From NCBI GenBank assembly GCA_009829735.1, contig CM020618.1:28124894-28188893 (forward strand): a stretch of 64,000 nucleotides of DNA. The letters run 5' to 3'. Each line of letters starts with the position of its first letter. The first letter of the stretch is position 1. Source of the stretch: Pyropia yezoensis (lineage: Eukaryota; Rhodophyta; Bangiophyceae; Bangiales; Bangiaceae). The notes below the pieces were generated by a model. The model worked only from the letters and a program-made list of their open reading frames with translations, did not search any database and had not been told where the DNA came from. Shown here piece after piece: positions 1 to 64,000 of the stretch. The translations under genes were made by a program, and so were the position numbers.

Positions 1-862
1 TCTGTGGTCCTCGACGGGCCCCGACGGGGCTCGATGGGACCCGGCGACGAGGAGCACGGCCTGAGCACATGGTCCAGAACTGTCCGGGTAGTTGGCGGGC
101 CTCGTCGGGCATGCACGGGGCTCGACGGGGCTCGATGGCTCCCACCGAGGAGAATCGCGGCCCACGCCATTGGGGTAGCGCTCACCGGCGGCTTATCCGG
201 CCATGGAGGGTCCCGACGACCTGCCGCTAAGACCCTTAGAGGGTCTCGATGGGTCGCAGCTGGGACCCTGGGAGCGTCTCCACGGATTGCAGCTTGGCTG
301 GATGGGACGCTCACGAACTCGCGGACGAGGAGGGTAGCCTGAAGCACTGTTACACCATGAGTCCACTTCGCCATACCATGCATTTTTATACGCTTCGATT
401 TTCGAGTTAGAGGGTACGTGACATTGAGAGCCTGCGCTGGAAGGCAGAGGAAGGTCGGGGAGCCTGTGGGCGTCTGTGGCATCTGATCAGGGACCAGTTG
501 CTGCACCTGTGGCGGAGGTTGCAAGCTCTGTGTGTAGCAGTGAGGCCAGCTCCCTTCGCGCAATCGTTTGCGCCCTGTACCTCGAGCGTGCGCCTGACGC
601 GCGCGGTGTGTCGTGTGTGCCTTGACACTTTCTTGAGTTTTTGGGTGGCTGCCATGGATACTTTCTTGCCCCTTTTACTCACTGATAAGCACCTTGGTGC
701 GGCGCCTGGACCGCAGGTGGCAGTCGCGACCAAGACCTGCGGAGTTCATGGCTCCTCACATGCGGCCGACTAATGCTTGAGGCCGCAGCAGCCTGGGGAT
801 GCCGTCATTGAGGTACGTGAGTCTGGTTCACTTTTTGTGGTCTGTCCTGACGGGCTTCTTTT
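1..862. other. No recognised gene; GC-rich degenerate short repeats
   Basis: The first ~330 bases contain many imperfect copies of a CTCGACGGGG/CTCGATGGG-like motif and the frames across them look like chance. From 345 to 862 the composition is more ordinary, but no frame has a recognisable domain. It may hold the upstream region of the transposase-like ORF that follows. Confidence 0.5.
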
Positions 863-1018
863 ATGTGGTGTCCTCTGCCTGTGTGCGTGCGCGAGCTAGC
901 GGGAGACAACAGACGTTCACATGGTAGTTGCTCACCGTGTTCCTTCTTGTACACGGATTGCTTTTATGGCTGCCTGGCATGTCGCGCATGGTTTACTGTG
1001 ACAGTGCGCTTTTTCGAG

Positions 1019-2455
1019 ATGAAGCGCCGTCAGAAGGCTCTCGTCTGCTGCTTCTGTGGGTTTGAGGCGCGCAGTCGGAACGGGCTCGTCCTTCACCAAA
1101 AAGCCATCCACAAGAAGCAAGGTGGAAATGGTATTCCACCTTTTAAGAAGGCACGCCTGCACGGCACTTTCGAGCACGATCAAGGACACCTGGGGTCGCT
1201 CCGTCGTCGTGCGCGGGCTGTGCCTGCAGCCAATGGCAGGGACTGCGAAGCTGAAGCTGGTGGTAGGATCGTGCCCGTGCCTCCTCACGGTGACGATTTA
1301 CGTGGCGCGCGCAATGTCCCTGCAGCGCAGGGAGCTCCTCGGTCATCACTCCGCCCCGAAGACAGCGGCAGTTACAATGAAGCTGTACGTAAGGAGCTTC
1401 ACGCGCTCATGGCGATGACGGGTGTGAGTCTGACTGACGAGGACGGCATTAACCCCACCATGGACCGCCAACCGGGCCACTGTCGGTACTTTGACTACCA
1501 GGCGCTGGCAACTCGAGCGCGACTCCTCAATGAGATTTTCGACGACGCAGCCTGCTCCGTGCCGATCCTGGAGAGGCGGAGGAACAGTCAACCAGGCAAG
1601 TTCAACACAAAGCGCCTGAAAGCATTGCAGCAGTTTGTTCTTGGCTTCGGTGGAGCGGGTTTGTCAAGGCGCGAGCAGCAGCTATCGTACAACTTCTTGA
1701 GCATCTGTGATGACCACGGCGACTTGTCCCCCATGGACGTCGCCGACGAATTATCCCTCCGCGCCGTACTTCCCTCGGCCTCCGCCTTCTTCGATGCACT
1801 GCGCGTCGACATTGATGATGCGGCTCTGGATGATGGGTGGAGGAAGGTGTGTATTAAGGAGGGCGGCATTGACTACGAGGCGTATTTTCTCCCTGTGCTG
1901 GAGTTGGTGATGAAGCTGCTTCGCCGCAGTAGTAAGCGGTCCTTCCTGTGGAGCGGGAAGGACGGGCCAGCCCCGCCGACAGATCGCCGGGAGAGGCTAA
2001 TGGACGGCGATGCTTTCCAATTGTGCGAGCAGCAGGTGATTGAGGCGAATGGACTGGATGCATTCGTGCTTGGGTTACACCTATACAGTGACGGCAGCAG
2101 ACTGCCTTGGTCGGGAGGAATGTTGGTCTGCCGATTGGTCGAGCGGGCTTCTCACGCACGCGCTTCGTTCCCTCTTTTATCGGTCAGCGCGCTCGACACA
2201 TTCTCTGGAGAGCGCTACCGACGCTTACCCATGCCGATTTTTTGTGTGCTGGTCGATGTCGCTCCACATCCCCAACCCTCTTGTCTCCAACCGCCTCAAC
2301 TGCACGTTAGCCCACAAGCTCTACCCTGTCCGCATCAGGGTCGTCAACGACGTGTCGAAGCAAGTCACCTGGATGACGGTGGCGTACACGCGCAAACATC
2401 CGTTTCCCCCATTCTACCAACGCAATTCGTCGCCGTGTTGTCGTCGATGCAATAG
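1019..2455 (+). CDS. Plavaka-like DNA-transposon transposase, N-terminal part (C2H2 finger), probably incomplete
   Basis: I chose the ATG at 1019 because the zinc finger follows it directly; the same frame is open from 863. Residues ~9-35 form a C2H2 finger (C-x2-C-x12-H-x4-H, ending HQKAIHKK). A variable linker follows, then a helical region with ordinary amino-acid composition, and near residue 350 the motif LHLYSDGSRL. Plavaka-type transposases (relatives of CACTA/EnSpm) have an N-terminal C2H2 finger and an 'iLYSDgT.L...g..yPvyl.igN' block. The second half of that block (LYPVRIRVVND, about 2318-2350) lies in another + frame, so the gene has either an intron between ~2110 and ~2310 or a frameshift. 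Nothing resembling the C-terminal half follows, so the copy looks truncated. Family assignment is from motif memory only. Confidence 0.45.
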   Translation: MKRRQKALVCCFCGFEARSRNGLVLHQKAIHKKQGGNGIPPFKKARLHGTFEHDQGHLGSLRRRARAVPAANGRDCEAEAGGRIVPVPPHGDDLRGARNVPAAQGAPRSSLRPEDSGSYNEAVRKELHALMAMTGVSLTDEDGINPTMDRQPGHCRYFDYQALATRARLLNEIFDDAACSVPILERRRNSQPGKFNTKRLKALQQFVLGFGGAGLSRREQQLSYNFLSICDDHGDLSPMDVADELSLRAVLPSASAFFDALRVDIDDAALDDGWRKVCIKEGGIDYEAYFLPVLELVMKLLRRSSKRSFLWSGKDGPAPPTDRRERLMDGDAFQLCEQQVIEANGLDAFVLGLHLYSDGSRLPWSGGMLVCRLVERASHARASFPLLSVSALDTFSGERYRRLPMPIFCVLVDVAPHPQPSCLQPPQLHVSPQALPCPHQGRQRRVEASHLDDGGVHAQTSVSPILPTQFVAVLSSMQ

Positions 2456-2683
2456 AATCGTTCCAACAGCATCGTGCACTGCGCACGCCGGCCGAGCCCA
2501 GTACCCCACTCGCAGCCTCTCCCGTGGTAACACGTCGATAGCCGCAATGCGAGCGCAACCCGAGTGGGAGACGATGAGAAGCAACAATAAACACATAGGA
2601 GATCGTCCACCACCCGCCATACGACTCCCTTACCTACCACCACACGAGCCAGAGACAGCCCTCAAGTAAGTTTCGTTGCCCTT

Positions 2684-2880
2684 CACGGACGCAACCAAGG
2701 CGGCCACCACCGCCACAGCCGACGCAACCGTCACGGCCGCCATCACCGCCACGGCAGCGACAACCATATGGCCGTTACAACCACCACGGCCACCGCCACC
2801 TCCACGGCCGCCACCACCACGACAGCAGCCACCAGCACCACGGCTGTCACCACCCGCCACGGCCGGCACTATCTCCACCA
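2684..2880. repeat. Imperfect GCCACC trinucleotide-type repeat
   Basis: About 200 bases of interrupted CCACCGCCA/GCCACCACC units with occasional CGGCC and CAACC. They give Thr/Ala/Pro-rich peptides in every frame and are not evidence of a protein. Confidence 0.7.
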
Positions 2881-2939
2881 TTATCAGCGGACCGCTGCAG
2901 AACATTTTTTAGGGTAGGCCACGCCCACGACAACTGCCT

Positions 2940-3310
2940 TCATTTCTGCAAGGGGCCGCACCTCATCCATGCAGCAGCGGCCGCGCCCCACCCCCGTACC
3001 ACATGCGCCCCGACAACCGCCGTCGCGCCAGCCGACACCACCAACCCCCTTCCGTGGCCGCCCCCGCTGGCCCCGCGTGACGCCGTGGGCGCTCCCTCGC
3101 GTACGATGGATGTGGCGATTGAAGTGGCGGTGGCGGTGGCGGCGGCGGAGGCGGCAGCGGAGGCGGCGGAGGCGGCGGCGGCGGCGGACGCGGCAACCAA
3201 AAGCGGAGGCGGACAAGGTGATGGCGGCGGCAGAGGCACCCGAAAGCGGAGGTGGCGGCGGCGGCGTGGGTCGCGGCGGCGTCGGCGGCGGGACCTCCCC
3301 GCCGCGCTTT
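2940..3310 (-). repeat. Dispersed repeat R, copy 1 (minus orientation)
   Basis: Read on the minus strand this segment matches 4240-4640 (+) and 32440-32800 (+): a GCC-rich tract, then a unique-looking core TACGCGAGGG...GCGCCCAC..CGTCACGCGGGGCCAGCGG and GTGCGGGGGTGGGGCGCGGCCGC. In one frame all three copies encode related peptides (VREG.PTAS.G.SGGG ... VVRGW.AAA), so indels are rare in the core. Copies 1 and 2 are inverted relative to each other. I cannot tell whether the repeat is coding or a non-coding mobile element. Confidence 0.7.
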
Positions 3311-4239
3311 ATTTGCGGCCCAGTGGCGCGCACAGCGGTCCTACGATCCCCGCCGACAATTCGGCGCGGGTTCCGACGGTAGCGGCGGCGGAGGCGGCAA
3401 CGACGGAGTGCGGTGTGCCTCACGAGGGTGGCCCTAACATATCCGTTTGATCTCAAATAACAACCATGGCATTTCTTTCTCGGGAGCCCTCAGCCTGTTC
3501 GCAGCAAACCGTTTTTTTTCTCCCAGCATGAAGCGGCCGACGCGGCACAGCTGCCCAACAGCAGGCGACCCGCCATAGCTGCCGCGGCGCCTACGCCGCA
3601 TCCGCCCCCGCACCTGCGCCATTCCTGCACGCCGTGGCATGTCGGCGTCGGCCACGGCGGCCGACGCCAGCTGGGTTGCGGCCAGCGTCACCAGCCACCG
3701 CGACTGGCTGATGCCACCCCCGCTGCGCCACCGCCACCGGCTATGTAGCCAGCAATGCCGCTGGCTCTGCCGCCGCCGGGGGCTTTCGTTGCAACGAGAT
3801 CCCGGCCATGGCCTTGGCCCGCCGCTCTTGTGCTGCCGCTGGCGCTGGCCACCGCTTGCCACCCTTTTCAAGTGACGTAGGCATGTGCCGAAAGCACGAC
3901 CAAGGAGCACGACACGGCCGCGGAATGAAGCAGCGGAGGGGGATGGAGGGGGGCCGGGGATTGGGTTGCACCCCCGCCCCCCTTTTCAACCGTAATTTCT
4001 CCGCGTGCACGCCTTCGACCCCGCACAGGTGCTACGCACTGGTGCCCACCCCGCGTCTGTGCCACTCACCTGCGCGCGCCGACTCCTTACCTCCCCCACC
4101 CTTAACCTGCTCCGCCATACCGCACGCGCGGGGAGAGAGAGGCGGGGGGTGTTGGGGAGGGGTAGGCGCCGCACTCTTCCAGACCCGGTGGCCGCCGCCG
4201 CCGCTGCCACCGAATCCGTCACCTTGCCAAGCTCCGCTC
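3311..4239. other. Spacer between inverted R copies; no gene seen
   Basis: GC-rich DNA separating R copies 1 and 2. Frames crossing it are Pro-, Ala- or Arg-rich. The segment 3437-3500, read on the minus strand, carries a short motif (ATGGTTGTTATTTGAGATC then ACGGATA) that recurs near 20.78 kb and 31.84 kb. Confidence 0.5.
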
Positions 4240-4640
4240 TTGGTGGCCGCCGCCGCCACCGCTGCCGACTTCGCCGCCTCCGCCGCGCCTCTACCGCCGC
4301 CGCCGCCTCCGCCTATGGTGTCCGCAGCCGCGGCAGGCGCCGCCGCCGTCACCCTGTCTGCCACTGCTTATGAAGGCCGCCGCCGCCTCCGCCGCCACCT
4401 CCGCCGCCTCCGCCGCCGCCTCCACCGCTGCCGCCGCCACCCCCACTTTAATCTCCACAGCCGTCGTACGCGAGGGTGCGCCCACAGCGTCACGCGGGGC
4501 CAGCGGGGGCGGCAACGGACGGGGGGTGGTGGGGTCGGCGGGCGCGGTGGCGGTTGTCGGGGCGCACGTGGTGCGGGGGTGGGGCGCGGCCGCTGACGCA
4601 TGAGTTCTAGCGCGGCCTTTGCCTGCGGGGCGTGCGTCTT
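4240..4640 (+). repeat. Dispersed repeat R, copy 2 (plus orientation)
   Basis: Near reverse complement of 2940-3310: the GCC-rich tract (4245-4440) is followed by CGTACGCGAGGGTGCGCCCA and ends with GTGCGGGGGTGGGGCGCGGCCGC at about 4570-4592. With copy 1 it forms an inverted repeat with arms of ~0.35 kb and a spacer of ~0.9 kb, able to fold back. No terminal inverted repeats or target duplication could be assigned by eye. Confidence 0.7.
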
Positions 4641-4750
4641 CGAGGGGGGGCGGCAGGGGGGGAGGAACCTTTGGCGAGTGCAATTATCTAGGAAAGGAGG
4701 GGCCGCTGTCGCGGCCGGGGCCTTTCCTTCGGGGAATGCGGTGGGGAGCT

Positions 4751-5064
4751 CTTGCTGTTGGATACTGTGTTGGCGCCTATCGTGATGATGGCGGCCTTGG
4801 CGGCGGTGCTGGTCGTGGCGGTGTTGGCGGCCACGATGATGGTGGGAGCTGTGCTGGTGATGGCAGCCGTGGCGTTGGTGTTGGCCGTATGGTCACGAGG
4901 GCCGTGGCGGTGTTGGTGGCCGTGGTGGTTGTTGCGGCAATGGTGGTGGCTTCTGCCGTGGCAGTGGTGGCTGCCGCGGTGGTGGTGGAGGCCGTATTCG
5001 GCGGCCGTGGTGCTGGTGGCGGCCGTGGTGGTCAGCGTGCTGGCAATCTCTGTCATGAACGCCA
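4751..5064 (+). repeat. Imperfect GGC/GGT trinucleotide-like tract
   Basis: Interrupted GGTGGC/GTGGTG units throughout, giving Gly- or Val/Ala-rich translations on + and His/Pro-rich on -. Long frames here are explained by codon-like periodicity; no domain is visible. Confidence 0.65.
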
Positions 5065-5561
5065 CCTGGGTTTGGGAGTTTTGTTTTTGTGCGGCGGACG
5101 TGGCGAGCGTTGTTGGCCCAGGCCGGTTGAGTGGACGCGCCTTGGTGGGTGGGAACAGCGGGATGCGTGGGTCGGCGCAAGCCTACGCCCACGGCATGCA
5201 AAGTCGAAACAAGTAGCAATGTAGGCAGCCCACAGCGCGCGAGAGCTGGTGCTGAAGAGAATAGGCGAGGTGTGTGCGATTGGCGTGGACGTCCTGATGT
5301 GGACAGTCAGAGAAGAATAGGCCACAAGTGGACTGCCCAAAGGCGACACAGACAGCAACAACAGCGAGCTCTACTGACGAAAAAGGAAACAGACAAGCAA
5401 GGAAGGCGAGAAAAAACACTCAGCGCTTTCCCAACACGTTCACACAGCCGAGCAACCAGAATGAACAACATATCGCGATAAAGCTACCCACGATACCTTC
5501 CCCACAGATGCCGCCACGCGAGGTAGCGCTGCCGCAGTTAGGGCCTCAACTGCGGACACAG

Positions 5562-6122
5562 CTACTTCGAGCGAGCGGCGTCGCCATCCGCGCGAGGCTT
5601 CGCATTGGCCCCGGCCAAGTAGGCGGCTGCAGACTTGGCGGCCGTGCTGGAGCGTGCACCACCGTCCGCGAGTTGGCCGCTCGGCGCCTCGGCGCAGGCG
5701 AAGACGTCGGCCGTGCAGGCGGCCGCGACCCGGGACGGCGACTCAGAGACACAAGTCGCCCTGCAGCTGCCACTGTCGTCCGTGGGTCGAGGGCTTCGCG
5801 GCGGCTGCCCCGCCGATTCGGAGCATTGCGATTTCTCGCAATCGTCCTCAGCCGGTGACGACGGCGGACGGACGGTGCTCACATGCATGCGCAGTGAGCG
5901 CATAGGAAACACGTCGCGAACATCGCACGGGCGCAGCACACCAATAAAAAACCGAATGTGCACGTGGTTGGCAGAAAGGTTGTCGATGTAGCGTGCCACG
6001 CTGGATTTTTCAACCTTTGCGATGTAGGCAAGCATCGTGCGGCGACCGTCGTACCAAACGCGGGCGAAGTCGCCCTTATGGAAGGGCCCAGTCCACCACG
6101 CGCGCATGCCACGGCGCGTCAT
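5562..6122 (-). CDS. Hypothetical protein, N-terminal SH3/BAH-like fold suspected
   Basis: The 186-codon frame starts with ATG at 6122. Residues ~10-85 have balanced composition with a pattern of GDFARVWYDG, YIAKVEK and FFIGVLRPCD, reminiscent of small barrel modules (BAH, Tudor or integrase C-terminal SH3-like) in which a glycine-aspartate turn precedes strands and a 'RP.D' motif closes. The remainder is Ser/Ala/Pro-rich and may be disordered or simply GC-rich read-through. No neighbouring gene supports a role. It could be a host gene, a piece of a transposon or chance; the N-terminal 90 residues look least like chance of anything between 2.5 and 12.8 kb. Confidence 0.3.
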   Translation of the reverse strand: MTRRGMRAWWTGPFHKGDFARVWYDGRRTMLAYIAKVEKSSVARYIDNLSANHVHIRFFIGVLRPCDVRDVFPMRSLRMHVSTVRPPSSPAEDDCEKSQCSESAGQPPRSPRPTDDSGSCRATCVSESPSRVAAACTADVFACAEAPSGQLADGGARSSTAAKSAAAYLAGANAKPRADGDAARSK

Positions 6123-7084
6123 TTCACAGGGATGAAAAGTCGGAGTATAGAAAGATAGGAGAAGGAGCGGGGTGACCTCTGGAAAAAATAGGCGGTTGCG
6201 AGGCCGACAAGGTCTTCGCTTGAAGGCGTTTGGGGGGGATGGAGAGAAGCGGACGCTTCACGAGCAAAGCGATGGAGAGCGTCGGCGAGTCAGCAAGCAG
6301 GCACACGTCGCGGCGGCTGAGAAAGGGAAAAACTAGGGTGCGCTGTCAAGAAGACTTAAGGGCCGCTGCGGTAGAGAAGAACACGCCAGATTAGTCCAGA
6401 AGGATTGATCATCGGACAGAAAAGGGCGAGACAACGAATACGCTTCCAGCGCGGTTGCGCTTAAAGCTCAGGAGCCCTCGCCGAAAACAACTGGGTGAGG
6501 CCGTGTCGGCCATGTTGTTGGCCCGAGCGCCCCAGAAACGCCGTTTCATCACTTTCAAAATCCCTGCCACCGCCTGGGTCTGTAACAATGCCGCACGCTG
6601 CGCAGACGACGGCAGCGGAGCATGCCCTCGCCAATGTAACCCACTCGACGCACGGCAGCTAGCAGGTAGGTGTCTCCCATGCCAGCCTGGCCGCCCAGTG
6701 CTGCCTCACAGATGCCCGACTCAAGCAGAGAGGCGCTCTGAAGCACCCCCGCGTGCCAAGGGGAAGACTGGCGCCGTGCCACCTGACTACTGCCCGAATT
6801 GCGCCAAGGAAGAGCCGACGGCTGTGCCGCCATCCGCAAGCATACCTGTCAGGGGCGAGATCTCTGCCCGGCATCTCCGAGCTGTTGCATGGGCTGCCAC
6901 CGAGCCGCCAACCGAAGCAGCAGCCGGTGACCGCCGCGGTGGCGGCGGCGGCAAGGGGGCACCTAACGACGAAAGATGGCGTTGAAGGCGTTGGCAGACC
7001 GCCAGCAGGCGGCAGCAGCGATCGCGGCGAACGCGAGGCGGAGAGACGGAGGGGAGCCAGCGGCAGCGTCGGTGGCGGCGATTG
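6123..7084. other. No recognised gene
   Basis: Moderately to highly GC-rich DNA. Several overlapping frames on both strands, none with a recognisable motif or a composition distinct from its antisense frame. Confidence 0.5.
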
Positions 7085-7925
7085 GGCGAAGGCCAGCCGG
7101 CAGTGCCGGTGGCTGCGGCAGCAGAGCGGGAGAAGCGACCAGCCGGCACGGGCGGGGCTGACAACAAGCGGGCGGCGGCGGCGGCGGCGGTGAGGACGGG
7201 GGGGCGGCTATGAGCCGGTGGCTGCGGCAGTGACCGCGGCAGCGGCGAAAAAACCGACGTCAACTGGTGGCAGCTGCAGCAAAAGAGCGGCGGCCAAAAG
7301 CTCGTGGCGGGAGCGTCAGCAGCGGCGGCAGCGGGGTGGCGGCGGCCAGCCAGCGGGGGCGGGGGCAGCTGCCAGCCGGCGACGGCGGGGGTGGCGGCCA
7401 GCCGTCGGCGGCCACACAGCAGCGGCCACGGCGGTGGCGGTGGCGGACGGGAGGTGGCGGCCGACCAGCGACGTCCAACTGCGAGCGGGGGAGAAGGTGG
7501 CGCGAGGGGGGCGGCCAGCCTCTAGCGTCGCCCGCGGCAGAAGAAAGGAGGCCGGCAGCCCGTGGCTGCGGTGAGGGCGGCGGGGGGGGGCTGGCAACGG
7601 GAACGCGGTGGCCAGAGGGCAGGGACGGTGGCGACGGTGACGAGGCGGCGGACAGCCAGCAAAGGCGGTAACAGTGCGGCGGGGGCGGTGGTAGTCCGTC
7701 TGCGGCGGCAGCAGCAACCGCGGCTGGGCACCGGCCAGCCAGCGGCGGCGGCGATAGCACCGGAGGGGCGCCGACCAGCGGCGGCCACAGACGTGGCGTG
7801 GGAGCCACCGCCAGACGAAGGCGGTAAGGGGGGCGGTGGGCGGGCGACGGCCAGCCGGTGAGGGCGATGGCGTGGGCAGGGCGAGGGCTGTCAGGTGAAG
7901 GCGGGTGCGTAACGGCCAGCCAGCG
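7085..7925 (+). repeat. Degenerate minisatellite with GGCCAGCC core
   Basis: The motif G(G/A)CCAGCC followed by (A/G)GCGG or GGCGG recurs at irregular intervals, for example near 7090, 7135, 7345, 7375, 7400, 7515, 7730, 7850 and 7913, embedded in GGCGGC tracts such as 7168-7190. Long Ala/Gly/Arg- or Pro/Arg-rich frames on both strands follow from this and are not called. Confidence 0.6.
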
Positions 7926-8339
7926 GGGACGACGGCCGTGGTGGCGGGCAGCGGGTCGCACGCCGTGACGGCCACGTTGTACTTCCAGGGACAAGCCGGC
8001 GACCGCTCCCAGTGCTGTTGGCGGTGGGGTCACGCAACGTCATCTAGAAGTCCCCGGCACAGCTCACTAAACTCCCCGACGCCAAGTCGGTCAGTAGCCA
8101 GGAACCTCGGTGGGGCGATCAAACAGGCCTGAAGCAGGTGAAGAGTAACACGACATATGGCAGGGATTGACCTCTCATGGGGACTCTTCACGTGGCCGAC
8201 GGCTCCGCAAACGTTTGATTACCATTGGTACGCGTGATGAGAACGTTGGATTACTCTTGGCCCTATCCGACGGCCCAGAAATCAAAGCTGAGTGTTGATT
8301 GGGGGCGAACCGTCCGACGGCGTAGAGAACTAACAACTA
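7926..8339. other. No recognised gene
   Basis: Leaves the GC-rich repeat and becomes compositionally ordinary; no frame or structured element recognised. Confidence 0.5.
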
Positions 8340-8494
8340 TGAGATGGGCTGACCGGAAGCAGCGTCGCCCGATGGGCGAACTCACAGGCCCCGACGGGTC
8401 GGTGACGCGCGGTAGCAGAGTTTGCCCCCCCGAGGGGCGAACAGCGATTCCACCAGTGCAATCGATGGGCGAACTCAAACTTGTTTAATCATGT
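8340..8494 (+). repeat. Dispersed repeat D1, copy 1
   Basis: Matches 18250-18405 with substitutions: GATGGGCTGACC, then GAGGGGCGAACAGCGATTCC ACCAGTGCA and GAACTCAAACTTGTTTAATC. Both copies end in a GTTTRATCRT-like sequence. A weaker partial match lies at about 31980-32025. Element type unknown. Confidence 0.55.
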
Positions 8495-11400
8495 ACTCAA
8501 CCCCACCCTCGCGAGCTTATCGTATTGCATCACGGAGGCGCCCCCCTGTTCTGGTCCGCCCCACTTTAAAGCGGTTGTTGGAATTGCCACAGTTGTGCGT
8601 CCGGCGCGATCCCAGCCCAACACACGCCCCATGTATGCATACACCTCGCGGTCGCACCACCGAGCTTTGGCCAGGAAACATTGCGCGCTCTGGTACCATG
8701 TGCTGCGACCAACTCTACGTACTCCACTCCACGCACGATGCTGCCGCCCGAGGGATTTGTGACCAAGATTCGCCCGTAGCACCTTGGAGCCTCAGCTTTC
8801 AATAGCCAGCTCAGCCGGCGGTCGACGCGAAGAGGCGTAGCTTGTCCGGAAAAGGACGGGGTAGTCGAGCAAGCCGCGTCTACCCCAATAACATGGATGC
8901 TTGGGGGTGGCCGTCGATTGGCTGCTGCACGGTACATGCCCCGTCGCTTGTTGGAGCAGCGAGGCGCCCGGTCTGTCAAGCGCCTGACGGTGAGCACGTT
9001 GACTGTTGCCTTGGGTGGCGGCAGTGGCTCACAGTGAGGGTCCTGGCCGTGGTCGGCAAATGGGCCGAGGAGCGACGGACCCGTGCCGAGTGAAGAGCAG
9101 CGCGGCCGGGGGGCGGGGCATGGGTTGCCAGACAGTCACACCGCCCAACGGGCCGCACGACGTCCCGGGGCGAAGTGCCGTCCGTTGAACAAAACGGTCA
9201 GGGGGAGATGTTGCAAGAAGGATGGCCGAAGGACTTGGCGGCGACGAACGGCGCTCCCTTTCGCCCTCGACGACGAGCGCTGCGAGGGCGAGCAGGGCGG
9301 ACCGGAAGGGCGCTGCTATCGGGCTGTGACCGGCGGGAGACCGCACAGGGCGCCAAACAGGCGCCCACACGGACGATCCCAGATGGACGGGCGGACTCAG
9401 GTAAGAACTGTCTGGTGTTCACTGTTGGGCGGGTCGGGGACTCTCAACTGTCTCATAAGGGGTCATTCGCGCGCTGCTAAGTTATGCTCACACCCGACGG
9501 AGAGCCACGAAATTCCGCGCGAGAATATGCGGCGGGGGCACCGCGCACGTCGCATGAGACGAGCGTGCGGGAGGCGGTGCGTGGGGAGAGTCAAAGCGGC
9601 CAATGTTGGATGCCGCGCGGGGCGGGAGGGCGGCCGTCAAGGATTTCTGGGACCTGGGTGAGAAGGCGGCTGGGGAAGCAATGGCGAACGGGTGTCAGCG
9701 GACGCACGTGCTTATCGGGAGCGGCCTCGTGGCGGGCGAGCGCCAAGACAAGAAGGGGGGGGGGGGGGCAGCCGTCGGCGGCAGCAGGTGACCGGACGGG
9801 GGGAGGCTAGGCACTGCGTTGCGCTGCAACATGGGCCACGGCCGGCAAGGTGGACTATGGCGCGGCGGATCGTGCGGATTCGAACCAGAGAGGCGGTGCG
9901 GGCGGGGGTGCGCGGGTAAGTACCAATGGGGTGCCCGCCCCGCTCCGCATCTCTTCGATCTCCCAGTCTTACACTTTCTCTTGCCTGAACGTCCTCGGCC
10001 ATCTTCACCCCCTCGCCCTTCTCACTTACCCCTCCGTAACCGCCTCCCTCCTCGTCCCCATCCTTGTCGTCGTCCCTGCCCGAGCCCTCCTCGCTGTCCC
10101 ACGCTCCCTCGCCGTCCACGCCCCACGCTCCTCGAGCCGACGAGCGGTGCGCCCCACGACCTAGTCGAAAGGCTTGCGGAGGGCTGGTGGCCGTTGTGCC
10201 CGCACAGTTGGCGGTCCCTCCCCCTTCGTTCCCGTTGTCAGCAACGGTTTGCCGAGGCGCTGCGTGACGCCGCACCAACCACGGCGTGGACGTGCCCCCC
10301 CCTGCACCCTCCTGCCACGAAGAGACTTGCACTCACTGCCCCTCAAAACGGCCCGCAGGACGCGGGCGGTGCGGCGCCACTGCTCAGCAGGCCGTGGCTT
10401 GGTCTTTGACGGAAATAATTCTGCGAGGGGGGTCGCTCTCGGAACTCACTGACGGGCCCCCTCTCAGACTGATCATTGAGCCTACCCTTGTGAAATGTCA
10501 TTAAACCCACCTCTCAATGACACCAAAATGACTCAGTTACGGGACCCACCATTCGCCCATTGGAAGCTCAATAGGTGATTAGACCTCTAATCGACCCCTC
10601 AATGGGCGCGCGCACGTTTAGTGATGAACCTTGCAGCCGACCGCCCCCTCGCATCGCCCCCCCCTCCCGCCGCCGTGGTCGCGGTCACTCCGCACTTCGG
10701 CCGCTCCCTCCTGCGACCTACCCCTCCTAACAGTGCCCTCCCCCTGCGGACCCACTCCTCTTGGCGGTGCCTGCTTCCCCACCGCTGCCGCCCTCTGGCC
10801 GCAGCCGCCATCTCCCGGTGGCGCTCCTTCTCGCGGCGCTTCCCCTTCGCGGTGGCGGCGACCCCCTTCTTGGGGTAGCCGCTTTGCCCTGGCAGGGCCC
10901 CCCACCATCGCGCCTTTCCGTTCAGCAGTATTATCCCTCACCGGGCAGCTCCTGCTTCGCTTGCGCCCGCCCCTTCTGGCCGCGGCCGAGTTGCCTTGGT
11001 GGCATCCTTCTCTGCGGCGCCCCCGCCTCGTGGCGGCGGCCGCCTCGCCCTCAAGCAGCGTACGATTTTGCGGCACCCCCCCCCCTGGCATCAACAGACC
11101 TAACCTGGCGGCGCCTGGGCCTCCGGCGCTCCCTCTTTGGCGGCCGGCAATCCCCCCTGACGGTCACCCTCTCCTGAGAAATTCCCCCACATGCAGGCGG
11201 CCACTGCATGCTGGCGGCGCCGCCCCCTGCAACGATCTCTTTCTTCTTGGCCCGGGCCACCAACGAGGGGGCGGCGAGCGGCAAAATTGTTCCCACGAAG
11301 TAGAGAGGGCACGAGAAGGGGCGGGGCAGGTCGATAGGGTGAGGGGAGAGGGACGGCGGGCAGCGAGCCTGCGACGCAAGCGGGCGGGGTGGCGCCGTGA

Positions 11401-11560
11401 GGGTGCCCACACCTTCATGACAACTGAATCATCCGTCCCCCTAGCCAAACCTTCCAGATATCCCTCCACCCCCTCCTCGGTTCACCCCCCCCTTTTTCAC
11501 TCTAGTAGCCTCTCTCTCCCCCCCCGCGCACGCCGGCGGCGAGTCGTTGCCGCTCCGCTC
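8495..11560. other. No recognised gene; G14 run at 9755-9768; AT-richer block 10410-10620
   Basis: Three kilobases without a convincing coding frame. A 14-G run lies at 9755-9768. From 10410 to 10620 the DNA is AT-richer and repeats small CATTGAG/CAATGGGCG motifs, then returns to C-rich DNA on the plus strand (10640-11560) in which Pro/Ser-rich frames are compositional. Confidence 0.5.
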
Positions 11561-11569
11561 AAATGACGA

Positions 11570-11705
11570 CAACGACGACCAGGCGCTCGTGGACAGCGAC
11601 GCGCCGTTTACGCCGCCACCGCCTCCACCGCGGCCAGCGGCGACGCCAGCGATGTCGCCGCCGCCGCCGCTACCTCCGCCACCGCCGTCACCGTCGCAAT
11701 TCAGC
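11570..11705 (+). repeat. CCGCCACCG/GCGACG tract
   Basis: Imperfect trinucleotide repeats (GACGACAACGACGACC, then CCGCCGCCGCCGCTACCTCC and so on). No gene. Confidence 0.6.
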
Positions 11706-12029
11706 TTTTGGAAGCGTCCACACGCACCCCCCCCTTTCCCCCCTCCTTCTCCCTGCCCCCCGTCGAGAGCACCACATCGCCCTCAGAAGCGACGTGCCGC
11801 TCAAGCGCCGCGGTCACTCACGCGACGCGGCCGTGCGGTGGCCTTGTGGTCGCCGCCACGGCTCCCGCGCCGGGAACGCCCGCCGCGAACGCGGTCGCAG
11901 GCTGATCGGCATCCGCCCACGGGCGGGTCGTCTCAAACAACGTCCGCTACCGCCGCCACTACCCCCAGCTCCCCCACACCGCCCTTGCCGGGGACGCCTT
12001 GCCTTTCAGGATCTGGTAATGGAGCGGGG
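11706..12029. other. No recognised gene
   Basis: C-rich plus-strand DNA between two simple-repeat tracts; nothing recognisable. Confidence 0.5.
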
Positions 12030-12375
12030 TAGCAACGATAAAGAGCGCGGTGGCAACCTCGGGGGGCGCCATGGCAACGTCAGGGGGCGCGGTGGCAACG
12101 ACCGTGGGCATGGTGTCGAAGACTGGGTCGCCCAGTGCGGGGCGGCGTGGCGACGCGACGGCGGGCGGGGTGGCGACGACGGGAGGAGGGGTGGCGGCGG
12201 CAAGGAGCGGGGTCGTGACGAGCGTACAACGGGTAGCGGGGTGGCGACCACGGGGGGCGCGCAGGGGATGACGGGGGGCGAAGCGGGGACAACGAGGAGC
12301 GGGGCGGGGGCGACGGGGGGCGGAGTGGCGACAATGCGGGGTGGGCTTGCGTCGACGAAGGGCAGGGCGGCGATA
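12030..12375 (+). repeat. Degenerate GCGGTGGCAACGACGGGG-type minisatellite
   Basis: Roughly 24-30-nt units built on G(C/G)GGTGGC(A/G)AC(G/A)AC..GGGGGG, about a dozen diverged copies. The unit is a multiple of three, so several frames stay open and yield TGGGVATM-like repeats; I treat these as repeat-derived. Just downstream (about 12415-12470) a shorter motif GGTGGCGCCTCT..TGGGCG occurs twice. Confidence 0.6.
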
Positions 12376-12379
12376 ATGC

Positions 12380-12855
12380 GGGGGGAGTGCGCGCTGTTTT
12401 TTGGCGCCCACGGCCGGTGGCGCCTCTAATGGGCGTCCCCTGCGGGTGGCGCCTCTCTTGGGCGCGCCCGGCGGGGTTGCCGGAAGAAAGGATCATGTAC
12501 GGCTGGCACATCGAGTAATTCTGCTCCGATCGTGAACAACCTGCCGAGATTACTTCCAATCACGCATTCTTACTTCCTTCCACGCACACACCCATCCATG
12601 CGCATCTCCTCTGGACGCGTAGCATTCTTTCCCTTATCTTACTGACGCGAGTGGTTCCACGCTCTGTTGCTTTCGAGACCACGCCCCCCGCTTCACCAAC
12701 GCTTTTCCCCATCCCATGGCTTCGAACGTTTACTTCTGATCCTCTGCTACCAACAGCAATCCTTCCTATGGACTTCACTTCGCGCACAGTTCCCCAATAT
12801 CAGCCCATGGTAACTGTTTGTCGGGTGTTGGCAGCAGTTTTAGTTGTTTACTCCT
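12380..12855. other. No recognised gene
   Basis: From ~12490 the composition becomes less GC-rich; no frame with a domain. This is the flank of the tyrosine-recombinase element. Confidence 0.5.
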
Positions 12856-12879
12856 GCCTGCCAGACGCGGGTGTGCCAG
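12856..12879 (-). repeat. B2 repeat, 3' end of the YR element
   Basis: Identical 24-nt copy of B1. About 0.2 kb separates it from A2, whereas in described PAT-type elements A2 and B2 adjoin; that interval has no recognisable content. Confidence 0.75.
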
Positions 12880-13086
12880 TTGGTACAGTTTTAGTAAGGC
12901 GCGGTCCAGGCCAGTTGGCCTGGCCGGCCATAGGGCGCGGGAAGTTGCCCGCGCCCCCAAATGAGGGTAAACAGCGTGCCACCACGGAGGTAGGCAGGCA
13001 GGAAAAAGAGTAAGCAGTCAAAAAGAAAGCGAAGAGAGAGGCGGCCGACAGGGCGCCCAAGGGCGGCACGCCGGGAAGGTGGGAGG

Positions 13087-13291
13087 GGCGCGAGGGCAAA
13101 CGAACGTGCCGGCAGGCGGCGGCCGGTGCGATCACCCCTGCGCCTCGCCTCTTGTACCCCTCCGGCGGACATGTGGTCTTGGGCGCTGGACACACCAAGT
13201 TGCCCGACCCCCCCTCCGCCGGGGAGATCAGGATCCCACCCGCTAGGCGGACGCATAACGCCTTAAACCTCACAAACTAGACACACTACTT
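13087..13291 (-). repeat. A2 repeat of the YR element
   Basis: Internal copy of the A repeat, matching 17367-17571 in the same orientation. Confidence 0.85.
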
Positions 13292-13293
13292 CG

Positions 13294-13317
13294 GCCTGCC
13301 AGACGCGGGTGTGCCAG
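13294..13317 (-). repeat. B1 repeat of the YR element
   Basis: 24-nt sequence (GCCTGCCAGACG CGGGTGTGCCAG on +) identical to 12856-12879; it abuts A2 within 3 nt. Confidence 0.8.
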
Positions 13318-13350
13318 CAGGTGGAGAAAGCCGCGCAGGGTGACGGCCGC

Positions 13351-14340
13351 TCACGGGGCGGCGCGCAGCAAGCGGCCGTAAAGGCGCAGCGCCGCAGGTG
13401 AGAAGGGCGCCAGCACCGACACGTACTTGGCAATGGCGGTGCGGGTGTCGTTGTCCTTGTGGCCCAGCATTGCCGCGACCGCGACCATGGGCACACCGAT
13501 GACATAAAGTGCGGTCGCGCCCCCGGCCCGGCAGCTGTAGGAGGCGTACAACACGCCGGGCGGGGGAGCGGCGCCCAGCGCCGCCATGGCTTTGTGCAGC
13601 CAGGAAGTGACGTCGTCCGCGGTCGGCGCGCGGTGGACGGAAGGGGTGGAGAAGACCATGCGGTTGGGCGGGGCTGACTCGGCGACGAGCTCGTCGCGCA
13701 TGGCGCGCAGCAACAGCAGCGCCGGGTCGTCAAGCAGCTTCGGGTCGCGCGGGATGGTGTAGACCAGCCGCCGGGGGTCGTCACGACCCTCGGCGTTCTT
13801 GTAGCGGTTGACGTTGATGTGGAAGGCGCCGTCCGCGAGCACGAAGATGTCCTGTAACTGCAGCTCAAGCACCTCGACCGTGCGGCGGCACACAAGAAAA
13901 CACTGGACGATAGCCGTCAGCTGCCGCCGCCATTCAGGGTCGGTCGTGCGCGTCGCCAGCCCAATGATGTCGTAGAGGTGCTCGGGGGATAGCGACCCCC
14001 GGGCGGCGGGCAGGGTGTTGGCCTTGTCTGCCACGATGCGAGCCCAGCCCTTGTGCAGCTTGGCCGTCAGCGGGCCCGCCGCGGATTTGTCGTAGTTCTT
14101 AGCCACGTGCATATTGTTGACCGCGGTGAGGTAGCTCCGCATCGTGGACGGTTTGAGGCCGCGATCGCACAGGGTAGCGAAGTAACACGAGATGGCGGCG
14201 TCGGTGGTGGGCAGGGAAGGCCACGCATTAGCGGCGCAGAAGTCGGCAAAGTAGACCCATTGCCGGTTGTATCCGGCTGCCGTGGGGTTGTAGATGGCCG
14301 AGCTCAGTATCGCGCGAGCCGTCGAGGCGCCGGCACTCGC
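13351..14340 (-). CDS. Tyrosine recombinase of the YR retrotransposon
   Basis: About 330 residues forming the C-terminal part of a longer minus-strand frame. The N-terminal SAM-like helical part (SAIYNPTAAGYNRQWVYFADF, ATLCDRGLKPSTMRSYLTAV) is followed by the catalytic part: VCRRTVEVLELQLQDI carries the first arginine, SCRAGGATAL matches the second arginine box (family form H.LRaGgAT), and LGHKDNDTRTAIAKYVS holds the presumed nucleophilic tyrosine. The enzyme would integrate a circular cDNA by strand exchange. It ends next to repeat B1, the usual place for the recombinase gene in these elements. Confidence 0.8.
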   Translation of the reverse strand, partial: ASAGASTARAILSSAIYNPTAAGYNRQWVYFADFCAANAWPSLPTTDAAISCYFATLCDRGLKPSTMRSYLTAVNNMHVAKNYDKSAAGPLTAKLHKGWARIVADKANTLPAARGSLSPEHLYDIIGLATRTTDPEWRRQLTAIVQCFLVCRRTVEVLELQLQDIFVLADGAFHINVNRYKNAEGRDDPRRLVYTIPRDPKLLDDPALLLLRAMRDELVAESAPPNRMVFSTPSVHRAPTADDVTSWLHKAMAALGAAPPPGVLYASYSCRAGGATALYVIGVPMVAVAAMLGHKDNDTRTAIAKYVSVLAPFSPAALRLYGRLLRAAP

Positions 14341-14675
14341 TGCGCCCACGGCGGCCACGGTGTCGGCCTCGGCACGGTCCCGCCACGCGACGCTATGAGC
14401 GCAGGGGCGCTGCAGTCGATCCACAGCGCGGCCGTCTGCCAAGATGGCTGTTTGCCGCGCGTCGCCCAACGGCCGTGCGTAAACAGCCGCGCTGAGCGCG
14501 GGAGGTAAACCGCTGCGCGCGAGGCCGCTAGAAGCTGGCGCAACCACGGAAAGGCGGGCCACTCCGGGGCGATGACATGGGCGGAGGCGTTGTCTCGGCG
14601 CGGCTTGGGGAGGACCAGGTCCAGCTGCGAGAAGGGGGGGTTCACGTAGTTGGACACGCCCCCCCAAGGCTGGGC

Positions 14676-15593
14676 TCAAGCGTCGACCGCCTCGCATCCC
14701 GGTGACAGGACGAGGCTGTTGAATCGGGCGAGGAGGCGGTTCTCCGCCGTCGCAAGCCGGTCGACGTCCAAGGGCCCCCAAGCACGAGCAAGGACGGCAA
14801 ACACGTCCGCGTGCAGGCGCCAGTCGGAGGAGTCCTTGTCTCGCGAGAGCTTGTCGGCGCGTGCGTTGGCAAGGGAAGACAGCCAGGTTGCCTCCGCGCG
14901 GAGCCCGCGGCAGGCCAACTTGTGGACGATGCGGTCGAGCACCGTTTTGAGCGCCGGCGAGCGGGTGGTTATGTTGTTGATGACCGCCACGTTGACCGTG
15001 CTGTCCAGACGCAGGCGGAGGACGCCGGGCCCACGCGTGGCCGGAAAGCGGTCGAGCGCCTTGTCCAGGGCTGAGAGCTCCTGGACGTTGATGTGGTCGG
15101 CCTGCTCCTCCAGTGAGAAGAAGCCCCGGGCCCGCACCCACCGGTTTAGCTCGGCCCCCCAGCCGTAACCGCACGCGTCGGTGGTCAGTTCTGCGATGAT
15201 GGGCTGCTGCCACAGGGCCCGCCCGACCTCTGCCGACGTCTTGAGCCGCGTCCACCAAGTGATCTCGGTCAATGCCGCCGATGACGCGCCACGGCGCGTG
15301 GCGCGCCTCGGAGGCCTTGGCCGTGCGTACGAAGCCGCGTCGCACCCACCGAGCGATTTCGGTAGTCGCCCAGCGGATCTTGGCGAGGGGCTGCCGGATC
15401 GGGCAGGAACGGTACGGTGGCGGTGACGAGCGCCGCGGGAGAGTAAGGCCCGCTGAGAGGGTAGAGACGACCCAATGGCTGGCGCCGATCGTCCGCCAGG
15501 CCGAAAGGCAGGCGCGGACGGACTCGTACGGCGGGGGCTGGTCCGGAGAGACGTCGAGCTTGTCCAGCAGCACGCGCGGTGCGGGAGGAGCAA
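14676..15593 (-). pseudogene. RNase H-like region of the YR retrotransposon
   Basis: This frame carries the DIRS-type RNase H signature: TTDACGYGWGAELN, then HINVQELSALDKAL, LRLDSTVNVAVINN, NARADKLSR and DSSDWRLHADVF, followed by a WGPLDVDRLATAENRLLARF segment that in DIRS-like elements links RNase H to the recombinase. Part of a fossil; breaks are not itemised. Confidence 0.75.
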
Positions 15594-15769
15594 TGGATAT
15601 CTTGACCGGCAGGTCCTCTGTCGTCGGTTGTGGCGGGGGGGTTGTGATGGTCAAGGGGTGGTCGGTGGCGGGGCCGACATGGGGCAGCGCTAATTGCGCT
15701 GCACCTCTGCCAAGTGGGACTTTGGACGGAGGGCCTGGGCAGCCGGCCCCCGAACAAAAAGCCGGCATG

Positions 15770-17191
15770 TCAGCCGGTTGTCGGCTTTGCGGCAGCTTTG
15801 GCCGCTTGCGCAGCGGCCTGGGCAGCGGCGATGTGGGCCGCTTTCCGCTCCACCCGGCCGCGTCCGCGGCCGCAGTCGTCGCGCCCGCCGTCGCCTCGAC
15901 CGCCATCGCCCCGTCCGCCTCGGCCGCCGCCGCCGCCGCCCCGCGACCAAGCGGGCGAAGGGGCGTCCCATTCGCCGGACGCCGCTGGGAGGCGGGCCAA
16001 GACGCGACCTTGAGTACGCGCGACGTGCATGGCGCGGTCTCGGGCGGCAAGCTCGTGGTAGCCGGCCGTCGCGGCGTTGGTAAACGGCTTGTGGTGGGAC
16101 TCCATCACGGCCGAGGGCAGGGATGCGGCGTAAGTCGGGTCCGCCCGCCAGCGGAAGAGAACTTCATAGCGGGTGGCGAGGAGACTGTAGATCAGATAAA
16201 CATGGGTGCGGGCGGAGGCGGTGACGGCAAGCGAAGCGGAGAGGGTGGGGGCGGTGTTGTAGGCCTCCGACTTGTAGTCCGCGAGGGAATTGTTGAGGTT
16301 CTGCAGCCACGCGCACGCCATGTAGAGAACACTGGCTTCCTTGGCATTTCGCCCGCCACTCCCAAACTCGGCAGCGAAGTCCGTGTCTCCGCTGGGATTG
16401 AAGGGCTTCGGAAAGACGTCTGCGCGGGCGAGACGCTGGGGGAGGTCAAATCTCTCGACGCGGGGGCAGCCGTCGTACACCGTGTCCTCTGCGGTACGGG
16501 AAAAGGCGGCCCGGGGGCCATTGCGCCCGATGCCACCAGCAGCGGCACTTGAACCGTCTTCGGCCCCGCCCGGCGGGAAGCGGCTGCTGCGCGGGTGCGC
16601 ACGCGACGGCTGCGCCGGCTCGGGCGCCCAGTCGTCATCGTTACCAGCGTCGATGGTCGCCGTCGGTGCCCGAAGGGTGCTGCGGGAAAACGCGGGCGGG
16701 CTCGCCACCGCCGGCGGCGGCCCAGGCTGCGCAAACGCCCGGGCGTGGGCGGCCGGAGTCTCAGGCGTAAAGCCCCGCAGTGGATCAGCCGACGAGGGCG
16801 CGGAGACGGGCGCCAGTGCGGCGCGCTTGCCCTTCTTGCGTGGAGTGGCGGGGGGAGCTGTGACTGCGGATCTCCGAGAGCGAGCGGCTGCCCGACGAGG
16901 GTGGGCGGGCAGATCGGTCACGGCCACGACCTCATCCGATGGGGCGGCGGCGGACACCGCCGCGGCGGGGACTGCCGCGTCCGCCACAGCGGGAGCGGTA
17001 GAAGAGGGAGAGGCAGACCCAGACGACGAGGACGTCGAAGAGGACGCCGACGAGGCAACCGACACCGCCAGAGCCGCCACGACCTCTGACCCCTCACGGG
17101 AACCTGGCTCCGGCGCGGCAACCGGCCCGCCAAAGGCGGGGGCGCCGCGAGCGGACGAGCGCCCGGAACGCGTAGAGGGCATGGGTGTCAT
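15770..17191 (-). CDS. Gag-like ORF of the YR retrotransposon
   Basis: A 473-codon frame from ATG at 17191. It begins with a Ser/Ala/Pro-rich half, followed by a region of normal composition (about residues 250-400, with VERFDLPQRLAR and SVLYMACAWLQNLNNSLADYK blocks) resembling the first ORF of DIRS-like elements. It ends in a Gly/Arg/Asp-rich tract (RGGRGDGGRGDGG) and an Ala/Lys tail, which would suit nucleic-acid binding. It sits immediately inside repeat A1 and overlaps the start of the next coding block, as expected for ORF1. Assignment rests on position and composition rather than a firm motif. Confidence 0.55.
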   Translation of the reverse strand: MTPMPSTRSGRSSARGAPAFGGPVAAPEPGSREGSEVVAALAVSVASSASSSTSSSSGSASPSSTAPAVADAAVPAAAVSAAAPSDEVVAVTDLPAHPRRAAARSRRSAVTAPPATPRKKGKRAALAPVSAPSSADPLRGFTPETPAAHARAFAQPGPPPAVASPPAFSRSTLRAPTATIDAGNDDDWAPEPAQPSRAHPRSSRFPPGGAEDGSSAAAGGIGRNGPRAAFSRTAEDTVYDGCPRVERFDLPQRLARADVFPKPFNPSGDTDFAAEFGSGGRNAKEASVLYMACAWLQNLNNSLADYKSEAYNTAPTLSASLAVTASARTHVYLIYSLLATRYEVLFRWRADPTYAASLPSAVMESHHKPFTNAATAGYHELAARDRAMHVARTQGRVLARLPAASGEWDAPSPAWSRGGGGGGRGGRGDGGRGDGGRDDCGRGRGRVERKAAHIAAAQAAAQAAKAAAKPTTG

Positions 17192-17366
17192 GACACCCGC
17201 CGTAGACGGCGGGGGGGAGTGTCCCCTAACGCTTGCACCGCCAGGCGGTGCGGCAAAGTATGTACAAAACGGCCTCGAAGAGGCGAGCCGAGAGCCCGAG
17301 CGCCGATTTGCCCCCCGCGGCCACCCGACTGCGTCGGAGTGGCCTCACTTGCGAGGGGGGGGGTTC

Positions 17367-17571
17367 GGCGCGAGGGCAAACGAACGTGCCGGCCGGCGGC
17401 GGCCGGTGGGATCACCCCTGCGCCTCGCCTCTTGTACCCCTCCGGCGGACATGTGGTCTTGGGCGCCGGACACACCAAGTTGCCCGACCCCCCCCTCCGC
17501 CGGGGAGATCAGGATCCCACCCGCTAGGCGGACGCATAACGCCTTAAACCTCACAAACAAGACACATTACT
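17367..17571 (-). repeat. A1 repeat, 5' end of the YR element
   Basis: Near-identical to 13087-13291, sharing CGAGGGCAAACGAACGTGCC at one end and TTAAACCTCACAAAC at the other, with only scattered substitutions. Confidence 0.85.
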
Positions 17572-18249
17572 CAGCGCGACGAAGGAGAGCTCGTCCCCTG
17601 TATGGCCGCTGTGGACGTCATCACCTGCCGCCCACCTCCGACCTCCCAGTGCCCCCCCCTATGCTTTTGTCACTAATGCCGGCAGGAAAGGGAGGAATGA
17701 GGGAGGAGAGGCGAGTAGAGGGGGAGCGAGAGTCGAAGGGGGTGAGCAAGCAGGGGCATGGGAGAGCGTGAGTCAAAGGGAGGCGGGGCGCGGGGAAGTG
17801 GGGGGGTTGGAGGGGACGGACGGGGCGGGGGTAGGCGAACGTCCGAAGGCGAAGGCAGGGAGTGTGCATGATGCGTCCAAAGGGGGAACAGGCGGGCAAC
17901 GACGAAGCCACGGGCATTGCATGCAGCGCATGCACGACATGCGTTCACAGCGCGGCGTCCAGTGGCACGTGAGGGCCATATCTTCCGATGGGCGGGCAAG
18001 ACAGCAACTGCAGCAAGGTGCGGCCCAGACGCGTCGTACCCGATCCACGCGATCATTCGGTTAGGGCTGATCCCTGTTGCAACAACACTCGGCCTCGATG
18101 GGATTACAGACAACAGCGCGCTCGGTGCGCAAGTATGAGCTCGAACCGTCCATTGGCGTTATTTTTACGCTTCCTTCTTGACCGGCCTAGCTATGTGGAA
18201 TCCACCTTGAGGCTCACCCGGCACTGTGTAGTTCCATCTGGCTTGTGTC

Positions 18250-18405
18250 AGATGGGCCGACCCGGGGCGGGCTCGCCACGGTGGGTGCTGTGGTCCACCG
18301 GTGCCCGTCTGCGATGGGCTGGCCCGGGGGTCGACCCTCCGAAGGGTGAAGAGCGATTTCACCAGAGCATTCGCAGGCCGAGCTGAAACTCGTTTGATCG
18401 TATGC
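18250..18405 (+). repeat. Dispersed repeat D1, copy 2
   Basis: Counterpart of 8340-8494: GATGGGCTGGCCCGGGGG, then GAAGGGTGAAGAGCGATTTC ACCAGAGCA and GAGCTGAAACTCGTTTGATC. Confidence 0.55.
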
Positions 18406-19172
18406 GCAAAGGGGCCCGCGCGATAGGCTGTGCCGGCAAGGGAGCGAGGATTGCAAAAATCTTGCGAGCTCGACTGGATTCTATGGAAGAATTGCTGTTC
18501 GGCTCAAGAGGACTCCAGGCACTGGGCACTTTCGAGTTCGGCCATTGTCACACATCAAAAGTCGAACGTCGCGATACGTTGACTGTGTCGGCCAGTGCTG
18601 CACTCGGCGATCCATTTCTGGATCCCTTCCACTCCGTCCACAGTTATTCTCGCCGAAGAAACTCATCCTGCCCTCCCCCGCCTTTCCACTCCCTCGACCT
18701 GCTACATATATTCTGAAATAGCATCGCCATGCCCCACCGCCCCGACCATCCTTCCTTCCTGTTTTCACATGCACCCTCCAAGCCGCGAACGGTCCCCCTC
18801 TTTCCCTCTCGCCGAGCACTTTCCTCTCGCTCGCCCGCTCCGCCGCCCTCCAGTAGCCTTTCCGCTGTTGCAAAAACTCTCCCCCCGCGGAGTCATTTGC
18901 CCTCGATAACCTTGGTCTCTTTCTTGCCGCCGTAAACTCCTCCGGCAATCCTGTCGTCCTCGGCGAATAACCCCACCGACCGAGGCAACAGCCAGTCGCC
19001 CCAGTGCCGCTCTCCGCAGAACAACGCCCCCGCCCAGCCCCGCTCCAACACGGCTGCGGTGGAGATGACGATGGGCGTGGCAGAAGGCGGGGGGAGAAAG
19101 GGGGTAGCGCGTTGGCGAGTCTAGGGCCGACAGCGATTAAAGAGATTGGGGGTGTAAGAAGGTGAGGTGCTC

Positions 19173-19612
19173 GGGGGGGGGGGGGGGGATGAGCGAGGAC
19201 GGGAGGAGAGGTTGACAAAACGGGGAAGCTTAGAATAGGGGGGGGTAGTCAGCGCCGACGGTCGGAGACAGACGTCTGGAGGGCCGTCGGCAAAAGCGCC
19301 GACGACCAGGGTGCACCCTGGTTCGACCATGAGGGAAGCCCGCCGTGCCAGAGGCGAAAGTGGTTGTGTGGGGGGGCAGACGGGCGGGCAGGCAGGCAAG
19401 CGAGGGAGAGGAGGGAGCGCTCTGGGGGACGGGGGAGACGCGGGAAGAGAGCGCGGGAGGGGACGCAAAAGGGGAGCGCGGGGTGGAGGGGGGGGACGCG
19501 GGATGGAAGCGCGGGGGGGGGGGGGGAAGGGGGGGGGGGACGGCACCAGTGCGGGAGAAACCGTGTGTCTGGGAGGAGCGCGAGGAGGTGACGGAGAAGG
19601 GGGGGGGGGGGG
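19173..19612 (+). repeat. Cluster of long G runs (16, 14, 11 and 14 G)
   Basis: Runs at 19173-19188 (16 G), 19513-19526 (14 G), 19529-19539 (11 G) and 19599-19612 (14 G), in DNA rich in shorter GGGG runs. Strong potential for G-quadruplex formation and replication slippage; run lengths may carry sequencing error. Confidence 0.8.
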
Positions 19613-21250
19613 CTCCAATGGGTCAGGAACATGGTTGCGGGAAATAGCATCATTTGAGCCACGGGACAGCATCCATTCAGCCATTTTTGCGGTAGAATAT
19701 ACCCTTAATATTTAGACGTTCATTCGCCACTTCCGCGGAATCCGGTGTAGGGCTGTGCCCTCCCCTGATCATTCCTGCCACGTCGTCTGCGAACCCACTT
19801 CGGCCTCGGCTTTGCATCCTGGGCCCCTTCACCGCCTTCGCGTCCTCCACCTGCTCCCTGGGAGGCGAGTGGGGGTGCACGGCCGTCGAAGCCCCTCACC
19901 TCACCAGCTCGAAGCTATTCCTTAAGGCTCACCGTCGGCCCCTCCCTCCATCTCCGCTGCCCATCGTCTCCCTCCCACCTGTCCCCTGCATCCCCCCATC
20001 CGCCTCCTCTTCTTACGGACCTTCGTTATGTCGGTTTAGTGTCATTGTCATTGCGGCGTCTTTTGTGCGGGGCGAGCGGGGGGCAGGGAGAAGAGGGGAA
20101 TGGACGACGGAATGGGACGGTGGAAGCAAGCTGACGGATGGGGAAACGGGCGAGGATGGTGATTGTGTGCGACGGGAGCGCCTGGCTGCCGAAAGGAGCG
20201 GGAGCAGGGAGGCCAGGTGAGCGGAGTGGCGAGTGGTCGGGGAGGAGCGGATATAGCTGTCGAGTCGGCGGGGGCGGGGGAAAGGTCGTCCGTGGGAAGG
20301 GGGGGTGGCCATCTGGGGGGAGGGGGTTGAGCAGCTGGTGAGATTGCGAGTGTTCGCAACCAGAATGGGGAGGGTGCAGCTGCTACTGAGCAGTGCCGTA
20401 GGCCAGACAGCATCATGGATGGTCATTATAGATGTGCTGCTGGGGCGAGGGCCGCCTGCCGACAGGATGGAGACGGAGGACGTTGCGAGGATGGGGGCAC
20501 CGGATGGGGACATGAGAGAGGACGTTGTTAGGAGGGGGGCACGGGATGGGGGCATGAGAGAGCGGGCGTCTGGAAAGGAAAAAGAGGTGCGCTGCCGGCT
20601 GCATGCAGGGGCCTGCACATGAAAGAAGAAACATGCGCACTTTTCTTTCTGACGAGCCGCCACAAGATTGCTTGCTACAGCCACACCTCTTGAACGCAAT
20701 CATCGAGAGTTAGCGTCGGTTCCAGAGATATATGGACAGAGAACCTGACTCGCTGTGTGTAGCAGTATCCGTCTGACCCCATAAAACAACCATGACCCTG
20801 AATAACAACCATACTGAAATATGCAATATCCACAGTGCTTTCATACGACGGCTTTTTTTTGGTCGGCGCAGGAGAGGAAAAAAAGAGCTTGGTGGCCGTA
20901 GCCAGAGAGGGAGGTGGGTGATGGGGGGAGAGGACTTCCCCGAGTGGAAGGGTAGTCGGGGGGAATGGGATGCGGGTGTGAAAAAAACAGAATGGCCAGG
21001 GAGGGAGGGGTAGAGGACGGGGGGTGAGGCGGGAGGACGCGAGGAGGGAGGAGAGCACCGTCTGCAGGTGAGCGAAACCATAAGAACGCGCACTAACTCG
21101 GCCAGGACGGTCGTTCTGCGGTGGGTGCCGACGGAAGCGACCGCGAAGACGATGCTAATAAATCAAGTGCGCTCTGTGATTACTCACCCGACAGTGGCTG
21201 GATCGTGCGAGATCATGTGAAAACGCGATGGTTGCTATTAGGGGTACCCC

Positions 21251-21613
21251 TGTAGCACAATTGGTATCCGCTGCACGTCCACTCTCAGGGGACACTCACC
21301 ACGGGAGATCGGCACCAACGTCACCGGGAGGCCAAGGTTGCTGTCCTTGGAGCGCAAGCCACGGGACCAAGATGGGAGCCCAAATGGGAGGGGTTTGTAG
21401 CTCTACCATGGCCGGCATTGGATTCGCCGCCGGCCCCCTCGTTATGTACCCTCGGAGACACTACTAACTACCCTCCACCCTAAGATGCAAGTCCCTCTGG
21501 TCATACGTAACTTACAGATACCGTGACCAGTAGGAAGTCTCAAATTAGATCTTAAGGGTTAGACATAGCCCCCCTATTATTAGGGTCACAATACGGCCGA
21601 CCATATTGCTACA
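21251..21613 (-). repeat. 3' LTR of element A
   Basis: 363 bp with TG...CA ends and 7-bp inverted termini (TGTAGCA/TGCTACA). Same orientation and length as 31337-31699. Confidence 0.95.
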
Positions 21614-21626
21614 TATCCCCCCCTTA
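21614..21626 (-). other. Polypurine tract of element A
   Basis: On the minus strand AAGGGGGGG then ATA directly before the LTR start. Equivalent tracts precede the LTRs at 42935 (B) and 58174-58185 (D). This fixes element orientation as minus. Confidence 0.8.
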
Positions 21627-22063
21627 GATTCGGCCCGTCCTCGGGTCGAGTTGCATTCGGGTGACCGAATGTAAGTGGGTCGCGTGACCGTTTACCAGTC
21701 GGGTGGGGCTTAGCGCCCTGTCGCGACAGACACCCCTTTTCGAGGTTGTCTGAGGGGGGTGCCCCCCTTTGTGTGGTACACACACGATCCGTTTTTCGGA
21801 CCGTTGAACTCGCGATGCGGGTTTCTGTTCACGACCCCCCTTTCCGAGGGGTGGTGCAAGCGGATCCGCCACCAGGTGTCTGGTGGTAGGGGGGCCCCTC
21901 TCGTGTGGACGATTGAGTGCGGGGCGATTGGGGGTGACCCCCCTGGATTGCCCCGTGTTGGGGGGGCGTGGCTCCGGTCCAGGTGCCTGGGTAAAGCGCC
22001 CTCGTAGCTCAGCTGGCGTGGGTCGTCCCCCGCTCCCGTATCGCTCGTGCTGAGCTGTGTGGT

Positions 22064-22084
22064 TATAAGCGCGGGTGCCCGCGC
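22064..22084 (+). promoter_or_regulatory. TATA-like box plus 16-nt GC palindrome upstream of the antisense ORF
   Basis: TATAA (22064-22068) is followed at once by GCGCGGGTGCCCGCGC (22069-22084), a 7-bp stem with a 2-nt loop. It lies 114 nt before the ATG of the antisense ORF. The same pair occurs in copy B at the same distance and in copy D in slightly altered form. This suggests a dedicated promoter or RNA hairpin for the plus-strand gene; function is inferred. Confidence 0.5.
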
Positions 22085-22177
22085 TTCCCTGGCTCGTCCG
22101 CGCGAGCGTTCCTCGTACCAGGTCGAGCCGGTTGCGGCTCTTTTGGCACGGGACGCCCCTGCTACCCCGGTTTCACC

Positions 22178-24546
22178 ATGTCGGACCCCCAGGTACCCGG
22201 GGGCGAGGACGACCTCCTGCTTGAGGAGGAGGAAGAGGTGATGGTGGACGACGTTCCCGTCTCTGCCACTGCTGCCGAGTGCTTCTTGGCGAGCTCGTCG
22301 GAGGACGAGGACGACCGGGTAACCGTTCGTGTGGCCCCGGAAGGCGCGCCGGGCGGCTTGTCGTCCGTGTGCAGCGGCACGACGGCTCCGTCAGGTGGCG
22401 GGCAACCGCGTGTAGCGGCTGCCTCTACCCCTACTCCTCCGGCGGCCCGGATGGCTCCTGTCGCCGGTGCCGGCGCGGCTTTACCTCAAGACGGTGTCGC
22501 CGGTGTGTCGGACGGTCGTGGCGGCACCCCGGCCGGGACGGCGGGTCAAGACTGCGCGGGTGCCCGCCCGGTTGGTGTGTCCGTGGCGGCGGGTGACGGG
22601 TGTACCCCTGCTGCTCCCGTGGTGCCCACGTCGGGCCCGGGTGGCGGCGATGCTCTGCCCGCGGTGCCGCGGGCGCTTGGTGGTCAAGAAGTGTCTACTC
22701 CAATGGCGATGGACTCCGGGAGTTACTCCGGGCGGGCGCCCGCCCTTCTTCTTCCTCCTCGGCCCCGTGCTCCTTCGGTGCCGGCACATCTGCCGGTGGG
22801 GCTCCCCCCGCGCCCCCGGTTCTTCCTGGTCCTGCCCGGGTTGCCCCGTTGGGTGGCGGCGTCGCCTTGGCGGCGGGTCAACCCGCCATGTCGATGTCCG
22901 ATTTGGTGGCTCGAGTTCGAGGCACGACTGTGCAAGAGTCCATGGAGTCTGCTGGGCGGATGCGGGTGGACTTCCACCAGCCGCGTCTCCCTGGAGAGAC
23001 CTCCCGGCGCGTCAAGGTGGACCCGAGTTGGGAGCGGGAGTTGGTGCGGCTGGTCAACCAGCCGAACGCGGTCCGAGTGGAGCATCATTGGATCCTGAGC
23101 CAGCCGGACGACCGGCATGCGCAGCTCTGGCGCACCCGGATTGGGCGGGGTGAGGTCTACCTCGACTCCGCCTTTGGGGTATGCGACTTGGTTGCCCCGG
23201 CGTTGCCGCGGGAGGTTGACTACACGGCTAGTGCTCGGGGGGTTGCGGCGGCGGCGGAGCCGGTGGCGTTTGGGGAGACGGTGGGTGATACCGGCCGGTA
23301 TCCCGGGTTTGAGTACTTCCCGGGGGTGTCCCCGTACCTGACGTTGACGGCTACGTACCCGCCCATGGCGGGGTTGAAGTCGGCGTCTAGCTGGCAACGC
23401 AACCATGGTGTCATGGCGGATGCGTTCCGCACCGATATAACGTGCGCGTTGCAGACCGGTAACGGTCAAGCGCCGGTGTACACTCCCGTGCGCCCGCCTC
23501 TGTGGCAGGAGGGGTGGGAACCCGCCCCTGCTTTCCGGTTTGACACCGGCTCCTGCATCCGATACTTCGGGAGTGTATTGGCCTCCCGGCCGATCCACCC
23601 GTTGCAGGGGACCTTCACCCTTGAGGTTACCCTCGGGCAGGCTTCCTCCTTCTTGCTGTCCGTCCGCCGGCAGGGGCGCCTGTTTCATCTTCCGACGGGT
23701 GTCCGTCGGCACATCGGGCAGCTGGGCGTGGACATGATCGCTGCTAAGATCGGGTTGGCCCGGGAGTTCGAGGCCCTGCTGGCCGTTCACGACGCCGTGA
23801 ACTGGGCTGGGGTGTTGGCCCTTCCTCCGTACCGGGACCCGCAGGCTGGGGCTACCCCCATGCCTCGTCACTCGTTGTGTATCCGGCGTACTCAGCCGGG
23901 TGAGCCAAATTGCCGTGGGTGGGCGTCTACCGAGGCTGCTCCTGACCTGGGTATTCCCATGGTTATCCATGACCCGCTTCAGATCCTCGCCCCGTTGTTC
24001 GGTAACCCGATACCGGCGGCGGTTGGCCGTCGTCCCCGAGAGTGGGGCTCTGCGGATGGGGAGCGTGAGGTGTCCCGTCGTCGGGCGGAGCCACGCCGGG
24101 TTTACGGTGGAGCCCCTTCACTGGGGTCCTACCGGGCCTCGTACCAGGCGCCACCGGCTCCGGTGGTAGCCGTGTCGGCTCCTGTGGCTCCTCTGGCTGC
24201 GCCAGTGTCACCTTCCGCCCCTGTCATGCGTGACGGGCGTCCCCGTCTATAGTATGAGGGCGTTGACGCCCTCATTGCCCGCGAGGTGCGGGAGGGTCTC
24301 CCTGTTAGCTCGGGGGATATCCCCCCAGGTGCTGCGCTTGTTGGGTCCGCGCGTTGCTTCGGTGGCGTGCTGGACCGCCTCCAGTCCGCTCTGGCGGACG
24401 TGGAGGCTGGCCGCAGCACCCTCGTCCAGCTATGCACCGAGGTAACTCGGGTGATTGACCGTCGTGAGATTGCCGACCGGTGGAGCATGGAGGTGTACGC
24501 GCTTACGCGTGAGTGGCCTCCCTCGGGCAGCGCGTCTTCCCACTGA
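22178..24546 (+). CDS. Antisense extra ORF (aORF) of element A; unknown protein, copy looks broken
   Basis: This region encodes, opposite to gag-pol, a protein of about 790 residues that is best seen in copy B (43499-45868). It begins MSDPQVPGG with an acidic block (EEEEEV, SSSEDEDD), then a Pro/Ala/Gly-rich stretch, a conserved core of about 350 residues with normal composition (blocks YPGFEYFPGVSPYLTL, FRFDTGSCIRYFGSVL, FHLPTGVRRHIGQLG), a Pro/Ala/Val linker, and a helical C-terminus (FGGVLDRLQSALADVEAGRS). No signal peptide, membrane segment or zinc knuckle is visible, so it does not look like an envelope. It lies between pol and the 3' LTR and converges on pol. I do not recognise the family. 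Copy A appears to carry one or two breaks. Confidence 0.75.
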
Positions 24547-24997
24547 GGAGTGCTATTGTTTGTGAGGGAGAGGGATCCGGTGACCCCTATTGTGGCCGGG
24601 TAGTAGTGAGTATGAACTCATCCCCCGCTGGAGCGTTTGCATGATACCGATGCCAGCCATTGGGGAGTACCCCGTCTGACTTAGTCGTGGCTTGCCTCGG
24701 TTCTTTCCCGTCTCCCCCAACCCATCCTGGTTGGTCCATACTCATGAAGGTCAACCTTCCTTGGCCCGTCACTTGCCCCATGGATGAAGGTTTACATTGG
24801 TGTAAGCCTCAGGTTACTTTGAAATTTTCCGAGTTAGTCATCTCCTTCAAGTAAACTTGTAAAAGTCAGTCGCATAGTTAGTTTGCCTAAGTCCGCTCCA
24901 ACTTAGTGAACCTAGGTCTTGCCGAATCCATGTGACACCCTACTTTGTAGTTATAAGCCTCACCCCCCAACAGCCGAAGTCGGTGTCGTTTGGGTTG
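24547..24997. other. 451-nt convergent spacer between aORF stop and pol stop
   Basis: Untranslated region shared by the converging aORF and pol. Its length is 451 nt here and in the three related copies (45869-46319, 48814-49264, 54844-55294), with substitutions but no net indel. A 64-codon minus-strand frame (24587-24781) is open in A, B and D and slightly shorter in C, but most differences among copies change the amino acid, so it is probably not coding. Likely holds 3' ends for both transcripts. Confidence 0.7.
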
Positions 24998-27900
24998 TTA
25001 CAGTAGGCGTCGTCGCCTCATGTAAGGCATGAGAAGTTGGCGGGGTATATTCGCCGCCTGTTCCCTGGTGGGTGAGTCGTATCCGACCCACATCACCTTG
25101 ACGTACCAGGGTCCTGGTAGGTCCGGGTCGGTGTGTCCGACCACGCTCTCTACTTGGTATGGAGTCCCATCCGGTCCCACCGGGTCATCTGACCGGTGGG
25201 TTGTAAGAGCTTCATGTAGCAACCCAGCCGGTACCGGCTGAGGCTGTTCCGGCTTCGGAGCAGGTGTCACATCATTGAGGTTGATGCGTTGTATCTCCGT
25301 ATCGGAGTGCAGGATTACAGAGTGATCATCTCTCTGTAAGGTCTGGTACGGTCCCTTGACCGGTTGCATAAGCTTGTTCCCGCGGAACTTCTGGTGTCTG
25401 ATGTAGACCCAGTCACCTGTTACCAGGGTTGCGTTGCGTACCCGTAGCCGGGCGTCAAAGTTGTTCTTATATCGAAGCTGTGTACGGTCAAGGGCACCCT
25501 TGAGCTTAGGTATCATCCACGATAGCTTGGCCAACCAAGCTAAGTGGATTCGTTCGGCCGGTCGGCCCTTCGGTATATCATACCGAGTGCATCTGCCCGG
25601 TGGCAGCGTCAGGTTACCGACGCCCATCGGCATGACCCATTCCAGGGGGGCAATGGTGGTATTCCGGTGGGGCCTGGCATTGTATGCCAGGGTCAAGACG
25701 GACAGAAGAATGTAAAACGTCTTCGTGTGCTCTGCCACATAGCATTGGATCATCTTGACGATGGTGCGGTTGAACCGCTCCACCTGCCCGTTGGACTGCG
25801 GGTGGTAGTCGGATGCCCGACGGGGTTCGATACCGAACATGCCCAGGACCTTAGTGCAGAATGCTGACGTAAGGTTTGCTCCGTTATCGGAGAGGAGTTG
25901 CTTCATTACTCCGTAAGCACTGATCCAGTGGTCAACCACTGCGTTCATGATCATGTAGGCCGTATCGTTCGGGACTGCTACTGCCCGTGACAGCTTCGTA
26001 AAGCGGTCCGACATGACCAGTAGGTAACTGTTCCCTTCTTCCGGCACCGGAAGCGGTCCGAGTATGTCGATAGCGACTTGCTCGTTGGGTCCATCCGGGG
26101 GGAACAGTTTCATAGGGGATGCCCGCCTATGAAGTCTCATACGATTTCGTGCACACGGGTGGCATCCCCGCACGTGGTCGATTACGTCGACGGCCATTGC
26201 TGGCCAGTAGAAGAACCTTCGCATTGCTGCGAACGTACGTGAACCCTCCGGGTGTCCGGCTGTGGGGTTCTCGTGTTCTCGTTCCATGACGGCTTGTCGT
26301 AGGGACATGGCAACCACGACATGATGCCGTCCATCGGCAGGTACCCGCCGATATATGAGTCCGTCCTCGTTCTCGGAGAAGATGCCGGCCGTGCCGCCCA
26401 GGAAGTTAGCACGATGGCGTTCACAGTCATCGTCATTGGCCTGTGCCTCGCGGAAGTCCCCGAGGGTCAATGGGCACGCAAGGTGTGCCATGATATGGTC
26501 AACCATACCTTGGGTAGCATTACCTACCATGCAAACCGGTACAACCGGGACGTCCTCGTCCACCTGTCGGGTATCCCCGCTTGGCGTATCGAGTCGCGAC
26601 AGCGCGTCCCCCAGATGATGGGTTGAGCCGGCCTTACATATGGTCCGGTAGTCGTGCTCGGCCATCTTCAGCCTCCACCGGGCTACCCGACCGTGGCTGT
26701 CGGAATCCTTGTCACCAAGGTTGAGAAGCCATCGTAAAGGTTCGTTGTCGGACCTTACGATGAACCTGGAGCCTTGCAGGTATGGCCGGAGCAGTTGCAC
26801 TGCCCATATGACTCCGAGGCACTCGCGCTCGGTGGCACTATAGTTACGCTCAGCCGGGTTGAGTGTCCGGCTGAAGTACCCTACCGGATGTAGGCCCGGG
26901 ATAGCATTATCGGTACCGATGATTGTCTCTACCTGTAACAGGGTGCACCCCACTTGGGTATCACAGGCGTCGACGTCGATGACAAAGGTCCCGCGTCTAT
27001 GCGGCAACGCAAGCACGGGTGGGGCTAGCAGAGCTTGCTTGAGCAGCTCGAATGCCTCTCTCTCGCTTGGCGAGGGAGGTTGGAGTACCTTTGGCAAGGC
27101 GCTGCTCGTCAGAACCGTTAGGAGTTTGGCTATACGAGCGAAGTCCTTGACGAACCGTCGGTATACGTTGCACATCCCCGGGAAGCTTTTCAGCTCGGTC
27201 TGGGTGGTTGGGTATCGCGCATCCTGGAGTGCCCGGGTATTAGCTTCGAGCACTCTCAGTTTACCTGGTGTGATCTGGTGACCCAGATACTCGACTGTCT
27301 GCTGGAAGAAGGCGCACTTCTTGAGGCGCAGGGTTACCCCGGCGTTCCGCCAGAGGGTGAGTACCTCATCGACATGTTGCACATGGTCATCCATGTTACG
27401 CGAGAAGACGATGACATCGTCCAAGTACACCAGGCAGTTACGCCACTTGACTCCCGACAGTATAATGTCGATGGCCCGCTGGAATGTGGCGGGGGCGTTG
27501 GACAATCCGAAAGGCATCCTTACGAACTCATACACGCCACTGTGACAGACGAACGCCGTCTTGGGGATATCCTCCTCCGCAACGGGAATCTGCCAGTACC
27601 CGGCATTGCAGTCGATAGTGGTAAACACTGTGGCCTCCCCCAGCGAGTCGATGCACTCGTCCATCCTTGGTAAAGGGTATGAGTCTTCCTTGGTAACCAA
27701 GTTGAGGCGTCGATAATCGATGCAAAACCGAGGGGTTTGATCCTTCTTCGGTACGATAACGACTGGGGCACCCCACTCGGACATCGAAGGTCGGATCACC
27801 TTAGCCTCGCTCATCCTCTTCACTTCTCCATCAACGATCTCTCGTTGCATAGGTCCCGCACGATGCGGATGCGACCGCGCTGGTCGAGCACCTGGTACCA

Positions 27901-29089
27901 GGTCTATACGGTGTTGAGTTGCCCCAATGGTACCCAGCGCCCCGCTGGTCCACAAGACGTCATGCTTACTTAGCATCCGTCGTACCCCTTCAGCTACCAA
28001 AGGGGGAAGGTGGTCGAGGACAGCCTCGGCCAGTGCCTTCAAGGCTTCTTGGTCCTTTGGCGGAATGTCCGCCGGAGCTGTTGATGGGTTCGGCTTCCCG
28101 TCATCGGGTTGCTGTCGCTCGGTGGTCTCGGCGACCGCCAGTACTTCTAGTGGTTCCACTTGACCTTCCTTGTCAGGGGTGAGGATGGCTCCTTCGAAAA
28201 GCTCGGCAATCCCGAGGATAGTTCCCTTCGGGAGGGTGACTGCCTTACGGCGATAGTTCGCCATCACGAGCAGTGATGACCCCCCCGCTCGGAGGTCTAC
28301 GATACCGTTGGCCATGGTCAACCCATGGCGCTTGTAGGTCCGTAGGTTGGACTGGACTCTGCAGATGCCTGCGAGGTCACAGTTAACCGCGAGGACGGTC
28401 TCCGATAGCGGCTCAAAGCGAGTCCGCTTGGCCAGCTGGAGTGTCTTCGGTTCTACGTTGGCGTATACCTCAGCCACGTTAACGTGGCTCCGTTGTAGCG
28501 TCAGGTGCCTGACGATAGCTGTCTGTCCTCTCTTAGTCCCGTCGGCCTCTTTCAGCTCGACGGTCCTCCGGCTCGGCCGGATTGCATCAACGTGAACGTT
28601 GATGAAGGTGCACCCCAGTATGCAGGGCACAGATAGAGTCTCACACACCAGGAAGTCAACTTCCGTCGTGAGCTCCCCGATGGTGACTCGCAGCGACATC
28701 GCTGCGGTCGTACGAATGAGACGACCATTCGCATCCTTGATCGTGGGTCCCCGAGCAACTCGGACTCGCGGGAGCCACTTGTCCGGAAAGGTATCCTTCC
28801 GGATCAGGTTAGGTCCAGCCCCTGTATCCTGTACAGGGTAATACGAGCCGGTCGACTGGGGGTCAACCCCCAGTGTGGCTGATACCTTGAAGTTCTCCAA
28901 GGTGAACAGTACGTGGCCTACACCGATATCCGGTGTAGCTCGGGCATCCTGAACAGGGCCCTTGTCTGGTTCCATGTGACGGGGCTTCCCGTCCTCTCCT
29001 CCCAACCCTGAAGGTTGGCCATCAATCCCCTGACGCCGTGTCGTCGGGGCCGGAAGGTGCACCCGGGGGTTGATGCGGCCTCGGCTCAA
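24998..29089 (-). CDS. pol: Pol polyprotein of element A (PR-RT-RH-IN-chromodomain-like)
   Basis: A single 1,363-codon frame without an obvious ATG start, so probably expressed from gag by a frameshift or read-through, as in many Ty3/gypsy elements. Retropepsin motif VQDTGAGPNLI near residue 85; reverse transcriptase with FCIDYRRLN near 453 and the catalytic YLDDVIVFS near 553; RNase H from about 700 (VIDVDACDTQVG); integrase with an H-H-C-C zinc module at about 955-1000 and the three acidic residues in IDILGPLP (~1005), SDNGANLTSAF (~1068) and QSNGQVERFNR (~1100). A GPY-type motif (KGPYQ) and a chromodomain-like tail (WYVKVMWVGYDSPT, ~1325) follow. The tail could steer integration to marked chromatin. 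It looks whole. Confidence 0.93.
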   Translation of the reverse strand: MSRGRINPRVHLPAPTTRRQGIDGQPSGLGGEDGKPRHMEPDKGPVQDARATPDIGVGHVLFTLENFKVSATLGVDPQSTGSYYPVQDTGAGPNLIRKDTFPDKWLPRVRVARGPTIKDANGRLIRTTAAMSLRVTIGELTTEVDFLVCETLSVPCILGCTFINVHVDAIRPSRRTVELKEADGTKRGQTAIVRHLTLQRSHVNVAEVYANVEPKTLQLAKRTRFEPLSETVLAVNCDLAGICRVQSNLRTYKRHGLTMANGIVDLRAGGSSLLVMANYRRKAVTLPKGTILGIAELFEGAILTPDKEGQVEPLEVLAVAETTERQQPDDGKPNPSTAPADIPPKDQEALKALAEAVLDHLPPLVAEGVRRMLSKHDVLWTSGALGTIGATQHRIDLVPGARPARSHPHRAGPMQREIVDGEVKRMSEAKVIRPSMSEWGAPVVIVPKKDQTPRFCIDYRRLNLVTKEDSYPLPRMDECIDSLGEATVFTTIDCNAGYWQIPVAEEDIPKTAFVCHSGVYEFVRMPFGLSNAPATFQRAIDIILSGVKWRNCLVYLDDVIVFSRNMDDHVQHVDEVLTLWRNAGVTLRLKKCAFFQQTVEYLGHQITPGKLRVLEANTRALQDARYPTTQTELKSFPGMCNVYRRFVKDFARIAKLLTVLTSSALPKVLQPPSPSEREAFELLKQALLAPPVLALPHRRGTFVIDVDACDTQVGCTLLQVETIIGTDNAIPGLHPVGYFSRTLNPAERNYSATERECLGVIWAVQLLRPYLQGSRFIVRSDNEPLRWLLNLGDKDSDSHGRVARWRLKMAEHDYRTICKAGSTHHLGDALSRLDTPSGDTRQVDEDVPVVPVCMVGNATQGMVDHIMAHLACPLTLGDFREAQANDDDCERHRANFLGGTAGIFSENEDGLIYRRVPADGRHHVVVAMSLRQAVMEREHENPTAGHPEGSRTFAAMRRFFYWPAMAVDVIDHVRGCHPCARNRMRLHRRASPMKLFPPDGPNEQVAIDILGPLPVPEEGNSYLLVMSDRFTKLSRAVAVPNDTAYMIMNAVVDHWISAYGVMKQLLSDNGANLTSAFCTKVLGMFGIEPRRASDYHPQSNGQVERFNRTIVKMIQCYVAEHTKTFYILLSVLTLAYNARPHRNTTIAPLEWVMPMGVGNLTLPPGRCTRYDIPKGRPAERIHLAWLAKLSWMIPKLKGALDRTQLRYKNNFDARLRVRNATLVTGDWVYIRHQKFRGNKLMQPVKGPYQTLQRDDHSVILHSDTEIQRINLNDVTPAPKPEQPQPVPAGLLHEALTTHRSDDPVGPDGTPYQVESVVGHTDPDLPGPWYVKVMWVGYDSPTREQAANIPRQLLMPYMRRRRLL

Positions 29090-29334
29090 CCGCGCTCTCC
29101 GTGGGGCTTTCCCCGCGGCAGTCCGGGGTGGCTTGCTAGGGTTACCCCAGCGACCCCGTGTCGTCCTTCCTCTTACTCGTTTCCCGTGCTCGGCTGGGTA
29201 CTATCTTCCGGGATATCCGGGAGAGGAGGTGCCTCCTCGACTGCCAGTACTCCTCCTGGAGCTTGCTGCCTACCCGGTGCCGGGCCTCTGGCGGTATACC
29301 CCCCAATGGATGCCTTGCGTTGCGCCGCTGCCCG

Positions 29335-31112
29335 TCAAGACTCCTCCGGGATGAGCGGGCATGAGGACACCCAGTGTTGGGGGTCTCCGCACAACATGCA
29401 TCCGTACGTGCCGGCCGTCCCGGGCGTCCGCGTCGGGTTGGCTCCATAGGTCCGGCTGCCTGCCTCGGGCGCCCGAGTGCCCGCCCCTTGGTAGGCCTTG
29501 GGTCCCGGTGCCAACCGGAACATGGACTCCCCCAGCCGGTTGGTTCTACCAGCGATGTGCGGAGGTGCCTCCGTACGCACTGCCCATGTCGGCAGGGGTT
29601 GGTGGGGGTTACCCGTAACCGGGGCATACCCCGTAGTCTGCACATACGGGACGCGCCGACCCGCTCCCTCGTTGACCTGGAACTGGGTCCCAGCCGGGGT
29701 GATGTACGCTACCGTACCATGCGCATCAATCACCGGCGTTGCCGGTAGCAACAGGTGGCCCTGTTGGTCGACTTGAGGTTCATTTTCACCCGTAGGGGTA
29801 TGTTTGGTCGCCACCAGTACTGGTGCGGCCTTACGTTCCACCCTCTCTTGCCTCGGTACCGGGGTAAGACTTGGCTTGCCTCCCTCACCCTTGGGCTTCA
29901 GGACCAAGGCGCATTCCGGGTGCAATCAACCCCCGGTCGCCAAACACAAGCGAAAAGCAAGCGAAAATCCCCCCCCACACAGATGCCAATCCCCGAACAA
30001 AACCCAGTGGGAAAAAGGGGAAAGACACGAAAACACGCAGTGAAAACAAATACGAAACAAATGGCCACAATGGCCAGTAAGGCCACCTCCACCGGCCCAA
30101 TCCGCCTCCCTGGGTGGGACCAATCAGGATCCCGGGTGTGTCGCCACAGTCCCGAGTAACTGACAGAGGGGGGCCCGGAAAGAGAAGGGCTCCACGTAGG
30201 ATAGCCCGCCGGGTCCCAAGTCACCTCCCCAAGGGCCCGCCTGTCCCCAAAGGCTCAGAACGCCACAGATCGGTCCTCCAAACGATAACGTTCAGGAGTC
30301 AGTACCGACCTGGAGACTTCGTTGACAATCTCCGTGTCCGCGTCCTGGATATTCAGTCGCTTGGCCAATTGATGAGTAAGCTCATCGGACTCCATCCGCT
30401 TCAGCAAGCTCGCAGTAACCTGCGCTGTCATCGCTTGCACCAGTGACGCTGGAACTTCCGGCGTCGGCGCCTCGGGTACCCGAGTTGCCTGGCTTCCGTC
30501 GTCGAGGGGGTAATGGGAGACGGTACCCTCTATTCCGACCGCCGACTATGTTCCGGCTTAAGTGCCCGCCGGACCATGTCCGCGGAGCCCGCTCTGGGTG
30601 CTCCGAGCGTAGCGCTCCGCATGGCTACGTTCCAACTCAGCCGACGGGTCGGATCCATAACCCGCCGTGTCCGGGGGTTGTCCAGGAGTAGCAACACCGG
30701 GGTTGACCCTGGTGGATTCCGAAGGTAGTCCGGCCGGTTCGAACCGTACCGGTGTGGGAGGAACACGACCGGGTACCGTCGTATGGCGTGCTGACATCAG
30801 CACAGCCATTGCGTCCTCCGTACGCTCCTGACGTGCGTCGAGCCCGGTGAACTGGGCCTCGATGCGAGCCAATGATGCCATCAGGGAGTCCCCTGGCGAA
30901 GGTGGCGGCGGCGTGCGGTCGGCAGAGGACAGTTGCGCCGGTCCGCTGCCCCTATCCGTCCGTGCCGTGCCAAACGTCGATCCGGCACCTGGGAGCATCG
31001 ACTTCTCAATGTTGTCGATCGGGTTACCGATCCCGGTTCCCGGGTTCAGCTCCGGGGTCGGCGTCGACGCCGATCCGTCATCTTGAACGTTCCCCGTCTC
31101 TTGGGTTAACAT
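29335..31112 (-). pseudogene. gag: Gag region of element A, broken
   Basis: Begins with ATG at 31112 (MLTQETGNVQDDG) shortly after the 5' LTR and primer-binding site. The first part is Pro/Ser/Thr-rich with a helical segment (SLMASLARIEAQFTGLDARQERTEDA). The distal part contains a CCHC zinc knuckle, CMLCGDPQHWVSSC (C-x2-C-x4-H-x4-C, near 29370-29410), typical of nucleocapsid and immediately upstream of pol. The region does not read as one frame and appears to carry a few breaks. Confidence 0.75.
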
Positions 31113-31320
31113 ACTCACAATCAGTCAACCGACCTAACAATCACCACGAAAAGAGAGCGAGGGGGTAGTTGGGAAAGAGCAACCGTAGATCGCAGTCAAA
31201 CGCAACCACTCAAAACAATCAAACAGATCGCAGCACCACGAGTACAACAAAAGGACTGGATCCTTATCCGTGTGCCAGGGCCAAAGACGGCGTCACCACA
31301 AGGGTGACGGAAACCCGTCC

Positions 31321-31336
31321 CCTGCTGGTCCACCAA
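31321..31336 (-). other. Primer-binding site of element A
   Basis: On the minus strand TTGGTGGACCAGCAGG directly follows the 5' LTR; TGGT is the usual start of a site complementary to a tRNA ...ACCA end. The tRNA species was not identified. Confidence 0.65.
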
Positions 31337-31699
31337 TGTAGCACAATAGGTATCCGCTGCTCGTCCACTCTCAGGGAACACTCACCACGGGGGATCGGCA
31401 CCTACGTCACCGGGAGGCCAAGGTTGCTGTCCTTGAAGCGCAAGCCACGGGACCAAGATGGGAGCCCAAATGGGAGGGGTTTGTTGTTCTACCATGGCCG
31501 GCGGTGGATTCGCCGCCGGCCCCCTCGTTATAAACCCTCGGAGACACTACTAACTACCCTCCACCCCAAGATGCAAGTCCCTCTGGTCATACGTAACCTA
31601 AAGATACCGTGACCAGTACGAACTCTCGAATTGAAAGCCAAGGATTAGAAGTAGCCCCCCTAATATCAGGGTCACAATACGGCCGAGCATATTGCTACA
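31337..31699 (-). repeat. 5' LTR of element A
   Basis: 363 bp, matching 21251-21613. A TTTATAA sequence (minus strand, around 31528-31534) is the likely core promoter; the left LTR differs at this site. Confidence 0.95.
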
Positions 31700-32466
31700 A
31701 CCCCCATCAAACGGCACGGGACGCAACGATGACAGAAAGCTCTGCTACGAGAAAACGTCTGTACCTCCGAGCTTATGAGACTCTCAGGAGTCCATCGGTA
31801 CAGACTGAGGGTTCCTGGGAGAAAAGTGCTATGGCTTTCATTTTGGGGTCAGACAGATACAGTCGCCACCTTGCCTCGTAGTCGCTTCTTGTGGCCGGGA
31901 CGCCGCGAGATGCCGCCGGTGACAGATGACAACGGCCTAACTCGTCGATGCCCCGTGGAATTACAGTTAGGCCGAGCCGCGTTTCTATCAGAAGAATTCA
32001 CTGCGAACACGAACTCATTTAATCACCCTCGCCGCTGGGTCACCACGGGGCTGCCTGGCGGTCTCGTCACCTGCCGCTGCCGTGTATGTCAGCTGGGCCT
32101 CGGTGGCACGTTATTTCCGGCAGCTTTTAAGCAGCTGGGGCTGCCTGCTCGATACTTCAAGATACCGTTGAAGTCCGGAGCCAGTGTGTTGGAAATACAC
32201 TTGATTTCGCATTACACTTGCAAGAGTGTAGATATGAAGACTTTCTGATTTCGCTAAGTGTATCGCTTACACACTTGATAAGATACACTAGTGGTACCCT
32301 TGGGCCGATACTCTTGCACAGCGCTGATCGGGTGCCATGCAGACACGAGGTTCAGGCAATAGAATCTGACCTATCCACTAGGCGCGTATACATGGGGGGC
32401 AGTGCGGGGCGGGTCTGCTGCCGCCGCCGCGACCGACGTCGCTGCCGCAGCCACCGCTTTCTGTTT

Positions 32467-32501
<35 letters not shown>

Positions 32502-33798
32502 CACCTACTCCGCCGACGCCGCTGCCGCCGCCATAATTTTCCCCACAGTTGTCGCCTCCATCGCCGCCACCGTCGCCGCCACCGCCACTACAGTCGCGTC
32601 GGCCAGAGTACGCGAGGGTCCGCCAACCGCGTCAGGCGGAGGCAGCGGGGGCGGCCACGAAAGGGCGGTGTTAGTGTCGGCGGGCGTGGTGGCGGTGGTC
32701 AGCGCGGACGTGGTGCGGGGGTGGGCGGCGGCCGCTGCTGGAGGGATGAGGCGCGGCCCCTGCCTGCGGGCGTCTGTCTCCCAGGGGCATCGGCCGGTCG
32801 TCTGGCCGTGCCGAAGTGAGATGGGTGAGCAACGTTCGTGAGGCGGTGCTGAAGCTCTAGGCGTATTTAAGATTGTAACCGGCACTGGGGTAGGTGGGGC
32901 GGGCGGAGTCGGCCGGCGTGGCGAGCGTGGCAAGCGGCGTGGGGGTCGATGCAACTGCTTTCGACGCGCTCTATTCCCTTGCGTGAGGACTTTTCCCACA
33001 GCGACGGCGCCGGCGGCGGTGGCTGTGGTTGTGGTGGGAGCGGCGGTCGCGATGCGAGGGGGGTGGGGGAGGTTGAAGAGGGGGGCTGGCACTGGCCTTC
33101 GCGAGGTCGCTCGCTGTTCTGAGACACAGGAGAAAAAATCCAGGAAGTGCGGCGCGTCAGCTCCTACACGCGCTCCGACAGCGGCGATGTCAATCCCATA
33201 CTCAAGGGCTTTGCCCTTTTCATCTGCCACACGTTTCGGCGCATGCGACGTGGCCCCCGCCCTTCCTCCACTCTCCTTCTTTGCCACCCGTTCATCCCCC
33301 CTCGTGAACCCCTTCCCCCCCCCCCCTCCCATTCTCCACGCATCCCTCTCCCGCTCCCCCCCTCCTTTTTGCCAGCGTCCTCGGCCTGCAGCCGCTTCGG
33401 CAGCAACCTTCCTCGCGAGCAGTCGTACCGGCTGCAGGTAGATTCTCCGCCGGCAATCTCGCTGGTAGAAACTCTCCGCGACGCCGTCGGTCTCTCCGGC
33501 AGCAGCCGTGTCCTCCGCCTCCTGCCGCCTCGGCAGCTACCACTCCCCCGCTGACGGTCGCCTCGGCGGAATCCAACTCCGTCAGCAGCCGTTCCGGGAG
33601 CCACCACAACTTCCTTGAGCGACCAGCCCGGAAACACGACGACGCAACGCAAACCACTCTTTCACCGCCTCCATCATCACGCGGTCAAACAGACGCGCGG
33701 CCGGTGCATCGTCGGCCGGTCCATCGCCTGCTCCAAAGCCAACAGCAAGTACAGGCGAGGATGCGGGGCGGCCGTGAGGGGCCGATCTCCTCCACTGC
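31700..33798. other. No recognised gene; includes R copy 3
   Basis: Right flank of element A. 31825-31865 carries the short motif shared with 3437-3475 and 20767-20800. 32460-32505 is a GCC run. 33000-33600 has purine/pyrimidine-skewed DNA with a 12-C run at 33315-33326. Frames are compositional. Confidence 0.5.
32440..32800 (+). repeat. Dispersed repeat R, copy 3
   Basis: GCC-rich tract followed by TACGCGAGGGTCCGCCAACC, GCAGCGGGGGCGGCCA and GGACGTGGTGCGGGGGTGGG, matching copies 1 and 2 with substitutions. The shared frame VREGPPTAS...VVRGWAAAA is also open here. Confidence 0.65.
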
Positions 33799-35166
33799 CT
33801 ATATTTTCTTCTCCAGCCCAGGGGCCGGCACCACCGGTCGATGCTCACGGCAGGTGCTGTTTATCCTCTCGCATTGACTCACAAACGCGTCATGGTTGTA
33901 GGTCTGAATGGGGTGGTGCTGGAACTCCACGCGTTTGGCAGACTTGATTTTGCCTCGCGAATTCGCACGAGCAGGAGCAGACTGTCGGCGAGCAGCCAAG
34001 CGTCGCTGAGACAGGCGGATGTTGGAGTGGGCGGCCATAATCCGCGACCGTACAATAAAGCGCCGCTGGCTCATGAGCGTCAAAGAGCCTTTCGACTTCT
34101 TCTTGGGGCTGTGCTGTCGCTCCGCTCCTAAGGTGTCATGGCCTCGAGATACGTCCGGATACTGATCCGCGTCAAAGACGGGATAGCAGCGATGGTTGCA
34201 CCTGTGGAAGCGGTCGATGAACCAGGATGTGATCGCTTCATGAAGCAGCAACGGAACCCGACGTATCGCATTCCTCTGCGCTTGGCACGCAGTGTCTAAG
34301 TAGATGTCACGAGGCAGCCTTTTGAATCGCTGGACTAGCGCCGACAAGATGTGGGCGGGGCTCTAGGTCTCTTGAACAACTTCGAACCCAATGATGCACC
34401 CACAGCCACACAAGAATGTGATGACCACAGGAGCCCGCATGACGCTATCAGGGTAATCGTGCCTGCAGTCGTCATGCGCCCAGTATGCCTTCGGATTCTT
34501 CTTCTTCTGCTTGCGCTTCTCAGACGCCTTCCTCCGCTCGTGATTCGCCGTCAGGTCGTACATACCGGCGCGGGCAGCGGCCCGTGCAGGCCAGATCAGG
34601 CCAGTGCGCTCCTTGTTAGCTTGATCGACGAGCCTCCCTCGTGAACCAACATGATCGCTCATGACGCGCGTGGTGGCGTCAGCGATGCCACTGGCCCTCA
34701 GCCTATCGTGGTAGTTGTCCACGCCCCCGACTTACCACTCTTCTCGGTAGCGCTTTGCATCCCCGTCCGCTTTCGACTCCCACTCGGCAAGGGCCCCGTA
34801 GTTAATGCCGAGGGCAAAGAGCAACAGCTCACCCAAGGAGCGCGTAAGGTCCAGACTGTGATCCATACCTTCGCGCATGAGCACAAGGAACTGCCACACG
34901 AACACGACTTGCTCGATGCACGACGTCTCGTGAATCCATTCCCTGCTCGGACGGCCGGCAATGAGTAGTCGAGCAAATATCTCTACCGCGTCATGGTCGC
35001 AGCCAGAAGAATCATTCAAGGCAGGCTCAGCCAAGAAGGCTGACAAGAAGAGCCGCACCCTGCGCCACCGCTCCTTGATCAGGTTCTCATCAGTTGTTAC
35101 AGGAATCGTGCCCGCCAGCGCGACGTTGACACGTGCAGCACTATTATTGCTTCCGGAGAGTGCCAT
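33799..35166 (-). pseudogene. KDZ/Zisupton-like transposase, catalytic-core part
   Basis: One minus-strand frame (with in-frame stops TAA at 34734-34732 and TAG at 34365-34363) contains, in order, RWRRVRLFLSAFLAEP, a basic block ERRKASEKRKQKKKN, VVITFLCGCGCIIGFEVVQE, SPAHILSALVQRF, RDIYLDTACQAQRNAIRRVP, and WFIDRFHRCNHRCYPVFDADQYPD followed by GAERQHS. This is the order of the KDZ-superfamily core: a 'C.HG..yGF....ESP' block, '.YD.AC.l......R.P', the 'vDrFH..NH..C' motif and a downstream E. The amino-terminal Zn-binding part is absent here but a matching one lies at 39577-41670. No frameshift is needed within this segment; only the two stops interrupt it. Confidence 0.75.
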
Positions 35167-35649
35167 AATGCAACGAACGAAGCCACAAAAAGCTTGCAGA
35201 GGATCGTTTGACAGCCCTAAGTTTCAAAGGACACGGACCACAACCGGGGAGTAGCCGCCGACCACAAAAGCATCAAATGAAGAAGAGTGGGTTGAGCTCA
35301 CGGACATCTTCCTGAAGTCCGCTCCTTGCAGCTCAGCGGAAAACGTTCATCAGCAGGGTGCCGCGTAGCACAACCGCTCAGGTTCGCGGGCCACAACCTG
35401 TCACAGCCGCAACCGAAAGCAGGAAGGCTCGAGGAGAAAAACAAACGAAAACCTTGTTCGAGGAAAGAAAGATGGCACCGCTAAGACCCGTGACGAAAAA
35501 GAGGGGGTTGCGGTAGGTTTTCCAGCCGTCTTCACTAAGCTCGAAGTCCGCCCAAGCTCATGCAACAGAAGCCTCGGCGTGCCGCCGTGGAATGAGCTGC
35601 AGCCCTACTCAGACATATAGGGTCCATCCGCCCCGGGACGACCTGAACC
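35167..35649. other. No recognised gene
   Basis: Short stretch between the KDZ core frame and the repeat array that may be its promoter region. Nothing recognisable. Confidence 0.5.
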
Positions 35650-36240
35650 CGAATCTACATTCCTGGTGACAGCCCATCTGAGGTTGACAGTGCGTTCGGG
35701 AGGGTCGGGCGGGTCAGCCACGCTGGTACGCCACTTGCGGCCCGCGAAAGCGTTTGCACGCCCACACTGCGTCTGCTTGGGTGACAAAGAGATACGTATG
35801 CGCACTGATGTCAGGGAAGGCCTGTTTCATGCGCCAGGCGTTGCCAGCAAACGACTGGATTTTGAGATTCGGGCACTTGGGGTTAATGCATATACGTGCT
35901 CCGACCGGGGCGCAGTACATACTGTCAACTTTCGCTGTTGTCGAAAGCGCCGGCGAGATTTAAACATTTCTTTTGTTGAAGCACCAGACACATTTGGGAT
36001 TAGACAGAGGCGACACTGATGGCACTGCTACACCTCGCATTGGCGCCAACACGCAACAATCATCGCAGTGTCGCCACTGAAGTCCAGACGCATTGCTGCC
36101 AAAACAGGACAGTTTTGTCGAAAACGCGCACTGGTGCCAAAACAGATGTCGTCGCGCTGGGGCCAACACGACGTCACGCGTTCGTGCCAAACGTGTATGT
36201 CAGCAACAGCAGTGGTGCCAACGAGTCACTCAGTCTTCAT
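35650..36240 (+). repeat. Repeat array with GTGCCAA motifs, left copy (putative subterminal repeats)
   Basis: About six spaced copies of (CACTGG/CATTCG)TGCCAA(AACAG) between 36040 and 36240, preceded by a segment (35748-35817, GCGTTTGCACGCCCACAC ... ACGTATGCGCACTGAT) that matches 41870-41940. DNA transposons often carry such arrays next to their ends as transposase-binding sites. Confidence 0.6.
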
Positions 36241-37744
36241 ACGGGCGAAGCCAGTCATGGCCTCAGTCCCATCTTAGGCACAGTTCGTCATACAGTGTGG
36301 CCTGAGGCGAGCACCCCGGTCGAAAAAATGTATCCTTTCCCCCTGGATCATCACACAACTCATTCGACCTGGGGTCGGATACCTCTTGCACGGACCCCGA
36401 AGGGCTCGCAGTTTGGGGCACACGGAGCGCCCGCATGCCGAGCAAAATGCCACAAACTCCTCCCTGGCAGTGCGTAGACTGCCCGGCCCCCACGCTCGCT
36501 CCGCTCCTCGGACGCCACGCGCATTCTCGCTTCCATGACAACGACTGTCAACGTCGATCCCCAACTGCGCACGCGCAGCCGAAAGCTCGCCCAGGCCCAC
36601 CAAGACAACACGGCCTGGTCGTCCCCAGCAGGGCAGGCTCCGCCGCCGCGACGCAGAGGTACAATTCGGTGCCACGGGCGGAGAGGACACGGGCGGCGAC
36701 GACAGGGTCGGCGGCGACGCGGGCGGCAAGAAGGGGCGCAGCGACGACGGGGCGCTGACGGAGGTGCGGCGGGGAGAGTGAGGGCGGAGGAACTGTCGTG
36801 GACGAAAGGGGTAAGGGCACAGCAGCCCACGACAACAGCGCCCTAGCGCCCTTCGCACCACTACCCGGCAGTACCGCTGGCACTGTAAAAGTCAGGCAGT
36901 CGTCTGGGTTGATAGTCTGTTCATCGTCGCTCCGGAGGACCGGCAACGGCGGCTGTTGCCGCCACGTCGACGGCGCCAGTCATCCAGCCTGTCAGGGCGG
37001 CACCAAACGCAGCGGCGGCGGCAGCGGCGCAAAACGCGTCAACAGCGGACCGGCCGGCAGCCCTGGCCTTCATGGCGGCCTCTGCAATCGCCGCTGCGTG
37101 GGGACCCGCCGTAATGGGCACAGCGGCGGCCGTAGCAGCGATGGCGTTGGCCGAGGACTGTGTCATGGGCTGGGGGGAATGGAAGCAGTCGGCCCTCAAG
37201 CGCGCCACCAGCGCCGCTACCGCGGCCGCTACAGGCTTATTCGACACAACTGCGTACGTGACGACATGGGCGGAGGCCGTGGTGGGTGTAAACTTGACGA
37301 CTGCTGCAGCGGTGATGGCAGCGTTCGTCGAGGCAGTGACCACCAGGAGGGCAGAGGTATCTGCGGCTGCTGTGACGCCAAAGCACAGTACCGTGGGTGC
37401 AAAGGGTAAAAATCTAGTCCCTCTCACAGCGGCCGCGGGGCGAGTCCCCTTGGCAGGCCGTAATGTACCACGCTCTCTCCGCCGCAGGTCGCGTCAACTT
37501 TCCTCGCGGCAGCGCCCCGCGGTCCCGCCCCTCCCCCCCGCCATTCCCATTGGCCGTAACTATAGCGCCAGCACCCGCCACCGCGCGGCGAGCGTGGCCG
37601 CCACCTGTATCCCTGCCCGCGGCCTGCCCCACTCGCTGCTTCCGGGTCCGCTCGGTAAGCCTTCTCGTGCTCCCGGGATGCGGCCACCATCACCCCACTG
37701 CCACATATCTTGACCAGCACTCCGTGTGTCCCTCCCATCCAACG
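36241..37744. other. No confidently recognised gene; Ala-rich frames on both strands
   Basis: Between 36921 and 37427 a 168-codon minus frame (Ala/Val/Thr-rich) and its plus-strand counterpart are both open. Composition explains both and neither carries a motif. The rest shows nothing. Confidence 0.45.
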
Positions 37745-38806
37745 CTACATTAATGTCCCACAGAGCAGCACGGCAGCCATACGCCGTCGGTAGTAACAGA
37801 GCCTGCCTTTCATTTCCTTCAATGCCTTTCCCTGAGACAGGTAGTCCATGAACTTGGCGACCATGACGCCACAGTCGTCACCATTCTCTTGCTGACAGCA
37901 CTTCTCCTGGGACACCGTCCACTTCCTTGGATATACGTTGCGAGACTTAGCCTCATCGCTGGCCCAACGAGAGAGTTGATTGCCAATCTTGGCGTCTGGA
38001 ACGCCCAACGAGTCGAAAAGCTTGAGGGAAGACGACGCTGGGTGGACAACCGCCAGCATCCAGTGCGCCTTGTGGAGGTTCACAGGCACCATGATGCTTT
38101 CCAAGGAAAAGAGGTCCTGCACCGTCTTGCTCCAGAGAGCAACAGCGGAGAAGTTATACACCGCCCGCGCACCAGACATCAAGTAAGAGTACAAGTGCAT
38201 GCTCAAGCAGATGAGGCTTCTCTGCCGCCCTTCTGCCGCGATCCACACCGCTTCCCGCATCATAATCAGCACCCCTTATGTGTTCGTGAGCTCATAGTTG
38301 ATCCATTCGCCAGAAAGAGTCCTCACGATGTCGCCCTTCCGAAGCGGGACACGTTTGATGGTGACAATGACAGGCGTGCCTCTGGGAGCCTTGTTTTCGG
38401 CGCTTCGTGTCGCGCGAGCCGACTTACGGACCTGCTGGCGTGGCGACCCCTAGATGACCTTATTTGTCACCGACACTGCCCACGGCGGCAACGGAGACCG
38501 GGGGTTGGACGGGTCCAGCACTGCGCGCTTAGAAGCAAGCCTGGTTCCTGCGCCAGAAGAAGCATGACTTGCCGCGCTTGCAGCCTCATCTGAGCCAGCT
38601 CCGCCGTCTTGCGGTCCTCCTACGGTGGAAGGACTCACGCCTACGTCGGCGCTGCCGCCGTCCGCAACAGTTATCCATCTGAGGGGGGTATGCCCAGCGT
38701 CCGCCGTCCTGGGGACGCTGGTGTGGAACCTTTCCTCGCTTGATGATGAGGATGACCGGCGGCCGCATTCGGAGCGCCAACCGCGATGTCGGATCGCTTT
38801 CTGCAC
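37745..38806 (-). pseudogene. Ulp1/C48-type cysteine protease domain with Ser-rich linker (transposon-borne)
   Basis: One minus-strand frame: a Ser/Asp/Gly-rich linker (to ~38450), then a Ulp1-family domain. LSGEWINYELTN resembles the entry motif 'L.gEWLNDevIn'; HWMLAV supplies the catalytic His, KLFDSLG the Asp and QQENGDDCGVMVAKF the oxyanion Gln and nucleophilic Cys (family form Q.NG.DCGvf). Two in-frame stops interrupt it: TAG at 38452-38450 and TAA at 38278-38276. Ulp1 enzymes cleave SUMO from substrates; copies carried by eukaryotic DNA transposons are known and may help evade SUMO-dependent silencing. All catalytic residues are retained. It belongs with the neighbouring KDZ-like pieces by strand and position. 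Confidence 0.75.
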
Positions 38807-38820
38807 GCGCCGCCGAGTTC

Positions 38821-41670
38821 TTAAACTGGCTTGTGGACTTGGTTGAGGTGGCGCATGAAACTTGCGTCCACAGCTCGTCCGTCGTCGCCAAGGACTTGGC
38901 CGTCTCCGTCGGCAGGATGTTCGGGCCCACGCGAACTGGTGCCTTCTCCGTGACTTTCTTTGACACGGCCTTCGCTGGCTGGTGGCCGCGAGCCTTGAAG
39001 GTGGTTAACACTCGCAGTGGAGAGCCTTCCAAGAGCAGATTCAGTTGAACCATTGTCGCCAGCACCGGCACCAGCGCTTGCGCCATCATAAACAGGGCCA
39101 TCTCCCGGAGCACGTCGCTCAGCTTGGGCACTCTGTTCACTCTCTCCTGCAGGCAGCAAATTATCCGGCGACACACCGTCACTTAGCTCTTCGGACGAGA
39201 GGAGGTCGACGTGCTCGTCAATGTCGCCCAAGCCCGGTAACCCATCGCCCCTTGCTTCTTCCACCGCACGCGCAAAGCTTGAGCTGCGTGAAAAAAAATA
39301 ACTCGCCGGAGCAGCGCGGCCAACCTTGCGGCTACCCCCGCTGCTACGAGCCCGGCCGCGAGGGTGGCGCCCTCGAGGCTGAAGACGCCCATCAGCAGCT
39401 GCTGCCGGCGACTCTCCAACGGAAAAGAAATCAGAGAATAGCACAGATGCAGCCCACGCGGGCGCATCTTGCTGTTCTTGCCTGCTGCGTGTCACAACGG
39501 GCGCCAATGGCGCAGCGTCAATCGCACTAGCGGTAGCTGTCCGTGGCTGCATGGGAGGTAGATTAGGCACGGACCCCTACCGCAGAGCATCAAAATTGTC
39601 CCACGCGCTGTCCTCCTTCTGTGTGAGCGCCGCAGCGCCCGACGGGTCAGCTCGCAAGCGGTTCCGCACAACGCGCCGCGGCTTGATGCCGCGAATGGCG
39701 CAGCTGAAGTCGAGGGAAGTGTTGACGAGTGGGACATTGACGCTGGGGCGGAGCATGGAGACAAGGTCGGCTTGGAGGACGGACAGGACTTGGCCATCAC
39801 CAAGGATGCACTTCATGCGCGTTTCGCTTGTCTCATCCTCACCGCAGGCCAAGCACCTGAACACGATGTCGGGCACGACGAGGGTGCGACAATACTCGCG
39901 GACAGCGTCTGACAGAACTTGCCGTGCCAAGCCAACCTCATGCTCCTCGAGCGCCATGGTGTCACGTAAGTAGCCAGCGAGGAACGCAGCAGCCGACGAC
40001 ATGGTCGTGCGCCCGACGACGCACAGGGACAGCACGGAGTCCAGCATCGTCCGCGTGTACACGGTCGCAATGCTGACTGCAAACAAACCATCGTTGGCGC
40101 CGTCGTACGGAACGTCCTTACCGCTGCGGCACACCCACGAGCTCGTTCTCATCTTCAATCGACCTCGGAGGGTGTGGAGCACCGGAGTCGATGTCTTCAG
40201 CGCCTCATTGCCGGTCCTGGTTGCCCTGCATGCAAAGCATCGAGGTTCAACGTGCATCCGATCGAGAAAGCGAGGCTCGTGAAAGGCCCGAGCCTCGTCG
40301 ACAACAACGCCGTGGCCGTCACACAGCGCCACCTCTGATGTGCAGGGATACAGGTGACGGGCGCCTCGCCCTTGCGGAAAATCATTTCTTTGCGCAGCGG
40401 CAGCGCGCTGGGTGGCAGATCGACGAAGAAAGCGCACACCACTCACGGGACCTCCGTCGCCCAGGACGCCACCAAAGCGGACGCTGTCGGGAAACTCTTC
40501 GGCTGCTGCCGACGCATCGCGGGCTTGAACTCGATTGAACAGATAGACAGCTTTGGCTTGGATGCAGCCCCAGACGTGGCCGCGGCAGCAGGGAAGACAG
40601 CAAGTGGCGAACTTGTACTGGTTGCGGCTTTGGCGGACGACCGCGGGGCTCCACACGACCTCAAAGTAGATCAAGAAGATGGGTACTTCTCCCCGCTTGC
40701 CCCAATGAAAGGCAAGGAAAACGCAGGTGTCGCCGTGATGATCGCCCCTCGGACTGTTGCGAGACAGTCCAAGAAAGACGGCAACCAACTGCGCGGGGTT
40801 CAGGGCGCCTACCTCGTCCGGCAGCTGGTCCATAGCTTTTGCAAGAGCCGCTGCATGCCTGCAGGAAGAGCTCCGATGGCGAACAACATTGAGCTCGACA
40901 GGCTCAATGGCCATGCCAGGGTTTTGTGCATGACCGCGGCCAGGCACTCCATGGCAGGTGAAAAATGTAGAGAAAGCCCCGTCCACGAACGATATCCATG
41001 TACAGATAGGATCAGAGCATTCAACGTAAGAATACACACTGCCGCCATCGACGGCGTGCATGTCCACGTCGGACTGCCCCGTGGACAGTAGCCGAGCCGC
41101 CAATTTGAGCACATCGCGCAGCTCGTCGGCAAAAACTTCGACAAATTGGTCCTCCGTGAATGGTCACTCCACAACTTGGAGCGGCTCCGATGTACTCGGT
41201 GCGCCATCGGTGTCTACGGGAGCCTCGTCCTGCGGAGAAGCGCGGTAGCCAACAGAAGACAGCATGGGCGAATAGCTGTCGCCTTCGACGGCGGGTGCCG
41301 TGTCACTCGATTCTGCTTCTTGCGCCGGCCGCTGCCGCCGCACACGTGAGGAAGTGTAAGCTTCGTCACGACGATTGGTGTCACGAGGGGCCACAGGTAC
41401 CGCATCGTCGTCGGCTGGAGGATGCGCACCTTCATTACCGCTCAGGTAAACCGAGTCCACCTCGCTCTCAGAATTCTCACGGAGTATGTCACACTCCCAC
41501 TCCTCAAAATCTGCCTCGTGAGAGTGTTCCATAATTTGCGCTTCAAACGGAAGCAGGCCGTTTTTAGCACGGTCCATGATCACGGCCACGTCCGCCAGTA
41601 AGCGGCAGTTAACATGCGACCGCGTATGCATGTGTTGACTCATTCTGGTACCAGCACCAGGCCCTAGCAC
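38821..41670 (-). pseudogene. KDZ/Zisupton-like transposase, N-terminal Zn-binding (CxC3-like) part
   Basis: From about 41670 one frame runs to 38821, interrupted by TGA at 41166-41164 and TAG at 39579-39577. The N-terminus is acidic. Next comes a SWIM-like Cys/His module (CSDPICTW ... SSCRHAAALAKAMD). At about 40300-39900 lies a CxC3-type domain (CFACRATRTG ... RMRTSSW-like KMRTSSWVC, then VPYDGANDGLFAVS and YTRTMLDSVLSL) followed by VGRTTMSSAAAFLAG. In KDZ proteins this domain (WkCp.CGh.lpYDG..D.LF....TR.LLD) precedes the catalytic core. Downstream of 39577 the frame becomes a Ser/Glu/Gly-rich linker. The catalytic core expected next is not here but at 33799-35166. Stops without frameshifts suggest decay by point mutation. 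Confidence 0.7.
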
Positions 41671-41719
41671 CCGACCTTCCTACCGGCTGGTCCAGGGCAC
41701 CGAATGGAGCAGCTCACGC

Positions 41720-42425
41720 ACCAGCGCCGTGAGGCCACACCTGTGCGGCGTGACCGTCCGCGGAAGGCCGGCAAGGCCAGACAATCCACCGCTCACCGAG
41801 CACGAACAAATCAGCGTCCTACTGGCTGCGGGGTGCGCCGCGTCAACTGCGCGATTGCGGCTCATGAGAGTGTTTGCGCGACCACACGACACCTTCGTTT
41901 TGGTGCCAAAATGGTACGTGCGCGCACTGATTGCCTGGGTTGTGCCAGACGTCGGGAGCCGATGACTGGATTCGTGCACCGCAGTGGTCCTCTGAAGAGA
42001 CCTGACCGGTCAGGGCCCAGGATCGCCGCAGGTCACGCTCATCAAAAGCGCCCTCGAAAGCTAAAACATCCGAACCGAGGTGTGAAATTGGTGTTGCGCA
42101 CTGCAGTTCGTAGTGGGTCAGTGCACACTGGTGCCAGTGCCGCCTCAGGCATCCATGCAAAAAAAATAGGCGGTCGTACACACTGGTGCCAGCGTCACCT
42201 CAAGCATTCGTGCAAAAACATTGTTACGTCACTGGTGGCACTGATCTCTCCCGCATTCGTGCCAAAACAGTTGAAGGTCCGCCCAGTGCAAAAGTACGGC
42301 GCACGGGTGCCCTGCGCAGAAAATGGTCTGTACTCGTTGATTTAGCACAGCAGCCTCACACATCGGCGCCAAAGAGATGACAGTTGTTGCTCTCATTCGT
42401 GCCAACAAGTTTTTGAAACGGCCAA
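41720..42425 (+). repeat. Repeat array with GTGCCAA motifs, right copy (putative subterminal repeats)
   Basis: About ten spaced motifs such as TTTTGGTGCCAAAA (near 41894), CACTGGTGCCAG (42127, 42180), CATTCGTGCAAAAACA (42206) and CATTCGTGCCAAAACAG (42250), in the same orientation as the left array. It directly precedes the start of the Zn-binding transposase frame on the minus strand, so it may be the 5' subterminal and promoter region of that element. Confidence 0.6.
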
Positions 42426-42571
42426 TGAATCACTCGACGTCTGGCGCGCCACCCTTTCGGTCGGACAAGCAATGAGAGTTAGGCTGAGTAACCCTCCCTG
42501 CAGTAAGGCAGCTCGGCTTGTTCCAGGAACAGAGCAACAGCTTTCCCTGCTGTAGACACCAGTCGCGTAGC

Positions 42572-42934
42572 TGTAGCACAATAGGGTATCCGTTACACGT
42601 CCACTCTCAGGGAACAATCACCACGGGAGATCGGCACCAACGTCACCGGGAGGCCAAGGTTGCTGTCCTTGGAGCGCAAGCCACGGGACCAAGACGGGAG
42701 CCCAAATGGGAGGGGTTCGTTGTTCTGCCTTGGCCGGCCGTGGATTCACCGCCGGCCCCCTCGTTATAAACCCTCGGAGACACTACTAATTACCCTTCAC
42801 CCCAAGATGCAAGTCCCTCTGGTCATACGTAAATTATAGATACCGTGACCAGTACGGACTCTCAAATTGAAAGCCAAGGATTAGAAGTAGCCCCCTAATA
42901 TTAGGGTCACAATACGGCCGACCATATTGCTACA
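42572..42934 (-). repeat. 3' LTR of element B
   Basis: 363 bp, same ends and orientation as the element A LTRs. The flanking bases (GTAGC on the left) do not match those beyond the D LTR, so B-D is not a single simple insertion. Confidence 0.93.
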
Positions 42935-43384
42935 TATCCCCCCCTTAAATTCGGCCCGTCCTCGGGTCGAGTTGCATTCGGGTTACCGAATGTAAGTGGG
43001 TCGCGTGACCGTTTACCAGTCAGGTGGGGCTTTGCGCCCTGTCGCGACAGACACCCCTTTTCGAGGTTGTCTGAGGGGAGTGCCCCCCTTTGTGTGGTAC
43101 ACACACGATCCGTTTTCCGGACCGTTAATTTCCCGATGCGGGTTTTTGTTCACGACCCCTCTTTCCGAGGGGTGGTGCAAGCTGATCCGCCACCAGGTGT
43201 CTGGTGGTAGGGGGGCCCCTCTCGTGTGGACGATTGAGTGGGGGGCGGTTGGGGGTGACCCCCCTTGATTGCCCCGTGTGGGGGGGGCGTGGCTCCGGTC
43301 CAGGTGCCTGGGTGGAGCGCCCTCGTAGCTCGGCTGGCGTGGGTCGTCCCCCGCTCCCGTATCGCTCATGCTGAGCTGTGTGGT

Positions 43385-43405
43385 TATAAGCGCGGGTGCC
43401 CGCGC
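43385..43405 (+). promoter_or_regulatory. TATA-like box and 16-nt palindrome upstream of aORF (copy B)
   Basis: TATAA at 43385-43389 followed by GCGCGGGTGCCCGCGC at 43390-43405, 114 nt before the ATG, as in element A. Confidence 0.5.
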
Positions 43406-43498
43406 TTCCCTGGCTCGTCCGCGCGAGCGTTCCTCGTACCAGGTCGAGCCGGTTGCGGCTCTTTTGGCACGGGACGCCCCTGCTACCCCGGTTTCACC

Positions 43499-45868
43499 AT
43501 GTCGGACCCCCAGGTACCCGGGGGCGAGGACGACCTCCTGCTTGAGGAGGAGGAAGAGGTGATGGTGGACGACGTTCCCGTCTCTGCCACTGCTGCCGAG
43601 TGCTTCTTGGCGAGCTCGTCGGAGGACGAGGACGACCGGGTAACCGTTCGTGTGGCCCCGGATGGAGCGCCGGGCGGTTTGTCGTCCGTGTGCAGCGGCA
43701 CGACGGCTCCGTCAGGTGGCGGGCAACCGCGTGTAGCGGCTGCCTCTACCCCTACTCCTCCGGCGGCCCGGATGGCTCCTATCGCCGGTGCCGGCGCGAT
43801 TCTTCCTCAAGACGGCGTCGCCGGCGTGGCGGATGGTCGTGGCCGCACCCCAGCCGAGCCGGTGGGTCAAGACGGTGCGGGTGCCCGCCCGGTTGGTGTG
43901 TCCGCGGCGGCGGGTAGCGAGTCTACCCCTGCTGCTCCCGTGGTGCCCACGTCGGGCCCGGGTGGCGGCGATGCTCTGCCCGCGGTGCCGCGGACGCTTG
44001 GTGGTCAAGAAGTGTCTACCCCGATGGCAGTGGACTCCGGGAGCTACTCCGGGCGGGCGCCCGCCCTTCTTCTTCCTCCTCGGCCCCGTGCACCTTCGGC
44101 ACCGGCCCATCTGCCGGTGGGGCATCCCCCGGCGCCCCCGATTCTTCCTGGTCCTGCCCGGGTTGCCCCGTTGGGTGGCGGCGTCGCCGTGGCGGCGGGT
44201 CAACCCGCCATGTCGATGTCCGACTTGGTGGCTCGGGTTGGAGGCATGACTGTGCAAGAGTCCATGGAGTCTGCTGGGCGGATGCGGGTGGACTTCCACC
44301 AGCCGCGTCTCCCTGGAGAGACCTCCCGGCGCGTCAAGGTGGACCCGAGTTGGGAGCGGGAGTTGGTGCGGCTGGTCAACCAGCCGAACGCGGTCCGAGT
44401 GGAGCATCATTGGATCCTGAGCCAGCCGGACGACCGGCATGCGCAGCTCTGGCGCACCCGGATTGGGCGGGGTGAGGTCTACCTCGACTCCGCCTTTGGG
44501 GTATGCGACTTGGTTGCCCCGGCGTTGCCGCGGGAGGTTGACTACACGGCTAGTGCTCGGGGGATTGCGGCGGCGGCGGAGCCGGTGGCGTTTGGGGAGA
44601 CGGTGGGTGATACCGGCCGGTATCCCGGGTTTGAGTACTTCCCGGGGGTGTCCCCGTACCTGACGTTGACGGCTACGTACCCGCCCATGGCGGGGTTGAA
44701 GTCGGCGTCTAGCTGGCAACGCAACCATGGTGTCATGGCGGATGCGTTCCGCACCGATATAACGTGCGCGTTGCAGACCGGTAACGGTCAAGCGCCGGTG
44801 TACACTCCCGTGCGCCCGCCTCTGTGGCAGGAGGGGTGGGAACCCGCCCCTGCTTTCCGGTTTGACACCGGCTCCTGCATCCGATACTTCGGGAGTGTAT
44901 TGGCCTCCCGGCCGATCCACCCGTTGCAGGGGACCTTCACCCTTGAGGTTACCCTCGGGCAGGCTTCCTCCTTCTTGCTGTCCGTCCGCCGGCAGGGGCG
45001 CCTGTTTCATCTTCCGACGGGTGTCCGTCGGCACATCGGGCAGCTGGGCGTGGACATGATCGCTGCTAAGATCGGGTTGGCCCGGGAGTTCGAGGCCCTG
45101 CTGGCCGTTCACGACGCCGTGAACTGGGCTGGGGTGTTGGCCCTTCCTCCGTACCGGGACCCGCAGGCTGGGGCTACCCCCATGCCTCGTCACTCGTTGT
45201 GTATCCGGCGTACTCAGCCGGGTGAGCCCAATTGCCATGGGTGGGCGTCCACCGAGGCTGTTGCTGACCTGGGTATTCCCATGGTTATCCATGACCCTCT
45301 TCAGGTCCTTGCCCCGTGGTTCGGTAACCCGATACCGGCGGCGGTTGGCCGTCGTCCCCGAGAGTGGGGCTCTGCGGGTGGGGAGCGTGACGTGTCCCGT
45401 CGTCGGTCCGAGCCCCGCCGGGTTTACGGTGGGGCCCCTTCAGATAGGTCCTACCGGGCCTCGTATCAGGTGCCACCGGCTCCGGTAGTAGCCGTGTCGG
45501 CTCCTGTGACTCCTCTGGCTGCGCCAGTGTCACCTCCCGCCCCTGTCATGCGTGACGGGGGTCCCCGTCTATGGTATGAGGGCGTTGACGCCCTTGTTGC
45601 CCGCGCAATGCGGGAGGGTCTCTCTGTTAGCTGGGGGGATATCCCCCCAGGTGCTACGCTGGTTGGGTCAGCGCGTTGCTTCGGTGGCGTGCTTGACCGC
45701 CTCCAGACAGCTCTGGAGGACGTGGAGGCTGGCCGCAGCACCCTCGTCCAGCTATGCACCGAGGTAACTCGGGTGATTGACCGTCGTGAGATTGCCGACC
45801 GGTGGAGCACGAAGGTATACGCGCTTACGCGTGAGTGGCCTCCCTCGGGCAGTGGGTCTACCCACTGA
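43499..45868 (+). CDS. Antisense extra ORF, copy B (open throughout)
   Basis: The clearest copy: 789 residues from the ATG at 43499 (MSDPQVPGGEDD); the frame is also open upstream to 43265 but the shared ATG in copy A supports 43499. Layout: acidic block ~10-50; Pro/Ala/Gly-rich region ~50-235; conserved core ~238-590 beginning MSMSDLVARV; Pro/Ala/Val linker ~650-690; helical tail ~690-789 with heptad-like LDRLQTALEDVEAGRS. No recognised domain. Much more similar to copy A in the core than in the Pro-rich part, the pattern expected if the core was constrained. Opposite in strand to pol of the same element. Possible roles (regulator, nucleic-acid or particle protein) are guesses. Confidence 0.8.
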   Translation: MSDPQVPGGEDDLLLEEEEEVMVDDVPVSATAAECFLASSSEDEDDRVTVRVAPDGAPGGLSSVCSGTTAPSGGGQPRVAAASTPTPPAARMAPIAGAGAILPQDGVAGVADGRGRTPAEPVGQDGAGARPVGVSAAAGSESTPAAPVVPTSGPGGGDALPAVPRTLGGQEVSTPMAVDSGSYSGRAPALLLPPRPRAPSAPAHLPVGHPPAPPILPGPARVAPLGGGVAVAAGQPAMSMSDLVARVGGMTVQESMESAGRMRVDFHQPRLPGETSRRVKVDPSWERELVRLVNQPNAVRVEHHWILSQPDDRHAQLWRTRIGRGEVYLDSAFGVCDLVAPALPREVDYTASARGIAAAAEPVAFGETVGDTGRYPGFEYFPGVSPYLTLTATYPPMAGLKSASSWQRNHGVMADAFRTDITCALQTGNGQAPVYTPVRPPLWQEGWEPAPAFRFDTGSCIRYFGSVLASRPIHPLQGTFTLEVTLGQASSFLLSVRRQGRLFHLPTGVRRHIGQLGVDMIAAKIGLAREFEALLAVHDAVNWAGVLALPPYRDPQAGATPMPRHSLCIRRTQPGEPNCHGWASTEAVADLGIPMVIHDPLQVLAPWFGNPIPAAVGRRPREWGSAGGERDVSRRRSEPRRVYGGAPSDRSYRASYQVPPAPVVAVSAPVTPLAAPVSPPAPVMRDGGPRLWYEGVDALVARAMREGLSVSWGDIPPGATLVGSARCFGGVLDRLQTALEDVEAGRSTLVQLCTEVTRVIDRREIADRWSTKVYALTREWPPSGSGSTH

Positions 45869-46319
45869 GGAGTGCTATTGTTTGTGAGGGAGAGGGCCCC
45901 GGTGACCCTTATGGTGGCCGGGTAGTAGTGAGTATGAACTCATCCCCCGCTGGAGCGTTTGCATGATACCAATGCCTGCCATTGGGGAGTACCCCGTCTA
46001 ACTTAGTCGTGGCTTGCCTCGGTTCTTTCCGGCCTCCCCCAACCCATCCTGGTTGGTTAATACTCATGAAGGTCAACCTTCCGTAGTCCGTCACTTGCCC
46101 CATGGATGAGGCTTTCCATTGGTGTAAGCCTCAGGTTACTTCGAAATTATCGGAGTTAGTTATCTCCTTCAAGTAAACTTGTAAAAGTCAGTCGCTTACT
46201 TAGTTTGCCTAAGTCCGCTCCAACTTAATGAACCTAAGTCTTGCCGAATCCATGTGACACCCTACTTAGTAGGTATAAGCCTCACCCCCCAACAGCCGAA
46301 GTCGGTGTCGGTTGGGTTG

Positions 46320-48388
46320 TTACAGTAGGCGTCGTCGCCTCATGTAAGGCATGAGGAGGTGGCGGGGTATATTCGCCGCCTGTTCCCAGGTGGGTGAGTC
46401 GTATCCGACCCACATCACCTTGACGTACCAGGGTCTTGGTAGGTCCGGGTCGGTGTGTCCGACCACGCTCTCTACTTGGTATGGAATCCCATCCGGTCCC
46501 ACCGGGTCATCTGACCGGTGGGTTGTAAGAGCTTCATGTAGCAACCCAGCCGGTACCGGCTGAGGCTGTTCCGGCTTCGGAGCAGGTGTCACATCATTGA
46601 GGTTGATGCGTTGTATCTCCGTATCGGAGTGCAGGATGACAGAGTGATCATCTCTGTGTAAGATCTGGTACGGTCCATTGACCGGTTGCATAAGCTTTTT
46701 CCCTCGGAACTTCTGGTGTCTGATGTAGACCCAGTCACCTGTTACCAGGGTAGCATTGCGTACCCGTAGCCGGGCGTCAAAGTTGTTCTTGTACCGAAGT
46801 TGTGTACGGTCAAGGGCAGCCTTGAGCTTCGGAATCATCCAAGATAGCTTGGCCAACCAAGCTAAGTGGATTCGTTCGGCCGGTCGGCCCTTGGGTACAT
46901 CATACCGAGTGCATCTGCCCGGAGGCAGCGTCAGGTTACCGACGCCCATCGGCATGACCCATTCCAGTGGGGCAATGCTGGTACTCCGGTGGGGCCTGGA
47001 ATTGTATGCCAGGGTCAAGACGGACAGAAGCCTGTCCCACATCTTTGTGTGCTCCGCCACATAGCACTGGAGCATCTTGACGATTGTGCGGTTGAACCGC
47101 TCCACCTGCCCGTTGGACTGCGGGTGGTAGTCGGATGCCCGACGGGGTTCGATACCGAACATGCCCAGGACCTTAGTGCAGAATGCTGACGTAAGGTTTG
47201 CTCCGTTATCTGAGAGGAGTTGCTTCATTACTCCGTAAGCACTGATCCAGTGGTCAACCACTGCGTTCATGATCGTGTAGGCCGTATCGTTCGGGATTGC
47301 TACTGCCCGTGACAGCTTCGTAAAGCGGTCCGACATGACCAGGATGTACCTGTTCCCTTCTTCCGTTACCAGAAGCGGCCCGAGTATGTCGATAGCGACT
47401 TGCTCGTTGGGTCCATCCGGGGGGAACAGTTTCATAGGGGATGCCCGCCTATGAAGACTCATACGATTTCGTGCACACGGGTGGCATCCACGCACGTGGT
47501 CGATTCCGTCGACGACCATTGCTGGCCAGTAGAAGAACCTTCGCATTGCTGCGAACGTACGTGAACCCCCCGGGTGTCCGGCTGTGGGGTTCTCGTGTTC
47601 TCGTTCCATGACGGCTTGTCGTAGGTACATGGGAACCACGACTTGATGCCGTCCATCGGCGGGTGCCCGCCGGCATATGAGTCCGTCCTCGTTCTCGGAG
47701 AAGATGCCGGCCGTGCCGCCCAGGAGGTAAGCACGATGGCGTTTACAGTCATCGTCATTGGCCTGTGCCTCGCGCAAGTCCGCGAGGGTTAATTGGCACG
47801 CAAGGTGTGCCATGGTATGGTCAACCATACCCTGGGTAGCATTACCCACCATGCACACCGGTACCACCGGAAGGTCTTCGTCCACCTGTCGGGTATCCTC
47901 GCTCGGTGTATCGAGTCGCGACAGCGCGTCCCCCAGATGATGGGTTGAGCCGGCCTTATATGTGGTCCGGTAGTCGTGCTCGGCCATCTTCAGCCTCCAC
48001 CGGGCTAGCCTCCCATGGCTGTCGGAATCCTTGTCACCAAGGTTGAGAAGCCATCGTAAAGGTTCGTGGTCGGACCTTACGATGAACCTGGAACCTTGCA
48101 GGTATGGCCGGAGCAGTTGCACTGCCCATATGACTCCGAGGCACTCGCGCTCGGTGGCACTATAGTTACGCTCAGCCGGGTTGAGTGTCCGGCTGAAGTA
48201 CCCTACCGGATGTAGGTCCTGGATAGCATTATCGGTACCGATGATGATCTCTCCCTGTAGCAGGGTGCATCCCACTTGGGTGTCGCAGGCATCGACGTCG
48301 ATGACGAAGGTCCCGCGTCTATGCGGCAACGCAAGCACGGGTGGGGCTAGCAGAGCTTGCTTGAGCAGCTCGAAGGCCTCTCCCTCGC
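46320..48388 (-). pseudogene. pol: 3' half of pol, element B
   Basis: Open frame of about 670 codons covering RNase H (VIDVDACDTQVG), integrase (zinc module, IDILGPLL, SDNGANL, NGQVERFNR) and the chromodomain-like tail. It lacks protease and reverse transcriptase because the element is 5'-truncated at the junction with C. Confidence 0.9.
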
Positions 48389-51300
48389 AGGGGTCCTACC
48401 GGGCCTCATATCAGGCGCCACCGGCTCCGGTGGTAGCTGTGTTGGCTCCGGTGGCTCCTCTGGCTGCGCTAGTGTCACCTCCCGCCCCTGTCATGCGTGA
48501 CGGGGGTCCCCGTCTATGGTATGAGGGCGTTGACGCCCTTGTTGCCCGCGCAATGCGGGAGGGTCTCTCTGTTAGCTGGGGGGATATCCCCCCAGGTGCT
48601 ACGCTGGTTGGGTCAGCGCGTTGCTTCGGTGGCGTGCTTGACCGCCTCCAGTCCGCTCTGGCGGACCTGGAGGCTGGCCGCAGCACCCTCGTCCAGCTAT
48701 GCACCGAGGTAACTCGGGTGATTGACCGTCGCGAGATTGCCGACCGGTGGAGCATGGAGGTGTACGCGTTTACGCGTGAGTGGCCTCCCTCGGGCAGCGG
48801 GTCTACCCACTGAGGAGTGCTATTGTTTGTGAGGGAGAGGGCCCCGGTAACCCTTATGGTGGCCGGGTAGTAGTGAGTATGAACTCATCCCCCGCTGGGG
48901 CGTTTGCATGATACCAATGCCTGCCATTGGGGAGTACCCCGTCTAACTTAGTCGTGGCTTGCCTCGGTTCTTTCCGGCCTCCCCCAACCCATCCTGGCTG
49001 GTTAATACTCATGAAGGTCAACCTTCCGTAGTCCGTCACTTGCCCGATGGATGAGGCTTTCCTTTGGTGTAAGCCTCAGGTTACTTCGAAATTATCGGAG
49101 TTAGTTATCTCCTTCAAGTAAACTTGTAAAAGTCAGTCGCTTACTTAGTTTGCCTAAGTCCGCTCCAACTTAATGAACCTAAGTCTTGCCGAATCCATGT
49201 GACACCCTTCTTAGTAGGTATAAGCCTCACCCCCCAACAGCCGAAGTCGGTGTCGGTTGGGTTGTTACAGTAGGCGTCGTCGCCTCATGTAAGGCATGAG
49301 GAGGTGGCGGGGTATATTCGCCGCCTGTTCCCAGGTGGGTGAGTCGTATCCGACCCACATCACCTTGACGTACCAGGGTCTTGGTAGGTCCGGGTCGGTG
49401 TGTCCGACCACGCTCTCTACTTGGTATGGAATCCCATCCGGTCCCACCGGGTCATCTGACCGGTGGGTTGTAAGAGCTTCATGTAGCAACCCAGCCGGTA
49501 CCGGCTGAGGCTGTTCCGGCTTCGGAGCAGGTGTCACATCGTTGAGGTTGATGCGTTGTTTCTCCGTATCGGAGTGCAGTATGACAGAGTGATCATCTCT
49601 GTGTGAGATCTGGTACGGTCCATTGACCGGTTGCATAAGCTTTTTCCCTCGGAACTTCTGGTGTCTGATGTAGACCCAGTCACCTGTTACCAGGGTAGCG
49701 TTGCGCACCCGTAGTCGGGCGTCGAAGTTCTTCTTGTATCAAAGTTGCGTTCTATCAAGGGCAGCCTTGAGCTTAGGAATCATCCACGATAGCTTGGCCA
49801 ACCAAGCTAAGTGGATGCGTTCGCCCGGTCGGCCCTTCAGTGTATCATACCGAGTGCACCTGCCGGGTGGCAGCGTCAGGTTACCGACCCCTAGTGGCAT
49901 GACCCACTCCAGTGGGCCGATGTTTGTACTCCGATGTGGCCTGGCATTGTATGCCAGGGTGAGTACGGACAGAAGCCTGTCCCACATCTTTGTGTGCTCG
50001 GCCACATAGCACTGTAGCATCTTGACGATTGTGCGGTTGAACCGCTCCACCTGCCCGTTGGACTGCGGGTGGTAGTCGGATGCCCGACGGGGTTCGATAC
50101 CGAACATGCCCAGGACCTTAGTGCAGAATGCTGACGTAAGGTTTGCTCCGTTATCGGAGAGGAGTTGCTTCATTACTCCGTATGCACTGATCCAGTGGTC
50201 AACCACTGCGTTCATGATGGTATATGCCGTATCATTCGGGATGGCTGCCGCTCGTGACAGCTTAGTGAATCGGTCTGACATGACTAGGATGTACCTGTTC
50301 CCTTCTTCCGTTACCGGAAGTGGCCCGACTATGTCGATAGCGACCTGCTCGTTAGGCCCATCCGGTGGGAATAGTTTCATGGCAGACGCCTGCCTATGTA
50401 GACTCATGCGGTTACGTGCACAGAGGTTGCATCCCCTTACGTTGTCAACCATGTCGACGGCCATTGCTGGCCAGTAGAAGAACCTTCGCATTGCTGCGAA
50501 CACACGTGAACCCTTCGGGTGTCCAGCTGTAGAGTTCTCGTGTTCTCGTTCCATGACGGCTTGCCGTAAGGACACGGGAACCACGACTTGATGTCGTCCA
50601 TCGGCGGGTGCCCGCCGGTATATGAGTCCGTCTTCATTCTCGGAGAAGATGCCGGCCGTACCGGCCAGGAGGTTAGCGCGACGGCGTCTACAGTCGTCTT
50701 CATTGGCTTGTGCCTCGTGGAAGTCCGCGAGAGTCAGTGGGCATGCTCGGTGTGCCATGGTATGGTCAACCATACCTTGGGTGGCGTTACCCACCATGCA
50801 CACCGGTACCACCGGGATGTCCTTGTCCACCGGGCGGGTATCCCCGCTCGGGGTGTCGAGTCGAGACAGCGCGTCTCCGAGGTGGTGGGTTGACCCAGCC
50901 TTATACTTAGTGCGGTAGTCGTGCTCGGCCATCTTCAGCCTCCATCGGGCTAGCCTCCCATGGCTATCGGAATCCTTGTCACCCAGGTTGAGGAGCCATC
51001 GTAAAGGTTCGTGGTCGGACCTCACGATGAACCTGGAGCCCTCCAGGTATGGCCGGAGCAGTTGCACTGCCCATATAACCCCGAGGCACTCACGTTCGGT
51101 GGCACTATAGTTATGCTCAGCCGGGTTGAGTGTCCGGCTGAAGTACCCTACCGGACGTAGGTCCGGGATAACGTTATCGGAACCGATAAACGTCTCTCCC
51201 TGTAACAGGGTGCATCCCACTTGGGTATCGCATGCATCGACATCGATGACGAGGGTACCCCGTCTGTGCGGTAACGCAAGGACGGGTGGGGATAGTAGGG

Positions 51301-52204
51301 CTCGCATCAGCGACTCGAATGCCTCCTCTTCGCTAGGCGAAGGGGGTTGGAGTACCTTGGGCAAGGTACTGCTCGTAAGAACCGTTAGGGGTTTGGCTAT
51401 CCGAGCGAAGTCCATGACGAACCGTCGGTATACGTTGCACATTCCCAGGAAGCTCTTGAGCTGCGTCTGGGTGTAAGGAAACCGGGCATCCCGGAGTGCC
51501 CGGGAATTGGCTTCGAGTACCCCTAGTTTACCAGGGGTTATCTGGTGGCCCAGATACTCGACCGTCTGTTGGAAGAAGGCGCACTTCTTCAGACGCAGGG
51601 TTACCCCGGCGTTCCGCAAGAGGATGAGTACTTCGTCAACATGTTGCACATGGTCATCCATGTTACGCGAGAAGACGATGACGTCATCGAGGTACACTAG
51701 GCAGGTACGCCACTTGACTCCCGGCAGTATAATGTCGATAGCCCGCTGGAATATAGCGGGGGCGTTGGACAATCCGAAAAGCATCCTTAGGAACTCGTAC
51801 ACTCCACTGTGACAGGCGAACGCCGTCTTGGGGATATCCTCGTCCGCCACTGGGATCTGCCAGTATCCGGCATTGCAATCGATGGTGGTAAACACCGTAG
51901 CTTCCCCCAGGGAGTCGATGTATTCATCCATCCTTGGTAAAGGGTATGAGTCTTTCTTGGTAACCAAGTTGAGGCGTCGATAATCGATGCAAAACCGAGG
52001 GGTTCGATCCTTCTTTGGTACGATAACGACTGGGGCACCCCATTCCGACATCGAAGGTCGTATCACCTTCGCTGCACTCATCCTCTTCACTTCTCCATCA
52101 ACGATCTCTCGTTGCATAGGTCCCGCTCGATGCAGTTGTGACTGGGCGGGGCGTGGGCCTGGTACCAGGTCTATACGATGTTGGGTTGCCCCAATGGTAG
52201 CCAA
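48389..52204 (-). mobile_element. Element C: internal fragment (end of aORF, spacer, pol)
   Basis: Starts inside the aORF (48389-48813, +, last ~140 codons), then the 451-nt spacer and pol on the minus strand (49265-52204) from the chromodomain-like tail back into reverse transcriptase (FCIDYRRLN, YLDDVIVFS present). No LTR. Pol carries at least one break. It meets element D head to head at about 52204. More diverged from A than B is. Confidence 0.88.
49265..52204 (-). pseudogene. pol: Pol fragment, element C
   Basis: Reverse transcriptase, RNase H, integrase and chromodomain-like tail of the element A family, broken. Substitutions relative to A are spread over all domains, indicating a separate lineage or older copy. 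Confidence 0.88.
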
Positions 52205-54843
52205 GGCCACAGTGTTTACCACTATCGACTGCAATACCGGGTACTGGCAGATCCCAGTGGCGGAAGAGGATATCCCCAAGACGGCGTTCGTCTGTCACAG
52301 TGGCGTGTACGAGTTCCTTAGGATGCCTTTCGGATTGTCCAACGCCCCCGCCACATTCCAGCGGGCCATCGACGTTACACTGTCGGGAGTCAAGTGGCGT
52401 AACTGCCTGGTGTACTTGGACGACGTCATCGTCTTCTCGAGTAACATGGATGACCATGTGCAACATGTCGACGAGGTATTCACCCTCTGGCGGAACGCCG
52501 GGGTAACCCTGCGCCTCAAGAAGTGCGCCTTCTTCCAGCAGACAGTCGAGTATCTGGGTCACCAGATCACACCAGGTAAACTGGGAGCGCTCGAAGCTAA
52601 TACCCGGGCACTCCGGGATGCGCAATACCCAACCACCCAGACACAGCTGAAAAGCATTCCTGGGGATGTGCAACGTATACCGACGGTTCGTCAAGGACTT
52701 CGCTCGGATAGCCAAACCCCTAACGGTTCTGACGAGCAGCGCCTTGCCAAAGGTACTCCAACCTCCCTCGCCCAGCGAGGGAGAGGCCTTCGAGCTGCTC
52801 AAGCAAGCTCTGCTAGCCCCACCCTTGCTTGCGTTGCCGCATAGACGCGGGACCTTCGTCATCGACGTCGATGCCTGCGACACCCAAGTGGGATGCACCC
52901 TGCTACAGGAAGAGATCATCATCGGTACCGATAATGCTATCCAGGACCTACATCCGGTAGGGTACTTCAGCCGGACACTCAACCCGGCTGAGCGTAACTA
53001 TAGTGCCACCGAGCGCGAGTGCCTCGGAGTCATATGGGCAGTGCAACTGCTCCGGCCATACCTGCAAGGTTCCAGGTTCATCGTAAGGTCCGACCACGAA
53101 CCTTTACGATGGCTTCTCAACCTTGGTGACAAGGATTCCGACAGCCATGGGAGGCTAGCCCGGTGGAGGCTGAAGATGGCCGAGCACGACTACCGGACCA
53201 CATATAAGGCCGGCTCAACCCATCATCTGGGGGACGCGCTGTCGCGACTCGATACACCGAGCGAGGATACCCGACAGGTGGACGAAGACCTTCCGGTGGT
53301 AACGGTGTGCATGGTGGGTAATGCTACCCAGGGTATGGTTGACCATACCATGGCACACCTTGCGTGCCAATTAACCCTCGCGGACTTGCGCGAGGCACAG
53401 GCCAATGACGATGACTGTAAACGCCATCGTGCTTACCTCCTGGGCGGCACGGCCGGCATCTTCTCCGAGAACGAGGACGGACTCATATGCCGGCGGGCAC
53501 CCGCCGATGGACGGCATCAAGTCGTGGTTCCCATGTACCTACGACAAGCCGTCATGGAACGAGAACACGAGAACCCCACAGCCGGACACCCGGGGGGTTC
53601 ACGTACGTTCGCAGCAATGCGAAGGTTCTTCTACTGGCCAGCAATGGTCGTCGACGGAATCGACCACGTGCGTGGATGCCACCCGTGTGCACGAAATCGT
53701 ATGAGTCTTCATAGGCGGGCATCCCCTATGAAACTGTTCCCCCCGGATGGACCCAACGAGCAAGTCGCTATCGACATACTCGGGCCGCTTCTGGTAACGG
53801 AAGAAGGGAACAGGTACATCCTGGTCATGTCGGACCGCTTTACGAAGCTGTCACGGGCAGTAGCAATCCCGAACGATACGGCCTACACGATCATGAACGC
53901 AGTGGTTGACCACTGGATCAGTGCATACGGAGTAATGAAGCAACTCCTCTCCGATAACGGAGCAAACCTTACGTCAGCATTCTGCACTAAGGTCCCGGGC
54001 ATGTTTGGTATCGAACCCCGTCGGGCATCCGACTACCACCCGCAGTCCAACGGGCAGGTGGAGCGGTTCAACCGCACAATCGTCAAGATGCTCCAGTGCT
54101 ATGTGGCGGAGCACACAAAGATGTGGGACAGGCTTCTGTCCGTCTTGACCCTGGCATACAATTCCAGGCCCCACCGGAGTACCAGCATTGCCCCACTGGA
54201 ATGGGTCATGCCGATGGGCGTCGGTAACCTGACGCTGCCACCGGGCAGGTGCACTCGGTATGATACACCGAAGGGCCGACCGGGCGAACGCATCCACCTA
54301 GCTTGCTTGGCCAAGCTATCTTGGATGATTCCGAAGCTCAAGGGTGCCCTTGACCGTACACAACGTCGATACAAGAACAACTTTGACGCCCGACTACGGG
54401 TACGCAACGCAACCCTGGTAACAGGTGACTGGGTCTACATCAGACACCAGAAGTTCCGAGGGAAAAAGCTTATGCAACCGGTCAATGGACCGTACCAGAT
54501 CTTACACAGAGATGATCACTCTGTCATCCTGCACTCCGATACGGAGATACAACGCATCAACCTCAATGATGTGACACCTGCTCCGAAGCCGGAACAGCCT
54601 CAGCCGGTACCGGCTGGGTTGCTACATGAAGCTCTTACAACCCACCGGTCAGATGACCCGGTGGGACCGGATGGGATTCCATACCAAGTAGAGAGCGTGG
54701 TCGGACACACCGACCCGGACCTACCAAGACCCTGGTACGTCAAGGTGATGTGGGTCGGATACGACTCACCCACCTGGGAACAGGCGGCGAATATACCCCG
54801 CCAACTTCTCATGCCTTACATGAGGCGACGACGCCTACTGTAA
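52205..54843 (+). pseudogene. pol: Pol fragment, element D
   Basis: Reverse transcriptase from its third block onward (YLDDVIVFS present), RNase H, integrase and chromodomain-like tail (WVGYDSPTWEQAAN). The distal 725 codons, from 52666, are one open frame. Very similar to copy B over the shared part. Confidence 0.9.
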
Positions 54844-55294
54844 CAACCCAACCGACACCGACTTCGGCTGTTGGGGGGTGAGGCTTATACCTACGAAGTA
54901 GGGTGTCACATGGATTCGGCAAGACTTAGGTTCACTAAGTTGGAGCGGACTTAGGCCAACTAAGTAAGCTACTGACTGTTACAAGTTTACTTAAAGGAGA
55001 TGACTAACTCCGAAAATTTCGAAGTAACCTGAGGCTTACACCAATGTAAACCTTCATCCATGGCGCAAGTGACGGGCCAAGGAAGGTTGACCTTCATGAG
55101 TATGGACCAACCAGGATGGGTTGGGGGAGACGGGAAAGAACCGAGGCAAGCCACGACTAAGTCAGACGGGGTACTCCCCAATGGCAGGCATCGGTATCAT
55201 GCAAACGCTCCAGCGGGGGATGAGTTCATACTCACTACTACCCGGCCACAATAGGGGTCACCGGATCCCTCTCCCTCACAAACAATAGCACTCC
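54844..55294. other. 451-nt convergent spacer, element D
   Basis: Inverted counterpart of 24547-24997, same length with scattered substitutions. Confidence 0.75.
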
Positions 55295-57700
55295 TCAGTG
55301 GGAAGACGCGCTGCCCGAGGGAGGCCACTCACGCGTAAGCGCGTACACCTCCATGCTCCACCGGTCGGCAATCTCACGACGGTCAATCACCCGAGTTACC
55401 TCGGTGCATAGCTGGACGAGGGTGCTGCGGCCAGCCTCCAGGTCCGCCAGAGCGGACTGGAGGCGGTCAAGCACGCCACCAAAGCAACGCGAGGAACCGA
55501 CCAGCGCAGCACCTGGGGGGATATCCCCCCAGCTGACAGAAAGACCCTCCCGCATCTCGCGGGCAATGAGGGCGTCAACGCCCTCATACCATAGACGGGG
55601 ACCCCCGTCACGCATGAAAGGGGCGGGAGGTGACACTAGCGCAGCCAGAGGAGCCCCCGGAGCCAACACAGCTACCACCGGAGCCGGTGGCGCCTGATAT
55701 GAGGCCCGGTAGGACCCCAGTGAAGGGGCTCCACCGTAAACCCGGCGTGGCTCCGCCCGACGACGGGACACGTCACGCTCCCCACCCGCAGAGCCCCACT
55801 CTCGGGGACGACGGCCAACCGCCGCCGGTATCGGGTTACCGAACCACAGGGCGAGGATCTGAAGCGGGTCATGGATAACCATGGGAATACCCAGGTCAGG
55901 AACAGCCTCGGTGGACGCCCACGCACGGCAATTGGGCTCACCCGGCTGAGTACGCCGGATACGCAACGAGTGACGAGGCAAGGGGGAAGCCCCAGCCTGC
56001 GGGTCCCGGTACGGGGGAAGGGCCAACACCCCAGCCCAGTTCACGGCATTGTGAACGGCCAGCAGGGCCTCGAACTCCCGGGCCAACCCGGTCTTGGCGG
56101 CTATCAGGTCCACGCCCAGCTGCCCGATATGCCGACGGACACCCGTCGGAAGCTGGAACAGGCGCCCCTGCCGGCGGACGGACAGCAAGAAGCAGGAAGC
56201 CTGCCCGAGGGTAACCTCAAGGGTGAAGGTACCCTGCAACGGGTGGACCGGCCGGGAGGCCAATACACTCCCGAAGTATCGGAGACAGGAGCCGGTGTCA
56301 AACCGGAAAGCAGGGGCGGGTTCCCAACCCTCCTGCCACAGAGGAGGGCGCACGGGAGTGTACACCGGCGCGCGACCGTTACCGGTCTGCATCGCGCACG
56401 TTATATCGGTGCGGAACGCATCCGCCATGACACCATGGTTGCGTCGCCAGCTAGACGCCGACTTCAACCCCGCCATGGGCGGGTACGTAGCCGTCAACGT
56501 CAGGTACGGGGACACCCCCGGGAAGTACTCAAACCCGGGATACCGGCCGGTATCACCCACCGTCTCCCCAAACGCCACCGGCTCCGCCGCCGCCGCAATC
56601 CCCCGAGCACTAGCCGTGTAGTCAACCTCCCGCGGCAACGCGGGGGCAACCAAGTCGCATACCCCGAAGGCGGAGTCGAGGTAGACCTCACCCCGCCCAA
56701 TCCGGGTGCGCCAGAGCTGCGCATGCCGGTCGTCCGGCTGACTCAGGACCCAATGTTGTTCCACCCGGACCGCGTTCGGCTGGTTGACCAGCCGCACCAA
56801 CTCCCGCTCCCAACTCAAGTCCACCTCGACGTGCCGGGAGGACTCTTCACGGTGACGTGGCTGGTGGAAGTCCACCCGCATCCGCCCAGCGGAGTCCATA
56901 GGCTCCTGCACAATTAGGCCTCGAACCCGACCCACCGAGTCAGACATCGACATGGCGGGTTGACCCGCCGCCAAGGCGACGCCGCCACCCGACTGGGCAA
57001 CCCGGGCGGGACCAGGAAGAATCGGGGGCGCCGGGAGAAGCCCCACCAGCAGATGGGGCGGTGCCGTAGGCGCACGGGGCCGAGGAGGAAGACGAAGGGC
57101 GGGCGCCCGCCCGGAGTAGCTTCGGGAGTCCACCGCCATCGGGGAAGACACTTCTTGACCACCAATCGCCCGCGGCACCGCGGGCCGAGCATGGCCGCCA
57201 CCCGGGAACGACGTGGGCACCACGGGGATGGAGGGAGCAGACCCGATACCCGCCCCCACGGACACACCACCACCCGGGCGGGCACCCGCGCCGTCTTGAC
57301 CCGCCGTCCCGGCTGGGGTGCCGCCACGACCGCCCGGCACACCGGCTGCGCCGTCATGAGGTAAAGCCGCGCCTGCACCGGCGGCAGGAGCCATCCGGGT
57401 CGCCGGAGGAGTAGAAGTAGGGGCAGCCGCTACGTGCAGTTGACCGCCACCCGACGGAGCCGTCGTGGCGCTGCACACGGACGACAATCCGCCCGATGCG
57501 CCTTCCGGGGCCACACGGACGGTTACCCGGTCGCCTTCGTCCTCCGACGAGCTCGCCAAGATGCACTCGGCAGCGGTGGCAGAGACGGGACCGTCATGGT
57601 GGAGCCGGTGTAGCAGGGGCGCCCGGTGCCAAAAAAGCCGCAGCCGGCTCGACCCGGTACAAAGAACGCTCGCGCGGACGAGCCAGGGAAGCGCGGACAC
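55295..57700 (-). CDS. Antisense extra ORF, copy D (long open frame, divergent N-terminus)
   Basis: Open for 801 codons on the minus strand, opposite to pol of element D. The core (YPGFEYFPGVSPYLTL, FRFDTGSCLRYFGSVL, QLPTGVRRHIGQLG) and the helical tail (FGGVLDRLQSALADLEAGRS) are retained. The first ~40 residues differ from copies A and B, and the acidic EEEEE block is not recognisable. The initiation codon is uncertain. Its persistence as an open frame in an otherwise 5'-truncated fossil argues the copy is not very old. Confidence 0.75.
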   Translation of the reverse strand: MSALPWLVRASVLCTGSSRLRLFWHRAPLLHRLHHDGPVSATAAECILASSSEDEGDRVTVRVAPEGASGGLSSVCSATTAPSGGGQLHVAAAPTSTPPATRMAPAAGAGAALPHDGAAGVPGGRGGTPAGTAGQDGAGARPGGGVSVGAGIGSAPSIPVVPTSFPGGGHARPAVPRAIGGQEVSSPMAVDSRSYSGRAPALRLPPRPRAPTAPPHLLVGLLPAPPILPGPARVAQSGGGVALAAGQPAMSMSDSVGRVRGLIVQEPMDSAGRMRVDFHQPRHREESSRHVEVDLSWERELVRLVNQPNAVRVEQHWVLSQPDDRHAQLWRTRIGRGEVYLDSAFGVCDLVAPALPREVDYTASARGIAAAAEPVAFGETVGDTGRYPGFEYFPGVSPYLTLTATYPPMAGLKSASSWRRNHGVMADAFRTDITCAMQTGNGRAPVYTPVRPPLWQEGWEPAPAFRFDTGSCLRYFGSVLASRPVHPLQGTFTLEVTLGQASCFLLSVRRQGRLFQLPTGVRRHIGQLGVDLIAAKTGLAREFEALLAVHNAVNWAGVLALPPYRDPQAGASPLPRHSLRIRRTQPGEPNCRAWASTEAVPDLGIPMVIHDPLQILALWFGNPIPAAVGRRPREWGSAGGERDVSRRRAEPRRVYGGAPSLGSYRASYQAPPAPVVAVLAPGAPLAALVSPPAPFMRDGGPRLWYEGVDALIAREMREGLSVSWGDIPPGAALVGSSRCFGGVLDRLQSALADLEAGRSTLVQLCTEVTRVIDRREIADRWSMEVYALTREWPPSGSASSH

Positions 57701-57710
57701 CCGCGCTTAT
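57690..57710 (-). promoter_or_regulatory. TATA-like box and palindrome upstream of aORF (copy D)
   Basis: Minus-strand TATAA (57710-57706) followed by GCGCGGGTGTCCGCGC (57705-57690). One base differs from A and B, shortening the stem to 6 bp with a 4-nt loop. Confidence 0.45.
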
Positions 57711-58185
57711 AACCACCCAGCTCAGCACGAGCTATACGGCAGCGCGGGACGACCCGCGCCAGCCGGGCTACGAGGGCGCTCCACCCAGGCACCTGGATCG
57801 GAGCCACGCCCCCCCCACACGGGGTAATCAAGGGGGGTCACTCCCAACCGCCCCCACGCAACGCGGGCAGCCCCCGCCCCCAACTCAATCGTCCTGCGAG
57901 AGGGGCCCCCTACCACCAGACGCCTGGTGGCGGATCCGCTTGCACCACCCCTCGGAAAGGGGGGTCGTGAACAAAAACCCGCATCGGGAAATTAACGGTC
58001 CGGAAAACGGATCGTGTGTGTACCACACAAATGGGGGCACCCCCCTCAGACAACCTCGAAAAGGGGTGTCTGTCGCGACAGGGCGCAAAGCCCCACCCGA
58101 CTGGTAAACGGTCACGCGACCCACTTACATTCGAAAACCCGAATGCAACTCGACCCGAAGACGGGCCGAATCTAAGGGGGGGAAA

Positions 58186-58547
58186 TGTAGCAGTATGGTT
58201 GACCCTATTGTGACCCTAATACAGGGGGGCTACTTCTAACCCTTACCTTTCAATTTGGGAGTCCGTACTGGTCACAGTATCTATAAGTTACGTATGACCT
58301 GAGGGACTGGCATCTTGGGGTGGAGGGTAGTTAGTAGTGTCTCCGAGGGTTTATAACGAGGGGGCCGGCGGCGAATCCACCGCCGGCCATGGTAGAGCAA
58401 CAAACCCCTCCCATTTGGGCTCCCATCTTGTTCCCGTGGCTTGCGCTCCAAGGACAGCAACCTTGGCCTCCCGGTAACGTTGGTGCCGATCCCCCTTGGT
58501 GAGTGTTCCCTCAGAGTGGACGTGCAGCGGATACCTATTGTGCTACA
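58186..58547 (+). repeat. 3' LTR of element D
   Basis: 362 bp, starts TGTAGCAGTATGG and ends TTGTGCTACA, preceded by AAGGGGGGGAAA. Inverted relative to the other three LTRs in the window. Confidence 0.93.
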
Positions 58548-59441
58548 AGTATGCATTGTCAAACAAGGATGGCAGGGCACGTAGGGACGACAGATGAGTG
58601 AGATGCTGGACCGTTATGATTCCTATCACTCCTCCGTAGGGAATCTATGGGCCTTCCATGTGGGGGGGCCTCGTAGAGATCGCGTCGTACCCCTGTGTCC
58701 ACCTTCCTAGTGAGGAGGACGGGGCCGATTTGGCCCCTTGGGATTTTACTGGCTTCCGATCGGTCCCCTCCTATGGAGATGGGACCGGGTCGCCATTGGT
58801 TCTGGAGCCCATATTGGGATTACCAGTGTATGGGAATTTCCCCTGACCGGAATTGGCCATTGGTCAATATTCCGGGATGGGATGCATTTGGGGTTTGGAT
58901 TTTGATTGTGTATTTTGCGTGATTGTGAGATTGGGGAGATCCTGAGTGTTGGCACCAATGTCCGGCGGGGCTCCTCTTCCCCGTATCTTGGAGGTTTCCG
59001 CCCCGCCGGAGGGAATGATCTGTGGGGGAGGGGGCCCTCCGGACATGTTGGAGGGTTCTTGTTGGCCCGCACGTGGCCCGGTGTGGAGGGTTGCTGGGTG
59101 TGGGTGAGAGAGGGTAAGAGTGTGCGTGGGGGTGCGCGTTGCTTCCCCCTTCGAAAGAAAACAGACTTGCGTGTGCCTGAACACTGTCGTCTTGGTCGCG
59201 GACCCCCGCGTGATCCAGCCAGGCGGTCGGCGGTTCGGTATCTCTCCTATCTCCCCGCGTTCTTGGTGGGTTGTTTCTCTGTGTGTTCTGTGTGCTACGC
59301 GCCTAAGGTACGTAAAGCCACTGCATTTGGTGGATCAGCGGGGTAGGGGACTAGGATCCTTCTGGCCAAAGGGGTCTGCCCCTTCTTCGTACTCTTTCTG
59401 TGGTTGTGCTCTGTCATCCCTCAGGGAACACGGTTGTAGTG
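58548..59441. other. Flank of element D; probable 5' LTR/leader of element E, limits not resolved
   Basis: About 0.9 kb without a coding frame between the D LTR and the gag-like start of element E. The E 5' LTR should lie here, but its partner is outside the window, so I could not set its limits. T/G-rich stretches (58860-58930) and GTGTG runs occur. Confidence 0.5.
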
Positions 59442-61337
59442 ATGTCCGATAAGGAGCAGAATCCCCCTCAGGGGGAGACGGAAGTCCTGTAAGGCGGTCC
59501 ATCCGTTACGAAGGGGAGCACGATTGGAGGCGCTGCTCCTCCGCGCGCCCAAGGGGATGGAGTTGATGACCTGGCCACCCGTAGCGCGACTACCCGGCAT
59601 CCCCCCCTGGAAATCGGTTCGGAAGGCCCATCGGGCGAAATGTATTCCCAGTCGCGCGGGAAGCGCGAGGGAGGGCACTCAACCGGCTTCGGCAATTTTC
59701 CTGGGATTCTCGCCTTTGCGGGGGTGGATTCTGAGGGAACGCCCACCCCTCCTGTTCCCCTCACGGGGGCATGGTTTCCTAATGAGACACCTCGAGCGTT
59801 TGTGGCCCCTGGATTGGATACTCCTACGGAGGAATAGAAGAAAGCGATGGTGGAGGCTGTTAGCGGCCTGCTGACTCCGCTCAACCAACGGTTGAGTTTT
59901 GTGGAGCGAAGTGTGCAGAAGCGGGAGCGCCAGCGTGGCCGGCAGCCCAGTTCGTCATCTGAGTCGACTTCGGATTCTTCTGGAGGGGAGGCTTCGCCTC
60001 CCGGGCGCCGTCGGCGCCCGCGACCTGTAGTCCGAGCGGTTTCCGCTCAGGCAGGACCGGGGCGAGTCCCCCTACGGGAGATTCCTCCAAGATCATTCCG
60101 GCAGACGACCGTTATGCGAGTCTTCCGGACTGTGAGACATATGCTCTCAAGAACAAGGACAACCGAGTATCGGGAGCCGAGGCCCAAGGCCTGGGTAAGA
60201 AGCGAAAGGACCTGGCCAGTATACTCGGTCGCGATTGTGAATGGGGGGAGACCCTCCTCTGGGAGTCTTCGAATTTCTCAACCGCATTGTCAAAGCGGTA
60301 AATTATAATGGCCTCTCAGAGGGGCGAGCTTTGCTTCTCCTCCCGGAATTTACTAAGGATCCCTTGAAGAGGGACCTTTATCGAATTCGCCCGTCCGTCG
60401 ATGACGGCCGGCGCACTGGGAAGGGTGACCTCCTATTTGGAACTGGTGAATTGGCTTCTGCGCGCGTACGCAAATGAGCATCTCCTGAATGAACAGGAGG
60501 CCATTTTTAATGATGCCTCCCAAGAGGAGGATGAGACGGAGACGGCATTCCACCGCCGCATCATGGAACTCCACGCGAAGTATGGATGTATACAAACCTC
60601 GGGCAAGGTCCGAGCCCGCTTTATGCAGGACACCTGGTAGGAAATTCGGCACAAGGTACGTAACTTCGTGGCTGACCACCCTCATGCTCGTATTGAGCTT
60701 GCGGTACAGTATGCCTAACGGGCAGGAGATTTTCGACGGCGGGTTCAAGCCGCCGCCAAGCAGTTGAAGACAAAAGAAGACGCGGAGCGTAACGCTCGCC
60801 GCATGGCGCGTCGGGCTCTGGCAGCTGTTAAGTCTTAAACCTAGGAGGTAGGGGAGGCCTCTGGCTCTTCCCGCAAAGATTATCGACCCTCGGGGGGGTC
60901 CAGATGGACGGACGGGAAGCGGGAACTCTTCCCCTGTCATGTCTGTAATAGTACCTCTCACTGGACGTCAAATTGTCCACACCTCCCGGAGACGACTCGA
61001 GCGAAGATGGCCAAGGCGCGCGCGGAGCGCAAGAAGGCCTGAGACTCCGTCCGAATGGCAGGGCGATTTCTGGGGTCACGCCCTCCCCAAAGAGGAAGGT
61101 AGATCGACCGAGTTCCCCCAAGCGGAGTTCCTCTGAATCCTCATCTTCGCGAAACGCTGAAGGGGCGGTCCCCCTAGAGCTTCTCACACTACGTCCCCTG
61201 ATTCGGGGGGGCCTAAGAGGATTTTTCGCGGCCCCGCGACGAACAAGCCTGCATTATTGGCACTCCCTGAGAGGGTGAAACGGAAAAATGTTATTTGCGC
61301 GAATATGCATTAATCCAGCTATCAGCTGGCCGTACAT

Positions 61338-61815
61338 TTGTTTGTTACTGAAGGGTTAGAGCATGCTTTGCACGCTGTCCTGGATACCGGCAGCGGGCCC
61401 TCCCTGATTCGAAGCTCCTTGCTCCCGAAGGGAATGAGGCTCCAGCCCCTGGGGAAGCTGGAGAATATCTTGTACTTTGACCTGAATGGGAGGTGGCTCC
61501 CCATTCGAGGAACTGTACGCTTGGGCGTACAAGTAGGAGACCAAGTCTCCAACGTCTGCTTTGGATTGATCGATAGTATGGCGGTACCCGTCATATTAAG
61601 AAAATCATTCGGTGACACCGAGGTGAAAACCATCTCCTGTAAGGACCGGACGGTGACCCTCAAGAAAGGGATGGTTGTCCCGATTATTCGGGGTATGGAG
61701 GATGTGGAAACGGGTCCCATTAAATGGAACCCTGTGTGCGCTTGTCCGCAGGTCAAGACCGCAAAACTCACTATGTGTCACAAGTTGACCCGCCGAAGGC
61801 GAGCGGGCTAGTCCC
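61338..61815 (+). pseudogene. Protease region, element E
   Basis: Retropepsin-like: VLDTGSGPSLIRSSLLP with the D-T-G active-site triad, followed by hydrophobic strands (WLPIRGTVRLGVQVG, NVCFGLIDSMAVPVIL) as in Ty3/gypsy proteases. Confidence 0.75.
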
Positions 61816-63780
61816 GTGGTAATCGTCCCAAAGTCGGACGGTACGCCCCGGTTTTGTATTGACTACCGGTGGCTTAACCTCGTCACGGTGAAGGACGCGT
61901 ATCTCATCCCAAGGATGGATGAATTTTTGGACTCCCTAGGGGAGGCCAGGGTGTTTAGCACCCTAGATTGTAACGCTGGATATTGGCAAATTCCTATTGC
62001 ACCAGACGATAAGCACCTGACGGCATTTACGTGCCATAAGGGCATATGGCAATGTACGCGGCTGCCCTCTGAGCTCTGCAACGCTCCAGCAACGTTCTAG
62101 AGAGCTATGGATATAATCCTGGCTGGTGTGAAGTGGCAGACCTGCCTCGTGTATTTAGACGATGTCATCGTCTTTTCTCATTCTGACGAGGAGCACCTGC
62201 ACCACTTGGAACACGTTTTGGGTCTCCTCAAGGAGAACGGCGTGTCGCTGAAGGCGTCCAAGTGCCACCTCTTTCAGAGCGAGGTCGAATATTTGGGACA
62301 TGTCATCCGCCCAGGGCGGGTGTCCGTGAATGAGAAGAATACCGAAGCCCTGAAGGGGTTGCATTATCCACGTACACAGACGCAGCTGAAGAGCTTCTTG
62401 GGCATGTGTGGGGTACACCGAAGGTTTGTCTCGAATTTCGCCCGTATCGCTCGACTGCTGAACGTGCTGACTAGTACACAATCAGCCAAGGAACTACCCT
62501 CCTCCGACGGAGGAGACTTAATCGGCGTCCGAGGATCTTCGCGACTGCATCTTGAAGCCTTCTATTTAGGCCAACCCTCGGAAGGGAGCCCACTTCATTG
62601 TGGAGGTGGACGCCAGCCATGAGCAACTGGGCTGTGCCTTGCTGCAACAATAAGAGGACGGGGAGTATCTCCCCGTAGGGTATTTTAGTCGGGGTCTATC
62701 CCCGGCCGAGCGGAACAACTGTGCCACAGAAATTGAGGCACTCGGAGTGGCTTGGTCAGTGACCTACCTGCGTTCCTTCTTGGAAATATCCGAATTTCTG
62801 GTACGCTGTGACCATTCTGCCCTCAATTCTGTGATGACAAGCAATAGCCCTAATCGACGCCTTACGGGCTGGAGGCTCCGCTTGGCGGAATTCTCGTACC
62901 AAATTTAGCACAAACCGGGGAAGGACCACAAAATGGCTGATGCCCTGTCTCGCCTTCCTACGGATGGCTTGGATAGGACACCTTTAGATGACCAGATACC
63001 CTGGAAATTTATCATGACGCGCCTGCGGCGGGTCATCCGGGTTCCCGGAAGATGTACAGGACGATGCGCCAGTATTTTTATTGGCCCGCCCTAGTGGCGA
63101 ATGTATACGGGTATGTCTATAACTGCCCAGGATGCACCAAGAACCGCATATCGGATAGGAGGCATAAGTCTCCTATGAAGCTATTCCCCGACCATGAGCC
63201 ATTGCGATCGGTGGCCATGGATTTGCTGGGTCCCCTTCCGAAGACGGAGAATGGGCACACCATGCTCCTGGTGATGTGCGCCCGGTTCACCGAACTGGTG
63301 AGGGCGGTCCCACTATCGGACACGACTGCCCTTGGGGTAGCCTCTGCATTTATCGATCATTGGGTGGCTGCCTATGGCATCCCGGATTCCACTCTGACGG
63401 ACAACGGATTTCAGTTCGCGGCCATCTATTTCCAAGGACTCATGGGGCTCCTAGCGATACACAAACTATACGACTCCGTATCACCCACAGACCAACGGTC
63501 ATGTGGAATAGTATAACAAGACAATCATGCGGCAGCTACGGACGTATTCGTCCGAGCACCCGCGGGAATGGGATCGCTATGTGTCCCTCCTGACGACTGC
63601 ATATAATATGCAGGTACATTCGAGCACTGAGGTAGCCCCAATGACTTTTGTGAGCCCTCGGCGCTTGCAAGCCTCGAATATTGAGCGCTTACTTAAAGTA
63701 CGCTCTGTGGACACGGAAGATCCTGACGCCGACACGGCGGCGGTTCAATATGTGAAGGAAATGCGCCACCTAGTCCCCCG
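61816..63780 (+). pseudogene. pol: RT-RNase H-integrase region, element E
   Basis: Carries VIVPKSDGTPRFCIDY, LDCNAGYWQIP, CLVYLDDVIVFSH, EYLGHVIRPG, LKSFLGMCGVHRRF (reverse transcriptase), an eroded RNase H, then YFYWPALV ... CPGCTKNR and MDLLGPLPK (integrase). Broken throughout. Confidence 0.85.
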
Positions 63781-64000
63781 GATTAGGAAGAATTTGGATA
63801 AGGCCCAAGAATCCTACAAACGCGTTTATGACGCAGGTATACAACAAGATAAAGAGACTATGTCTCAAGGGGATTGGGTTTATGTAAAATCCTATTCTAA
63901 GGGGGGGACGAAAATGTTGTCTAGGTCGAAGGGACCGTATATGGTGGTACGCACAGACGGGCAACGGTTTCTTATTGAAACACCTACGGGAGAGCAGACC

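What the first reader, a model, noticed from the sequence alone, without database searches (positions are those of the whole stretch)
22178..24546. A large, unrecognised ORF encoded antisense to gag-pol in a Ty3/gypsy element, kept in four related copies
Seen: element A (LTRs, PPT, PBS and target duplication all give minus orientation) carries a ~790-residue ORF on the plus strand between pol and the 3' LTR. Relatives B (43499-45868) and D (55295-57700) keep it as a long open frame, always opposite to their own pol, and C keeps its 3' end (48389-48813). Known: some plant Ty3/gypsy elements carry antisense extra ORFs (e.g. gene23 of Grande). Inference: this protein, with an acidic N-terminus, a ~350-residue conserved core and a helical C-terminus, appears unrelated to anything I recognise and may be a new retroelement-borne gene.
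Basis: partly seen in the sequence, partly recalled or inferred. Interest (0 to 1): 0.88.

Follow-up and report, generated by a model that had tools for sequence, protein, structure and literature searches.

The report
Selected antisense gene in nori retrotransposons
A very common mobile element in the nori seaweed genome carries, back to front behind its replication genes, a large extra protein gene that natural selection has kept working and that matches no protein family we could search.

Summary
The window is from the red alga Pyropia yezoensis (contig sizes match published scaffolds). The antisense ORF is real, but copy A, the one cited, is broken (frameshift and internal stop). Only B is full length in the window; C is a 3' fragment; D is open without its start. 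Related subfamilies share about 45-78% of residues with B. The gene was opposite to pol in all 44 loci where pol was in view. Core dN/dS is 0.24-0.31 between subfamilies. In a small sample chosen without regard to the protein it is 0.30-0.35, with 6 of 7 cores open, so selection acts on the protein, less strongly than on pol's integrase end (0.09-0.12). A 35-bp palindrome-containing block lies 104-113 bp before the ATG, even in subfamilies sharing about half their residues; 834 copies lie in the genome. Homologues were found only in Pyropia vietnamensis and unnamed contigs; no Pfam or convincing PDB match; structure prediction failed. Best reading: a protein-coding accessory gene, probably with its own promoter, perhaps a nuclear regulator serving the element. 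The architecture is known (Grande, Retand, Boty); the protein family looks new.

The parts
22178..24546 (+). Antisense gene, copy A (broken: frameshift near 22.82 kb, stop ending at 24252)
43499..45868 (+). Antisense gene, copy B, open, 789 aa; core = residues 278-609
48392..48810 (+). Antisense gene, copy C, 3' fragment (left edge approximate)
55295..57706 (-). Antisense gene, copy D, open but without its ATG and acidic N-terminus
22065..22099 (+). 35-bp promoter-like block, copy A, 113 bp before the ATG
43386..43420 (+). 35-bp promoter-like block, copy B, 113 bp before the ATG
21614..21960 (.). Leader of A next to the 3' LTR (includes the polypurine tract); the first ~300 bp are 90-98% identical between B and the sf2/sf3 examples
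24998..29200 (-). pol of element A: PR, RT, RNase H, integrase, chromodomain-like C-terminus (last point inconclusive)
29142..31124 (-). gag remnant of element A (CCHC knuckle near 29.4 kb, Pfam match below its cut-off)
21251..21613 (-). 3' LTR of element A
31337..31699 (-). 5' LTR of element A; ACCCC duplicated at 21246-21250 and 31700-31704
24950..25000 (-). About 50-bp block just after the pol stop, conserved between subfamilies while the rest of the inter-ORF stretch is less so

Best explanation
The ORF is a true protein-coding accessory gene of one lineage of Ty3/gypsy elements in Bangiales red algae, read antisense to gag-pol. Shown: the reading frame, its orientation, purifying selection, conservation to Pyropia vietnamensis, and a conserved 35-bp block at a nearly fixed short distance before the ATG. 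Inferred: that this block is its own core promoter; that the protein enters the nucleus (acidic N-terminus, basic 610-689 linker of pI 11.3, no membrane span); and that it acts in trans to help its element, most likely by regulating element transcription or countering silencing, as proposed for gene23 of Grande and the TRP28 proteins of Retand. Because gag-pol and this gene converge, a full-length genomic RNA would overlap its mRNA, so the gene may also set the balance between the two.
For: Between subfamilies the core dN/dS is 0.31, 0.25, 0.24 with codon-bootstrap intervals 0.16-0.41 (21 open copies). Protein-blind control: of 8 places picked by the 35-bp block alone, 7 held the core, 6 of these without stop or indel; dN/dS 0.35 (0.26-0.46), 0.30 (0.19-0.50) and 0.30 (0.23-0.39). 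Other frames: four have 4-13 stops in every copy; the fifth (-0) has 3 stops in all sf2 and 2 in 14 of 15 sf3 copies and dN/dS 0.8-1.0. Opposite to pol in 44 of 44 loci with pol in view, 42 distinct places; 12 further loci had no pol in range. The block: at most 3 mismatches in 43 of 59 loci held, 5-6 in two divergent ones, 104-113 bp before the ATG; 834 copies genome-wide at up to 2 mismatches, reversed control 0. P. vietnamensis homologues at 33-67% over aligned parts. Charge pattern and hydropathy.
Against: No transcript or protein was tested. Nuclear location and regulation rest on charge pattern and analogy only. Both structure predictions failed (mean pLDDT 31.9 and 31.1). The 21 open copies were picked for being open and mostly for a high protein score, so 'no stop in frame +0' is partly built in, and the low value within sf3 (0.15) is not borne out by the blind sample (0.30). 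Three sf2 copies give 1.59 in the core (13 versus 3.3 changes) and 0.90 over the gene; sf1 core 0.42; the N-terminus within sf3 is 0.75 (interval includes 1), the linker 1.1-1.2 in three of five comparisons, and the C-terminal interval reaches 1 in three of five. Frame -1 also shows 0.41-0.50, though with 7-13 stops. The block shows no clear RNA folding signal (z -0.85 and -1.70), and at least three loci that hold the leader stretch lack it (L024, L052, L053).
Confidence: 0.6

Rival explanations
1. The antisense transcript matters, not the protein: an antisense RNA limits copy number or makes double-stranded RNA, and the frame is a by-product.
For: Convergent layout; the review PMC7264820 raises this for other elements.
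Against: Protein-level constraint in the core, dN/dS 0.24-0.35; amino-acid conservation to P. vietnamensis.
Confidence: 0.1
2. A host gene captured by the element, still doing its cellular job.
For: Large single-frame gene; capture is known for other LTR elements (PMC7264820).
Against: Three protein searches gave 7, 10 and 17 hits, all Pyropia vietnamensis or unnamed ENA/Logan contigs, each scoring only the ~8,000 candidates sharing most words; none in viral or prokaryote contigs. A distant single-copy host gene could be hidden below hundreds of element copies.
Confidence: 0.12
3. A structural or particle protein (extra capsid, envelope-like or movement-like protein) or an enzyme rather than a regulator.
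For: Size and conserved core; invariant Cys/His/Asp and an FDTG motif in the alignment could mean an enzyme or metal site.
Against: gag is on the sense strand, with 143 scored copies of a 268-residue upstream part at 99-100% identity (my reading of it as capsid has no Pfam support). No similarity of the core to gag or pol detected, a weak test with few sequences. No membrane span (highest 19-residue hydropathy 1.29). No Pfam match.
Confidence: 0.15
4. Chance open frame in GC-rich DNA, a shadow of a sense gene.
For: The opposite strand also has a 575-codon frame in B (43712-45439).
Against: Over the core the matching opposite-strand frame has stops in sf2 and most sf3 copies and dN/dS 0.8-1.0.
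Confidence: 0.02

Closest known systems
gene23 of maize Grande (and RIRE2 relatives)
   Same: Antisense gene between pol and 3' LTR of a Ty3/gypsy element; promoter in its own upstream region; protein nuclear (PMC7264820)
   Different: Flowering plants; no sequence fetched here to compare; location and transcript of the nori gene untested
Retand antisense ORFs with TRP28 domain (PF04195)
   Same: Position and orientation; typical of a whole lineage; proposed regulator (PMC11963269, passages)
   Different: No PF04195 match; Retand is a non-chromovirus lineage, whereas this pol ends in a chromodomain-like stretch (inconclusive)
brtn of Boty elements (Botrytis, Sclerotinia)
   Same: Antisense additional gene in an LTR element outside plants (PMC7264820; PMC8365987 passages)
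   Different: Fungal; sequence not compared here
HBZ of HTLV-1
   Same: Antisense gene at the 3' end, nuclear (PMC11963269 passage); acidic activation region is recalled
   Different: HTLV's antisense promoter is in the 3' LTR (PMC7264820); its bZIP (recalled) has no match here

Membership tests
Ty3/gypsy LTR retrotransposon | pol in the order protease, RT, RNase H, integrase | tested here: met
   Pfam order along P0003, (protease match below its curated cut-off)
Ty3/gypsy LTR retrotransposon | LTRs, target duplication, polypurine tract, primer site | tested here: met
   Element A; tRNA of the primer site not identified
Chromovirus branch | Chromodomain after integrase | tested here: inconclusive
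   Weak match to cpSRP43, E 0.46; no Pfam Chromo match at E up to 1
Antisense additional ORF class (aORF-3R) | Antisense frame between pol and 3' LTR | tested here: met
   44 of 44 loci with pol in view are antisense; LTR on the far side read in the window and in L018, L019
Antisense additional ORF class (aORF-3R) | Present in most copies with protein-level conservation | tested here: inconclusive
   Conservation met. The share of all copies was not counted: 834 leader blocks; on contig C3 10 of 40 scored gag places had a listed antisense gene within 12 kb, both lists incomplete
Antisense additional ORF class (aORF-3R) | Antisense transcript from its own promoter | not testable with these tools
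   Only a conserved block before the ATG is shown
Retand TRP28 proteins | PF04195 domain | tested here: not met
   No Pfam family matched
Grande gene23 protein | Sequence homology | not tested
   No gene23 sequence fetched
HBZ-type antisense regulators | bZIP domain | tested here: not met
   No Pfam match at E up to 1
Envelope-like third ORF | Sense orientation with transmembrane span | tested here: not met

The most novel reading that the evidence does not exclude
The antisense protein is the element's own transcriptional switch. It dimerises through its helical C-terminus, binds the 9-bp-arm palindrome (AAGCGCGGG TG CCCGCGCTT) in its own promoter, and by autoregulation decides between antisense (accessory) and sense (genomic RNA) transcription, a repressor-like switch inside an LTR retrotransposon.
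Probability: 0.1. Interest if true: 0.85.

Novelty: new variant of a known kind. Interest (0 to 1): 0.6.

Why it matters
According to the review PMC7264820, the function of antisense extra genes of LTR retrotransposons is not known. Here one is found in a red alga, as a protein without detectable relatives in the same position, under clear though not extreme protein-level selection, with 834 copies of its leader block in a 107-Mb genome. It makes testable why separate element lineages place a gene antisense behind pol, and the 35-bp block gives a precise place to look for its transcript start.

Tried and rejected
Structure prediction of residues 250-789 and of the core failed, so no fold search was run. 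Pfam gave nothing for the gene; PDB gave none or weak rows at E 0.11-2.4 discarded as chance; PHROGs gave two weak one-member matches (E 0.038 and 0.19), also discarded. Viral and prokaryote contig scans: 97 and 145 pattern stretches, none confirmed. The opposite-strand 575-codon frame in B was considered as the true gene and rejected. A capsid role was considered because copy L040 lacks the gag middle part; set aside because 143 scored gag copies have it. RNA folding of the block is not clearly better than shuffles. The FDTG motif looked aspartic-protease-like from memory; no support found. The 20-bp palindrome occurs 393 times exactly; its places were not sorted by context. Rows dropped: L002 (same as window B) and D from the codon analysis; L020 and L035 (no ATG at the start) were kept; L060 (no core found) left out of the ratios, L066 (one stop, one inserted and one deleted base) kept.

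Full report
What the window is. The window is C1:28124894-28188893 of a 107.5-Mb assembly whose three large contigs, 43,592,136, 34,331,705 and 29,385,039 bases, match the 43.6, 34.3 and 29.4 Mb scaffolds of Pyropia yezoensis (PMC7423979, passages). That paper says 48.0% of the genome is predicted to be repeats, with LTR elements predominant.

The element. Element A is a Ty3/gypsy element in minus orientation with 363-bp LTRs (blast alignment 91.7%, so an old insertion), a 5-bp duplication, a polypurine tract and a primer-site candidate. Its pol has the order PR-RT-RH-IN and ends in a stretch that looks like a chromodomain to me; the test was weak (E 0.46). gag, with a CCHC knuckle (Pfam match below its cut-off), is in the sense direction. 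B, C and D are truncated copies.

The antisense gene in the window. B is open for 789 codons. A, the copy cited, has a frameshift and an in-frame stop. D is open but its first 34 codons are out of register. C is a 3' fragment.

Genome-wide. A DNA search scored 40 places, 39 of them at 93-96% to copy A besides itself. A protein search with a P. vietnamensis homologue reached other subfamilies (67 scored of 2,176 candidates). I call the window type sf1; sf2 and sf3 share about 60% and 77% of residues with B, and divergent types (L041-L044, L049, L051) about 40-60% in their aligned pieces. In one search, 92 of the 126 scored matches (the best of 1,930 candidates, so a favourable sample) lay in open frames of at least 770 codons (count). 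In one search, 23 of 40 copies (22 of 39 distinct) had at least 760 residues aligned in one open frame, among them two without the ATG and D. Of 56 loci, 44 showed pol, all 44 opposite to the antisense gene (42 distinct places); 12 had no pol in range. On contig C3, 10 of 40 scored gag places had a listed antisense gene within 12 kb, all on the opposite strand, seven of them at 6.4 kb; none on the same strand (both lists incomplete).

Coding test. 21 open copies (3 sf1, 3 sf2, 15 sf3), chosen for being open and mostly for a high protein score, were compared over the 332-codon core. dN/dS is 0.31 (sf1-sf2), 0.25 (sf1-sf3), 0.24 (sf2-sf3) and 0.15 within sf3. Of the other frames, four carry 4-13 stops in every copy, and the fifth has stops in sf2, most sf3 and one sf1 copy. 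To remove the bias of choice I took 8 places from the list of exact 35-bp blocks without regard to the protein and fetched the stretch where the core should lie. Seven held it; six of seven had no stop or indel; dN/dS was 0.35 within sf1-like, 0.30 within sf3-like and 0.30 between them, intervals 0.19-0.50. So purifying selection is confirmed, but the 0.15 was flattered by the choice of copies. The pol C-terminal stretch gives 0.11, 0.12 and 0.09 between subfamilies and 0.34, 0.16, 0.17 within them, so the antisense core is less constrained than pol. Against: three sf2 copies give 1.59 in the core (few changes) and 0.90 over the whole gene; sf1 copies 0.42 in the core, the N-terminal 232 residues 0.46-0.75, the linker 0.3-1.2, the C-terminus 0.31-0.52 with intervals reaching 1 in three of five comparisons. 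sf3 is a mosaic: its N-terminus is nearer sf2 (dS 0.24 against 0.43), its core and C-terminus nearer sf1 (0.19 and 0.12 against 0.77 and 0.75), as expected from template switching.

Leader. Between B and the sf2 and sf3 examples, the LTR is about 85-100% alike and the next ~300 bp 90-98%; the following stretch up to the ATG falls to about 36-80%. sf2 and sf3 are close to each other there, so the contrast is sf1 against the two. Inside that stretch a 35-bp block, ATAAGCGCGGGTGCCCGCGCTTCCCTGGCTCGTCC, stands out. Of the 59 loci then held, 43 have it with at most 3 mismatches and L049 and L051 with 6 and 5, 104-113 bp before the ATG where the ATG is present; 14 lack it, most of which do not hold that part of the element, but L024, L052 and L053 do. 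The best match in one shuffled copy of each listed locus has 13-16 mismatches. With up to 2 mismatches it occurs 834 times in the genome, reversed control 0. In all but four of these 45 loci (L006, L020, L021, L035) the first ATG after it is that of the gene. I read it as a core promoter; this is inference. RNA folding does not clearly exceed shuffles.

Protein. Residues 1-60 are acidic (pI 4.1), 61-232 are 53% Pro+Ala+Gly, 278-609 form the conserved core, 610-689 are basic (pI 11.3); no membrane span. About residues 720-779 are modelled as helices with pLDDT 56-83; the rest of the model is unusable. A short acidic motif near DLLxEE recurs in divergent subfamilies and in P. vietnamensis. No Pfam match, no PHROGs or PDB match worth the name. 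Protein searches found 7, 10 and 17 hits, all P. vietnamensis 'hypothetical proteins' or unnamed ENA/Logan contigs; only about 8,000 candidates were scored each time, so absence elsewhere is not proven. No likeness of the core to gag or pol was detected.

Not every Ty3 element here has it: element E (58647 onward, LTRs 97.6% alike) has a different pol (28-62% identical pieces), and nothing like the gene was found in L057, which holds its 3' stretch.

In print. Antisense extra ORFs are reviewed in PMC7264820 (parts 1-2 of 3 read); Retand in PMC11963269 (passages); Boty brtn in PMC8365987 (passages). Searches that could show a red algal case (listings only) showed none by title or start of abstract; most subscription papers are not held.

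Verdict. A real, selected antisense gene: near certain. Own promoter: likely. Nuclear regulator of the element: the best single guess, unproven.

Noticed in passing
window 24950-25000 (minus): About 50 bp just after the pol stop are conserved even in L041, while the rest of the inter-ORF stretch is less so; it contains a G-run that might be a second polypurine tract.
   Followed up: partly
G000:C2:9880067-9892399 (L014-L016, L030): Four antisense-gene copies at 3489-bp spacing; three of them without pol in range.
   Followed up: no
G000:C1:23856704, 23867457, 23878210: Leader blocks at exactly 10,753-bp spacing, suggesting a tandem array of whole elements.
   Followed up: no
window 58647-64000 and L057:1-2517: Element E: a different Ty3/gypsy element with 680-bp LTRs 97.6% alike and no antisense gene found.
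   Followed up: partly
window 39580-41163 (minus): 528-codon frame with a sub-threshold match to CxC4, a cysteine cluster associated with KDZ transposases (E 6.8e-4).
   Followed up: no
window 13354-16104 (minus) and 851-2452 (plus): Frames of 917 and 534 codons without Pfam or PDB match.
   Followed up: partly
L040:8029-9000 (minus): An sf3 copy whose gag lacks a middle stretch present in L059 and in the 143 scored gag copies.
   Followed up: partly
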